64,000 nt of DNA from Liolophura sinensis (taxonomy: Eukaryota > Mollusca > Polyplacophora > Chitonida > Chitonidae), in contig NC_088296.1 of NCBI RefSeq assembly GCF_032854445.1, forward strand, positions 4,237,246 through 4,301,245, read 5' to 3'. Each line of letters opens with the position of its first letter. The first letter of the stretch is position 1. Positions 1 to 64,000 of this stretch are shown piece by piece. Below the pieces are notes generated by a model, which was not told the origin of the DNA, did not search any database, and saw nothing but the letters and a program-made list of their open reading frames with translations. Both the position numbers and the translations under genes were made by a program.

Positions 1-12
1 ACCAACTGTGTG

Positions 13-150
13 TGACTGCTACATATTGTCCTGTGACTGCTACACATTGTCCTGTGGCTGCTACATATTGTCCTGTGACTACTGCATATTGTCCTGTGAC
101 TACTACATATTGTCCTACATATTGTCCCGTGACTACAACATACTGTTCTG
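13..150. repeat. 21-bp minisatellite (left part, cut by window start)
   Basis: Degenerate tandem copies of a 21-bp unit containing 'ctacatattgtcctgtgact'. The array is interrupted at 151 by a SINE and resumes at about 440. Confidence 0.9.
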
Positions 151-437
151 AGTGAGTGAGTGCTTGGGGTTTAACGTCGTACTCAACAATATTTCAGTCA
201 TATGACGACGCAGGAATCATTAGGGTGCATGTACGTGTAATGTGCCTCCTTGTTGCAGGACGGATTTCCACCGCTCTTTTATTTAGTGCTGCTTCACTGA
301 GACGACTTACCGAAGGCAAGTAAGGCGCCCCGCCCGAGCCATTATACTGATACGGGTCAACCAGTCGTTGCGCTATCCCCTTCATGCTGAACGCCAAGCG
401 AGGAAGTTACAACTTCCTCTTTTAAAGTCTTAGGTGT
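151..437 (-). mobile_element. tRNA-derived SINE, head missing
   Basis: Begins 'tgagtgagtgcttggggttt' and runs through the typical body ('ttgttgcaggacggatttcc', 'aaggcaagtaaggcgccccg') to 'cttaggtgtgactcga'. The tRNA-like head present in the duplicate at 51,585-51,652 is missing here; the sequence passes straight into the 21-bp array. The element reads on the minus strand if the tRNA head is taken as 5'. Confidence 0.85.
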
Positions 438-439
438 GA

Positions 440-1263
440 CTCGACATATTGTCCTGTGACTGCTACATATTATCCTCTGACTGCTACATATTGTCCTGTG
501 ACTGCTACATATTGTCCTGTGACTGCTGTATATTGTTCTGTGACTATATATTGTCCTGTGAGTACTACGTTGTCCTGTGACTACTACATATTGTCCTGTG
601 ACTTCTACATATTGTCCTGTGACCGCTACATATTGTCCTGTGACTGTTACATATTGTCCTGTGACTACTACATATTGTCCTGTGACTACTACATATTGTC
701 CTGTGACTGCCAGATATTGTCCTGTGACTACTACATATTGTGCTGTGACTGCTACATATTGTCCTGTGACTACTACATATTCTCCTGTGACTGCTACATA
801 TTGTCCTGTGACTGCTACATATTCTCCTGTGACTACAACATAGTGTTCTGTGACTGCTACATATTGTCCTGTGACTGCTATATATTGTACTGGGACTGCT
901 ACATATTCTCCTGTGACTGCGATATATTGTCCTGTGACTGCTACATATTCTCCTGTGAATACTACATATTGTCCTGTGACTCCTACATATTATCCTGTGA
1001 CTACTACATATTGTCCTGTGACTACAACATATTGTCCTGTGACTACTACATATTGTCCTGTGACTGCTACATATTGTCCTGTGAATACTACATATTGTCC
1101 TGTGACTACTATATATTCTCCTGTGACTACAACATACTGTTCTGCGACTGCTACATATTGTCCTGTGACTGCTATATATTCTTCTGTGACTACTACATAT
1201 TCTCCTGTGACTACCACATATTGTCCTGTGACTATTACATATTCTCATGTGACTACTACATAT
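440..1263. repeat. 21-bp minisatellite array
   Basis: About 39 tandem copies of a 21-bp unit. Because 21 is seven codons, several frames on both strands stay open (heptapeptides such as TATYCPV, DCYILSC and, on the minus strand, SHRTICS). The openness follows from unit length and lack of stops in the unit, so I do not call a gene. The array is interrupted exactly at 1263/1264 by an LTR and continues after 2031. Confidence 0.95.
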
Positions 1264-2027
1264 TGTTATGTGCACAACTGTCGTCATCTTCTAAATTTAG
1301 CTTGCCACTGTTTACATATGCTAAGTTCAGGGCCTGCTGTCTGCCTCTACCTTAGAATGTTCCAGAATACGCTCAGTTCGGTACCTGTTTGTTTACATCA
1401 TGTCTTACTAGACTAGACATACTAGACAATTCCACCAGGCTATATAAGACCTATGAAAGCAGGTCAAAGGGGAGAGAAAGGAGAATTATTGAAAGTTTTG
1501 GATGCTTTCGTTGTGTATTACTTTAGTAAGCATTTTGTGCTCAATTTTGGTGTCTCTATAGCCTCCGGCTTTGTTATATCCTATCTCCACCGAGCACTTG
1601 TTCAGTCTGAGCTTGTATATTTGATTCGTGCTCTTGTGTACACAGTGCTTATTAGTACACGGACCCTGTATGTGGAATTTTGTGTATATTTCGTCATACA
1701 CTCAGTTATACTGTGGATCTTCCCTCTTGTGAATTTGCCTCTGAGCATTTATGCCTGTGTGGTATATATTGTGGAATATATGCGTCCGTTTGGACTTGAC
1801 ACCACTGTACATGTAAGTACTTTAGTATTTGTTTGGATACTGCTATCTTTTCTTGTTAAACGTAAGTACTGTAGCATTTGTATAAGTCTTGCTATCTGTT
1901 CTTGCTAAACCTAATAAATTGTTGTAAAATAAAATCTGCTGGTTTTGGTTACTTTTTTGTGCGGCTAAACTGTCGTGTATTTCGAACAAGCCATCTCTTT
2001 ATAATACAGGCGGTTTGGGTCGTAACA
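1264..2027 (+). mobile_element. Solo LTR (764 bp) of an LTR retrotransposon
   Basis: The element starts TGTTA and ends TAACA, a perfect 5-bp terminal inverted repeat of the TG...CA type. It is flanked by the 4-bp direct repeat ATAT (1260-1263 and 2028-2031), and the 21-bp array resumes in register on both sides. A TATA-like 'tatataaga' lies at about 1441-1449 and an AATAAA signal at 1913-1918, as expected for an LTR promoter and polyadenylation site. A 151-aa open frame at 1453-1908 lies inside the LTR; in the duplicate it is cut to 127 aa, so I read it as chance. A 4-bp target duplication would suit a Gypsy-type element, but no internal region remains to classify it. Confidence 0.88.
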
Positions 2028-2031
2028 ATAT

Positions 2032-3020
2032 TCTCCTGTGGCTACTACATATTGTCCTTTGACTATTAAATATTGTCCTGTGACTACTACATATTGTCCT
2101 GTGACTGCTACATTTTGTCCTGTGAGTACTACATATTCTCTTGTGACTATATATTGTCCTGTGACTGCTACATATTGCCCTGTGACTACTACATTTTGTC
2201 CTGTGAGTACTACATATTCTCCTGTGACTATATATTGTCCTGTGACTGCTACATATTGTCCTTTGACTGCTACATATTGTCCTTTGACTGCTACATATTG
2301 TCCTGTGACTGCTGTATATTGTTCTGTGACTATATATTGTCCTGTGACTACTACATATTGTGCTGTGACTACTACATATTGTGCTGTGACTACTACATAT
2401 TGTCCCGTGACTACTACATATTGTCCTGTGACTGCGATATATTGTCCTGTGACTGCTGTATATTCTCCTGTGACTATATATTGTCCTGTGACTACTACAT
2501 ATTGCCCTGTGACTAAAACATATTGTCCTGTGACCGCTACATATTGTCCTGTGACCGCTACATATTGTTCTGTGACTGCTACATATTATCCTGTGACTGC
2601 TACATATTCCCCTGTGACTACTACATATTCTCCTGTGGCTACTACATATTCTCCTGTGGCTACTACATATTGTCCTGTGACTGCTACATATTGTCCTGTG
2701 ACTGCTACAAATTGTCCTGTGACTGCTGTATATTGTCCTGTGACTATATATTGTCCTGTGAGTACTACGTTGTCCTGTGACCATTACATATTGTCCTGTG
2801 ACTACTGTATATTGTCCTGTGACTACTACATATTGTCCTGTGACAGCTACATATTGTCCTGTGACAGCTACATATTGTTCTTTGACAGCTGCATATTGTC
2901 CTGTGACTGCTACATATTCTCCTGTGACTGCTACATATTATCCTGTGACTGCTACATATTCCCCTGTGACTGCTACATATTCTCCTGTGACTACTACATA
3001 CTGTTAGGTATTGTTCAGTG
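2032..3020. repeat. 21-bp minisatellite array, right of the solo LTR
   Basis: Continuation of the same 21-bp array, with 15-18 bp variant units such as those around 'gactatatattgtcctgtg'. Three frames are open for 76-327 codons, which is expected for this unit. It ends near 'ctgttaggtattgttcagtg'. Confidence 0.93.
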
Positions 3021-3286
3021 AGAACACAATGTATGTTGCTCTGGCTTTACAACACATTGTCCTGTAGTCGCTACATATTGTGAATGGAACCAGAATTTTA
3101 GAGCCTTTTATCTGAAATTCGAAACGCCGTCGCTGCAACTTATGTCCGTCTGTGAATGTTACGTACTATTATTGGATACATTTCATTCTACAATGGGACC
3201 AACCATAAGGTTTCGTTGGGACGAATAGCCCAGCATGTTTACTAGCCTATCTTGTTTCTAAAGAAGTACAAATCTTACCTAATTCA
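3021..3286. other. Unique spacer between two minisatellites
   Basis: About 270 bases without a recognisable gene; they match 54,167-54,430 in the other copy. Confidence 0.6.
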
Positions 3287-4226
3287 GATATGACGTCTAC
3301 ACCTAATTCTGATGTGACATCTACACCTTATTCAGATGTGACATCTACACCTAATCCAGATGTGAAATCTACACCATATTAAGATGTGACATCTACACCT
3401 AATCCCGATGTGACATCCACACTTTATTCAGATGTGACATCGACACCTAATCCAGATGTGATATCTACACCTTATTCAGATGTGACCTCCACACCTAATC
3501 CAGATGTGACATCCACACCTAATCCAGAGGTGACATCTACACCTGATCCAGATGTGACTTCTACTCCAAATTCATATATGATATAAACACCTAATCCAGA
3601 TGTGATATTTACACCTAATCCAGTTGTGACATCTACACCTGATCCAGATGTGACTTCTACTCCAAATTCATATATGATATAAACACCTAATCCAGATGTG
3701 ATATTTACACCTAATCCAGTTGTGACATCTACACTTTATTCAGATGTGACATCTACACCTGACATCTACACCTAATCCAGATGTGACCTCCACACCTAAT
3801 CCAGATGTGACATCCACACCTAATCCAGAGGTGACATCTACACCTGATCCAGATGTGACTTCTACTCCAAATTCATATATGACATAAACACCTAATCCAG
3901 ATGTGATATTTACACCTAATCCAGTTGTGACATCTACACTTTATTCAGATGTGACATCTACACCTAATCCAGTTGTGACATCTACACCTAATCCAGTTGT
4001 GACATCTACACTTTATTCAGATGTGACATCTACACCTGACATCTACACCTAATCCAGATGTGACATCTACACTTTATTCAGATGTCACATCGACACCTAA
4101 TCCAGATGTGACATCTACACCTAATCCAGATGTGACATCTACACCAAATTCAAATGTGACATCTACACCTAATCCAGATGTGACATCTACACCTAATCCA
4201 GATGTGACATCTACACTGTATACTGA
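3287..4226. repeat. 24-bp minisatellite array
   Basis: Tandem 24-bp units of the form 'acatctacacctaatccaga' plus tgtg. In the best frame each unit reads T-S-T-P-N-P-D-V, but the array is broken by frame changes and stops (for example the 'tatatgatataaaca' units), so no single long protein is encoded. It lies downstream of the ZP gene 3' end. A larger block of about 110-290 bases is itself repeated within it. Confidence 0.92.
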
Positions 4227-4688
4227 TTTGTTTGAGTACATTTAAAGTAATACCAAAATCACTAAGGTAAGATATTTGCCAACTGCATGTACATTTCCTG
4301 TAGTACGTACCAAGCTCATCTAAATTACATATTTGCTAACTCTGTTTACAGTAGTACCAGTAAATTCCACAAAAGTCTCCGTATTATACACCCAGACAAC
4401 ACAACGCAGAATCATTTGTACTGTGTCGTAATTTAATCAAGTTATTAATAAGCGCTTAAAAGTCGAACTAAATCTTAATAATAATATGTTGTTTTTGTTT
4501 TTTCTGGAAGTAAATGTTGATACATGAAAATTGTAAAACAGTATAAATTAGGTTATGACTTGGAGTTGATATTTTCAGGTTTATAATAGTATCTACATTT
4601 TATATAGGATATTAATGCTTGTTGCCACGTATAAAGCAACTTTCGTGGATCTCTATGTTTAATTAAACATACACAAATGCATGCAGTG
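4227..4688. other. AT-rich gene-free stretch
   Basis: No coding sequence or repeat that I recognise; it follows the 24-bp array and matches 55,095-55,550 in the second copy, again nearly identical. Confidence 0.5.
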
Positions 4689-4694
4689 TTTATT
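4689..4694 (-). terminator. Candidate polyadenylation signal of ZP gene copy 1
   Basis: AATAAA on the minus strand, about 300 bases past the stop codon at 4993; the duplicate has the same signal at 55,556-55,561. Confidence 0.45.
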
Positions 4695-4806
4695 TACAGA
4701 CGAAACTTTACATATTTGCTTCCAAGTGGCATAAAACACGTTCAAGAATGGATAATAATTATCCCGCCATGCTTTAGTTTTACAAAATGTCGTAATATGG
4801 AAATGT

Positions 4807-4833
4807 GTTTTTTTTTTTTTTTTTTTTTTTTTA
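4807..4833. repeat. Poly-T run
   Basis: A run of about 25 T in the putative ZP 3' UTR (A on the transcript strand). It is shorter and interrupted in copy 2. Confidence 0.8.
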
Positions 4834-4992
4834 GACAGATTCACAGTTCACACTTCAAATGTTTGATGTACGGGTTTCATAGTTCTTCAAATTAGAACAT
4901 CAACCTGAGAAATAACATGTCAAATTTCCCACCTAAAAAGATTGCTCAAGAACTTTTTTTACTTCAGAGTGTCAGTTTTCATGGAGATGCCT

Positions 4993-7900
4993 TTAAGCCT
5001 TCCCACCAACTTTCTTCTCCTTCTGCAGGTGATAAGTACGCAGGCATAGCAAAATGGCCGCCACGACAGCAGCCGTCAGCACGATCCCGAATACCGCTAC
5101 AATTGCCACAAAGGCGGTATTCTCCATGCATCGTTCCTTCTCCACGACTGGGGACGTGTCCACTGGCACCATAACTGGAAACAAGTTGAACGTACAGATA
5201 AGAAAATCATATCAGCGGCGTATGCCCTTATCTGGAAAATTTGTGTCATTTTAAAAACATATTATGTTCAGGAATGTGCAGTTTTCATTTATTTATTTGT
5301 TTGGTTGGTATTTTACGCCATGCTCAACAACATTTCACTTACACCACGGAAGCTAGCATTATGATGGGAGGAAACCGGGCAGAGCCCTTGGGAAATCCAA
5401 CGACCATCCGCAGGTTGCTACAGACCTTCCCACGTACGACCGGAGAGGAAGCCAGCATGAGCTTCGATCTGAACTCACGGCAGCATTGGTGAGAGGCTCC
5501 TGGGTCATCGCGCCGTACTGGCGTACTAACCCCAACAGCCACGGGAATAACAAATATTTCTGCAATATTTCAGACCCAAACAAACCCAGGAGTGTGAAAA
5601 TTCATCAGCTTAATCTAATCATGTTTAATGAATTTTCTATATTCTATATACAACACATACGTTAAGGCTGACAGCGAAAAGTGAAGACGTCGCGCTGCTA
5701 AGGGATGTCACTTTTGCATATCCAAAATTGCGTATTTCATCAAAAATCAAAGACGCTATTTAAAAATACGAAAGTAGCCTATTAGCTCAGACTATTCCTG
5801 GGCAGACTTAGATATAAAAAAGTGTACACATTAATTATGCTTGACTTACCGGTGTTGTCTCCAAGGTAACAACGAAGACCTTCCTGGTGACGTTCACTTT
5901 GTTGTCTTCGTCCACCTGTCTTCTCTTACGCCCGTAACCTTTTCTTGTCGAGCTGCCGTCACACGTTTTCTGGGGTGGAAAAGAACCCATGTAAGAGCAA
6001 CCAAACCCTGGGGGTAATATGAGGTGGACAGTGTAAATTCATAATCCTTACAGCGCATGCGTTGCACTCCACGTTCGCTTTACATCACTGCCCCCACTAG
6101 AAAATTTGTAGAGAAATCTTGAACAACACTGACGTCAATAGTGTCATGGTGATGAGGCATGAAGTGACGTCAGGAAGCACTAAAACTCATTCTAAACCTG
6201 TGTTGATACTTACTGGATACTTGATACAATGGGCATGCATTCTCTTTATGTAAAGTATGTACAGCGTGATTGTAATCAACGCTTGAATCAGTTTTACTTA
6301 TGAATACAGCCTAAATACTTCAGCGCAAGGGCACAAATGGTGAGACCAAGCCTACACAAGCCTACGTATGTCGCAAAGATTCCAAATGTCAAGATTGTCT
6401 AGTGGTGGCAGTGATGCAAAGTTAACGTAGAGAGCCGTGCATGCGCTGTAAGGATTATGCTATACATCCCGCTTGGAGTCGTTAGTCTAGGTACATATGC
6501 GCGTGAGCAGACGAGATATTGAAGGCATCCGCGAGTCTCATCCACAAAAATTAGCAGATTGCCTATTCTACGATTCAGTTGATTAAAGCGGAAAACGTTT
6601 TGGAGAAAAAACACATGGCGGAGATCTGTACTTATTTTAAACATTTAAAAAATGGCCGCCTGTATCTTTGTGGATAACAAATGTCTTAACCCAGGCTATT
6701 AGTATTATTTAAATTTAATATATTCTCAAGTATCCTCACCAATCCGATGTTCAGTGAAATTTATCAGTTCGGTATCCCGTCTTCCTTTACAACACGTTTC
6801 TGTATACATGTTTCTGTACAGCATGTTCCTGTATACATGTTTCTGTACAGCATGTTTCTGTACAGCATGTTTCTGTATACATGTTTCTGTACAGCATGTT
6901 TCTGTACAGCATGTTTCTGTATACATGTTTCTGTACAGCATGTTTCTGTACAGCATGTTCCTGTACAGCATGTTTCTGTACAGCATGTTTCTGTACAGCA
7001 TGTTTCTGTATACATGTTTCTGTATACATGTTTCTGTACAGCATGTTTCTGTACAGCATGTTTCTGTACAGCATGTTCATGTACAGCATGTTTCTGTATA
7101 CATGTTTCTGTACAGCATGTTTCTGTACAGCAAGTTTCTGTATACATGTTTCTGTACAGCATGCTTCTGTACAGCATGTTCCTGTACAGCATGTTTCTGT
7201 ACAGCATGTTTCTGTACAGCATATTTCTGTAGCATGCTCCTGTACAGCATGTTTTTGTATTTCTGTACAGCATGTTTCTGTACAGCATGTTTCTGTACAG
7301 CATGTTCATGTACAGCAGGTTTCTGTACAGCATGTTTCTAAGTATATTGTGCCAATTATGTCAAATGTCAACCATACAAAATCAAGAAAAAAAAATCCCT
7401 AAAAATCTCTATTTTTCAGTATTTAAGGATATGTTTCCAGAACCTAATTTTACTTAAGCGATGGTGCCATGTTGTCGTTTAACTTGCTACTATTTATGCA
7501 CTTACATGTTATCAGTTAGAATAAAACAGCGGCTGAGATAAATTGACACGAGACCATATGTCACCAGTTACGTGTGACTATTTGCCAGCTATCATACTGT
7601 CTAGCCCTTTAAGATACATCCATGATACAAGCAAATTTAATCTCTAAAGCTTTAGAAACAACTGATGATCTATGCCCAGCCAACACTGATCCCGCTGTCC
7701 TCGCTCGTACTTGTTGATGCGGACTCCCTTTGGGCTAACATACAGTCCTGTACGCTCACCGGTTCACAGCTAGCTCTGTCCGCCGCCCGACACAGCTTCA
7801 CCGAGCAGGACATGTAAAGAGAATCCTGTCCCTCAAACTTAAAGCCCCGGAAGCCGATGGACACCGTGTTCGCGGACTTCTGGAGGTCACCGGAGAGAAC

Positions 7901-10900
7901 GTCCATGGCATCGGGGGAGGGGCACCTGTGAGACAGAAAGTACACAGGTATGTGCAGCATCGGTATAGGGGAGAAAGGTATCTGCATAATACAATGAACA
8001 CAGCAAACAATGTTCACTGCGCGGAACGGAACATAATTTATTTATTTATTTGATTCGTGTTTTACTTAAGAATATTTCACTCAAACGACGGCCGCTAGTA
8101 TTATGATGGGGGAAAACCTACGACCATCAACAGGTTGTTGGCATAACCTGGACTTGAACTCATAGCAACCGCATTAGTGAGAGAATCCCGGGTCATTGCG
8201 CCGTGCTGCCGTGCCAACCCTCCAGACCACGGACATACAATGTAAACAGCGACAAAACAAACACAACAAGCAATGTTTTCCGCATATCACTGTATATACT
8301 GCTGTATATGATTCTAAATAGAAATTGAACACAACAAACAAAATTTATTGCACAGCATTGTAATATTGATGTACGATACGAAACAATAAATTAACAGAGC
8401 AAACCCCACGCTAACTGCAGAGCAATGTATAGATGTATGACAGGGAAGAGAAAATTAACACTGCAAACAGCGTTTACAGCTCGGCACTGTGCGGTTGTTG
8501 TATTATACGGAACAGAAAATTAAAACAGCAAACAACGTTTGCTGCGGAGCGCTGTACGGTTGAAGCATGACACGAGACAGAAAACTATCACAGCAAACAC
8601 AGTTTACAGCAAGGCACTGTGCGGTTGCTGTTTGATACGGAACACTGGGAAATTTAACACAGCAAACGTTCACTGCAGAACACTGTACGTTGCTGTATGA
8701 CACGGGACACTGGGAAATTTAACACACGGAACAGTAAATTAACACAGCAAACAACGTTTTCTGTAGTGCACTGTACGGTTGCTGTATTACACGGAACACT
8801 GAGAAATTGAGCCAACCAAACAACGTTTATTGCAGAGCATTGTACGGTTGATGTATTACACGGATCAGAAAATTAAAACAGCAAAGAACGTTTAATGCAG
8901 AGCATAGGCTTGCTATATGACACGGAAGAGAAATTTTAACACAGCAAACAACACTATTGCAGAGCATTGTACGGTTGATGTATTACACGGAACACTGAGA
9001 AATTTAACACAGCTAACAACATTAACTGCAGTGCACTGTACGGTTGTGTACGACAGGGAACACTGAGAAATTTAACACATTAAGCAACGTTTAACGCAGA
9101 GCACTGTGCGGTTGCTGTATGACACAGAAGAGAAATTTTAACACAGCAAACAACTTTATTGCAGAGCATTGTACGGTTGATGTATTACACGGATCACTGA
9201 GAAATTTAACACAGCTAACAACATTAACTGCAGTGCACTGTACGGTTGTGTACGACAGGGAACGCTGAGAAATTTAACACATTAAGCAACGTTTAACGCA
9301 GAGCACTGTGCGGTTGCTGTATGACACGGAAGAGAAATTTTAACACAGCAAACAACTTTATTGCAGAGCATTGTACGGTTGATGTATTACACGGATCACT
9401 GAGAAATTTAACACAGCTAACAACATTAACTGCAGTGCACTGTACGGTTGTGTACGACAGGGAACGCTGAGAAATTTAACACATTAAGCAACGTTTAACG
9501 CAGAGCACTGTGCGGTTGCTGTATGACACGGAAGAGAAATTTTAACACAGCAAACAACTTTATTGCAGAGCATTGTACGGTTGATGTATTACACGGATCA
9601 CTGAGAAATTTAACACAGCTAACAACATTAACTGCAGTGCACTGTACGGTTGTGTACGACAGGGAACACTGAGTAATTTAACACAGCAAACAGTTGCTTT
9701 ATGGTGTCGAACACCATAAAGCACTGAATACAGAAACACACACTGAGCAAAATGTGAGCAAGCAGTAAACGTGCGGACGAATGTATAGGCTTATCCATAT
9801 CCATCACTAGATGGGTGGGTGGTTAACTGACCTGTCCAAGACAAGGACTTTTTCCAACAGCTGACCGGATGTGGTGGCAGAGTTTGATCGGTAGTCACGG
9901 TTAAAACTGGAACAAGACTCAACGAAGAAATCCACATAGTCTGAAAATAAATGTTGCAGAAGATAAGTCGTCGATGAAAAACACCAAACTGAGATGAAAG
10001 TGGTGCGTGTGTTTACTTAACTGGTATCAATGTCAGTATATTCTCAATAACTATTTTGATACCTCCTTAAGCACAGGTCAGGTGTACGGGTGCAGGAAAC
10101 CGGACTCTCCGGAGAAAACAACCGACATTTGGTAAGAACGTGATTAACTTTATTCCTACCACCTCATAAATCGCTGCCAACAAGCGAGGGATGGATGGGA
10201 ATTGGCGACCTCGCTGGCCAAGGTTCGACCGGCTGCATTAGGTTATATCATTTAAATTTGGAGAAAAGTCTATAAGTTACACATAAAAGCGTGCGAAAAG
10301 TTAGTTGGAAATGAAGTTTTCAGTATTTTGTATTTAGATTTTTCTTTGAAGAGAAATATACACTTGACAATAATTTTGTATGGTGGGTATGTGGGACCGC
10401 CTCTTGGTATATATGTTGTCTTGGCGTAATATTGTTTTACATGAGGATGTAGCACATGTTTAATAACTATATTTCCACTAGAAATAATCTTTTTAGATAA
10501 CAAATGTGTTCAGTTTAGATTTTGGTCATATTTATATTTTTAATATACTCATAAATATTATCAAAATTCAGATTAAATGTATAAATTTACATTCAGATAA
10601 TTTCAATAGACAAGAATCACATCTTTATTTAAAATATTATTATGGAAATATGATATATACCCAGAGGTGAGCCCAAATACCCACCATACAAAAATAAACT
10701 ACCGGGCAAAAGAAACGTATAACCTTGTTCAGCACCACAAGAAAGAGAAACAAAGACAGACAGTATCAACATGATAAGCATTATATTGCAATAAACCATT
10801 TTCCGAGTTCTGTTCAAAAATTCAAAGCCATATGGATATTACACTTGCTGTCAGGCCGAGTAAAGAAGGCATGGGGTAAATCTGAAAAATTACACAAATG

Positions 10901-13841
10901 CAAGTAAAGGGGCTCACTTTAAAAGGTGTACCTAATGTCCTATCATGTCATACGACAGATCGTTAGTAGCGTGTGTGAGCACCCATTGCATCAATTAAAG
11001 CCAAAATACGTCTCCTCCTGGAAGTCGTCAGCCGCCGGATGACGTCATCAGGAATTCTGCCCCATTCCTAAAATAAAGCCTGTTCGAGCTGTTGCCTGTT
11101 TTGTGGGGGAGGGACGCGTTGTCTCAGACGTCGATCAAGATGATCCCACAGATGCTCTAACGGATTCATGTCTGGCGATGGTGCTGGCCAAGGCAGTACG
11201 TTGACATCAACGGTGTCCAGATAATTTAGTACAACTCTGGCGGTATGAGGTCGTGCATTGTCCTGCTGCAAAAGGATACCCCTTTGCTGTTGATGCACGA
11301 ATGGCACCACAACAGGTTCCAATATTTCATCTCGGTATCTTTGGCCAGTCAGATTTCCCTGGATGATGACCAATCTCGTTCTCACCTGTCCATAAAATTC
11401 CGCCCCATACAAGCACCCCACCAGCACCAAAAGGGTGGACATTCTGAATCGGCTTTCATCAGTGAAATGCACCCTTTCCCAGTCTCGTCGCTGCCATCGA
11501 CGTACCACTCTTGCCCAACGCAGCCTGTTTTGACGGTGTAGAGGAGTCAATACCATTCAACGGAAGGGGCGATAGGCTCTGATACCACTCACGCGGAGTC
11601 GTCATAAGACTGTGCGTCTGCTGATGGGGTGTCCCAGTGCCGTTTCCGCCGTTGACGTTGCCGTCACGAACCGGTTACGCAGGTGGATTGTGCGGATGTA
11701 CCGGTCTTCGCCAGCCGTTGTAACACTTGGCCTGCCCGATCTTGGACGATCTTGTGTCCTGCCTGTTAGGCGGTAACGACCCAATAGTCTGCTGATGGTG
11801 GCTCGACTGTAATTGAATGTTCTGGCAATGTGGTGTTGGCTGGCCCCCATGTCAGCCATACCAGTGGCTCTATCACGTTCTGCTTGTGTGAGTCTCGGCA
11901 TCCCTTAGATGTTTTTTATGGTATTGCACCCTTACCATGTGCTACATCGGTATTTATACGGCGGTCATTATGGAATATTTTCAACAGGGCCCGAAACTCT
12001 GTTTTTCCGATTTTTCATGATGTCTTACACCAATTTCAATGAATCTCGTTAAAAAGTGACGTGTACACAGGGTGCTTATGTGCAAACGTATTCGCACAAC
12101 GTTCAAACTTATTCAACTTATTTTTCCAAAGAAAAAACTGCATTGAAAAGTTATACGTTTCTTTTGCCCGGTAGTTTAGTTTCAAAATACCCTTTTTTCC
12201 TGAAAGAAGAAATCGAAAACAATATTGAAGACATATTTAGAAATATGCATTATCTTTTTTCTCCCGCACGTGGGAAGGTCTCCCAGCAACCTACGGAAAG
12301 TGGTGGGTTTCCCTCGGGCTCTGAGTGGTTTCCTCCCACCATAATGCTGGCCGCCGTCGTGTAAGTAAAATATTCCTGATGACGGCATAAAACACCAATC
12401 AAATAAATAAACAAATATGTTTTCTTCACCTTTAAGATGTGTATTCCGCGTAATACAGCTAACCACCCCAGCTATGTAATATGGACATGTTATATCAGAA
12501 GTCCATTACCTGGAAGTATGCAGCTTTCATATACTTAGTCACCACGGCTCTTTACACTTTACTTCGATCTCTAGCACATTATGTGACGTATCGGCTCATC
12601 CATGTATTTTTCTTTCTCTCGACTGCGCAGCAAACGTTTGAGAAATGGCTGAAGCAAGATGTGTTCCAAACAAGGTTGTGTTGAAATAGACTAAAAAAAT
12701 ACGACAACGGAAGGTTTTGTAAAAGGACAACAATGTCTTTGATAATTATTGTTTATAGTTGCTTGGAAATATAAAAAATAGGCAATGAGTTCTTAACTGC
12801 ATGGCAACAATTATCAGCGAAATTGTAGTTTTTAAATATGGAGTTCGACTTCACGGTGTGGCCAGTTTTTGTAGCAGCCGTTTACAGTTAGATTTCCCAT
12901 GATTCAGTTCACAATTTCCACCCAAGAGGTTGGAATATTTCTCCATCAGATGTCGCGAATGTGTATAGATACGTAACATGTGTTTTGTGCCGTGGGGACT
13001 AGCTATAGGGAAGTTGCATACTTCTAGGTAATGGGCATATGGTAATATCGTTTGGGTTAACCCCACCCCCACCCAAAAAGAAAGATCATTAAATTTATTT
13101 TTCTCACCATTTGGTTTAGTTGTATCCATGGAAACTTGCAGCGTAAGGCGTTCTCCTACTCGAATCACGGAGGAGACGGGATTGCCCGTGTCTTCGTTAA
13201 TGACCTGCATGGTGATAGGGACGTTGAGTGACGTCTGGCTGACTGACTGTCCACTGAGGCCGCCAAGGTCACTGAAAACACAGAATCAGGCGACATCGTC
13301 ATAGCTCTGAATACGTAAAGGTTGAATCTCATTGGCTGAAGCAGGTCACGTGAAGGGTTAACGTTTCCAATCCACAGCCCGCGAGATTACTATCAACCCA
13401 CACTTTGTTGAATATAAGACTTGTTAAAAGACAAATAATGATTTGAAAACTGGACTGCAAAATTTAATATATCAACACCGCACTGTCTCGTCGTCATATA
13501 ACTGAAAAATTGTTAAATACGACGTTAGATCCCAAGCATACATACAAACATTGTCATGTCGCCCTGCTGATTTTGGTTCCATGTTGATATAAACGGGATA
13601 CTAATGTGCTGGTTCGATGCCAAAATTTGCCCAAAGGTTTTATCATGGTATAGAAAGCAGAACATGTTTCAGTCAACCCCTGTGAGACTTACATTCCCTC
13701 CAGACCACCACTGTTGATCACAGTACCAACCAACCCAACGTTCCCGCCATCAGAACACGTGACAGTGTGCTTCTCGTCTGTGTGAGCCAGGTAAGCGGAG
13801 CTATACTGAACGATGACGTCATATGTGGAGGCGTTACCACT
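4993..13841 (-). CDS. ZP-domain protein, 3' exons; left copy with a frameshift
   Basis: Six minus-strand exons join with matching phases: 13,841-13,693, 13,271-13,108, 9,940-9,832, 7,925-7,760, 5,969-5,850 and 5,174-4,993. They encode the second half of ZP-N (a strand ending HTVTC), the linker and ZP-C (cysteines in ESCSS, RCPSP, MSCSV, KLCRA, ASCEP, KTCDG), a basic cleavage motif RKRR, and a last exon with a single hydrophobic segment (AFVAIVAVFGIVLTAAVVAA) and a short basic tail. This is the order of membrane-anchored ZP proteins, which are cleaved by furin-type proteases and polymerise into extracellular coats such as egg envelopes. In this copy a CCAAAGG/CCAAGG one-base deletion in exon 5,969-5,850 shifts the frame, so the anchor exon is read out of frame and soon stops. 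No 5' exons (signal peptide, first ZP-N part) were recognised up to 16.8 kb. It may be a 5'-truncated pseudogene, an allele, or carry a sequencing error. An egg-coat role is only inferred. Confidence 0.8.
5286..5538 (+). repeat. Dispersed repeat 'gattggtgttttacgcc' family
   Basis: A near full-length copy: 'ttggtattttacgccatgct', then a 'gggaggaaaccgggcagagc' core, 'gcaggttgct', 'ccggagaggaagccagcatg' and the end 'gagaggctcctgggtcat'. It lies in the last ZP intron and is shared with copy 2 at 56,152-56,405. Similar copies occur at more than 20 sites in the window in both orientations. No coding capacity; probably a non-autonomous element. Confidence 0.85.
6000..6780. other. Intronic sequence of ZP copy 1 without a recognisable feature
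   Basis: Between the cleavage-site exon and the 15-bp array. The 'cgcatgc' rich stretch near 6055 and 6440 contains two inverted copies of a short 'cttacagcgcatgc' word. No gene is supported. Confidence 0.4.
6787..7340. repeat. 15-bp minisatellite array
   Basis: About 37 units of 'catgtttctgtacag' with interspersed 'tatacatgtttctg' variants. All three plus frames and some minus frames are open because the unit is five codons long. It lies in a ZP intron. The equivalent array in the other copy (57,661-57,742) has only about five units. Confidence 0.95.
7462..7625 (+). repeat. Dispersed repeat with 'tagaataaaac...cagttacgtgtgac'
   Basis: Its sequence ('actatttatgcacttacatg', 'gttagaataaaac', 'ccagttacgtgtgactattt', 'ctatcatactgtc') recurs in diverged form at 39,960-40,160, 49,545-49,640, 50,465-50,700 and 57,878-58,024. 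No coding capacity. Confidence 0.65.
8038..8232 (+). repeat. Dispersed repeat 'gattggtgttttacgcc' family, internally deleted
   Basis: Starts 'tttatttgattcgtgtttta' and ends near 'gcgccgtgctgccgtgccaa'. The 'gtacggccggagaggaag' part is missing. Shared with copy 2 at 58,438-58,632. Confidence 0.8.
8290..9700. repeat. Degenerate ~70-bp tandem repeat with a 202-bp higher-order unit
   Basis: Repeated words 'aacacagcaaacaacgttta', 'gagcactgtacggttg' and 'acactgagaaatttaacaca' recur about every 65-75 bases. From about 8,940 to 9,660 the array is organised as a 202-bp higher-order unit; for example 'gtattacacggatcactgag' recurs at about 9,182, 9,384 and 9,586. It is intronic in the ZP gene. Copy 2 (58,660-59,450) lacks the amplification. 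Confidence 0.85.
10095..10260 (+). repeat. Dispersed 'gaggaaaccggactctccgg' repeat fragment
   Basis: The words 'aggaaaccggactctccgga', 'aaacaaccgacatttggtaa' resemble sequences at 16,866-16,945, 20,606-20,690 and 46,570-46,640. Matching copy at about 59,845-60,000. Weakly defined ends. Confidence 0.4.
10697..12176 (-). mobile_element. Tc1-like DNA transposon with intact terminal repeats
   Basis: Perfect 27-bp terminal inverted repeats (10,697-10,723 and 12,150-12,176; outer end AACTACCGGGCAAAAG) flanked on both sides by TA, the target duplication of Tc1/mariner elements. Total length 1,480 bp with a transposase gene on the minus strand. It sits in a ZP gene intron, and the same insertion at the same TA is present at 60,448-62,000, so it predates the duplication. 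Confidence 0.92.
11068..11901 (-). pseudogene. Tc1-like transposase, broken
   Basis: The N-terminal part (11,901-11,602, starting MPRLTQAERDRA) has a helix-turn-helix DNA-binding region with the Tc1-type linker GRPSVT. The C-terminal part (11,556-11,068) shows FTDESR (first catalytic D), DNARPH (second D) and SPDMNPLEHLWD (catalytic E), with 34 residues between the second D and the E, i.e. DD34E. The two parts are in different frames. Compared with copy 2, 73 bases are missing at 11,448/11,449, just after the first catalytic motif, and other frame changes around the lost region are shared. The protein cannot be active. Transposase would bind the terminal repeats and cut and paste the element at TA. 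Confidence 0.88.
12265..12416 (-). repeat. Dispersed repeat 'gattggtgttttacgcc' family, minus copy
   Basis: Reads from 'cacgtgggaaggtctcccag' to 'ataaaacaccaatcaaataa', just outside the Tc1-like element; same copy at 62,089-62,240. Confidence 0.82.
12420..13100. other. ZP intron sequence without a recognisable feature
   Basis: Short open frames only (12,481-12,684 plus, 12,851-13,210 minus); the latter runs from the 13,271-13,108 ZP exon into the intron. Confidence 0.4.
13483..13540 (+). repeat. Tail fragment of the tRNA-derived SINE
   Basis: 'cgtcgtcatataactgaaaa' and 'aaatacgacgttagatccca' match the 3' part of the SINE in the opposite orientation to the copy at 151. Also at 63,308-63,365. 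Confidence 0.6.
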
Positions 13842-13985
13842 CTGCAATGATAGTGTCCGAACCATGATTGAGAAAAAGCTTTATGTTTTCTTTATATTAC
13901 AATGTTGTTTTTCGTCATACTCATGGAGTTTTCGGTTAGGCCTATACGATAGCAATCAGTTTGTGTACAGAGAAAAGTGGAGTAT

Positions 13986-14130
13986 GAATTTATTTATCTG
14001 ATTGGTGTTTTACGCGGTACTCAAGAATATTTTACTTATACGACGGCGGCCAGCATTATGGTGGAAGGAAACCGCACATCGCCCGGGAGAAACCCACGAC
14101 CACCCGCAGGTTGCTGCCAGACCTGGAACA
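13986..14130 (+). repeat. Dispersed repeat 'gattggtgttttacgcc' family
   Basis: 'tctgattggtgttttacgcg' to 'gcaggttgctgccagacctg'. Lies at the right edge of the duplicated segment and is shared with 63,812-63,950. Confidence 0.85.
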
Positions 14131-14164
14131 ATATTATGTATGTATGTATTTATGTATTTTTAAT

Positions 14165-14405
14165 TTTTCAGCCATATGACGATGAGGAGTCATTAGGTAT
14201 GTGTACATATATACTGTGTCTTCTTGTGGCAGGACTAATCCATGTCGGCAAAGTGCTGCCGCCACTAAAGTATCATGCTGAAGACACCAGGCATGACACC
14301 CCACCAAGTCAAATTATACTGACACGGGACCAACCAGTCATGTTTCCTTGATCTGACCACTCAGTGCTGAGTGCCAAGCGGAGCAGCAAAAATAATCATT
14401 TTTTA
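14165..14405 (-). repeat. Diverged SINE fragment
   Basis: 'tttttcagccatatgacgat', 'gtgtcttcttgtggcaggac' and 'tactgacacgggaccaacca' follow the order of the tRNA-derived SINE body at 151-437, but with many changes and no tRNA head. Confidence 0.6.
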
Positions 14406-14609
14406 AAGTCAAGACAACCCGCAGGTTGCTGACAGATCTTCCCACGTATGGACCATATGAATTCAAGAAGAATTCATGTTGTATACTGGTGAAATACATG
14501 CATGTGTTTAACAGGTGTATGCCTAATCTTGGAATGTCAAACAATTAGGTACAGTAGTTTATCTATGGACACAATTTTAAATCATGACTTAACTGAAGCT
14601 TTCATTCCA

Positions 14610-14905
14610 CACCTTATTTATTTTATTTATAAATTACACATTTTATTTATTTAAATACCTGATATTTCTGCACTCTAAATAATTAGCCCATCCATGTGTT
14701 GCTAATTTACTTCAAATTTATTTATTTTATTTATAAATTACAAAGTTTATTTATTTAAATACCTGATATTTCTGCACTCTAATTAATTAGTCCATCCATG
14801 TGTTGCTAATTTACTTCAAATTTATTTATTTTATTTATAAATTACAAAGTTTATTTATTTAATTACCTGATTCTTCTGCACTCTACTTAATTAGCGTTTC
14901 AATAA
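14610..14905. repeat. AT-rich ~104-bp tandem repeat
   Basis: About 2.8 copies of an AT-rich unit containing 'tttatttattttatttataa' and 'cctgatatttctgcactcta'. Confidence 0.85.
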
Positions 14906-16850
14906 TTTTACTGTGTTTTATTAAATAAAACAGAAACAAACATCCCTTTTAAGGGTGAAAGAGAAAGGGCAGAATTTAAATTCTTCAGTTCTAACAAATT
15001 CAGAAGAAAAAAAATCATATGATAAGATTTAATTAATTTCAAGCATTGTCCGATGAGATGCCGTCTTCTCATCCCCATAAACCTTCTGCATTCCTAATGA
15101 ATTTTTCACTGGCTGTTATTTAGCAATTGCATGATGACTAAACGCTAACATTCACGACAAAAATATATTTGTATAATCTGAGTAGTGTGTCTAAGTAGAG
15201 ACTAAGATCTTCTCGGGAGATAATGCAATTTGAGCCGAGATGGTATGCGGTTGTCGTGTGACATAATTTGTGATACCGTCGTTGAATACTATACGGATTG
15301 TAAATCAACTACTTTTACGCCTGGGTTGGATCAGAAATGATACAGACGTTTGCCACAAGACAGTGTGAAATAGCCTTTCGGTTACACGTTAATACATCGT
15401 TGTAAACGATCTCAAAATGATGTCTTAAGCAGCAGTTCTGTGTTATCATATGTCACAGTTTAGGCTGCGCAATATGATAGCAACGTGTTTGAATAGATAA
15501 GATTCTCAAGATGACAGCCTCGATTCACACCAGCCATTTGTGCAGTACTGTCATTTTGTTCTACATGTTATTCGGTGAAATCTCATTAAAATAATAAAGT
15601 ACGATACTTTTTAGAAAGCTTGACTGCCCTGCTTTCGAATGAAACATATTTTAACCAGATGCTGTCTTGTCTTTTAAAGTGACGTTTTGACAGGGATTTT
15701 GTACATTGTTCGTGGGACTTTGATAACAATATGACGTCGGCGACGATCGTGAGGCCGTTAAAACCAAATTTCTTCCACTAGTATGACGTCCGAATCTTTA
15801 TCTCACAAAAGACAAAGCTCGTCAGTTAATTGCTGAAAGTCGATGGCTTACCCAGGATACGCCGGTTTCCTCCACTCATAAAAATTGGTCGCTATTCTAT
15901 AAATAAAGAAATCAATAAATAAATGAATAATGAACGATATCCCGATATAACCGTATTCTGTCGTATTCAAAACACGAGATCCTATTAGACTAACGGGTTA
16001 AGTAGTTTTAAAAAACGAACAATCTGCTGCAATAGCAAATTATACATTCTAGCACCACTGTTGAATTTAACACTAGATTTCAGTGTCCTTTAAAACTTTT
16101 GCCGTGGATGCCATAAAGATCGGCAAGTGATCACGCCTACGTGGTAAAATCCGGCTGGTCGATTTACCCCAGTTTTGCTTGAAACTGTTCACGAAAATGC
16201 TTTGAAAGTAGCCACTTATAACTCATGCACCATAAAACTACGCAAAATGCCAACACAGAAAAAAAATTAAAACATTCAGTGAAACTGGTTTAAAAAAAAT
16301 TCCTGTCTAAAACGCAAAAATCCTTGTTCAACTAGAAGTTGATGAATTCTACCTTAGATTTGGGTTTTGTGGCCAAAAACCCTGCAGTCTATTGGTTTCA
16401 TTTGTATTGCTCAATTTACTGGTTTGGCATATATTTTACGAAAGTTGTCCTCCACAAAAACACAAGGTCACTCACGCGACAATTCTTAAATTACGTTTTA
16501 ACTTTACGGTTTTCCGATAAAATGTTTCACGACCTGCAGTTAGCTCATGGCATTATATTCGTCAAATAGACACCAATATCGCAATGCATTTTGCGGGACA
16601 CGTACGAAAATCTAGTTTGGGGCACAGTCGAAATTTCATGAACCTGCATATGATTTTAAATTTAAAGTATTCTGTGCACGCATAAAAGACGCAGCTCAAT
16701 AGAAACTGCAGTGGAAACTGTAGAATCGAGAAACGACAGTCTTTAATGGTGAAAGATTTCAGGCTGTTAATGCCTAATTAAAAACGACTTAAAAAAAAAT
16801 GAAAAAAAAAAAAAAAATTTCAATTTTAAGTGAACATTTCATTCGATTGA
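14906..16850. other. Gene-free stretch between the two ZP genes
   Basis: I searched the minus strand here for missing 5' exons of the left ZP copy (a signal peptide and a cysteine-rich first ZP-N exon) and found none with acceptable borders. A short gtggaggaaaccggcg word near 15,870 and a 'ggaggaaactggggtgtccg' fragment at 16,866 belong to dispersed repeats. Confidence 0.45.
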
Positions 16851-16857
16851 AACGAGC

Positions 16858-16863
16858 TTTATT
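16858..16863 (-). terminator. Candidate polyadenylation signal of the ZP-like gene
   Basis: AATAAA on the minus strand about 370 bases past the stop codon at 17,232. Confidence 0.4.
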
Positions 16864-17231
16864 AAGTGGAGGAAACTGGGGTGTCCGACTCTTTGGAAGA
16901 CAGGAGATCAAGTGTTGAAACTGGATGAAATTCCTCTCCGCCCACCCTGGAGGGGGCTTGTGTACCGATAGCTAGGTCTTTTGTTCAACTTTTCCAGCCT
17001 CTATTTCGGCTAATTCCAACATCCGATGCAAAGAAACGCGGAAAACCAGAGATCGTGAAACTGCCATCAAAATGTCATTCGAAATGAAGACCCATAACGC
17101 AGCGTTTCTTCGTGATAAAATTAAACTCATTTAATCGACTGTACTTGGTATACAGAATAACAGAATATACTAACGAAGAGACTAACAAATAAAATGTTAA
17201 ATTAAAAAACAAAAAGGACGACTTGAAAAAC

Positions 17232-17902
17232 TCATTTGAGGTGGAAAGATCTGGATAGGATTCCAAACGTCCTCCGATCTGAAAAAAAGGCCAAAAAGAA
17301 ATAATGTACAGATAATACACAGCAGCAATTTTTATTGCAGGGGGAGAAAAGAGCACCCCCCCCCCCCCCCCTTACTTTCAATTGTCCTTATGCTGACGCT
17401 ATTACCAAGTTATGCTCACCTGGAACCGATCTCTTTGGCTTGATGACTTCAACTTCCACCGCACAAGAATCCTTGAAGGATTGGGAAAATAGTGAAGTTA
17501 CTAAAACGGTCCTTGTGAAAATGTAAAATTTGTCCAGCAGCAGATATCTGCTCTATTAGAATTTCAAATTTGAAGCAAATCAAAACCTCTGGAGACATTT
17601 AAAAATGTAGTCTATAAACCATATCAGCATTTATAAGCGAGTAAAGAAAAGTGGTCTAAAGAATGTAAATACAGATTAGGTCCACGATAACGAAAACAAA
17701 CGTTTTTATTACAAAATAAGGTTTTATTCCTACGTAAACCTACCCCATCACAGTTCTCGTTACAGGCCGTATAGGTGCATTCGAACCTAACGGTATTATC
17801 TCCCCCTGATAATTTGAAGGCCTCGAACCACGGGCTGTACACGCAGTTCCCCCGGGTTTCAAATCCAGACGTTTTGGGAAAGATCAAGCCGTCTCCACAT
17901 CT

Positions 17903-17933
<31 letters not shown>

Positions 17934-20875
17934 GTTAAAAAATTCAGTAAAATATTAAGTGTTCAGCATGTAGGTTACTGGCTAGGCTGAAGAATCCGAT
18001 TTAAATGAAATCCGTCTAGGAGGCCCACTAGCCCTTAACAGAAAAGAAAGTAAACATACCAAACTCCAGCAAGTTGTTTTGCTTACTTTTTTAATATTAA
18101 AAACAAAATTAAAATTAACACTTTGTAGCGCCCTCGGTACAGCGTTGGGAAAAAAAAAAATCTTACCCGGCACGCAGGATGTAATAGCGACTGACCGAGT
18201 TGACAGCGGCGCAGCTCAATGCCCGGAAGGAGTTCAGTTGTCCTGCGCAATGAAGAGGGTATATGTACATATGTATATATGTATATATGTATATAGCAAT
18301 ATGGAATCTCCACTTAGAAGCACGGGTGTAATACCGAAAATAGAAAATTTAAGTTCTGCGCACCTGTTGTATCCCACGCCACCAGCTGGACCTTCCTGCC
18401 AATAGCAATCTGCTCTGACGTCACTTCCTGTCCGAGCACATCCATGACCTTCAGGGTGAAAGTAGCGGTGGAATTGGCGCCAAGAAGCGTTTGCTTCTCC
18501 CACGGGTTCAGGAACCTACAAATTTATGTAAGGGAGGTAAGAAATAAATTTTTAAGCGACGAGAGTGGGTACTTGGGGGTTTTAACGTCGTACTTAACAT
18601 TCCTTTAGTTATACGACTAAAGAGTTCGAGTGTAGGTACTGTGCCTCCTTGTTGCAGGACAGCTTTCCACCGCTCCTTCATTTAGTACCGTTTCACAAAG
18701 ACGACTTACCGAGGCAAGTAAGGCGCCCAGCCAGAGCCATTATAGGGATACGGGTCAACCAGTCGTTGCACTTTCTCTTTAATGCTGAACGTCAAACGGC
18801 ATAGTTCTAATTTCACGATTGACCCCGAATCTACCACTCCCGAGGCGAACGCTCTACCAAGTGAGCTATCGGGGAGGGTAAGACTCGACGAGAAATTAAA
18901 AAATGATTTTACTTATTTATATTCAATCATTGCAAGGACCGACTGGAATAACACCGATTGACGCGCAACTTCAGGTCAGTACGATTGGAATTCAGTCGTC
19001 GATATTGTCACTTTCAATCACAAAATGAATAACTGGTTATGGAAACCGGCTTTGGTGAAATCATTTAATTGGTTGTTTTCGACCTACATGTATATGCGAC
19101 GGCTGCCAGCATTATTGCTTGAAAGTTGAAGAGAGCGGTTGTAAACCAGTTTTCTTGCAGACCTTCCCACGTACAATCCAAAAGGAAGCCGGCACGAGCT
19201 TGGAAAGGTCATCGCATTGGCGAGAAGCTTTAGTTATTCAGAGACCTTTAGTGAAGAGTTAAGTTAAATCTCTGGTGTGCTGCTATAAACACGTTAGCTA
19301 GTTCGGTCACGTAGGTATCTTGCTCACTGGTCTGGACACCACCGTTTCCATAGCTACAACAAACTGCAGAACAGCTGTATGCTTACCAATCAGCAATGGT
19401 TTCTGTTTTTGAGACCGCTTTGCCATGGGCGTCGTAAGCACAGGATATGGTGTGGATTTTTCGTTGCTGAATAATTTGTGTGTCCCGGTCTCCCCAGCCA
19501 ACTTCAACGTCCACTGTGTACGTCCGGATACCGGCCTTTTTCTGTGGGCAGAAAAGGCCTAAAATACATTCGTAATCTGTTATGCAAAATTTTAGGGCTT
19601 ACAAATAAAAAACAAGGATACAATTTTTAAAACTGTTTGATAACGTTAAAAAGCTGGAAAGACAAAATAAAAAAGACGTGTAAAAGCAAGACGATAATAG
19701 GATATAATGCCAGCTTATTCGCTCCAAGAGAAAAAAAAAAATTCCTTGCTTCTCACAAGGCATTGTTGGTAAAAAGGCAAAGTTTATGTCGTCGATGTGT
19801 TAGGGAGGAAGCAGATATTAGTAGAGATTTTAAATTTCACTGTTACCTGACGCACAATTTCCCGCAAACCCCACGGGTTACAAAGAAATGCCGCCCCTAC
19901 ATCCGGGTCCCCCCCCCACACACACACACACGCCCAATAAATCCCAGTAAAGCCCAGGAGGGGTTAGGCTATTAGCACTTCAGAAATACTAACGTAGAAC
20001 TGGCAGCGCTCGCCCACAGAAGACTGATCGAAGGAGCTGTCTAGTTTGAAGTTGACTACATCCACAGCAATCAGCGGCTTGTCACCGTTTCGACACCTGG
20101 CCAGAGCGTATGACGGGACGTCAGCGGTCAGGCGGAGAGTCGGCTCATCAGCGTCACTAAGCGGACATTTGGAGAACACTGGGAGAAAAAAAGATACACA
20201 AGTTAAGTGTATCAGCGGAAAAGCAGATTGAAAACAATTCAGCGCAAAACTATCTTTCACATTTCACATTTAGGGTTTCTTATCTTCCAAAGCCACGCAT
20301 TATATCGGACCCATGTTGAAACAAGAGACAGATTTGTAAGTACTATTGAAGTTGCTCAGTGGCGGTTATAAACACTCACGGTGGACAATAGGGTCGTCTC
20401 CCAGAACAAAGGTCACCTACAACAGAACACAAACAAAACGAGTTAGCTTGGACACGGCGATCAAGAGTAAAAATAATTACCTTCATCTAGAAAGCCATTA
20501 CAGCGAGCCACAGTGCTGGTAAATAACGCTTTGACACCTTTTAATACCATAACACTTTGTTTTCAAAATCACACTCCCCTCCAAAAGGCTGCAAATGTAG
20601 TGTGGAGGAAACCAGAATGCCCAGGGCGAAGCAGAGATCTTGGGCAAGTTACCGACTAACTCCTTCCACAGGTTTCAAACGCATACACTACATGTATATG
20701 GTCTTCTAGAAACGTTACATTTCGCGTAGGGTTAAGCAAGCTTTGTGGAACGATTTGGTCACCAAAAGATCCCTCGAAGAGAAGTGAAAAAGGTAAAGGG
20801 AAAAATTCTAAATAGAAAAGTGCTTGTAAGCAGTTGTATACTTACGGAAGCAAGGATTAAACCCAACGTGAACAT
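17232..20875 (-). CDS. ZP-like secreted protein without membrane anchor, nine exons
   Basis: Nine exons assembled by hand, all with GT/AG borders and compatible phases: 20,875-20,846, 20,416-20,380, 20,178-19,994, 19,541-19,387, 18,515-18,364, 18,242-18,167, 17,900-17,744, 17,471-17,420 and 17,278-17,232; 891 nt, 296 aa. The first two exons encode a signal peptide (MFTLGLILASVTFVLG). Exons 3-4 carry ZP-N-like cysteines (SKCPLS, ARCRN, ERCQFY, HTISC). Exons 6-7 carry ZP-C-like cysteines (LSCAA, GCGDG, GNCVY, FECTY, ACNENCDG). Exons 4-8 match those of the flanking ZP gene one to one (TYTVDVEV...HTISC versus TYDVIVQY...HTVTC), so the two are paralogues. Exon 8 ends in KPKRS, a possible furin-type site. 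The last exon adds only 15 residues and a stop: no transmembrane segment. In known ZP proteins the anchor keeps the precursor at the membrane before assembly, so this one may be a soluble or modified partner. The last two exons are the least certain. Confidence 0.82.
17360..17371. repeat. Poly-C run
   Basis: About 18 C in a row in a ZP-like gene intron. Confidence 0.7.
18270..18298. repeat. 'atgtatat' microsatellite
   Basis: Short tandem tatatgta repeats in an intron of the ZP-like gene. Confidence 0.7.
18566..18890 (-). mobile_element. tRNA-derived SINE
   Basis: Full order of body and tRNA head: 'gtacttgggggttttaacgt', 'ctccttgttgcaggac', 'gaggcaagtaaggcgcccag', then the reverse of a tRNA-like head ('gctctaccaagtgagctatc'). 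On the minus strand the head shows an A-box-like 'tagctcacttggtagagcg' and a B-box-like 'gggtcaatcgtg'. It lies in the ZP-like gene intron between exons 4 and 5. Confidence 0.85.
19093..19235 (+). repeat. Dispersed repeat 'gattggtgttttacgcc' family, degraded
   Basis: 'gcgacggctgccagcattat', 'tgcagaccttcccacgtaca' and 'aaggaagccggcacgagctt' keep the family order; the 5' end is lost. Confidence 0.6.
20606..20690 (+). repeat. Dispersed 'gaggaaaccagaatgccc' repeat fragment
   Basis: 'gtggaggaaaccagaatgcc' and 'cttgggcaagttaccgacta' resemble the fragment at 10,095; in intron 1 of the ZP-like gene. Confidence 0.4.
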
Positions 20876-21390
20876 GACTGAAAACAGGAGACACTGAAAA
20901 GGTAAATAGTAAAACGGATCAATACCGAATTGATTTACGCAACTGTCAGTAATAAGACAACTAAACCGTTTATAGAAGCGAAAATCCGTCTTACACAAAC
21001 CTTAACCACTGAAAATATCTAAAAAAAAAATAAAGATATCCAAATCAAAAACAACGTGACTTTAGACAGAACAAAATTACAGTGACGAGCTTTCGACTGT
21101 CGTTTGCTTTTATAACCTGAACTACATCACGTGATTGAAAAAACTGGATATTAATGTACTTTTCGCATTTGCATTTGAAGCGTTTTCCGTCACCGACTGT
21201 ACGAGCTCGATTATCCTGTTGACAGGGAAAATCAACTTTCTCACGGAAGGCCTTCACGTTGTGGTGTAGTATTTGCATCATTGGCGTAGCCTTACACGAA
21301 GACCGGACTGAAAGCACTGTCTCAATGCTCAGGTGGCTTCGGCTGGGGCTTCTAGCCAGGGGTTGTCAAATACTTGACAAAGACGGTGGT
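20876..21390. other. Upstream region of the ZP-like gene
   Basis: No TATA box is evident just before the ATG at 20,875. A pyrimidine-rich 'accttttcag' about 20 bases before the start codon on the minus strand could be a 5'-UTR splice acceptor. Nothing else recognised. Confidence 0.35.
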
Positions 21391-21397
21391 TTTATGT

Positions 21398-21510
21398 GTT
21401 TATTTATTTCACTGACCAGCAATACGGTAGGAGGAAACTGTGCAAAGCCCTGAGGGAAACCCACGACCATTTGCAGGTTGCTGGAAGACCTTGCCTCGTA
21501 CGTCCAAAGA
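21398..21510 (+). repeat. Dispersed repeat 'gattggtgttttacgcc' family, partial
   Basis: 'ggaggaaactgtgcaaagcc', 'gaaacccacgaccatttgca' and 'ggttgctggaagaccttgcc'. A minus-orientation end ('gtaccaatcaaataaataaa') follows at 21,578-21,604. Confidence 0.7.
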
Positions 21511-21780
21511 GGAGGTCAATTGAGAAAAGAGTTTCGCCACCAAGGTCCCGGCCCCCCCACCCTTCCTGAGCAATCTTTGAGTACCAATCAAATAAATAAA
21601 TAAACTTAGAGAGAAAGCGGTAACAAATTTACTGGCAACAACCAAAAAGTGGAAGTTGTATATTAGATCACATCTTTTAATGATTGCTTAATAACAAAAT
21701 AACCCTTCCATGTTGATAGGCTGGTGCTGTGCTATGTAAAGAATCAAAGCCCTCTCTTACATAAAACAATTCACCTTTCC

Positions 21781-22415
21781 CAGAGATGGTTCAGGCATCG
21801 CTATCTGGGATGGTTCAGGAATCGCTATCTGAGATTGTTCAGGCATCGCTATCTGGGATTGTTCAGGCATCGCTATCTGAGATTGTTCGGACATCGCTAT
21901 CTGGGATGGTTCAGGCATCGCTATCTGAGATTGTTCAGGCATCGCTATCTGGGATGGTTCAGGCATCGCTGTGTGAGATGGTTCAGGCGTCGCTGTCTGG
22001 GATTGTTCAGGCATCGCTATCTGGGATTGTTCAGGCATCGCTATCTGAGATGGTTCAGGCATCGCTATCTGAGATGGTTCAGGCATCGCTGTCTCAGATG
22101 GTTCAGGCATCGCTGTCTGGGATTGTTCAGGCATCGCTATCTGGGATTGTTCAGGCATCACTATCTGAGATGGTTCAGGCATCGCTATCTGAGATGGTTC
22201 AGGCATCGCTGTCTGAGATGGTTCAGACATCACTATCTGAGATGGTTCGGGCATGGGTATCTGAGATGGTTCAGGCATCGCTGTCTGAGATGGTTCAGGC
22301 ATCGCTGTCTGAGATGGTTCAGACATCACTATCTGAGATGGTTCAGACATCGCTATCTGAGATGGTTCGGGCATGGGTATCTGAGATGGTTCAGGCATCG
22401 CTATCTCAGATGGTT
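21781..22415. repeat. 24-bp minisatellite array
   Basis: About 26 units of 24 bp containing 'gatggttcaggcatcgctat'. Two plus frames and one minus frame are open throughout (octapeptides RWFRHRYL, MVQASLSE and MPEPSQIA), a product of the 24-bp period. No splice or regulatory context supports translation. Confidence 0.95.
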
Positions 22416-22429
22416 TAAGTGCTGACTGG

Positions 22430-22732
22430 CTGTGACCATGGAACCAATCAGCAATTCCTCAGCTTTTTTCACATATAAAAGAGCAAATTTCAGTGCAACT
22501 CCTGCACCTGTTGAATTTGATATTGCAGACAAAACTACACTGGTTGGCCTGGTCAGTATAGAAAATCAAGAATCACAGAAAGCTGAGAAGTGGGGCCTGG
22601 ATGTGTGGGGTCTGGAGGAGTGAGGTCTGGAGGAATGAGGTCTGGAAATAACCTTTAAACGTAGAAGAAATAAACGTTTACACGATGGACGCTGCAGTGA
22701 ACTGAAGAATGTAAGCGATATAGATAGAATTA
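22430..22732. other. Spacer without a supported gene
   Basis: A 63-codon open frame (22,432-22,623 plus) follows the array; no family recognised. Confidence 0.35.
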
Positions 22733-22918
22733 TTTGTTTATTTTATTGGAGTTGTACGCCGTACTCATGAATATTTCTCTCATGGGATGGCAGCCAGCAT
22801 GATCATGGGAGGGAACCGGTCAAGCTCGGTGGAAACCTACGGCCATCAGCAATGTGTCGGCAGATCTTATCATACATGACCGGAGAGGAAGCCAGCATGA
22901 GCTGGACTTGAACTCACA
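22733..22918 (+). repeat. Dispersed repeat 'gattggtgttttacgcc' family
   Basis: 'gttgtacgccgtactcatga' to 'gctggacttgaactcaca', with the usual 'ccggagaggaagccagcatg'. Confidence 0.82.
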
Positions 22919-22919
22919 T

Positions 22920-23950
22920 GATATAAACAAGTGATTGGAAGTCAGACTGAGTACCGTCATATACGTTTGGACAACATATAAACGATAACTTAAATTTAAA
23001 ATCGTCAACGTCCTCGTCGTCTGCGATCGCCCCTGGCCAGAGATTTTTCAAGCTAGAATCTAACTTTAGCTGGTTTATCTGAATTAAATTGCACGCCATT
23101 GCAGACTGATAATGGCCTCGGACCCCCTTTAATTTTCCATAAGCCACAATGTTAACGTCTAGCGCTGTAGCTCAGTCCCAAACATTCCGTGGCCAATGGT
23201 GCATACCTGGCCCTGCCTGGGAGAAACAAGCCATAAAAATCTTGACATAGGTTGACCGTCAAAATCTGGACCTTTACATGCCGCGGCTGGGAGGCGTGCC
23301 TAGCAACGCCAAGGGGAGGTCACTCGCAGCCTCATCACTACCTCACACCTTGTGTCCTACCACACAGAATTTCAAACTTTCATCAATAAAGCTCATACCT
23401 CCTCAAAGTTTAGACAGTTTCCAGAATTTTAATACCAAGCATGCACCTGTGCACCAAAAATGGACGCCTGGGAGCAAAAAAAGACTTTATACCCTAAAAT
23501 TCACAGAACTACAATCGTCTCTACCGAAAAACAGAAGTTGTAATGGGGGTCTGTGTCCTAATGCAACTGTCATGACATCGAGCGGTCGAATCCAACTTTC
23601 GCTGCATCGGTTGCGGCTTTAGTCAGAAAATTTATCGGGTAACTGGAGAAGGGGGCGGTTTCCTAATTCGAGCAATCCGCTTTCCTTCATCTTTTACTTG
23701 TCCGCGATCTTATAAGTGAGAAATTCGTAATAAATGGCGTAAATCTCCTCCAGGGTAACACAATCATACCCAGGAAGAATATAAGTGACGATATATCCAA
23801 ACAGACATTGAAATCTCTATTCACAATCTATGAATTTTCACTCCAGAATATTTTGGTAAGGACAGAATTAAATGTGTCCCCCCCCCAAAAAAAACCAAAA
23901 AAAAAATAAAAAAAACCCAGCAAATAAACAAAAAAGCAAAATTGGTGTAG
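22920..23950. other. Gene-free stretch downstream of the small secreted gene
   Basis: A 114-codon open frame lies at 23,278-23,622 (plus), without recognisable domain, signal peptide or splice context. A C/A-rich low-complexity patch lies at 23,878-23,940. Confidence 0.4.
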
Positions 23951-23953
23951 AAC

Positions 23954-23959
23954 TTTATT
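23954..23959 (-). terminator. Candidate polyadenylation signal of the small secreted gene
   Basis: AATAAA on the minus strand, 73-78 bases past the TAA stop at 24,032-24,034. Confidence 0.55.
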
Positions 23960-24031
23960 ATTCCTGTATTAATGATAAATGAGAGCAAGTTGGTCCCCAT
24001 CTTCCGGATTGGGTTTGGCCAGGCTTCCGTT

Positions 24032-27000
24032 TTAAACTCCACAGCTAAACTTCGCCAGCTTGTTTCCATCCATATAGAAGTCATAGTTACAGCCGCCGCA
24101 GTAGTTTGCCCTATTAGCACAACAGATGATAGGATAAATAACAAATAAGCCAATGAATTCAAGTTGAAGAAGTTATAAGTTGTTAAATCCAGCTTAGAGA
24201 AGGCTGGCTAAGGCGCTAAGACAAACAAACCATTACACAAACACGTGGATAGACATCCTATCAAATATCAGAGCGCATAAACTTACCGTCTTGCAGAAAA
24301 TCCAACTGACAGAGTGAGGAAAATAAAGGTATATAAAGAAACAGCTCGACTGAGCGACGAACCCACACACGAGAATGGACAGACAGGCAGGCACGCAGGC
24401 ATACGGACCCAGAAACAAGCAGAAACAAGTCCCTTAAGTATACGCATAATCACACACACACGCAAACTGGTGAACACAAAGTGCGTTAAGTACACACATA
24501 ATCATACACAGATACACACACAGACAAACCGGCGAACACAAAGTCTATTAAGTACGCACATATTCATACACATATATACACACAGACATCCAGCGAACAC
24601 AAAATACATTAAGTACACACATAATCATGCACTGATACACACACAGACATCCGGCGAACACAAAGTCTATTAAGTACACACATAATCATACACAGATACA
24701 CACACAGACAATCAGCGAACACAAAGTCCATTAAGTACACACATAATCATGCACAGATACACACACACAGACAAACCGGCGAACACAAAGTCTATTAAGA
24801 ACACACATAATCATACACAGATATACACACAGACAAACCGGCGAACACAAAGTCTATTAATTACACACATAATCATACACAGATACACACACAGACATTC
24901 AGCGAACACAAAGTCCATTAAGTACACACATAATCATGCACAGATACACACACAGACATCCGGCGAACACAAAGTCCATTAAGTACACACATAATCATAC
25001 ACAGATACACACACAGACATTCAGCGAACACAAAGTCCATTAAGTACACACATAATCATACACAGATATACACACAGACAAACCGGCGAACACAAAGTCT
25101 ATTAATTACACACATAATCATACACAGATACACACACAGACATTCAGCGAACACAAAGTCCATTTAGTACACACATAATCATGCACAGATACACACACAG
25201 ACATCCGGCGAACACAAAGTCCATAAAGTACACACATAATCATACACAGATACACACACAGACATTCAGCGAACACAAAGTCCATTAAGTACACACATAA
25301 TCATGCACAGATACACACACAGACATCCGGCGAACACAAAGTCCATTAAGTACACACATAATCATACACAGATACACACACAGACATTCAGCGAACACAA
25401 AGTCCATTAAGTACACACATAATCATGCACAGATACACACACAGACATCCGGCGAACACAAGGTCCATTAAGTACACACATATTCATACACAGATACACA
25501 CACAGACATTCAGCGAACACAAAGTCCATTAAGTACACACATAATCATGCACAGATACACACACAGACATCCGGCGAACACAAAGTCTATTAAGTACACA
25601 CATAATCATGCACAGATATACACACAGACATCCAGCGAACACAAAGTACATTAAGTACACACATAATCATGCACAGATACACACACACAGACAAACCGGA
25701 GAACACAAAGTCCATTAAGTATACACAGACACGGGCAGGTGAACATGCTCACAGTGAGGAACAAACTTATACAGACAGGTAGACAAATAGACAGACCGAC
25801 AGGCAGATGAACAGATCGTCACACTGACAAAAGGATACACACACAGATAAATACACAAACAGAGGGAAATATATACATACAGCTAGTCAGCCAGCCAGCC
25901 AGACAGACAGACAGACAGACAGACACACCGATGGAAAGATAAAGAGACAAAAACACACGGAAAGAAAGACAGACATAAAGACAGACAAACAGACAACAAA
26001 TAGACAGGCAAACATATATACAAAGACAAAATGCATAGACCAATAGACAGAGACAAAAACACACACGGTCATAAAGATAGACAGACAGACAACACACAGA
26101 AAATAGACAAACGATTATATAGCGTATATTTATATACACAGACTATGACATAGACAAACACACTGACAAGCAGATTAAGAGGCAAAAAATACGCGGACAG
26201 AAAAACACACCGACGGACAGACAGAAAGACAGACAGACAAACACACAGACAAACAGACACCACATAGGCAGACAGACAGACAGTGACAGACAGACGGGTA
26301 CTTTACAGGGAGATAAACAGACGGACGAACAGCTAGACGATAGACGGACATACACAGACAAACAGACAGACATACAGACAGACAAAAGGACAACACACAT
26401 TAAGACAAACAGGCAAACGTGTACCTGCACTGGGCGTCAGGGTGACCCGGACATTTGGCCATCATACAGGGATCAATGAAACAGTAGACGAATGAGGTGC
26501 CAGGCGGACAGCTCGGGGCCGCTTAAAAAACAAAAGTTCAAATAAGTAACTTCACAGTATAAGCTGTTAGTTATACTGTGCTACAATACAGTAATTTTAC
26601 AGTTTAATTGTTAGGATATACTGCCCTACAATAAACAACGCCGTTGTATTAATTTTGGGGTATACTATCCTCACAATAAGAAATTCTACGGCAATAATTA
26701 GTGGTTATGGTATCCCCACAATCAGTGAGTGAGTGAGAGCTTGGGGTCGTACTTCGTAGTTAACAATTCTTCAGTCATATGGTGACAAAGGAATCCTTAG
26801 AGCGCATGTAACGTGCCTTGTTGGAGGGCTGATTTCTACCTCTCTTTTATCTAGTGCTACTTCACTGTGACGCCTTATCGAAGGCAAGTAAGGCGCCCCG
26901 CCCGAACCTTTATACTGATTATGGTCAACTAGTCATTGCACTATATCCTTCATGCTGAACCCCAAGCGAGTTACAACTTCCTCTTTTAAGGTCTTAGGTG

Positions 27001-30000
27001 TGACTCGACCCGGGATTGACCCTGAATCTACCGGGCCCGAAGAGGACGCGCTACCAAGTGTGCGATCGGGGCCGGTCCTCACATTAAGAAATACCACGGC
27101 AATTATTATTGGTTATACTAACCCCACAATAAGAAATGCTACGGCAATAACTATTGGTTATACTAACCCCACAATGAGAAATGCTTCGGCAATAACTATT
27201 GGTTATACTAACCCCACAATAAGAAATGCTACGGCAATGACTATTGGTTATACTAACCCCACAATAAGAAATGCTACGGCAATAACTATTGCTTATACTA
27301 ACCCCACAATGAGAAATGCTACATCAATTGTTACTGGTTATACTAACCCCACAATAAGAAATACCACGGCAATAGTTATTGGTTATACTAGCCCCACAAT
27401 AAGAAATGCTACGGCAATAACTATTAGTTATACCCACCACACAATAAGAAATGCTTCATCAATAGTTACTGGTTATACCAACCCCACAATAAGAAATGCT
27501 ACGGCAATAACTATTGGTTATACTAACCCCACAATAAGAAATGCTACGGCAATAACTATTAGTTATACTCACCCCACAATAAGAAATGCTACGGCAACAA
27601 ATCCTGGGTTACACTGTCCCACATTAAGTAACCCAACCCTACAAATTTTTGTGTTACCACATTAAGTAATGATACTGCGCTTCATATGTTGCACTGGACC
27701 CACATTAAGTAATGGTACTGCACTTCATGTGTTGCACTGGCCTCACAACTGTACTCACAATATGTAACGCTACACTTTCATTTGTTTTCTTATTTTGCCC
27801 CGCATTAATGCGCACTACTGCGTTGTATGCAGCACTACACATTGCCCCCACAATAATGAGCACTACTGTGTTGTAAGCAGCATTATACATTGCCCCCACA
27901 ATGGTCAGCGAACTTTATTGCTGCTGTATTCATTGTAGTTATACTCACTCATGACACAGCCAAACACAGACAGAGCTAAGATGAGAAACACTTTCATGTC
28001 TGGTGATGGTCAGCGAGCTTTATGGCTGCTGTGTTCATTGTAGTTATACTCACCCATGACACAGCCAAACACAGACAGAGCTAAGATGAAAAACACTTTC
28101 ATGTCTGGTGATGGTCAGCGAGCGTTATTGCTGTTGTATTCATTGTAGTTATACTCACCCATGACACAGTGAAACACAGACAGAGCTAAGATGAGAAACA
28201 CCTTCATGTCTGGTGATGGTCAGCGAGCGTTATGACTGCTGTATTCATTGTAGTTATACTCACCCATGACACAGCCAAACACAGACAGAGCTAAGATGAG
28301 AAACAACTTCATGTCTGGTGATGGTCCGGGAGCGATATGGCTGCTGTATTCATTGTAGTTATAGTCACTCATGACACAGCCAAACACAGACAGAGCTAAG
28401 ATGAGAAACACCTTCATGTCTGGTGATGGTCAGCGAGCGTTATTGCTGTTGTATTCATTGTAGTTACACTCACCCATGACACAGCCAAACACAGACAGAG
28501 CTAAGATGAGAACACCTTCATGTCTGGTGATGGTCCGGGAGCGATATGGCTGCTGTATTCATTGTAGTTACACTCACCCATGACACAGCCAAACACAGAC
28601 AGAGCTAAGATGAGAAACAACTTCATGTCTGGTGATGGTCCGGGAGCGATATGGCTGCTGTATTCATTGTAGTTATACTCACCCATGACACAGCCAAACG
28701 CAGACAGAGCTAAGATGAGAAATAACTTCATGTCTGGTGATGGTCCGGGAGCGATATGGCTGCTGTATTCATTGTAGTTATACTCACCCATGACACAGCC
28801 AAACACAGACAGAGCTAAGATGAGAAACACCTTCATGTCTGGTGATGGTCAGCGAGCGTTATGACTGCTGTATTCATTGTAGTTACACTCACCCATGACA
28901 CAGCCAAACACAGACAGAGCTAAGATGAGAAACACCTTCATGTCTGGTGATGGTCAGCGAGCGTTATGACTGCTGTATTCATTGTAGTTACACTCACCCA
29001 TGACACAGCCAAACACAGACAGAGCTAAGATGAGAAACACCTTCATGTCTGGTGATGGTCAGCGAGCGTTATTGCTGTTGTATTCATTGTAGTTATACTC
29101 ACTCTTGACACAGCCAAACACAGACAGAGCTAAGATGAGAAACACCTTCATGTCTGGTGATGATCAGCGAGCGTTATGACTGCTGTATTTATTGTAGTTA
29201 TACTCACCCATGACACAGCCAAACACAGACAGGGCTAAGATGAGAAACACCTTCATGTCTGGTGATGGTCAGCGAGCGTTATTGCTGTTGTATTCATTGT
29301 AGTTATACTCACCCATGACATAGCCAAACGCAGACAGAGCTAAGATGAGAAACAGCTTCATGTCTGGTGATGGTCAGCGAGCGTTATGACTGCTGTATTC
29401 ATTGTAGTTACACTCACCCATGACACATCCAAACATAGACAGAGCTAAGATGAGAAACACCTTCATGTCTGGTGATGGTCAGCGAGTGTTATTGCTGTTG
29501 TATTCATTGTAGTTATACTCACCCATGACACAGTGAAACACAGACAGAGCTAAGATGAGAAACACCTTTATGTCTGGTGATGGTCAGCGAGCGCCATGAC
29601 TGCTGTATTCATTGTAGTTATACTCACCCATGACACAGCCAAACACAGACAGAGCTAAGATGAGAAACAACTTCATGTCTGGTGATGGTCCGGGAGCGAT
29701 ATGGCTGTTGTATTCATTGTAGTTATACTCACCCATGACACAGTGAAACACAGACAGAGCTGAGATGAGAAACACCTTCATGTCTGGTGATGATCAACGA
29801 GCGTTATTGCTGTTGTATTCATTGTAGTTATACTCACTCATGACACAGCCAAACACAGACAGAGCTAAGATGAGAAACACCTTCATGTCTGGTGATGGTC
29901 CGCGAGCGCCATGGCTGCTGTGTTCATTGTAGTTATACTCACCCATGACACAGTGAAACACAGACAGAGCTAAGATGAGAAACACCTTCATGTCTGGTGA

Positions 30001-30620
30001 TGATCAGCGAGCGTTATTGCTGTTGTATTCATTGTAGTTATACTCACTCATGACACAGCCAAACACAGACAGAGCTAAGATGAGAAACAACTTCATGTCT
30101 GGTGATGGTCCGGGAGCGATATGGCTGCTGTATTCATTGTAGTTATACTCACCCATGACACAGCCAAACATAGACAGAGCTAAGATGAGAAACACTTTCA
30201 TGTCTGGTGATGGTCAGCGAGCGTTATGGCTGCTGTATTCATTGTAGTTATACTCACTCATGACACAGCCAAACACAGACAGAGCTAAGATGAGAAACAA
30301 CTTCATGTCTGGTGATGGTCCGGGAGCGATATGGCTGCTGTATTCATTGTAGATATACTCACTCATAACACAGCCAAACACAGACAGAGCTAAGATGAGA
30401 AACACCTTCATGTCTGGTGATGGTCAGCGAGCGCCATGACTGCTGTATTCATTGTAGTTACACTCACCCATGACACAGCCAAACACAGACAGAGGTAAGA
30501 TGAGAACACCTTCATGTCTGGTGATGGTCCGGGAGCGATATGGCTGCTGTATTCATTGTAGTTATACTCACCCATGACACAGCCAAACACAGACAGAGCT
30601 AAGATGAGAAACACCTTCAT
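24032..30620 (-). CDS. Small secreted 8-cysteine protein, three exons
   Basis: Exon 1 is 30,620-30,572 (start codon plus signal peptide MKVFLILALSVFGCVM, donor GTGAGT). Exon 2 is 26,521-26,425 (acceptor after a T-rich tract, donor GTAC), exon 3 is 24,110-24,032 ending in TAA. Lengths 49+97+79 = 225 nt give 74 aa and phases fit at both junctions; the signal peptide should be cut after ...CVMA. The mature chain of about 57 residues has eight cysteines, with SCPPGT, DPCMMAKCPGHP and ANYCGGCN motifs. Cysteine-rich modules with a 'NYCGGC' core occur in invertebrate secreted proteins, including some shell-matrix proteins, but I cannot name a family or function. A TATA-like box lies about 50 bases upstream. 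Intron 1 contains about 25 further copies of exon 1 with its donor; any of them could in principle supply the first exon. Confidence 0.8.
24430..25730. repeat. 61-bp minisatellite array
   Basis: About 21 tandem units of 61 bp containing 'acacataatcatgcacagat', 'acacacacagacatccggcg' and 'aacacaaagtccattaagt'. Pairs of slightly different units alternate (catccggcg versus cattcagcg), giving a partial 122-bp higher order. It lies in intron 2 of the small secreted gene. Confidence 0.93.
25770..26420. repeat. Low-complexity acaga/cagacaga tract
   Basis: Purine/AC-rich degenerate tetranucleotide 'caga' repeats, including 'cagacagacagacagacaga' near 25,905. Minus-strand open frames here (cysteine/leucine/valine/serine-rich) are low-complexity artefacts. 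Still in intron 2 of the small secreted gene. Confidence 0.88.
26545..26722. repeat. Degenerate 45-bp repeat, left of a SINE
   Basis: Diverged units with 'gttatactgtgctacaatac' and 'cctcacaataagaaattcta', clearly related to the regular array after 27,090; the SINE at 26,723 separates the two parts. Confidence 0.7.
26723..27077 (-). mobile_element. tRNA-derived SINE inside a 45-bp array
   Basis: Begins 'cagtgagtgagtgagagctt', contains 'gaaggcaagtaaggcgcccc' and ends in a tRNA-like head (reverse of 'gatcgcacacttggtagcgc'). The 45-bp repeat resumes at 'cctcacattaagaaatacca'. Confidence 0.87.
27078..27610. repeat. 45-bp minisatellite array
   Basis: About 11 units of 45 bp, with 'ccccacaataagaaatgcta' and 'cggcaataactattggttat'. 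One plus frame is open (15-residue units containing NPTIRNATA), as expected from the period. It lies in intron 1 of the small secreted gene. Confidence 0.94.
27611..27902. repeat. Degenerate repeats between two arrays
   Basis: Imperfect copies of 'acattaagtaatggtactgc' and 'cattgcccccacaat' separated by about 50-60 bases. Confidence 0.6.
27903..30620 (-). repeat. 105-bp array of duplicated signal-peptide exons (26 units)
   Basis: Twenty-six head-to-tail units, 24 of them spaced by 105 bp and two shortened to 104 bp. Read on the minus strand, each unit carries: a 'ctgac...atcaccag' branch-point/acceptor-like stretch, ATG, a 16-residue signal peptide (variants MKVFLILALSVFGCVM, MKLF..., ...VFHCVM), the splice donor GTGAGT, and about 50 bases of intron-like sequence. 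Every unit I read keeps the donor. The unit at about 29,568 has lost the start codon (ATA). Units near 28,510 and 30,505 have a one-base deletion that shifts the signal-peptide frame. The unit at 30,620 is the only one next to a TATA box. About half the units have a TGA stop after the donor; the others read 'APGPSPD' straight into the next unit. Confidence 0.93.
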
Positions 30621-30670
30621 ATCTGGTCCGTGAGAATAATGGAACTGGCCTTTTTAGGTTCGTATACATG

Positions 30671-30678
30671 TATATATA
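30671..30678 (-). promoter_or_regulatory. TATA-like box of the small secreted gene
   Basis: TATATATA on the minus strand about 50 bases before the start codon at 30,620, placing a transcription start near 30,645. None of the other 25 exon-1 units has such a box. Confidence 0.5.
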
Positions 30679-30689
30679 CGACAATGTAC

Positions 30690-32316
30690 CCTGCGAGCTA
30701 CTGTAAGGATTCTAGTTAATGGTTAGATAATGACTCGATTCCTCTGGTTACCCTACTCTTGGTAGGGTGAGTGTAAGAAGCGCGTTAACAATACTTGTGT
30801 GGCAGCGTGGGTGATTTTACATGTGTTTTGGACATGTTTTTTTTTTATATTTTTAAATATACCATTAATGGTGAGCTGGCTCTGTGGTGGACACTTTGTG
30901 TGGTAGATACTGGGAAGATCGTTAGCTCCTTACCAAAGACCGCTGGTTTTCTACGAGCACTAAAGAATGTTCTAAGCCAAAAACTGATCACCGTATTTTA
31001 GGCAAACCACGTTTAACAATAATCAAACAAATAGTACATAAATATGGATAGCTGATAATCAATGGACCTAAACAATCCCAAATCATAGATGAGATTTTAT
31101 GGTATGTATGTCAATCTAAGAAGACAAAATCTCCGACCATAATGCTGGTGGCGTCGTATAAGTGAAATATTCTTTAGAACGGCGTAAAACACCAATCAAA
31201 TCCAAAAAAAAAAAAAATAAAAATAAAAAAATATATATAAATTTATTAAATTTGTACAATTCTGCACAAAAATATTGGATAATAACTGCTTTTTGTTTCA
31301 TTGAATAAATTAATAACAAGCTGAAATGTTGTAATACATGAACAACTACTATTGCCCTGTTGCTGTGATTGGCACTATTAATGTGATTGGCACTATTACT
31401 GTGATTGGCACTTTTGCTGTGATTGACACTATTAGGTGATTCGTACGCTTTGCATTATGTCTTTGCATGATTAAAACATCAAAAATGGCTCTATGGGTGT
31501 CTGACCCAGGAGAGGAGGCGGGGGTGGGGGTAGGAGGGGGTGGTTGTGGGTTGTTGGGGGATAGTCGTGAAACGTGAAGTCAAAATTACAACAAATTCTG
31601 GTTGAAGACATAAGTGTAAAGGTTATAGTTCTCCAATATTTTTTCTCTCAGTCCCTTAAATGATCTCACGTCACATTCAATTCACTTAAAATCAAAGATA
31701 AATGTGAACATCTACGGTAGATATGAGTCAGGTGGTCTAGTTTTATAGGTCGTGCCATTTTAAGGTGTGTATCAAAGGCCTTTCTGATAGTAAATAGCAA
31801 AGATAAGAGAACATTTCAGGATTCTCACGTAGAGGCGTTTCTGCTTTTCTTTGCCAATGTATGTCAGGTTCATGACTAAAAAATATGAAAAGGTGCCAGT
31901 TCTCTTTCGATGCTGGTAGCTCTTCTTTTCAGCCATCACAGGGTAGTCTTCGCTAAAACACGTCATACATGTCCAACCCTTCTGAGCTGTCAGAGCTTCG
32001 CCATTTAGTTCATTGTTTAAACAGCTGCAAGAGTGTTAACAGGCATAACGAGTATTTCCACGAATTTGTTTCATTTTCTGCATGTGGTCGTCCTAGGACT
32101 CTGGAGTTATTTTTTTTTCAAGTTTCTAAACGATTTTACCCTCCGGAAGGTGTTGATTTAGAGTATGAGACGTAAGAATTTCGCACTCGCTAACAAACAG
32201 ACCTATGTTCTCTCGCCTTTTTACAGCTGAAAGTTACGAGAGGAATACAGCTGAGCTCAACAGATTTGGCCACTGTGAGAGCCGTAGTCGTCTAAAACCT
32301 GAAGCATAACTGGCCT
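30690..32316. other. Gene-free stretch
   Basis: Only short open frames. It holds a short 21-bp repeat around 31,365-31,430 ('tgtgattggcactatta'), a G-rich patch at 31,510-31,560 and one minus copy of a dispersed repeat at 31,128. Confidence 0.45.
31128..31203 (-). repeat. Dispersed repeat 'gattggtgttttacgcc' family, 5' end only
   Basis: 'accataatgctggtggcgtc' to 'gtaaaacaccaatcaaatcc', minus orientation. Confidence 0.75.
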
Positions 32317-32520
32317 GAGTGAGTGAGTGAGTAGATGCTTGGGGTTTAACGTCGTACTTAAGAATTATTCATTCATACATCGACGAAGGAATCCTTAGAG
32401 CGCAAGTAATGTGCCTTCTTCTTGCAGGACGTATCTGTATAATAGCTCGGGCGGGCCGCTTACTTGCCTTCGGTAAGGCGTGTCAGTGAAGCAGCACTAG
32501 ATAAAAGAGCGGTGGAAATG
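32317..32520. mobile_element. Rearranged tRNA-derived SINE (head-to-head fragments)
   Basis: From 32,317 ('tgagtgagtgagtagatgct') to about 32,430 ('cttcttgcaggacg') it reads as a minus-oriented SINE. From about 32,445 ('gctcgggcgggccgcttact') to 32,520 ('aagagcggtggaaatg') it reads as the next part of the SINE in reverse orientation. An internal inversion or two joined insertions would explain this. Confidence 0.7.
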
Positions 32521-32533
32521 CACTCGAAATGCG

Positions 32534-32536
<3 letters not shown>

Positions 32537-32573
<37 letters not shown>
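32537..32573. repeat. (TA)n microsatellite
   Basis: About 18 TA units directly after the SINE fragments. Confidence 0.95.
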
Positions 32574-32574
<1 letters not shown>

Positions 32575-32832
32575 AATAAACTCAGAAATCATAAGTCTGG
32601 CCTGAGATGCCTGTGTCATAAATCGGAAGTTCAACGTCGTTCACTAGGGATTCAAACTGACACTGTACATTTGCTTTTGTGAAGCTAGAATCCCGCTAAA
32701 ATGACGTTGTTTTGATTCACATGTTTTACATTCTAAACAGCCTTGGGTTGGCCATTTATGACGTCACCCGCTGAGCCGTAGCAGGCAGCAGGATGGAGAT
32801 CTGCTAGCGCAATAAATCCCGGTAATACACTG

Positions 32833-32992
32833 TTTATTTATCTATCTGATAGGTGTTTTACGCCGTACTTAAGAATATTTCACTTATACGATGGCGGCCA
32901 AACCCTCCCACGCACACATGGAGAGGACACCAGCATGAGATGGACTTGAACTCGCATCGGCCGCATGGGTGAGAGGCCCCTGGGTCATTGAG
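32833..32992 (+). repeat. Dispersed repeat 'gattggtgttttacgcc' family, internally deleted
   Basis: 'tgataggtgttttacgccgt', 'cacttatacgatggcggcca', then directly the 'acatggagaggacaccagca' end. Confidence 0.8.
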
Positions 32993-33127
32993 CTGCAGAA
33001 GTGTGCAAAGGTCCCTTAGACAGATTATAATTAGGATCAGTAGCTAAGTCATAATCCTTTAACTTCTATGAAGTCTCAACAGTCTTAAAGAAAAAACACA
33101 ATAAACATAACTGCATTTTTTTTTTTT

Positions 33128-33266
33128 GATTGGTGTTTTACGCCGTACTCAAGAATATTTCACTTATACGACGGCGTCCAGCAATATGGTGGGTGGAAAC
33201 CGGACACAGCCCGGGGGAAACCCACGGCCATCTGCAGGTTGCTGGCAGACCTTCCCACTTATGAAC
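33128..33266 (+). repeat. Dispersed repeat 'gattggtgttttacgcc' family
   Basis: 'gattggtgttttacgccgta' to 'gctggcagaccttcccactt', close to the apparent consensus. Confidence 0.87.
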
Positions 33267-33690
33267 TGCAATTTTAACACCAGGTATGATACATAAGGTT
33301 TTTATTGAATACAAGGTTCTGAGTCAATAGCACTAGTCAAAATGTCAAAATGTTGTTTACAGAGATTAATAGTGGGCTGGCCACAATGAACAACAATAAA
33401 ATAGCACACAACGAAACTAAGTAAAAAAGTGATCTTTTATCTAATCTTTGTAGTTGATGTATACAGTAAATATAGAAAAGTTGGAATTTCACGAGGCGCC
33501 CGAGTTGCAAATATTTCAACTCTTCAGCGGCGCGGGCGTATTCAGCTGACCGGATTTTTTCGCTTGCAGGGAGGAACTTAATCTCCCGCGAAATGCACTG
33601 CCGATATTGAGTTCAACTGAGTTCAACATATTTGTTGTTTGATTTGTCAACTCGATCGTCCCGATTGCTGAGATGATGTCGCGCCTTTCC

Positions 33691-33696
<6 letters not shown>

Positions 33697-33755
<59 letters not shown>
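33697..33755. repeat. (GA)n microsatellite
   Basis: About 30 uninterrupted GA units; it produces a serine-leucine open frame on the minus strand that is an artefact. Confidence 0.95.
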
Positions 33756-33759
<4 letters not shown>

Positions 33760-33903
33760 GCGATGGGCATTTTGCGAAAAAAAATTAAATTGGACCTACT
33801 ACTGGGAACATTTTGGGGAAAAGGAAAACTATACAGTTCACCAAGCACCACCAATTTATGAACATGATACAAGTCTTGGACAGAGAACGTCGAAATCTCA
33901 TCT

Positions 33904-33995
33904 GATATTCAAGAATATTTCACTTATACGACATCAGCCAGTATTATTTTGGGAGGTAACCGAACAGAGCCTGGGGGGAAAAACGACTGTGAGTC
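33904..33995 (+). repeat. Dispersed repeat 'gattggtgttttacgcc' family, fragment
   Basis: 'attcaagaatatttcactta', 'tacgacatcagccagtatta', 'gaacagagcctggggggaaa'. Confidence 0.7.
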
Positions 33996-34663
33996 ACAGC
34001 ATATAGTGAAATTTTGACCATTGCAAAGGACGAAATAAACATGTGTTAATACAATATGCAATAAACCTTCTACGCAAGGTTTGCAATGTTCTTCTACGAT
34101 GTCCAACAATTACTTGCAAATGTGTATTTCCTATTCGAATGGCGCAGCCACGAGAGGTCGATTATGCAATGCGAAACGATGGCATATATGTCCTAGCTTA
34201 TTTTGCTCTTCATGTGCGCAGATTTGTATTTTGGTTTGGTACATAGTCTAAAATGAACCATGTTGAGGTAGCCGTGCATGAAGGTCTGGGATAAAAAAAA
34301 AAGCCTATAATTTTTCCGAAAAAGCAGATAACGGGAAAATGCGAGTTTGCCGGTGGTATTTTCATAGTGATAAATTCTCAAATGCAATGTAGAACTATTA
34401 GTGACGAGCAGGCGTGATAACGTTAGACCCTTTGTGACGTCACTTTCCGCCAATATTTCCATGATCACCGGCGGGTATTTCATTTCCATACATTAATGAT
34501 ATCGAATGTCGCATCCGCAAGTTACATAAACTGTTGGGCGCTGATAATTCATAGAAATTCAAAAAGTCATGATGGCTTTTATGTGGTGCTGTTATTAAAC
34601 TCTAATACATTTTTACTATATTTTTTGCCTAAATTTTAAGATGATATACATGTATATACTTAT

Positions 34664-34794
34664 CTATTTATTCATTTGATTGGTGTTTTACGCCGTGCTC
34701 AAGAATATTTCACCTATACGACGGCGGCCAGCATTATGGTGGGAGGAAACCGGGCAGAGCCCGGGTGAAACCCACGACCGTCCGCAGGTTGCAC
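34664..34794 (+). repeat. Dispersed repeat 'gattggtgttttacgcc' family, left arm of an inverted pair
   Basis: 'tttgattggtgttttacgcc' to 'cgtccgcaggttgc'. A minus copy starts about 80 bases further on. Confidence 0.88.
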
Positions 34795-34871
34795 ATGTAT
34801 ATACGTTTGCTTTATGATGAAATGTTTAAAAGATCCTATTTTAGTCAAATTACCTATGAACTGCATTTTCA

Positions 34872-34975
34872 AGATTTTTCTCCCACCATATTGCTGGCTG
34901 TCGTCATAGAAGTGAAATATTCTTACGGAGTTAAACGCCAATCAGATAAATAAATAAATAAATAAATAAATAAAG
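34872..34975 (-). repeat. Dispersed repeat 'gattggtgttttacgcc' family, right arm of an inverted pair
   Basis: 'ctcccaccatattgctggct' to 'gttaaacgccaatcagataa', followed by a (taaa)n tail. Confidence 0.83.
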
Positions 34976-34979
34976 CTTT

Positions 34980-35434
34980 CTTGGAATGCCAAAATACATG
35001 TAACTGTGGTTACACCGATCAATATACATGTGTAGAGCCTGAGTTGTTCTTAAACTGGAACTCGTACTTGATGATATAAACGATCCTTTAATGAAAGTTT
35101 GTTTCAGGACTCGAATATTCGACGTCCGTATTTCAGCTGCGATTGAGCAGGTCTATAAGTTGGTCTGTTGATCTTGTCTGTCTCGTCATTTATTTTACCT
35201 GGAGCCTTAGTGTAAGACCACACAAAATGTTACAGTATCTGTCTATCTTGTCTGTCAGCCGGTGGATCGCTCGATATAGGGGTTTCAGAACACATCTTCT
35301 AACATGAATCATTCATTTAAACTGGGGCCTTACTGTAAAACCGCACGAAATGTTACGGTGTCTGTCTATCTTGTCTGTCAGATGGCTGATCGCTCGACTT
35401 AACCTGGGGCCTTGGTGTAAGACCACACGAATGG
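34980..35434. other. Downstream region of the GPCR gene
   Basis: Three diverged tandem blocks of about 130-190 bases share 'ggggccttactgtaagacca', 'cacgaaatgttacggtgtct' and 'gtctatcttgtctgtcag'. Probably 3' UTR or intergenic. Confidence 0.5.
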
Positions 35435-38224
35435 TTACGGTGTCGCATGCAGCTCTTGCGAACTTGTACTTGCTTGTGCTTGAGATGACACTTTGCTGGA
35501 CACGGTGTTAGGCGTTGTCTCTTTTCCAGACCTCTTAGCAGCTTTGCGGCGACATCCGCAGAAGACGTCGGCGAAGGCCTTTCGGAAAGTACTGGACATA
35601 ATGAAGATGATGAAGGGGTTGGCCTGGCTGTTCGCGAAGAGGCAAATCCAGGAAATCCAGTACACGATGTAACTTTCGCGCTTCACTAGAGCCTCTTCGA
35701 AGCGGTAGATATCCGGCGAGAGAACGTTGAACAGCTCCAGCATGCAGCGGGGGAATCTGCAAATGACGAAGACGACGACGGCAATGAGCAGCATGATGAC
35801 GGTGCGCGTGCGCGGCGACCGGCGCGCGGATTTCGCGTGGTCCGCGCGAGCGACTTCCTCCGTAGGCTTCTTCTTGAGGATCGCACGGACCATGCGAGCG
35901 TAGACGAAGACGAGGATAGGAACGGAGCCGAAGTTGGAGATGACTTCCAAACCTGCCACGTAGCTCTTCATCCATGGCTCGGCGATATAGATGTAGCAGA
36001 ACGTCAACGTCTGGTTTCCCTCGGGGAACGTGTCGTAGCGAGACATGATGTAGGTGGGGAAAGAGAAAGCGACGGTGAGGAGCACGATGCTGGTGAGGAC
36101 GTAGAATGTGCGACGTCCCGACCAGTAGTAAAGCGAGACGAGAGGATGACAGACTGCGATATAACGATCCAGGCTAACAAACAGGAAGATCAAAGTAGAG
36201 CAAAATACACCGCCTTTGTCGTAAAACAGGATGAAATAACCTGAAACATGAAAATATTGTCAAATGTAATGTATGGACAACAACTCAGCTGTACCAAATT
36301 CCTACCAAAAATATAGGACGCTAGACACAATAGCAAATATATAATTTCCAAGACAAAAGCACAAATATATACATGGGTAAAGCTAAACACAAAGCTATGT
36401 CTAACGAGGCAAAACATATGTAACACCAAGCTAAACACAAGGCTAAGTCTAAGAAGGCAAAACACATGTAACACAAAGCTAAACACAAAGCGAAGTCTAA
36501 CAAGTCAAAACATATGTAACACAAAGCTAAACACAAAGCTAAGTCTAACAAGTCAAGACATATGTAACACCAAGCTAAACACAAAGCTAAGTCTAAGAAG
36601 GCAAAACATATGTAACACAAAGCTAAACACAAAGCTATGTCTAACGAGGCAAAACATATGTAACACCAAGCTAAACACAAGGCTAAGTCTAAGAAGGCAA
36701 AACACATGTAACACAAAGCTAAACACAAAGCGAAGTCTAACAAGTCAAAACATATGTAACACAAAGCTAAACACAAAGCTAAGCCTAACAAGTCAAGACA
36801 TATGTAACACCAAGCTAAACACAAAGCTAAGTCTAAGAAGGCAAAACATATGTAACACAAAGCTAAACACAAAGCTAAGTCTAACAAGTCAAAACATATG
36901 TAATACCAAGCTAAACACAAAGCTAAGTCTAAGAAGGCAAAACATATGTAACACAAAGCTAAACACAAAGCTAAGTCTAAGGAGGCAAAACATATGTAAC
37001 ACAAAGCTAAACACAAAGCTAAGTCTAACAAGTCAAAACATATGTAACATAAAGCTAAACACAAAGTTAAGTTTAACAAGCCAAACATATGTAACAAAGC
37101 TAAACACAAAGGTAAGTCTAGCAAGTCAAAATATATGTAACACAAAGCTAAACACAAAGCTAAGCCAAGAAAGGCAGAATATATTCAACCTAATCTAAAT
37201 AGAAGGACAAGTTTAGCTAGTCAAAACATATGTAACCTGTACTAAACACAAAGCTAAGTCTAGCAAGGCAAAATATAATCAACCTAAACTAAAGCCTATC
37301 GAGACAAAACATGTTCAGCCTATTCCATATAAAAGTTCATGAAATAAGCCCATGGATAGGTACTCTGGTATCGGTGTTTAAGTCACGATAGAACGAGATT
37401 ACTGTAATGAAATGTTGTCAAACATATACTCTGTACGAAATTTTAAAAGGGGTAAATATTTCCTAACTTATTATCGCGTGTTACGTCGTCATCCGGCTGA
37501 CCTATATAAACGGTCTTGAAGGACGTGTCATTAAGTTCATCGCTTTAATCAGTTGATAACCTGATGATGATCCTTATAAGTGAAGGAGTCCGAAAACAAT
37601 GTGCACATCAGGGAGAGGTCAAACTCACGACTTTATTGGTCAGGAGCTTCAGAATCTAGCCACTGAGAGATCCTACACTCTTGACTACTTAATAAGATGC
37701 AGTGTTTATTTCATGTGGAGACCTGCCAATTCCAAATTTTATTTCTTTTTTTTTTATTGAATTAAATCTTTTCAATGATGGTATACTATCCTCAAAATTG
37801 CGCGCATCATCATATAGATGCGGAAAATTCAAAGTAGTCTTGACGAATTTAGTGTCATTTTAACAAGACTTCGCAAACACCACACTATGAGGTCAAGTTT
37901 AGTAAGTAAGTGAGAATTGTTGCGTGTCCTTGCTTTTATAAACAACGTCTTACAGAGGTGTTCTCCTAGGTTGGAATCGTCCACTCCAAACTCCCAGTTC
38001 ATCGTCACGACTGGCTGATAGACGAGGAACAACACATCCGCCAGACTTAGGAAAGCCAAGCTTTTATTCACCGTAGTCCGGAGCGATTTCACCTTGGCAA
38101 CAAGGAATATGATCAAGAGGTTACCAAGGATTCCAACTGCGGTCATAACGCCGCAGACGGACACCAAGGCAATGCGTGTTCCCATGGAAGCCTCCCAAAT
38201 GTCGAACTCATAGTAGCTGTCCAT
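35435..38224 (-). CDS. Rhodopsin-like (class A) G-protein-coupled receptor
   Basis: Two coding exons, 38,224-37,954 and 36,240-35,435 (271+806 = 1,077 nt, 358 aa). The junction splits the codon for the conserved disulphide Cys at the top of TM3 (T|GT); that Cys is exactly 25 residues before the DRY arginine, as in the family. TM1 has GNLL, TM2 LSLADVL, the first extracellular loop a tryptophan, TM3 ends SLDRYIAVCHPL, ECL2 has a Cys (TFCYIY), TM7 has NPFIIF; a cysteine (CGCRRK) and Ser/Thr-rich tail follow. This overall pattern suits peptide-type receptors, but the ligand cannot be told. Two switch positions are unusual: TM6 reads CRFP where CWxP is usual, and TM7 has NPxxI rather than NPxxY. 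The ATG is preceded by an acceptor-like 'tttaaacag', so 5' UTR exons probably lie upstream. Confidence 0.93.
36330..37180. repeat. 48-bp minisatellite in the GPCR intron
   Basis: About 17 units of 48 bp with 'gctaaacacaaagctaagtc', 'taacaagtcaaaacatatgt'. The minus frame is open for 278 codons (16-residue LALCLALCYICFDLLD units) because the unit is 16 codons. It lies between the two coding exons of the GPCR. Confidence 0.94.
37200..37828. other. GPCR intron sequence without a recognisable feature
   Basis: Fading copies of the 48-bp repeat up to about 37,330, then unique sequence with a poly-T tract at 37,748. Confidence 0.45.
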
Positions 38225-38414
38225 TATTACGTGAGGGAATCTGTTTAAAAAAAAACCATAGTCAATGTTTCATTTAAACGACGGCAATCTGCTTTATTTG
38301 CGAAGGAAAGCTGACGGCAGGATTAAATCGTAGCCTTTCACCAGGCACCAGAAACACATTTCGTGCTGCACAGAATTCGTGCTGCAATTCTGCGAATGGT
38401 CGAATGGGCACCAC

Positions 38415-38530
38415 TCTCCTCTCGGGGCTCTGCCTAGTTTCCTCCCACCGTAACATAAGGCCGGCTGACGTAGTGAAATAAGGGAAATATTCTATACGAC
38501 GTCAAACAGCTATCAATAAATAAATAGATA
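38415..38530 (-). repeat. Dispersed repeat 'gattggtgttttacgcc' family, degraded minus copy
   Basis: 'ctctcggggctctgcctagt', 'ttcctcccaccgtaacataa' and the end 'caaacagctatcaataaata'. Confidence 0.7.
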
Positions 38531-38823
38531 AATTCAAATTGCCACTGATCCAGCTACGGATGGATTCGAACCGTGGAAATCATCAGCCAGGGACAGATCT
38601 GTTGTGGTGAGGCCATCGCTTTAGGCGAGTTCTCCTTCGTAAGAGTAAGTTCTCATACAATGGAAATCCACTCAGGGTTTTGTGGTAGTTGTGGCTAATA
38701 ATGTTTTGAGCACTGTGACACGAAGTCATCTTAACGTTACAAGCACGTAACTGTCACCAGGCAAGGTAGCAGAGCTTCATGTATTCAAATGGGCCTTGAT
38801 ACCAACTCATCTTAACGTTAACA

Positions 38824-39070
38824 TTTATTTATTTATTTGATTGGTGTTTTACGCCGTACTCGAGAATATTTCACTTATACGACTGCGGCCAATCATTATG
38901 GTGGGAGGAAACCTGGCACAGCCCGAGGAAAACCCACGACCATCTGCAGGTTGCTGTCTGACCTTCCTACGCACGGCCGGAGAGGAGGCCAGCATGAGCT
39001 GGACTTGAACTCACAGCGACCGCATTGGTGAGAGGCTTTTGGGTCATTACTCTGCGCTATCGCGCTAACC
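38824..39070 (+). repeat. Dispersed repeat 'gattggtgttttacgcc' family, full length
   Basis: 'atttatttgattggtgtttt' through 'cggccggagaggaggccagc' to 'tttgggtcattactctgcgc'. One of the most complete copies in the window (about 245 bases). Confidence 0.92.
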
Positions 39071-39299
39071 TAACTTTAAGGGAACGTAGCTGTCATGAGG
39101 CACGCCAAAAGGGTTTCGTGTATTTAAATGGGACTAGACACAATTATGAGATAAAATCACGAACATTCAGGAGGCAGTAGTCTCCAGTGCTGACTGATTC
39201 ATGTTGCCATTATTATCAATATTATCAATAAATTATCAATACCATTAGTATTTATACTGTGCGTACGGCATGAGGAAACTCCTCTGAATCTAGGCGTCA

Positions 39300-39530
39300 A
39301 CAGATTTTCTTATTGCAATCGTTAGCCAAAATGGATGTTCCAAGTAAATAATCGCAAGACCGATTCCCGGATCTAAAAGCTAAGAAAATATATAAAGTGT
39401 GAAATTAAGATGGATCCTTGCAAGGGAAGGCAGTCAGCAGTTTTCAATGATGTTGGAGACGCAAGGGAATATTCTGGGCGAATGAATGAAATCAGTATCC
39501 AAATTTTGTATTATGCTAGTTTAGTAGTAC
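39300..39530 (+). repeat. Diverged dispersed repeat shared with 49,110-49,700
   Basis: 'aataatcgcaagaccgattc', 'cagttttcaatgatgttg' and 'gggcgaatgaatgaaatcag' appear in the same order at 49,125, 49,458 and 49,668, where a SINE separates the first two. Confidence 0.6.
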
Positions 39531-39534
39531 CCAG

Positions 39535-39752
39535 GAACTTCTCACCAATGCGGTCGCTGTGAGTTCAAGTCCAACTCATGCTGGCCTCCTCTCCGGCCGT
39601 AGGTGGAAAGGTCTTCCAGCAACCTGCGGATGGTCGTGGGTTTCAATCGCGCTGTGCCCGGTTTCCTCCCACCATAATGCCCCTCGCCGTCATATAAGTG
39701 AAATATTCATGAGTACGGCGTAAAACACCAATCGAATAAATAAATAAATAGT
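39535..39752 (-). repeat. Dispersed repeat 'gattggtgttttacgcc' family, full length minus copy
   Basis: 'gaacttctcaccaatgcggt' to 'gtaaaacaccaatcgaataa'. It sits about 465 bases from the plus copy at 38,824, in opposite orientation. Confidence 0.92.
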
Positions 39753-39959
39753 TTAGCAGATAATCAAATATGTACCTCAGATGCGCTTTCATTCACTGTT
39801 CATATATCCAACGTGGCCAGGGCTTAGGGACATAGGAGTTGCCGCTCAGACACTTGAGAAACTTCCGGTTTGCCGTGATGCATTAACCAAGGGTAGGTTG
39901 TCCGACCTAACGACTAGCCTACATCTCTCAAATGATATCATGAGGTGATTCTACTGGTG

Positions 39960-40160
39960 GACTAAGTAAGCCCGAGGCCTAACAATAAAGCATTTTGAGA
40001 CCGGTCACGCCAAATATATGGCAATCGACGTCACTGTGTAACTTTTAACTATTTAAGCATTTACATGAACGATTAGAATAAACCCTGGGCCGTATTTCAC
40101 CGGTTACGTGTGGCCATTTACCACTGTTGTCTTTGATCTGGTTTTGTTCTTTATACTGTA
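39960..40160 (+). repeat. Dispersed repeat with 'tagaataaaccc...ggttacgtgtggcc'
   Basis: Same order of words as 7,462-7,625 and 50,465-50,700 ('gaccggtcacg', 'catttacatgaacgattaga', 'caccggttacgtgtggccat'). Confidence 0.65.
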
Positions 40161-40324
40161 GATTTTTATATTGCTGTTGACTTAGATGCATATAGGACTG
40201 TTAGGAGCATCCGGTGCACAAGATCTAGTGGCGCTGGTTACCATGGCGAAGAGTGGTCTTCGTGTTAACTGACATATCTCTTACGTCATACTATTCTCTT
40301 CGTATAAGCGGGAAGTTGTGCAGA

Positions 40325-40412
40325 AATTTGATGATCGTGGGTTTCCTCCGGGCTCTGTCTGCTTTCCTCCAACAGCAACAGTAAATATTCTTGAGTGTGG
40401 TGTAAAACATTA
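40325..40412 (-). repeat. Dispersed repeat 'gattggtgttttacgcc' family, fragment
   Basis: 'gatcgtgggtttcctccggg' to 'attcttgagtgtggtgtaaa'. Confidence 0.7.
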
Positions 40413-40582
40413 CAGATCACATTATATTCAATGTCATATGGACAGCTTTCCTTACCCGTAGCTCACCTTTTCTCTCTAGCACGGCTATATGGAATGGCAA
40501 AATGTGTACATCTGCCTCAGATATCCTCGTCTGGAAAACAAAAGCTATGCTCTCTTTCATACTATCTGGATTAAGGACCTAC

Positions 40583-40638
40583 CTTATTTACGTCGCCGAC
40601 AAGATCATCGAAGTCCACCGTTATGTGAAAGAAGACTG
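40583..40638 (-). other. Candidate internal 5' UTR exon of the GPCR gene
   Basis: A 56-base segment bounded on the minus strand by a strong acceptor ('atcattcgtttcag') and donor (AAG|GTAGGT). Joining it to the GPCR coding exon does not give a continuous frame with the ATG, so it would be non-coding. Its assignment to this gene is only positional. Confidence 0.35.
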
Positions 40639-40766
40639 CTGAAACGAATGATATAAACAGCAATTAAAAACAAAAAAGAATCTGTGTGCATATCTTACTC
40701 AAATTTCTTAGTGATCTGAGTTGTATCTAATGGTCAAGTCTGACATTCGGATGCGTATGGAAGCCG

Positions 40767-41272
40767 GTAGCGGCCACGTGTGCTTCCGTCCTTTCTACTG
40801 ATTATTTAGACCAGAAATTAACGCAAAGTACAAAACAACGAAAAGATAAGGCAACAGTGCGAGGCAAAACCAAGAAAGGAAGACACAAAAGTCCCACCAA
40901 ACCTCGCACTCTCGTATTTTTGCCTTGGGTTTGTCTTGCACACAGCGATTTATTAGCAGAAGGAAAAAGTACGCAAGAACGAGGTTTGGTGGGACCTCAT
41001 CCTTTCTTAGTTTCGCTATTTTGTATGTTTTACATCAAAACAAAAGGACGACAGAAAAGCACGAAAGGTCGAGGCGAAAGTACAAAAGTGCGAAGTGGCA
41101 AAAACCTCGTTGTTTTGCTTCCCACTTCGTACTTACGTATTTTTGCCTCGCCCTTTTGCCTCGCCCTTTGGCCTCGCCTTTTCGCCTCGCACTTTCGTTG
41201 TTTCCTAATTTCACATTAATTTCTGGTCTAAATAATCCGTAGAAAGGAAGGAAAACACGCATGGCCGCTATC
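40767..41272. mobile_element. Foldback (hairpin) element
   Basis: Outer arms are inverted copies: 'ttatttagaccagaaattaa' at about 40,803 and its reverse complement at about 41,214-41,233; similarity extends outward to 'gtagcggcca'/'tggccgctat'. Inside are further nested inverted repeats ('gtcccaccaaacctcgc' at 40,892 and 'gaggtttggtgggac' at 40,981; 'gcgaggc' tandem words on both sides). It has no transposase, so a non-autonomous element is likely. Overlapping open frames (40,857-41,242) are not supported. Confidence 0.75.
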
Positions 41273-41279
41273 TACTTGT

Positions 41280-42180
41280 TCTAGTCGAATTAGTAAAGTC
41301 CTTTTAGCTTAGTTTCGAAACTTATTTTCTGTTTAGGCCATTCGTATAAACCATGAACCGCTGAAAATGGGCTAAACGGGATAAATACATACATGTCAAA
41401 AATATTTTCCCAAAGAAAATAATAAATTCAAGATTTATCTCAAACCGCGCGATGGTAATGGTGCCCATCCCAAAAATGTATTTTTCCAAAAAAGATAATC
41501 TAGGGTTTTATTTCGCGGTCGGAGATAGCTTCAATCAATGGCCACGGGGTTTGCTTTCATTCAGCATATTCAAGCAGAACCGTGCGATATCTCCATTGGT
41601 GGAACTGTTTTGCATATCAGCCAATCAGTGGTTGGGCTATATTCATCTTTGCAGCCAAATTCTGAAAACATGTCTAACACAAAACAAGCTTCTTTGTCGT
41701 TGGTCAACAGCGTGATGGACAGAGAGAAAGTAAAGCCGTAGAGCGAGGTAAATATCGACAACCATTTACTTTTATTGTTTATGTTTATAGGAACGATTCC
41801 AAATTTTTTTTGGCTGCTCCGTTTCACGGCATAACTATCTCGTGGTGTGAGACAAATCCTGAGTTCATTTATTTTTTATTATTTTTATTTGAATGAGTGA
41901 ATTTCCCTTTAACAGCTTCTTAGAGAAACGCCTTTTTTGCAAATTATAATATCACAGGGGTGAAATGATCCAACTTTTCTGCTCAAGTTCAAGCCACAAG
42001 GATCTGTTTACCAACAGTGGATAACAGAAGTATCCGCCAATAAAGCGTCAATGCAAAGTTGCATCCCGTAGCATCCCCCCCCCCCCCACACACAATTAAA
42101 TGCACAAATCGCCCTATTACAGACAAAGGGACTACTACATTTCTGTCTAATCTGTCCGTAAGGACGGGTCGTGGATCTGC
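41280..42180. other. Gene-free stretch
   Basis: Overlapping open frames at 41,452-41,741 (both strands) have no recognisable features. A poly-C run is at 42,077-42,087. Confidence 0.4.
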
Positions 42181-42185
42181 ATCTA

Positions 42186-42440
42186 GGTGTGGAAACAGAC
42201 ATTTGTGTGGAAACAGACATTTGTGTGGAAACAGACATTTGTGTGGAAACAGACATTTGTGTCGAAGCTGATATTTGTGTCGAAGCTGATATTTGTGCGT
42301 AAACAAATGTTTCTCTCAAAGCAGACATTTTTGTGGAAAGAGACATTTATATCCAAACAGACAATTGTGTGGAAGCAGACATTTGTGTGGAAACAGATAT
42401 TTGTGTCGAAGAAGACATTTGTGTTGAAACAAACATTTTC
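42186..42440. repeat. 18-bp minisatellite array
   Basis: About 14 units of 18 bp, 'gtgtggaaacagacattt' and variants. Both strands stay open across it (for example WKQTFV hexapeptides). It lies inside the region that would be the GPCR 5' intron if the upstream exons are real. Confidence 0.93.
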
Positions 42441-42829
42441 ATACCAGCCGTCAACAATAATTTCAGAAATTAGTCCGTCGCCTAAGGCTATCCTGGCCAC
42501 AAAATTTCTTCCAATACACAGCATAATTTTATAACATAACGTCGCTGACCGATACAGACAGAGGCGGACAGCGGACAAACTGGAAGACAGACAATTAAAC
42601 GATGGCGAAGACATCACCTCCTTAATTGAATGATAAATTAAATGTATGAATTAACAAGAGAATTTACCTGCAATGGAGACAGGTGTATATTAAATCTCAG
42701 AGAAGATAAAAACAGCACTTGGATGCCTGTCGATTCAACGCAGATTGTTTTTGAGCACAAAAAGCAGAAAGCAACCTGCGCGAGTTTGACAGTGGCACGG
42801 CTTCTTTGCTTTACGCACAGTTGACTTAC

Positions 42830-42865
42830 CTGTAAATCGCCGACAGGAGGACCCTCCTAGAGTGC
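42830..42865 (-). other. Candidate first (non-coding) exon of the GPCR gene
   Basis: A strong donor on the minus strand (TTTACAG|GTAAGT, donor after 42,830) lies just downstream of a TATA-like 'gaatatatga' at about 42,884-42,892. The link to the GPCR is by position and strand only. Confidence 0.3.
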
Positions 42866-42899
42866 CCCCTGTCGGAGCGGCCTCATATATTCAGGCATG

Positions 42900-44200
42900 T
42901 GTGTGTCACGTGACTGATGGGTGACGTGATAATAGCAGGATTTCCCGCACCGCCGGGTTGAGGTGTCTAATTCCCCTCAATACATACGAAAATTTCCATG
43001 GTAACGTGTAAACAGTTAGGACTCCCGGTTAAGATCTTAGCTGAGAGAAAATTGCATGCCCTTTTTAATGGTTTGTTTAAAGTTGAAATTCCCACAAAAA
43101 TAAAACAAGCGGCAATAAAAGGCGAGCCCAAGTATTACCTGTCTTATACAGACATACATTCATTAGTTGGAGACTCCATTCCATGGAATGAGTTGCGGCA
43201 CAACATGTCTTATATAACTTAAACCTTTTATTCATAAGCCGGTTTTGTAACACAGGACAAACGGCTATGATGGTCATATTTCTTTAAAAAAATCGCAATT
43301 CCAAGGAATAGGGGATTTTTGAATTCAAACTTTTTGTCGTTGAAGGTAAAAGCAATCCTCCTGTATCGTGTGACTTGTAAAAAATGTTAGGCAGCTGATG
43401 GTGGAGGAAGGAAGAGGCGCTGTAACAACGTAATTTGTAATAAAAACGCAAAAGTCAGAGTGGCTTTTTGGAATGTTATTCCTTTGAAGAAAATGGCCAT
43501 ACTGGCATATGTTATGAATGAGAATAACGACAATTTCCTTTAAGAACATATTTGTTACGTATCGTGTTGTTATAAATTGCGTTCCAAACGCGATTTGGAA
43601 TAAAACACAATTTGTAATAACTTCACAAAAATGTATTGAGATCGTTTGTGGTGACAGGGGCCTGTAAGTTACTGGTATTTAGTTAGCAGCATACGCAGCT
43701 ATAAGAAAACCCTGATCTAGGTCGATTGGTAAGAGGCCGGATTTCAGCGGTTAGGTTGGGCCAATTTGCTACCTATCACACAGCCTTTGATGCTGTGGTT
43801 TTGTTCCCAATCATGTGCTCTTTTGTATAGTGTTTTCTGATTAGCTCAATCAGAGCTAAGTTTTCAAAAGTAGTTGTAGAAGCAGTTCACAAGCAGGCAC
43901 TGAGAACGAAACATTTGAAGAAACAGTTTTATAAATGTTGATCAGTCATCATAACAATAACAGACAAGCAATATGCTGAAAAATAAAATAGTATAAGAAA
44001 ACAAGTTGAAAGTGAACATTGTTAATTAAAAAATACAAGAAAAAACAAACAGAAGGCACGCCGACAGAGAAGACAAGTAAAACCCCTCGTTACAGATGAA
44101 GAGACAAAACTCTGCAGTTATGTCTTATCATGAAATGATGAAGAATGGTTTCTACAATTCCTGGATTTTGATCTAAATCCTGATCATCAACAAAAATCAG
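42900..44200. other. Gene-free stretch
   Basis: Only short open frames on either strand; a repeated 'aataaaacacaatttgtaat' style AT-rich segment at 43,430-43,625. Nothing recognised. Confidence 0.4.
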
Positions 44201-44225
44201 TGGACACAAAATGTCCTCCAAATCA

Positions 44226-44655
44226 GGCCATCGTAAAGTTCCTGACAAAGACACAGACTTATCCGGCCATCGTAAAGTTCCTGACAGAGACACAGTCTTA
44301 TCCGGCCATGGTAAAGTTCCTGACAGAGACACAGACTTATCCGGCCATCGTAAAGTTCCTGACAGAGACACAGTCTTACCTGGCCATGGTAAAGTTCCTG
44401 ACAGAGACACAGACTTATCCGGCCATCGTAAAGTTCCTGACAGAGACACAGACTTATCCGGCCATCGTAAAATTCCTGACAGAGACACGGACTTATCCGA
44501 CCATCGTAAAGTTCCTGACAGAGACACAGACTTATCCGGCCATCGTAAAGTTCCTGACAGAGACACAGACTTATCCGGCCATCGTAAAGTTCCTGACAGA
44601 GACACAGACTTATCCGGCCATCGTAAAATTCCTGACAGAGACACGGACTTATAAA
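44226..44655. repeat. 39-bp minisatellite array
   Basis: Eleven units of 39 bp with 'ggccatcgtaaagttcctga' and 'cagagacacagacttatcc'. Two plus and two minus frames are open (13-residue units), as expected from the period. Confidence 0.95.
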
Positions 44656-45017
44656 CTCTTTCAGTGACATTTACAAGTTGGGGGTGACATGAAAGGGAAG
44701 TCTTTCTGATTATGGATTTACAACTTTTGTTGTTTGGAAGACGGCGTTTCGAGGTAAACACAATTGCCATCAAATCACAGTTGGTTTAAAGGCCATTTCC
44801 TGTATTGTGACCGGTCACACCAGTGTTTTATTAATAGATTTTTCATCGGTAATTGGTTTTAGTTTTCAATGCATATCGTCAGTTTACATTTGTGCGACGA
44901 TTTTTTTATTTGTATATTTACAATTCAGTAGTTAGACATATTAATTGCTATAATTGCTGTATTTCATTACCGGTACGCAAAAGTTATTGGCGTAGCCAAA
45001 ATGGTTAGCACTTCAAC

Positions 45018-45262
45018 GCGGCGCAATGACCCAGGAGCCTCCTACGAATGCCGTCGCTGTGAGTTCAAGTCCAGTAAATGCTGACTTCCTCTCCGTCCGG
45101 AGATGGGAAGGCCTGCAGCAGCTTGCGGATGGTCGTGCGTTTTTCCTTGGGCTCTGCCGGGTTTTCTTCCATCATGATGGTGGCGGTCATTGTATAAGTG
45201 AAACATTCTTGAGTACGGCGTTAAAGACCAATCAAATACATAAATACATAAATAAATAAATA
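45018..45262 (-). repeat. Dispersed repeat 'gattggtgttttacgcc' family, full length minus copy
   Basis: 'cgcaatgacccaggagcctc' to 'ttaaagaccaatcaaataca', followed by a (aata)n tail. Confidence 0.9.
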
Positions 45263-45264
45263 TT

Positions 45265-46505
45265 GCCTAACCTGTGCCTAAGTCAACCCTTTTTGCGCTT
45301 CGTTTCTTGTGAGTCATTCGGTACTCGTTGGCATCGAAACAGGACTTGATGTAACAGTGGATGTAACCCCCCATTAAAATAAAGAAGCCATTATCTGAAT
45401 TGTTATTACGTACAGGCTGCAGATATGGTTGCCATGACTTTTACAATGAACAAAGTGCAAATAAAAATTGAGGATTTACGATGGACTGAATTATATTTAC
45501 GATGGTATTGTTATACCCTTCCTGTAATTGTGATTTGCATTCTATGAATTCCACCTGTCCAGTGGTTAATTTTGGATTTTATTCCCGGAATGCTGATTTT
45601 CTCGGAGTATTTGGGTATTGTACGTGTATAAATACATTTACTACTTACTCTAATTCTTCATTCTTTTCAACCGCCTGTGCAAACAATATTTTGAAACACT
45701 CTGATATAAATATTGGGTGTAGAGAAACAATTTGTACAGCTGTATGATGCATACATCTTTAATGACACAAACAAATAATTTTTATACTAATTTTATGCAT
45801 AAGGTACATTGAGAAAAGTGCTTTCGTGGTTAAAAACGGTAGAAACTATTTGTGGACTTTTATTTTTAACAGTTTGAAAGTTTCTGTGCATTGCAAGAAA
45901 CTATTATACAAAATCCCTCATGTCTACCTTGGGAGTGAGCCGCGATCTGGTGTATAATGGCGCTTACGTTTAAGTAAAAAGAAAAAAAGGACGAGAGAGG
46001 AACAGGTTCAAAGCCAACCTTGGAAATTTTTCCAAGATTTTCCCCGCTCAAGCAATGCTTTGTGATAATAACGGTACTTGTCTACGACTCTTGAGTGGCC
46101 GTTTGAAGAAACTGCCTCTAACCGCTAAATATGGGTATGCACATTTCCAACCTGAACGTAACAGGTAGGGAAGTTCTTCAATAACCTGCTAAACCTTGGC
46201 GATTAATCCGGGCACTCCGCTTTCCTTTACCCATATTGACCGCCACCGGATCAACACGTTTTAATCCGTTATTAACACCTTGTAAGTGCACTAGATAAAA
46301 CGAGGATCACTCTAGAATTAGAAACAGGCAATTCATTACGTGTGAATTGCTAATTAATTGAAAATTGCACCAACAATAATTAATTGCATGTAATATATCA
46401 ATATTGACAACAGGCATGTAACAGTCGCACCTATACCGTTTATTCTGCAACACAACGTGGTGTTTAATTATCGGAGATGTATTAGATACTAATGTGCTAT
46501 ACATT
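45265..46505. other. Gene-free stretch
   Basis: Open frames of 60-80 codons only, without domains or splice context. A fragment near 46,190-46,235 ('ccgggcactccgctttcctt') belongs to a dispersed repeat. Confidence 0.4.
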
Positions 46506-46507
46506 AC

Positions 46508-46645
46508 TATGACTTATTTGACTGGTCTTTAACCCATTACTCAAGAACTTTTCACTTATATGATGTCAGATAGGTTTATGGATGGAAGAAACAGGAGTGC
46601 CCGGAAGCAAACCATTGCTAGTGGTCAGATACCTGAAAAAGAAAC
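46508..46645 (+). repeat. Dispersed repeat, degraded
   Basis: 'tttgactggtctttaaccca', 'ttactcaagaacttttcact' and 'gaaacaggagtgcccggaag' mix features of two repeat families. Confidence 0.6.
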
Positions 46646-46649
46646 GTTC

Positions 46650-47155
46650 TATCTTAAACCCGCAGCTAAAACAGCGTGAACTGGACCCATGATAGTCGCG
46701 CTGAAAGACAGCACTTTAAGTGTCTTACATGACATTTGTGTGTTTTTCGTTATTATTTGGTCACGATATAGGAGGAATTCTATCACAGACAACACTGATA
46801 TTTGTCGCTGTGTCGTGAAATTTGCAACTTGCACTGTCATCTAGCATAAAGTATAGCTGAGAGTCATCAAAATGTGCGCTTCCTCTTCAAGGGCAAAGTT
46901 GCCTTCCGTCATCTAAGGAGCACTAATGATCGTCGTAGATTGAACATGTGAGTGGCTTGGGCTGAGTTGGAGGGGGGGGGGGAGGGGCTCTGCCAAACCA
47001 ATCTGCGTGTGTCATTACCCTAAGGGCAAAATACCTGGTCTTAGACATACCGTGAAAACGTGACAAAGAAATTTCTAGCTTGAAAATACGTAAATCTGGC
47101 TGAAACGACAGGTAGCACCCACAGCCTCGGTGATGTTGGTATCCAGATTCACTTT
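46650..47155. other. Gene-free stretch
   Basis: A G-rich run at 46,971-46,987; no gene supported. Confidence 0.4.
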
Positions 47156-47159
47156 GTCT

Positions 47160-47395
47160 TGTTAAAGTTAATGGCAAAATGACTTCGTAGCGTGTTGAAC
47201 CTAATGGCAAAATGACTGCGTAGGGTGTTCAACTTAATGGCAAAATGGCTTCGTAGCATGTTGAACTTAATGGCAAAATGACTTCGTAGCGTGTTGAACT
47301 TAATGGCAAAATGACTTCGTAGCGTGTTGAACTTAATGGCAAAATGACTTCGTAGCGTGTTGAACTTAATGGCAAAATGACTGCGTAGCGTTGTT
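47160..47395. repeat. 33-bp minisatellite array
   Basis: Seven units of 33 bp with 'gcgtgttgaacttaatggca' and 'aaatgacttcgta'. The minus frame reads 11-residue units (FNTLRSHFAIK). Confidence 0.95.
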
Positions 47396-47399
47396 CGTG

Positions 47400-47940
47400 T
47401 GGTCCTACGTGACATAGGCCTACACAGTGAGCTAGATGTAGAGTGTCAGCTGTGGGGAAATTGGTCAGAGATCAAACAAATCAATCAATCAGGTGTTTGA
47501 CCTACTCGCACACTTCCTTGTTCGCGATTGCTAGAACTAATAAGGCTGCCATACTGCCGAGGTGGCGTTAAGTTGTGATCATGTACTTATTTCTCGTCCG
47601 TACATATTGCTCTGACACCTTGAATCACGTACACGTTTGGCATTTTCATTTCAACTGCTGTGAAATTCTGATGGTAAATCTCACAACGAATGTATGAACT
47701 TTGATTGCCTATTTGTATGTTGCGAATCTCCCTGTGGTCACTAACAGCTTTTGTCAGACGTTCTCAAGGCCTTGACCAAGGACGTCGTGGGTTGGAATCC
47801 AGCTTTAGCTCCTTCAGCTCTGATTTCATGCCAGGCGATTTTAAAGATACCTGGGAAAGGGCAACGGAAAGCATCAGGTTTGTCGTCAGCGCCGTTGGGA
47901 ATCTTCTAATATGTGAAAAACGTACACACTATTTATTCCT
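47400..47940. other. Gene-free stretch
   Basis: An 83-codon plus-strand open frame (47,705-47,956) overlaps the start of the next repeat. A 'gggttggaatcc' word near 47,790 looks like a Pol III B box, but I see no matching A box. Confidence 0.35.
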
Positions 47941-47941
47941 T

Positions 47942-48031
47942 TATGTATTTAACTAGTGTTTCTACGCCGTACTCAAGAATATTTAACTGATACTACGGCG
48001 GCCATCATTATGGTGGGAGAAAACCGGGCAG
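47942..48031 (+). repeat. Dispersed repeat 'gattggtgttttacgcc' family, truncated
   Basis: 'tttctacgccgtactcaaga' to 'gagaaaaccgggcagatttt'; a second copy starts immediately after. Confidence 0.8.
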
Positions 48032-48037
48032 ATTTTT

Positions 48038-48164
48038 TTTATTATTTGATTGGTGTTTAGCACCGCACTCAAGAATATTTCACTTATACGACAGCGACCA
48101 GCATTGTGGAAGGTTGGAACAAGGAGGAACCCGGGAGAAACCCACGGTCATCCACAGGTTTCTG
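48038..48164 (+). repeat. Dispersed repeat 'gattggtgttttacgcc' family, second of a tandem pair
   Basis: 'tgattggtgtttagcaccgc' to 'acggtcatccacaggtttct'. It appears to have inserted into the previous copy right after 'gggcaga'. Confidence 0.82.
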
Positions 48165-48169
48165 TACAA

Positions 48170-49115
48170 GTAGCTAATAACCGTTAGCAATTTATAACCT
48201 ATAATACATTATAACTCATAAACTGTTACGCTCATAGATAATTCCCCGGGCTTGAAAGCTGCTATTTCATATCCACATTTTCACAAAGGCACACTTGATG
48301 ACTTCGTATGCGGTCAAGATATATACAAACCAATAATGTTATAAGGTTTGTTGGATCCACGGCTGTTTTTATTGGGTAAAGGGTTTTCCTCTTGTCGTCC
48401 GCATAAAATATGAGTGTGAGACATTTGCTCATTATACAAGCATTTACAGCGCTGAAGTAGAACGCAAAACAGTTTTCACTGTTTTGACGGAGGCAGTTTC
48501 CGTTTCGTCCCACGGAAGGACAAAAATACAGCGAATTTACAACCATGAGATCAAAACACTTTACTATGTTGGATACCAAGATAGTGCACTACTTTCATGC
48601 GCGCTTTGTCATAAACCACCGATGGGATCTCACCGGAAATCGGTTTGCGGTCATGTTTATGTGCGCTGACTTCAGATCATCCCACGTCGCCATTCAGCTG
48701 TCACGGGAGGAAACGGCTCAATATTTACAGCGTCAGAATTATAAATTACAGCTCTACATCACGACATTTTATATCACAGGTGAATCTGTTCTAAATCCGA
48801 ATAATTTAGTCCATGCCAGAAGTGGGCGATCCATGCCTGGCGCTGGCCAAACAATATAACGAGCTCTACCATTAGAGGTCACTTGTTTTTGACCCGAGAT
48901 GTTATAAGTGTTCCAGTTCACTTGCAAATCTCCGTCTTTCTCAAGCAAAAGTTTAACACATAAACTGTGTTTTACACATTGACTGTTGACATTCGCACCG
49001 TGAAAATCAACCAGATATTGTTTATTTAGAAATGTTAATGTTTATTTGTTTGCTTGTATGGAGTTTAATTTATACGCCAAAGCATGCGCATACCATGCAG
49101 ACATCGGCTAAAACG
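48170..49115. other. Gene-free stretch
   Basis: Overlapping open frames on both strands at 48,262-48,859 (up to 105 codons), none with a recognisable domain. Confidence 0.4.
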
Positions 49116-49149
49116 GTCCTTGTCAATAATCGCAAGGCCAATTCCCCCA

Positions 49150-49405
49150 AACCAGCCCCGATAGCACAGTTGGTAGCGCGTCCGCTTCGGGAGCGGTAGA
49201 TGCAGGGTCAGTCCTGGATCGAGCAACACCGCCAACCGGCTGACTGGTAAGGCGTCTCAGTGAAGCAACCCTAGATAAAAGAGCAGTGGAAATCCGCCCT
49301 GCAACAAGGAGGTACATTACATGCATTCTAAGGATTCCTTCGTCGTCACATGACTGAAAATTGAAAGTACGACGTTAAACCCCAAGCACTCACTCACTCA
49401 CCAAT
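49150..49405 (+). mobile_element. tRNA-derived SINE, plus orientation, internally shortened
   Basis: Starts with a tRNA-like head: 'gatagcacagttggtagcgc' (A box) and 'gcagggtcagtcctgg' (B box position). It then jumps to the later body ('ctgactggtaaggcgtctca', 'gcaacaaggaggtacattac') and ends 'gacgttaaaccccaagcact' plus a (cact)n tail. Confidence 0.9.
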
Positions 49406-49544
49406 TCGCCAAATGACGCTTAACACAAACCAACAAAGAACCAAGTAAAAAGCCAACAGTTTTCAATAATCCTAGGGCAGTGACTTCTGCTAAATTACAA
49501 TTTGCATTACTTCCTTTCTTTTTACCTAATTCTGCTTTGAAAAT

Positions 49545-49640
49545 AGGCCGTATTTCACGAGTTACGTGCGACCATTTGTCATCTATCACACTATCCTCGC
49601 TGTTCTGGTCTTACTCTCAATGATGTACGTCTTTGATTAC
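49545..49640 (+). repeat. Dispersed repeat with 'cgagttacgtgcgacc'
   Basis: 'ggccgtatttcacgagttac', 'catctatcacactatcctcg', as in 40,095-40,150 and 50,630-50,690. Confidence 0.6.
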
Positions 49641-49911
49641 ATTGGAAAGATGCAAGGAATGTTCTAGGCGAATGATTGAAATCAGTGTTCAAAGCGTGTT
49701 CGTTTTCATTGCAACTATTCATACATCCAACATGGCAATCTTATTCAACCTGATGAATAGACCGCTCCTATCCCCTGGTACAGCTGAATCAGACACGATC
49801 ATGAAGCAGAGTGACCGAGATTCTGGACGCTCTGTTCATATTTACTTACAAGAGAATTTATACTCATCGTAAGAAACTTAGAGTGAAGAAGGTTTGCTGC
49901 AATAACGTGTG

Positions 49912-50290
49912 ACGTTTTACGCTGTACTTAGGAATATTCACTTATATGGACGGAAGAAACAGGAGAGCCTGGAGGAAACCGGATAGCCAGGAAGAAACCA
50001 GAGAGCAGGGGAGAAACCAGAGAGGCAGGAAGAAACCAGAGAGTGGGGGAGAAACCAGAGAGGCAGGAAGAAACCAGAGAGCGAGGCGGGGGACCGGAGA
50101 GCCAGGAAGAAACCGGAGAGGGAGAAAAAATACAGTTTTGGGAGTTTGGGAGAGACAGGGAGCCAGGAGTAAACCTGAGAGCCAGGGGTAAACCGGAGAG
50201 CCAGGAGTAAACCGAGGAGCCAGGAAGAAACCGGGGAGCCAGGTAGAAATCAGGGAGCCAGGAAGACACCGGAGAGCCTGGAAGAAGAGG
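49912..50290. repeat. Repeat fragment passing into a purine-rich short tandem repeat
   Basis: Begins as a 'gattggtgttttacgcc' family fragment ('gacgttttacgctgtactta') and continues as about 15 imperfect 18-27 bp units of 'gaaaccagagagccaggaa'. The units look like amplified copies of the 'gaggaaaccgga' core of the dispersed repeat. Confidence 0.75.
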
Positions 50291-50464
50291 AGTGGCAAGA
50301 GTAAACTGACGACCTTCGCCAGATATTCGTTAAAGCCAACACAAGGCGGTCTGGGTTCGACCCGGTGTCCTCTCTGTGCTGGCAAACATCTTCTGTTATA
50401 CATTGTTATCCTAAAGCCTGTATTTTCCTATGCTAAATGGCTCGTATAACTATAAACATTCATT

Positions 50465-50700
50465 TCGAAAAATTCTAGACCGGTCACGTGTAATAAATTA
50501 TAATTAACATGACTGCATTTTGTTTACCTAATTCTGGCGCGTGAAATTTGCTACTATTTAAACATTTACATGAACGGTTAGAATAAAACCCCAACTGACG
50601 TAAATTGACAAGATACCTTATGTAGTAGCTATCACACTGTCATCGCTGCTCTGGCTTTACTCTCTATGCTGTAAGTCTTTAATCATAGTCATTCACCTTA
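50465..50700 (+). repeat. Dispersed repeat with 'tagaataaaac'
   Basis: 'gaccggtcacgtgtaataaa', 'acatgaacggttagaataaa' and 'ctatcacactgtcatcgctg'; same family as 7,462-7,625. Confidence 0.65.
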
Positions 50701-50770
50701 TTCTATTGTTGTCACATATTATACTGTTGTTTTTATACATATTAATTTGTTGTCATGCATTATGCTTCTG

Positions 50771-51293
50771 CTGCTACATATTATCCTGTGACTGCTATAT
50801 ATTGTCCTGTGACTGCTACATGTTATCCTGTGACTATTACATATTGTCCTGTGACTGCTACATATTGTCCTGTGACTGCTACATATTGTCCTGTGACTAC
50901 TACATATTATCCTGTGACTACTACATATTATAATGTGACTGCTACATATTGTCCTGTGACTGCTACACATTGTCCTGTGACTGCTACACATTGTCCTGTG
51001 ACTGCTACACATTGTCCTGTGACTACTGCATATTCTCCTGTGACTACTACATATTGTCCTGTGACTGCTACATATTATCCTGTGACTACTACATATTATC
51101 CTGTAACTGCTACATATTGTCCTGTGACTGCTACACATTGTCCTGTGGCTGCTACATATTGTCCTGTGACTACTGCATATTGTCCTGTGACTACTACATA
51201 TTGTCCTGTGACTACTACATATTGTCCTGTGACTGCTACATATTGTCCTGTGACTACTACATATTCTCCTGTGACTACAACATACTGTTTTGA
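50771..51293. repeat. 21-bp minisatellite array
   Basis: About 25 units of the same 21-bp unit as at 440-1,263. Its right end matches window positions 13-150, so it marks the left part of the second duplication copy. Confidence 0.94.
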
Positions 51294-51652
51294 GTGAGTG
51301 AGTGCTTGGGGTTTAACGTCGTACTCAACAATTTTTCAGTCATATGACGACGCAGGAATCATTAGGGTGCATGTACGTGTAATGTGCCTCCTTGTTGCAG
51401 GACGGACTTCCACTGCTCTTTTATTTAGTGCTGCTTCACTGAGACGACTTACCGAAGGCAAGTAAGGCGCCCCGCCCGAGCCATTATACTGATACGGGTC
51501 AACCAGTCGTTGCACTATCCCCTTCATGCTGAACGCCAAGCGAGGAAGTTACAACTTCCTCTTTTAAAGTCTTAGGTGTGACTCGATCAAGGATTGATTC
51601 TGGATCTACCGGTTTCGAAGCGGACGCTCTACCAACTGTGCTATCCGGGCCC
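51294..51652 (-). mobile_element. tRNA-derived SINE, full length
   Basis: Same insertion as 151-437 but with the tRNA-like head kept (51,585-51,652: reverse of 'gcacagttggtagagcgtcc'). It is the most complete minus-oriented SINE in the window. Confidence 0.9.
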
Positions 51653-51654
51653 TT

Positions 51655-52494
51655 CATACTGTTCTGTGACTGCTGCATATTGTCCTGTGACTGCTATATA
51701 TTGTATTGGGACTGCTACATATTCTCCTGTGACTGCGACATATTGTCCTGTGACTGCTACATATTATCCTGTGACTGCTACATATTGTCCTGTGACTGCT
51801 ACATATTGTCCTGTGACTGCTGTATATTGTTCTTTGACTATATATTGTCCTGTGAGTACTACGTTGTCCTGTGACTACTACATATTGTCCTGTGACTACT
51901 ACATATTGTCCTGTGACTGCTACACATTGTCCTGTGACTGCCAGATATTGTCCTGTGACTACTACATATTGTGCTGTGACTGCTACATATTGTCCTGTGA
52001 CTACTACATATTGTCCTGTGACTGCTACATATTGTCCTGTGACTACTGCATATTCTCCTGTGACTACAACATACTGTTCTGTGACTGCTACATATTGTCC
52101 TGTGACTGCTATATATTGTACTGGGACTGCTACATATTCTCCTGTGACTGCGATATATTGTCCTGTGACTGCTACATATTCTCCTGTGAATACTACATAT
52201 TGTCCTGTGACTACTACATATTATCCTGTGACTACCACATATTGTCCTGTGACTACTACATATTGTCCTGTGACTACTACATATTATCCTGTGACTGCTA
52301 CATATTGTCCTGTGAATACTACATATTGTCCTGTGACTACTATATATTCTCCTGTGACTACAACATACTGTTCTGTGACTGCTACATATTGTCCTGTGAC
52401 TGCTATATATTCTTCTGTGACTACTACATATTCTCCTATGACTACCACATATTGTCCTGTGACTATTACATATTCTCATGTGACTACTACATAT
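51655..52494. repeat. 21-bp minisatellite array
   Basis: Counterpart of 440-1,263, with units gained or lost relative to it. It ends exactly at the LTR target duplication ATAT (52,491-52,494). Confidence 0.95.
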
Positions 52495-53258
52495 TGTTAT
52501 GTGCACAACTGTCGTCATCTTCTAAATTTAACTTGCCACTGTTTACATATGCTAAGTTCAGGGCCTGCTGTCTGCCTCTACCTTAGAATGTTCCAGAATA
52601 CGCTCAGTTCGGTACCTGTTTGTTTACATCATGTCTTACTAGACTAGACATACTAGACAATTCCACCAGGCTATATAAGACCTATGAAAGCAGGTCAAAG
52701 GGGAGAGAAAGGAGAATTATTGAAAGTTTTGGATGCTTTCGTTGTGTATTACTTTAGTAAGCATTTTGTGCTCAATTTTGGTGTCTCTATAGCCTCTGGC
52801 TTTGTTATATCCTATCTCCACCGAGCACTTGTTCAGTCTGAGCTTGTATATTTGATTCGTGCTCTTGTGTACACAGTGCTTATTAGTACACGGACCCTGT
52901 ATGTGGAATTTTGTGTATATTTCGTCATACACTCAGTTATACTGTGGATCTTCCCTCTTGTGAATTTGCTTCTGAGCATTTATGCCTGTGTGGTATATAT
53001 TGTGGAATATATGCGTCCGTTTGGACTTGACACCGTTGTACATGTAAGTACTTTAGTATTTGTTTAGATACTGCTATCCTTTCTTGTTAAACGTAAGTAC
53101 TGTAGTATTTGTATAAGTCTTGCTATCTGTTCTTGCTAAACCTAATAAATTGTTGTAAAATAAAATCTGCTGGTTTTGGTTACTTTTTTGTGCGGCTAAA
53201 CTGTTGTGTATTTCGAACAAGCCATCTCTTTATAATACAGGCGGCTTGGGTCGTAACA
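52495..53258 (+). mobile_element. Solo LTR (764 bp), second copy
   Basis: TGTTA...TAACA ends with ATAT on both sides (52,491-52,494 and 53,259-53,262), and the same length as 1,264-2,027. The long open frame inside it ends earlier than in copy 1 (a TGG to TAG change), which supports it being non-coding. Confidence 0.88.
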
Positions 53259-53262
53259 ATAT

Positions 53263-54166
53263 TCTCCTGTGGCTACTACATATTGTCCTTTGACTATTAA
53301 ATATTGTCCTGTGACTACTACATATTGTCCTGTGACTGCTACATTTTGTCCTGTAAGTACTACATATTCTCCTGTGACTATATATTGTCCTGTGACTGCT
53401 ACATATTGCCCTGTGACTTCTACATTTTGTCCTGTGAGTACTACATATTCTCCTGTGACTATATATTGTCCTGTGACTGCTACATATTGTCCTTTGACTG
53501 CTACATATTGTCCTGTGACAGCTACATATTGTCCTGTGACTGCTGTATATTGTTCTGTGACTATATATTGTCCTGTGACTACTACATATTGTGCTGTGAC
53601 TGCTACATACTGTCCTGTGACTGCTGTATATTCTCCTGTGACTATATATTGTCCTGTGACTACTACATATTGCCCTGTGACTACAACATATTTTCCTGTA
53701 ACCGCTACATATTGTCCTGTGACCGCTACATATTGTTCTGTGACTGCTACATATTATCCTGTGACTGCTACATATTCCCCTGTGACTACTACATATTCTC
53801 CTGTGGCTACTACATATTGTCCTGTGACTGCTACATATTGTCCTATGACTGCTACAAATTGTCCTGTGACTGCTGTATATTGTCCTGTGACTATATATTG
53901 TCCTGTGAGTACTACGTTGTCCTGTGACCATTACATATTGTCCTGTGACTACTGTTTATTGTCCTGTGACTACTACATATTGTCCTGTGTCAGCTACATA
54001 TTGTCCTGTGACAGCTACATATTGTTCTTTGACAGCTACATATTGTCCTGTGACTGCTACATATTCTCCTGTGACTGCTACATATTCTCCTGTGACTGCT
54101 ACATATTCCCCTGTGACTGCTACATATTCTCCTGTGACTACTACATACTGTTAGGTATTGTTCAGT
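53263..54166. repeat. 21-bp minisatellite array, right of the solo LTR
   Basis: Counterpart of 2,032-3,020, shorter by about 85 bases. Confidence 0.94.
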
Positions 54167-54429
54167 GAGAACACAATGTATGTTGCTCTGGCTTCACAAC
54201 ACATTGTCCTGTAGTCGCTACATATTGTGAATGGAACCAGAATTTTAGAGCCTAAAATATCTGAAAATTCGAAACGCCGTCGCTGCAACTTAGGTCCATC
54301 TGTGAATGCTACGTACTATTATTGGGTATATTTTATTCTACAATGGGACCAACCATAAGGTTTCGTTGGGACGAATAGCCCAGCATGTTTACTAGCCTAT
54401 CTTGTTTCTGAAGAAGTACAAATCTTACC

Positions 54430-55075
54430 TAATTCAGATATGACCTCTACACCTAATTCAGATGTGACATCTACACCTTATTCAGATGTGACATGTACAC
54501 CTAATCCAGATTTACCCGTAATCCAGACGTGATATCTACACCTTATTCAGATGTGACATCCACACCTAATCCAGATGTGACATCCACACCTAATCCAGAG
54601 GTGACATCTACACCTGATCCAGATGTGACTTCTACTCTAAATTCAGATATGACATAAACACTTAATCCAGATGTGATATTTACGCCGAATCCAGAGGTGA
54701 CATCTACACCTAATCCAGTTGTGACTTCTACACCTAATCCAGATGTGACATCTACACCTAATCCAGTTGTGACATCTACACCTAATGGAGATGTGACATC
54801 TACACCAAATTCAAATGTGACATCTACACCAAATCCAGATGTGAAATCTACACCATATTAAGATGTGACATCTACATCTAATCCCGATGTGACATCCACA
54901 CTTTATTCAGATGTGACATCGACACCTAATCCAGATGTGACATCTACACCTGATCCAGATGTGACATCTACACCAAATTCAAATGTGACATCTACACCTA
55001 ATCCAGATGTGAAATCTACACCATATTCAGATGTGACATCTACACCTAATCCCGATGTGACATCTACTCTGTATA
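54430..55075. repeat. 24-bp minisatellite array, second copy
   Basis: Same T-S-T-P-N-P-D-V unit as 3,287-4,226 but about 290 bases shorter, with different unit order. Confidence 0.92.
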
Positions 55076-55858
55076 CTGATTTGTTTGAGTACATTTAAAG
55101 TAATACCAAAATCACTAAGGTAAGATATTTGCCAACTGCATGTACATTTCCTGTAGTACGTACCAAGCTCATCTAAATTACACATTTGCTAACTCTGTTT
55201 ACAGTAGTACCAGTAAATTCCACAAAAGTCTCCGTATTATACACCCAGACAACACAACGCAGAATCATTTGTACCGGTACTGTGTCGTAATTTAATCAAA
55301 TTATTAATAAGCGCTTAAAAGTCGAACTAAATCTTAATACAATAATATGTTGTTTTTGTTTGTTTTTTTTTTGGAAGTAAATGTTGATACATGAAAATTG
55401 TAAAACAGTATAAATTAGGTTATGACTTGGAGTTGATATTTTCAGGTTTATAATAGTATCTACATTTTATATAGGATATTAATGCTTGTTGCCACGTATA
55501 AAGCAACTTTCGTGGATCTCTATGTTTAATTAAACATACACAAATGCATGCAGTGTTTATTTACAGACGAAACTTTACATATTTGCTTCCAAGTAGCATA
55601 AAACACGTTCAAGTATGGATAATAATTATCCCGCCATGCTTTAGTTTTACAAAATGTCGTAATATGGAAATCTGTTTTTTTTTTCTTTTTTTTTTAGACA
55701 GATTCACAGTTCACAGTTCAAATGTTTGATGTACGGGTTTCATAGTTCTTCAAATTAGAACATCAACCTGAGAAATAACATGTCAAATTTCCCACCTAAA
55801 AAGATTGCTCAAGAACTTTTTTTACTTGTCAAAAGTGTCAGTTTTCATGGAGATGCCT

Positions 55859-58800
55859 TTAAGCCTTCCCACCAACTTTCTTCTCCTTCTGCAGGTGATA
55901 AGTACGCAGGCATAGCAAAATGGCCGCAACGACAGCAGCCGTCAGCACGATCCCGAATACCGCTACAATTGCCACAAAGGCGGTATTCTCCATGCATCGT
56001 TCCTTCTCCACGACTGGGGACGTGTCCACTGGCACCATAACTGGAAACAAGTTGAACGTACAGATAAGAAAATCATATCAGCGGCGTATGCCCTTATCTG
56101 GAAAATTTTGTGTCATTTTAAAAACATATTATGTTCAGGAATGTGGAGTTTTCATTTATTTATTTGTTTGGTTGGTATTTTACGCCATGCTCAACAACAT
56201 TTCACTTACACCACGGAAGCTAGCATTATGATGGGAGGAAACCGGGCAGAGCCCTTGGGAAATCCACGACCATCCGCAGGTTGCTACAGACCTTCCCACG
56301 TACGACCGGAGAGGAAGCCAGCATGAGCTTCGATTTGAACTCACGGCAGCATTGGTGAGAGGCTCCTGGGTCATCGCGCCGTACTGGCGTACTAACCCCA
56401 ACAGCCACGGGAATAACAAATATTTCTGCAATATTTCAGACCCAAACAAACCCAGGAGTGTGAAAATTCATCAGCTTAATCTAATCATGTTTAATGAATT
56501 TTCTATATTCTATATACAACACATACGTTAAGGCTGACAGCGAAAAGTGACGACGTCGCGCTGCTAAGGGATGTCACTTTTGCATATCCAAAAATTGCGT
56601 ATTTCATCAAAAATTAAAGACGCTATTTAAAAATACGAAGTAGCCTATTAGCTCAGACTATTCCTGGGCAGACTTAGATATAAAAATGTGTACACATTAA
56701 TTATGCTTGACTTACCGGTGTTGTCTCCAAAGGTAACAACGAAGACCTTCCTGGTGACGTTCACTTTGTTGTCTTCGTCCACCTGTCTTCTCTTACGCCC
56801 GTAACCTTTTCTTGTCGAGCTGCCGTCACACGTTTTCTGGGGTGGAAAAGAACCCATGTAAGAGCAACCAAACCCTGGGGTAATATGAGGTGGACAGTGT
56901 AAATTCATAATCCTTACAGCGCATGCGTTGCACTCCACGTTCGTTTTACATCACTGTCCCCACTAGAAAATTTGGTAGAGAAATCTTGAACAACACTGAC
57001 GTCAATAGTGTCATGGTGATGAGGCATGAAGTGACGTCAGAAAACACTAAAACTCATTCTAAACCTTTGTTGATACTTACTGGATACTTGATACAATGGG
57101 CATGCATTCTCTTTATGTAAAGTATGTACAACGTGATTGTAATTAACGCTTGAGTCAGCTTTACTTATGAATACAGCCTAAATACTTCAGCGCAAGGGCA
57201 CAAATGGTGAGACCAAGCCTACACAAGCCTACGTATGTCGCAAAGATTCCAAATGTCAAGATTGTCTAGTGGTTGCAATGATGCAAAGTTAACGTAGAGA
57301 GCCGCGCATGCTCTGTAAGGATTATGCTATACATCCCGCTTGGAGTCGTCAGTCTAGGTACATATGCGCGTGAGTAGACGAGATATTGAAGGCATCCGCG
57401 TGTCTCATCCACAAAAATTAGCAGATTGCCTTTTCTACGATTCAGTTGATTAAAGCGGAAAACGTTTTGGAGAAAAAACACTTGGCGGAGATCTGTACTT
57501 ATTTTAAACATTTAAAAAATGGCCGCCTGTATCTTTGTGGATAACAAATGTCTTAAACCAGGCTATTAGTATTATTTAAATTTAATATATTCTCAAGTAT
57601 CCTCACCAATCCGAAATTCAGTGAAATTTATCAGTTCGGTATCCCGTCTTCCTTTACAACACGTTTCTGTATACATGTTTCTGTACAGCATGTTTCTGTA
57701 CAGCATGTTTCTGTATACATATTTCTGTACAGCATGTTTCTAATTACATTATGTCAATTATGACAAATGTCAACCATACAAAATCAAGAAAAAAAATCCC
57801 TAAAAATCTCTATTTTTCAGTATTTAAGGATATGTATCCAGAACCTAATTTTACTTAAGCGATGGTGCCATGTTGTCGTTTAACTTGCTGCTATTTATGC
57901 ACTTACATGTTATCAGTTAGAATAAAACAGCGGCTGAGATAAATTGACACGAGACCATATGTCACCAGTTACGTGTGACTATTTGCCAGCTATCATACTG
58001 TCTAGCCCTTTAAGATACATCCATGATACAAGCAAATTTAATCTCTAAAGCTTTACAAACAACTGATGATCTATGACCAGCCAACACTGATCCCGCTGTC
58101 CTCGCTCGTACTTGTTGATGCGGACTCCCTTTGGGCTAAAATACAGTCCTGTACGCTCACCGGATCACAGCTAGCTCTGTCCGCCGCCCGACACAGCTTC
58201 ACCGAGCAGGACATGTAAAGAGAATCCTGCCCCTCAAACTTAAAGCCCCGGAAGCCGATGGACACCGTGTTCGCGGACTTCTGGAGGTCACCGGAGAGAA
58301 CGTCCATGGCATCGGGAGAGGGGCACCTGTGAGACAGAAAGTACACAGGTATGTGCAGCATCGGTATAGGGGAGAAAGGTATCTGCATAATACAATGAAC
58401 ACAGCAAACAATGTTCACTGCGCGGAACGGAACATAATTTATTTATTGATTTGATTGGTGTTTTACTTAAGAATATTTCACTCAAACGACGGCGGCTAGT
58501 ATTATGATGGGGGAAAACCTACGACCATCAACAGGTTGTTGGCATAACCTGGACTTGAACTAATAGCAACCGCATTAGTGAGAGAATCCCGGGTCATTGC
58601 GCCGTGCTGGCGTGCCAACCCTCCAGACCACGGACATACAATGTAAACAGCGACAAAACAAACACAAGCAATGTTTTCCGCATATCACTGGATATACTGC
58701 TGTATATGATTCGAAATAGAAATTGAACACAGCAAACAAAATGTATTGCACAGCATTGTAATGTTGATGTACGATACGAAACATCAAATTAACACAGCAA

Positions 58801-61800
58801 ACCACGTTTACTGCAGAGCAATGTATAGATGTATGACACGGAAGAGAAAATTAACACAGCAAACACAGTTTACAGCAAGGCACTGTGCGGTTGTTGTATT
58901 TATACGGAACAGAAAATTAAAACAGCAAACAACATTTGCTGTGGAGCGCTGTACGGTTGCTCTATGACACGGAACACTGAGAAATTTAACACAGCAAACA
59001 ACGTTTACTGCAGAACACTGTACGGTTGAAGCATGACACGAGACAGAAAACTATCACAGCAAACAAAGTTTACAGCAAGGCACTGTGCGGTTGCTGTTTG
59101 ATACGGAACACTGGGAAATTTAACACAGCAAACGTTCACTGCCGAACACTGTACGTTGCTGTATGACACGGGACGCTGAGAAATTTAACACACGGAACAG
59201 TAAATTAACACAGCAAACAACGTTTCTGTAGTGCACTGTACGGTTGCTGTATTACACGGATCAGAAAATTAACTTGCTATATGACACGGAAGAGAAATTT
59301 TAACACAGCAAACAACATTATTGCAGAGCATTGTACGGTTGATGTATTACACGGAACACTGAGAAATTTAACACAGCTAACAACATTAACTGCAGTGCAC
59401 TGTACGGTTGTGTACGACAGGGAACACTGAGAAATTTAACACAGCAAACAGTTGCTTTATGGTGTCGAACACCATAAAGCACTGAATACAGAAACACACA
59501 CTGAGCACAATGTGAGCAAGCAGTAAATGTGCGGACGAATGTATAGGCTTATCCATATCCATCGCTAGATGGGTGGGTGGTTAACTGACCTGTCCAAGAC
59601 AAGGACTTTTTCCAACAGCTGACCGGATGTGGTGGCAGAGTTTGATCGGTAGTCACGGTTAAAACTGGAACAAGACTCAACGAAGAAATCCACATAGTCT
59701 GAAAATACATGTTGCAGAAGATAAGTCGTCGATGAAAAACATCAAACTGAGAGTGGTGCGTGTGTTTACTTAACTGGTATCAATGTCGGTATATTCTCAA
59801 TAACTATTTTGATACCTCCTTGAGCACAGGTCAGGTGTACGGGTGGAGGAAACCGGACTCTCCGCAGAAAACAACCGACACTTGGTAAGAACGTGATTAA
59901 CTTTATTCCTACCACCTCATAAATGGCTGCCAACAAGCGAGGGATGGATGGGAATTTGCGACCTCACTGGCCAAGGTTCGACCGGCTGCACTAGGTTATA
60001 TCATTTAAATTTGGAGAAAAGTCTATAAGTTACACATAAAAGCGTGCGGAAAGTTAGTTGGAAATAAAGTTTTCAGTATTTTGTATTTAGATTTTTCTTT
60101 GAAGAGAAATATACACTTGACAATAATTTTGTATGGTGGGTATGTGGGACCACCTCTTGGTATATATTGTCTTGGCGTAATATTGTTACACATGAGGATG
60201 TAGCACATGTTTAATAAATATATTTGCACTAGAAATAATCTTTTTAGATAACAAATATGTTCATTTTAGATTTTGGTCATATTTATATTTTTAATATACT
60301 CATAAATATTATCAAAATTCAGATTAAATGTATAAATTTACATTCAGATAATTTCAATAGACAAGAATCACATCTTTATTTAAAATATTATTATGGAAAT
60401 ATGATATATACCCAGAGGTGAGCCCAAATACCCACCATACAAAAATAAACTACCGGGCAAAAGAAACGTATAACCTTGTTCAGCACCACAAGAAAGAGAA
60501 AGAAAGACAGACAGTATCAACATGATAAGCATTATATTGCAATAAACCATTTTCCGAGTTCTGTTCAAAAATTCAAAGCCATATGGATATTACACTTGCT
60601 CTCAGGCCGAGTAAAGAAGGCATGGGGTAAATCTGAAAAATTACACAAATGCAAGTAAAGGGGCTCACTTAAAAAGGTGAACCTGATGTCCTATCATGTC
60701 ATACGACAGATCGTTAGTAGCGTGTGTGAGCACCCATTGCATCAATTAAAGCCAAAATACGTCTCCTCCTGGAAGTCGTCAGCCGCCGGATGACGTCATC
60801 AGGAATTCTGTCCCATTTCTAAAATAAAGCCTGTTCGAGCTGTTGCCTGTTTTGTGGGGGAGGGACGCGTTGTCTCAGACGTCGATCAAGATGATCCCAC
60901 AGATGCTCTAACGGATTCATGTCTGGCGATGGTGCTGGCCAAGGCAGCACGTTGACATCAACGTTGTCCAGATAATTTAGTACAACTCTGGCGGTATGAG
61001 GTCGTGCATTGTCCTGCTGCAAAAGTATACCCCTTTGCTGTTGATGCACGAATGGCACCACAACAGGTTCCAATATTTCATCTCGGTATCTTTGGCCAGT
61101 CAGATTTTCCTGGATGATGACCAATCTCGTTCTCACCTGTCTATAAAATTCCGCTCCATACAAGCACCCCACCAGCACCAAAAGGGTGGACATTCTAAAT
61201 GCAGTTTTGTGCCAATCGCTCTCCCCTGCGTCGATACACACGAATTCGACCATCATTTCTGAAGAGGTTATATCGGCTTTCATCAGTGAAATGCACCCTT
61301 TCCCAGTCTCGTTGCTGCCATCGACGTACAACTCTTGCCCAACGCAGCCTGTTTTGACGGTGTAGAGGAGTCAATACCATTCCACGGAAGGGGCGATAGG
61401 CTCTGATACCACTCACGCGGAGTCGTCATAAGACTGTGCGTCTGCTGATGGGGTGTCCCAGTGCCGTTTCCGCCGTTGACGTTGCCGTCACGAACCGGTT
61501 ACGCAGGTGGATTGTGCGGATGTACCGGTCTTCGCCAGCTGTTGTAACACTTGGCCTGCCCGATCTTGGACGATCTTGTTTCCTGCCTGTTAGGCGGTAA
61601 CGACCCAACAGTCTGCTGACGGTGGCTCGACTGTAATTGAATGTTCTGGCAACGTGGTGTTGGCTGGCCCCCATGTCAGCCATACCAGTGGCTCTATCAC
61701 GTTCTGCTTGTGTGAGTCTCGGCATCTCTTAGATGTTTTTTATGGTATTGCACCCTTACCATGTGCTACATCGGTATTTATACGGCGGTCATTATGGAAA

Positions 61801-63666
61801 ATTTTCAACAGGGCCCGAAACTCTGTTTTTCCGATTTTTCATGATGTCTTACACCAATTTCAATGAATCTCGTTAAAAAGTGACGTGTACACAGGGTGCT
61901 TATGTGCAAACGTATTCGCACAACGTTCAAACTTATTCAACTTATTTTTCCAAAGAAAAAACTGCATTGAAAAGTTATACGTTTCTTTTGCCCGGTAGTT
62001 TAGTTTCAAAATACCCTTTTTTCCTGAAAGAAGAAATCGAAAACAATATTGAAGACATATTTAGAAATATGCATTATCTTTTTTCTCCCGCACGTGGGAA
62101 GGTCTCCCAGCAACCTACGGAAAGTGGTGGGTTTCCCTCGGGCTCTGAGTGGTTTCCTCCCACCATAATGCTGGCCGCCGTCGTGTAAGTAAAATATTCC
62201 TGATGACGGCATAAAACACCAATCAAATAAATAAACAAATATGTTTTCTTCACCTTTAAGATGTGTTTTCCGCGTAATACAGCTAACCACCACAGGTATG
62301 TAATATGGACATGTTATATCAGAAGTCCATTACCTGGAAGTATGCAGCTTTTATATACTTAGTCACCACGGCTCTTTACACTTTACTTCGATCTCTAGCA
62401 CATTATGTGACGTATCGGCGCATCCATGTATTTTTCTTTCTCTCTACTGCGCAGCAAACGTTTGAGAAATGGCTGAAGCAAGATGTGTTCCAAACAAGGT
62501 TGTGTTGAAATAGACTAAAAAAAATACGACAACGGAAGGTTTTGTAAAAGGACAACAATGTCTTTGATAATTATTGTTTATAGTTGCTTGGAAATATAAA
62601 AAATAGGCAATGAGTTCTTAACTGCATAGCAACAATTATCAGCGAAATTGTAGTTTTTAAATATGGAGTTCGACTTCACGGTGTGGCCAGTTTTTGTAGC
62701 AGCCGTTTACAGTTAGATTTCCCATGATTCAGTTCACAATTTCCACCCAAGAGGTTGGAATATTTCTCCATCAGATGTCGTGAATGTGTATAAATACGTA
62801 ACATGTGTTTTGTGCCGTGGGGACTAGCTATAGAGAAGTTGCATACTTCTAGGTAATGGGCATATGGTAATATCGTTTGGGTTAACCCCACCCCCACCCA
62901 AAAAGAAAGATCATTAAATTTATTTTTCTCACCATTTGGTTTAGTTGTATCCATGGAAACTTGCAGCGTAAGGCGTTCTCCTACTCGAATCACGGAGGAG
63001 ACGGGATTGCCCGTGCCTTCGTTAATGACCTGCATGGTGATAGGGACGTTGAGTGACGTCTGGCTGACTGACTGTCCACTGAGGCCGCCAAGGTCACTGA
63101 AAGCACAGAATCAGGCGACATCGTCATAGCTCTGAATACGTAAAGGTTGAATCTCATTGGCTGAAGCAGGTCACGAGAAGGGTTAACGTTTCCAATCCAC
63201 AGCCCGCGAGATTACTATCAACCCACACTTTGTTGAATATAAGACTTGTTAAAAGACAAATGATGATTTGAAAACTGGACTGCAAAATTTAATATATCAA
63301 CACCGCACTGTCTCGTCGTCATATAACTGAAAAATTGTTAAATACGACGTTAGATCCCAAGCATACATACAAACATTGTCATGTCGCCCTGCTGATTTTG
63401 GTTCCATGTTGATATAAACGGGATACTAATGTGCTGGTTCGATGCCAAAATTTGCCCAAAGGTTTTATCATGGTATAGAAAGCAGAACATGTTTCAGTCA
63501 ACCCCTGTGAGACTTACATTCCGTCCAGACCACCACTGTTGATCACAGTACCAACCAACCCAACGTTCCCGCCATCAGAACACGTGACAGTGTGCTTCTC
63601 GTCTGTGTGAGCCAGGTAAGCGGAGCTATACTGAACGATGACGTCATATGTGGAGGCGTTACCACT
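55859..63666 (-). CDS. ZP-domain protein, 3' exons; intact right copy (5' end outside window)
   Basis: Six exons with consistent phases: 63,666-63,518, 63,096-62,933, 59,698-59,590, 58,326-58,161, 56,836-56,716 and 56,040-55,859; 891 nt, 296 residues to the stop. It has the C-terminal strand of ZP-N (HTVTC), a ZP-C module, the basic motif RKRR at the usual place between ZP-C and the anchor, a single transmembrane segment and a basic cytoplasmic tail. Unlike the left copy, the penultimate exon is 121 nt and the frame runs into the anchor exon. Replacements relative to the left copy are few (for example INEGTG for INEDTG). The signal peptide and first ZP-N exon should lie beyond 64,000. The transcript strand shows AATAAA at 55,556-55,561. 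ZP proteins of this layout form extracellular filaments and coats; an egg-coat role is plausible for a mollusc but not shown. Confidence 0.85.
56152..56405 (+). repeat. Dispersed repeat 'gattggtgttttacgcc' family (copy 2 of 5,286)
   Basis: Near-identical counterpart in the last ZP intron. Confidence 0.88.
57661..57742. repeat. 15-bp minisatellite, contracted
   Basis: About five units of the 15-bp repeat that has about 37 units at 6,787-7,340; flanks are the same. Confidence 0.9.
57878..58024 (+). repeat. Dispersed repeat with 'tagaataaaac' (copy 2 of 7,462)
   Basis: Near-identical counterpart. Confidence 0.65.
58438..58632 (+). repeat. Dispersed repeat 'gattggtgttttacgcc' family (copy 2 of 8,038)
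   Basis: Near-identical counterpart, slightly closer to the family consensus ('ttgattggtgttttactt'). Confidence 0.82.
58660..59450. repeat. Degenerate ~70-bp tandem repeat, second copy
   Basis: Same words as 8,290-9,700, but without the amplified 202-bp higher-order unit. Confidence 0.85.
60448..62000 (-). mobile_element. Tc1-like DNA transposon, second copy
   Basis: Identical 27-bp terminal inverted repeats (60,448-60,474 and 61,974-62,000) flanked by TA. Length 1,553 bp, 73 more than the left copy because it keeps the segment around 61,200-61,272. Confidence 0.92.
60819..61725 (-). pseudogene. Tc1-like transposase, broken (second copy)
   Basis: N-terminal part at 61,725-61,426, middle part at 61,416-61,195 (ends ...RVYRRRGERLAQNCI) and C-terminal part up to 60,819 are in different frames. 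The catalytic motifs FTDESR, DNARPH and NPLEHLWD are all visible. Lost bases after the NCI motif break the frame, so it is inactive despite being longer than the left copy. Confidence 0.88.
62089..62240 (-). repeat. Dispersed repeat 'gattggtgttttacgcc' family (copy 2 of 12,265)
   Basis: Near-identical counterpart next to the Tc1-like element. Confidence 0.85.
63308..63365 (+). repeat. SINE tail fragment (copy 2 of 13,483)
   Basis: Near-identical counterpart. Confidence 0.6.
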
Positions 63667-63811
63667 CTGCAATGATAGTGTCCGAACCATGATTGAGAAA
63701 ACGCTTTATGTTTTCTTTATATTACAATGTTGTTTTTCGTCATACTCATGGAGTTTTCGGTTATACGATAGCAGTCAGTTTGTGTATAGAGAAAAGTAGA
63801 GTATGAATTTA

Positions 63812-63950
63812 TTTATCTGATTGGTGTTTAACGCCGTACTCAAGAATATTTTACTTATACGACGGCGGCCAGCATTATGGTGGAAGGAAACCGCACATCG
63901 CCCGGGAGAAACCCACGACCACCCGCAGGTTGCTGCCAGACCTGGAACAA
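63812..63950 (+). repeat. Dispersed repeat 'gattggtgttttacgcc' family (copy 2 of 13,986)
   Basis: Near-identical counterpart. Confidence 0.85.
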
Positions 63951-63956
63951 TATTAT

Positions 63957-64000
63957 ATATGTATGTATGTATGTATGTATGTAATGTAATGTATGTATGT
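63957..64000. repeat. (GTAT)n microsatellite at the window end
   Basis: Longer than at 14,138, so homology to the left copy cannot be followed further. Confidence 0.9.

Follow-up and report, generated by a model that had tools for sequence, protein, structure and literature searches.

A minisatellite that repeats the coding first exon of a predicted small secreted protein gene in the chiton Liolophura sinensis

Described systems and the repeated first exon of a chiton gene

A minisatellite in the human IFI6 gene (G1P3, 6-16) is said to supply several splice donors, a finding reportedly made by Turri, Cuin and Porter in 1995. The IFI6 repeat unit is ~12 bp long and the array is placed at the end of an exon. 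A different arrangement is seen at UGT1A and in the clustered protocadherins, where there is a promoter for each first exon and the first exons differ in their conserved coding content. For IFI6, an excerpt of the published account states that two downstream units of the minisatellite serve as splice donors (PMC4526556). How does the chiton locus compare with these systems?

In the window, which is the whole 64,000-nucleotide stretch of Liolophura sinensis DNA that was analysed, an array of 105-bp units carrying exon 1 occupies positions 27900..30620 of the minus strand. The initial annotation had claimed 26 minus-strand units of 105 bp, two of them 104 bp long, and this claim is confirmed by the TRF call (27901-30627, period 105, 26.0 copies, 92% matches, score 4649) and by the unit starts, which run head-to-tail on the minus strand from 30620 down to 27997. 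The length, by spacing or by count, is 105 bp in 24 of the 26 units and 104 bp in the units starting at 30515 and 28521, while unit 26 continues for ~98 nt before giving way to a flanking 48-bp repeat. The usual unit is composed of a 16-codon signal peptide read from its ATG (MKVFLILALSVFGCVM), one further nucleotide, a GTGAGT splice donor and 50 nt of intron-like sequence. A start codon, signal peptide and donor had been attributed to every unit; start codon, frame and donor are all intact in 22 of the 26. The ATG is kept in 25 units (ATA at 29571), the frame is kept in 24 (two units have lost 1 nt of coding sequence), and the exact GTGAGT donor is present in 25 when the deletions are allowed for (GTGACT at 28417). 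In addition to start loss, frameshift and donor change, loss of a cysteine is seen among the extra units.

The chiton minisatellite is like that of IFI6 in that it repeats a splice donor, which lies in each unit across an exon-intron boundary, and for this reason the initial statement that no described system is built this way was too strong. The two arrays differ in the size and content of the repeat, such that the IFI6 unit is ~12 bp whereas the chiton unit is 105 bp and contains all the coding sequence of the first exon together with its start codon. Moreover, the chiton array is found in three paralogues with 4 to 26 units, and its downstream donors are potential ones, whereas IFI6 repeat units are used as donors. 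The locus resembles UGT1A and the protocadherins in placing many first exons before one common body, but the chiton units are near-identical, stand 105 bp apart and have one good TATA box among them. Ordinary intronic minisatellites are similar with respect to head-to-tail orientation, variable copy number, signs of block duplication and the absence of detected constraint on the units; unlike them, the chiton unit has an exon with a start codon and a donor. What is unusual here is that an entire coding first exon, start codon included, lies within the unit, and that the paralogues form a series of 4, 25 and 26 units. No second example besides IFI6 was recognised in a literature search covering the titles and abstract starts of open-licence papers.

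The predicted gene and its three copies

The predicted functional first exon is the exon part of unit 1 (30572..30620, minus strand), consisting of MKVFLILALSVFGCVM plus the first base of codon 17. Exon 2 (97 nt; 26425..26521, minus strand) is joined to it in phase 1 and carries five cysteines, and exon 3 (79 nt; 24032..24110, minus strand) carries three cysteines and the stop codon. An AATAAA polyadenylation signal is located at 23954..23959 of the minus strand, and at the other end of the gene a TATA box, TATATATA, is located at 30671..30678 of the minus strand, upstream of unit 1 only. The in-phase join of 49, 97 and 79 nt results in 74 codons and a stop, which bears out the earlier claim of a single downstream body that fits the donor phase; the window contains one copy of this body.

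The gene is predicted to encode a small secreted cysteine-rich chiton protein, the mature form of which would have eight cysteines, five from exon 2 and three from exon 3. A Pfam search with the predicted protein returned only a sub-threshold match to IBR_1 (E 0.11, 12.8 bits against a cut-off of 27), and a PDB sequence search returned four weak matches that are not credible, the best being to a plant synthase (E 0.0066). A search of a large protein database with the predicted protein yielded no candidate, and a literature search for the motif NYCGGCN gave no match. As described in an excerpt of PMC9198434, the molluscan Family I84 protease inhibitors are similar in several respects: they are small, secreted and rich in cysteine, they are encoded by three exons, and their signal peptide begins in exon 1. 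Their conserved cysteines, however, number 12, with six in exon 2 and six in exon 3, whereas eight are predicted here. Membership of Family I84 was rejected because the family definition specifies 12 cysteines.

A part of the array used as query has at least 17 matches in the genome, which fall into three clusters ~51 kb apart on one 28.4-Mb contig. Twenty stretches around array matches were examined and the gene body is present in two of them in addition to the window; the resulting figure of three gene copies refers to the 259 kb examined and to the genome array search, in which match counts are lower bounds. Copy A (L009), copy B (the window) and copy C (L010) sit in tandem segments of ~50 kb, parts of which are repeated inside the window at 1-14 kb and 50-64 kb. 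The number of array units changes between these copies of the locus, as in a minisatellite, from 25 in A and 26 in B to 4 in C.

An alignment of 9964 bases gives a difference of 0.67% between copies A and B; the row of the comparison involving L012 (12%) was left out, part of L012 being non-homologous to the window. A heterozygosity of ~1.24% is given in an excerpt of the publication on a chiton assembly named Liolophura japonica (PMC11068029), and a subsequent correction renames the species of that assembly to L. sinensis (PMC12441733). Since the difference between A and B is smaller than this heterozygosity, the two copies may be recent duplicates, or they may be alleles that were placed in tandem by the assembler. 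Between C and B the divergence is 3.8-5.0% across the gene's noncoding stretches, and it is 2.1% in a neighbouring stretch of 9.4 kb.

The divergence between B and C allows the gene body to be compared with its surroundings. The body differs at 3 of 225 sites versus 133 of 3078 noncoding sites (Fisher p = 0.0136), and the contrast with noncoding DNA becomes p = 0.0011 when 80 nt of unchanged 3' UTR are counted with the body. Two of the three body changes, both in exon 3, are nonsynonymous (M to V and N to K) and the change in exon 2 is synonymous; protein-level constraint therefore rests on small numbers. A, B and C do not differ at all in the exon part of unit 1, but 49 sites are too few for this identity to mean much alone, chance identity being estimated at about one in eight (4.3% over 49 sites). 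The 200 nt upstream of unit 1 (-200..-1), which were left out of the noncoding comparison set, are the same in A and B (0/200 differences), while B and C differ there at 7/200 sites. This upstream divergence is no less than that of noncoding DNA, and one of the B-C changes lies inside the TATA box, which reads TGTATATA in copy C.

Change among the array units and choice of donor

All 55 units of A, B and C were compared, with the end tails of C4, A25 and B26 dropped. Distinct changes number 24 in the 49 exon sites and 22 in the 56 remaining sites, and the corresponding variable sites are 19/49 and 21/56 (Fisher p = 1.0). Among the single-base changes in coding sequence, 16 of 21 are nonsynonymous, the neutral expectation being a share of 0.72-0.77. 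Constraint at an omega of 0.3 would yield 16 or more of 21 with p 0.006-0.014, and stronger constraint would do so with a lower p; an omega of 0.5 is compatible with the observed count. These values fit array exon copies that change as if unconstrained, and they reject strong constraint. Weak constraint on the exon copies is possible, given that pairs of units differ less, on average, in the exon part (0.055) than in the remainder (0.079) and that one distinct change was counted across the six donor sites versus ~2.7 expected, a deficit that is not significant (p = 0.24). Different conserved content of the kind seen in clusters of alternative first exons was not found, the units being near-identical and their changes occurring at a neutral share.

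The initial annotation held that the coding part is at least as well kept as the intron-like part and took this to suggest homogenisation or function. The observation stands for off-consensus cells (84/2695 in the exon part, 154/~3010 in the remainder) and for pairwise difference, but not for distinct changes per site. An even spread of substitution, which the annotation had named, in combination with absent expression, as telling against its own reading, is what was found for distinct changes. Homogenisation as a sign of function was rejected on this even spread between exon and remainder, and function finds no backing in the nonsynonymous share. With respect to the history of the array, units that stand two apart are the most alike (permutation p = 0.0006, the spacing having been chosen after inspecting twelve; p = 0.85 at spacing one), a pattern taken as a sign of block duplications.

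Which of the repeated donors would lead to the protein? For A, B and C, a script spliced each array donor, one at a time, onto exons 2 and 3. The frame that opens at the first AUG enters the body from donor 1 only, that is, from 1 of 25 donors in A, 1 of 26 in B and 1 of 4 in C. The frame that opens at each unit's own ATG enters the body in 22/25, 23/26 and 4/4 units, respectively, when donor changes are ignored (one of the 23 units in the window has the altered donor GTGACT), and coding from the ATG of a downstream unit requires an internal start. The proposal that exon 1 was amplified within its own first intron, at the head of that intron, is supported. The further proposal that the copies are interchangeable first exons is not supported, since only donor 1 reads into the body from the first AUG. 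For the extra copies the only possible roles are those of alternative first exon and decoy donor. Splicing from unit to unit was rejected on account of the frameshifted units, and a single long repeat protein from the array was rejected on account of in-frame stops, which occur within 105 nt of the unit's own ATG in 16 of the 26 units.

We hypothesize that a neutral minisatellite engulfed exon 1, leaving unit 1 as the copy in use and the other units as decoy donors within the intron, and we regard this explanation as quite probable. The repeat unit would have chanced to straddle the junction of exon 1 with intron 1. Transcription would start at one TATA promoter, the one ahead of unit 1. The spliceosome would then link exon 2 to the donor of unit 1, which is the nearest to the cap, and units 2 to 26, making up the first ~2.6 kb of intron 1, would be spliced out. 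Use of a downstream donor in error would likely give a non-productive transcript because the frame from the first AUG misses the body. Unequal exchange or replication slippage would alter the number of units and barely affect the protein.

Could the number of units nevertheless matter? It is conceivable, though unlikely, that the array forms either a strip that recruits U1 snRNP or a ladder of cassettes, each with a weak promoter and a first exon, and that the output of an unchanged protein is set by how many units are present (4 to 26). An alternative hypothesis, which we judge to be distinctly unlikely, is that every unit is a self-sufficient alternative first exon, with transcription starting at internal TATA-like sequences and any donor being joined to exon 2 to give one protein. 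The initial annotation placed a TATA box before the first unit only, which is correct for a good TATA box, none having been found inside the array, but not for TATA-like strings. The weak string GTATAACT occurs just after the donor in 18 of the 26 window units, ~50 nt before the next ATG, and internal transcription starts are possible because of it; together with the 23 window units that encode the body from their own ATG, this string argues for alternative first exons. However, these units are without the good TATA box that TATATATA provides before unit 1, no protein-level constraint was detected on them, the nearly identical peptide encoded by all of them brings no gain in diversity, and copy C retains the gene with 4 units.

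Less probable again is a role in which the row of donors is never spliced and instead acts as a landing strip for U1 snRNP, boosting transcription or protecting intron 1 from premature polyadenylation. The exact GTGAGT at 25 of 26 window donors and the single distinct change across the 6 donor sites are consistent with such a role, but this conservation falls short of significance, as stated above, and in copy C the body is still open and nearly identical with only 4 units upstream of it. The precedent of IFI6, in which two downstream repeat units act as donors according to the excerpt of PMC4526556, raises the prospect that several downstream donors are moderately used and that the extra upstream start codons carried into the mRNA reduce protein output. 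We consider this to be very improbable for the chiton gene, in which unit 2 of the window is frameshifted and the donors beyond donor 1 all fail from the first AUG. Finally, the units would be internal exons if a cryptic acceptor (CCAG before each ATG) were used, the product being a protein with repeated hydrophobic segments. The unit length and the implied 51-nt exon are indeed both multiples of three, but the implied 54-nt intron is without a pyrimidine tract and 1-nt deletions in two units break the frame in both long arrays, so that this last explanation is scarcely credible.

If a neutral minisatellite has engulfed exon 1, the array is most likely a striking natural test of splicing and not a new system of interchangeable exons. 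The locus would constitute a natural experiment in the choice of one 5' splice site among ~26 that are near-identical and 105 nt apart. Nearly the same body is present in paralogues with 4, 25 and 26 sites, which makes the choice of the cap-proximal donor, the recruitment of U1 and the tolerance of decoy starts testable. Such an origin would also mean that a minisatellite can engulf a whole coding first exon, with no evident loss of the gene.

Neighbouring repeats and genes

Two further minisatellites called by TRF lie in the introns of the gene. Intron 1 contains a 45-bp array (27080..27597, minus strand; 11.5 copies in the window) for which copies A, B and C have 11.5, 11.5 and 15.5 repeats, and intron 2 contains a 61-bp array (24472..25727, minus strand; 20.4 copies in the window) for which the counts are 18.4, 20.4 and 7.6. 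The lengths of all three arrays (with units of 105, 45 and 61 bp) in copy C differ from those in A and B, so that the exon-bearing array varies much as its neighbours do, in line with the neutral reading. Over a short stretch the 45-bp unit is similar to the 105-bp unit around its donor, with 17 identities over 19 columns and one mismatch; a fuller alignment of the two includes a 2-nt gap. The score of this comparison beats all but 0.2% of shuffles (p = 0.002). The 45-bp array may possibly be an older array derived from the donor, which is only a lead since the comparison was picked by eye. Over the window as a whole, TRF arrays with a period of at least 12 cover 28% of the sequence.

The tandem segmental duplication of ~50 kb is present in three copies at ~4.20-4.35 Mb of the contig and is represented in the window by positions 1-14157 and 50771-63976. 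Two domain matches lie in the duplicated segment: a fragment of a ZP domain at window 7670-8041 (PF00100, E 1.3e-05) and, at window 11068-11556, a piece resembling a DDE transposase (PF13358, E 2.3e-09). Pieces of a rhodopsin-type GPCR gene (PF00001) are located on the minus strand at 35435-36259 (E 8e-22) and at 37829-38269 (E 2.8e-05, below the curated cut-off).
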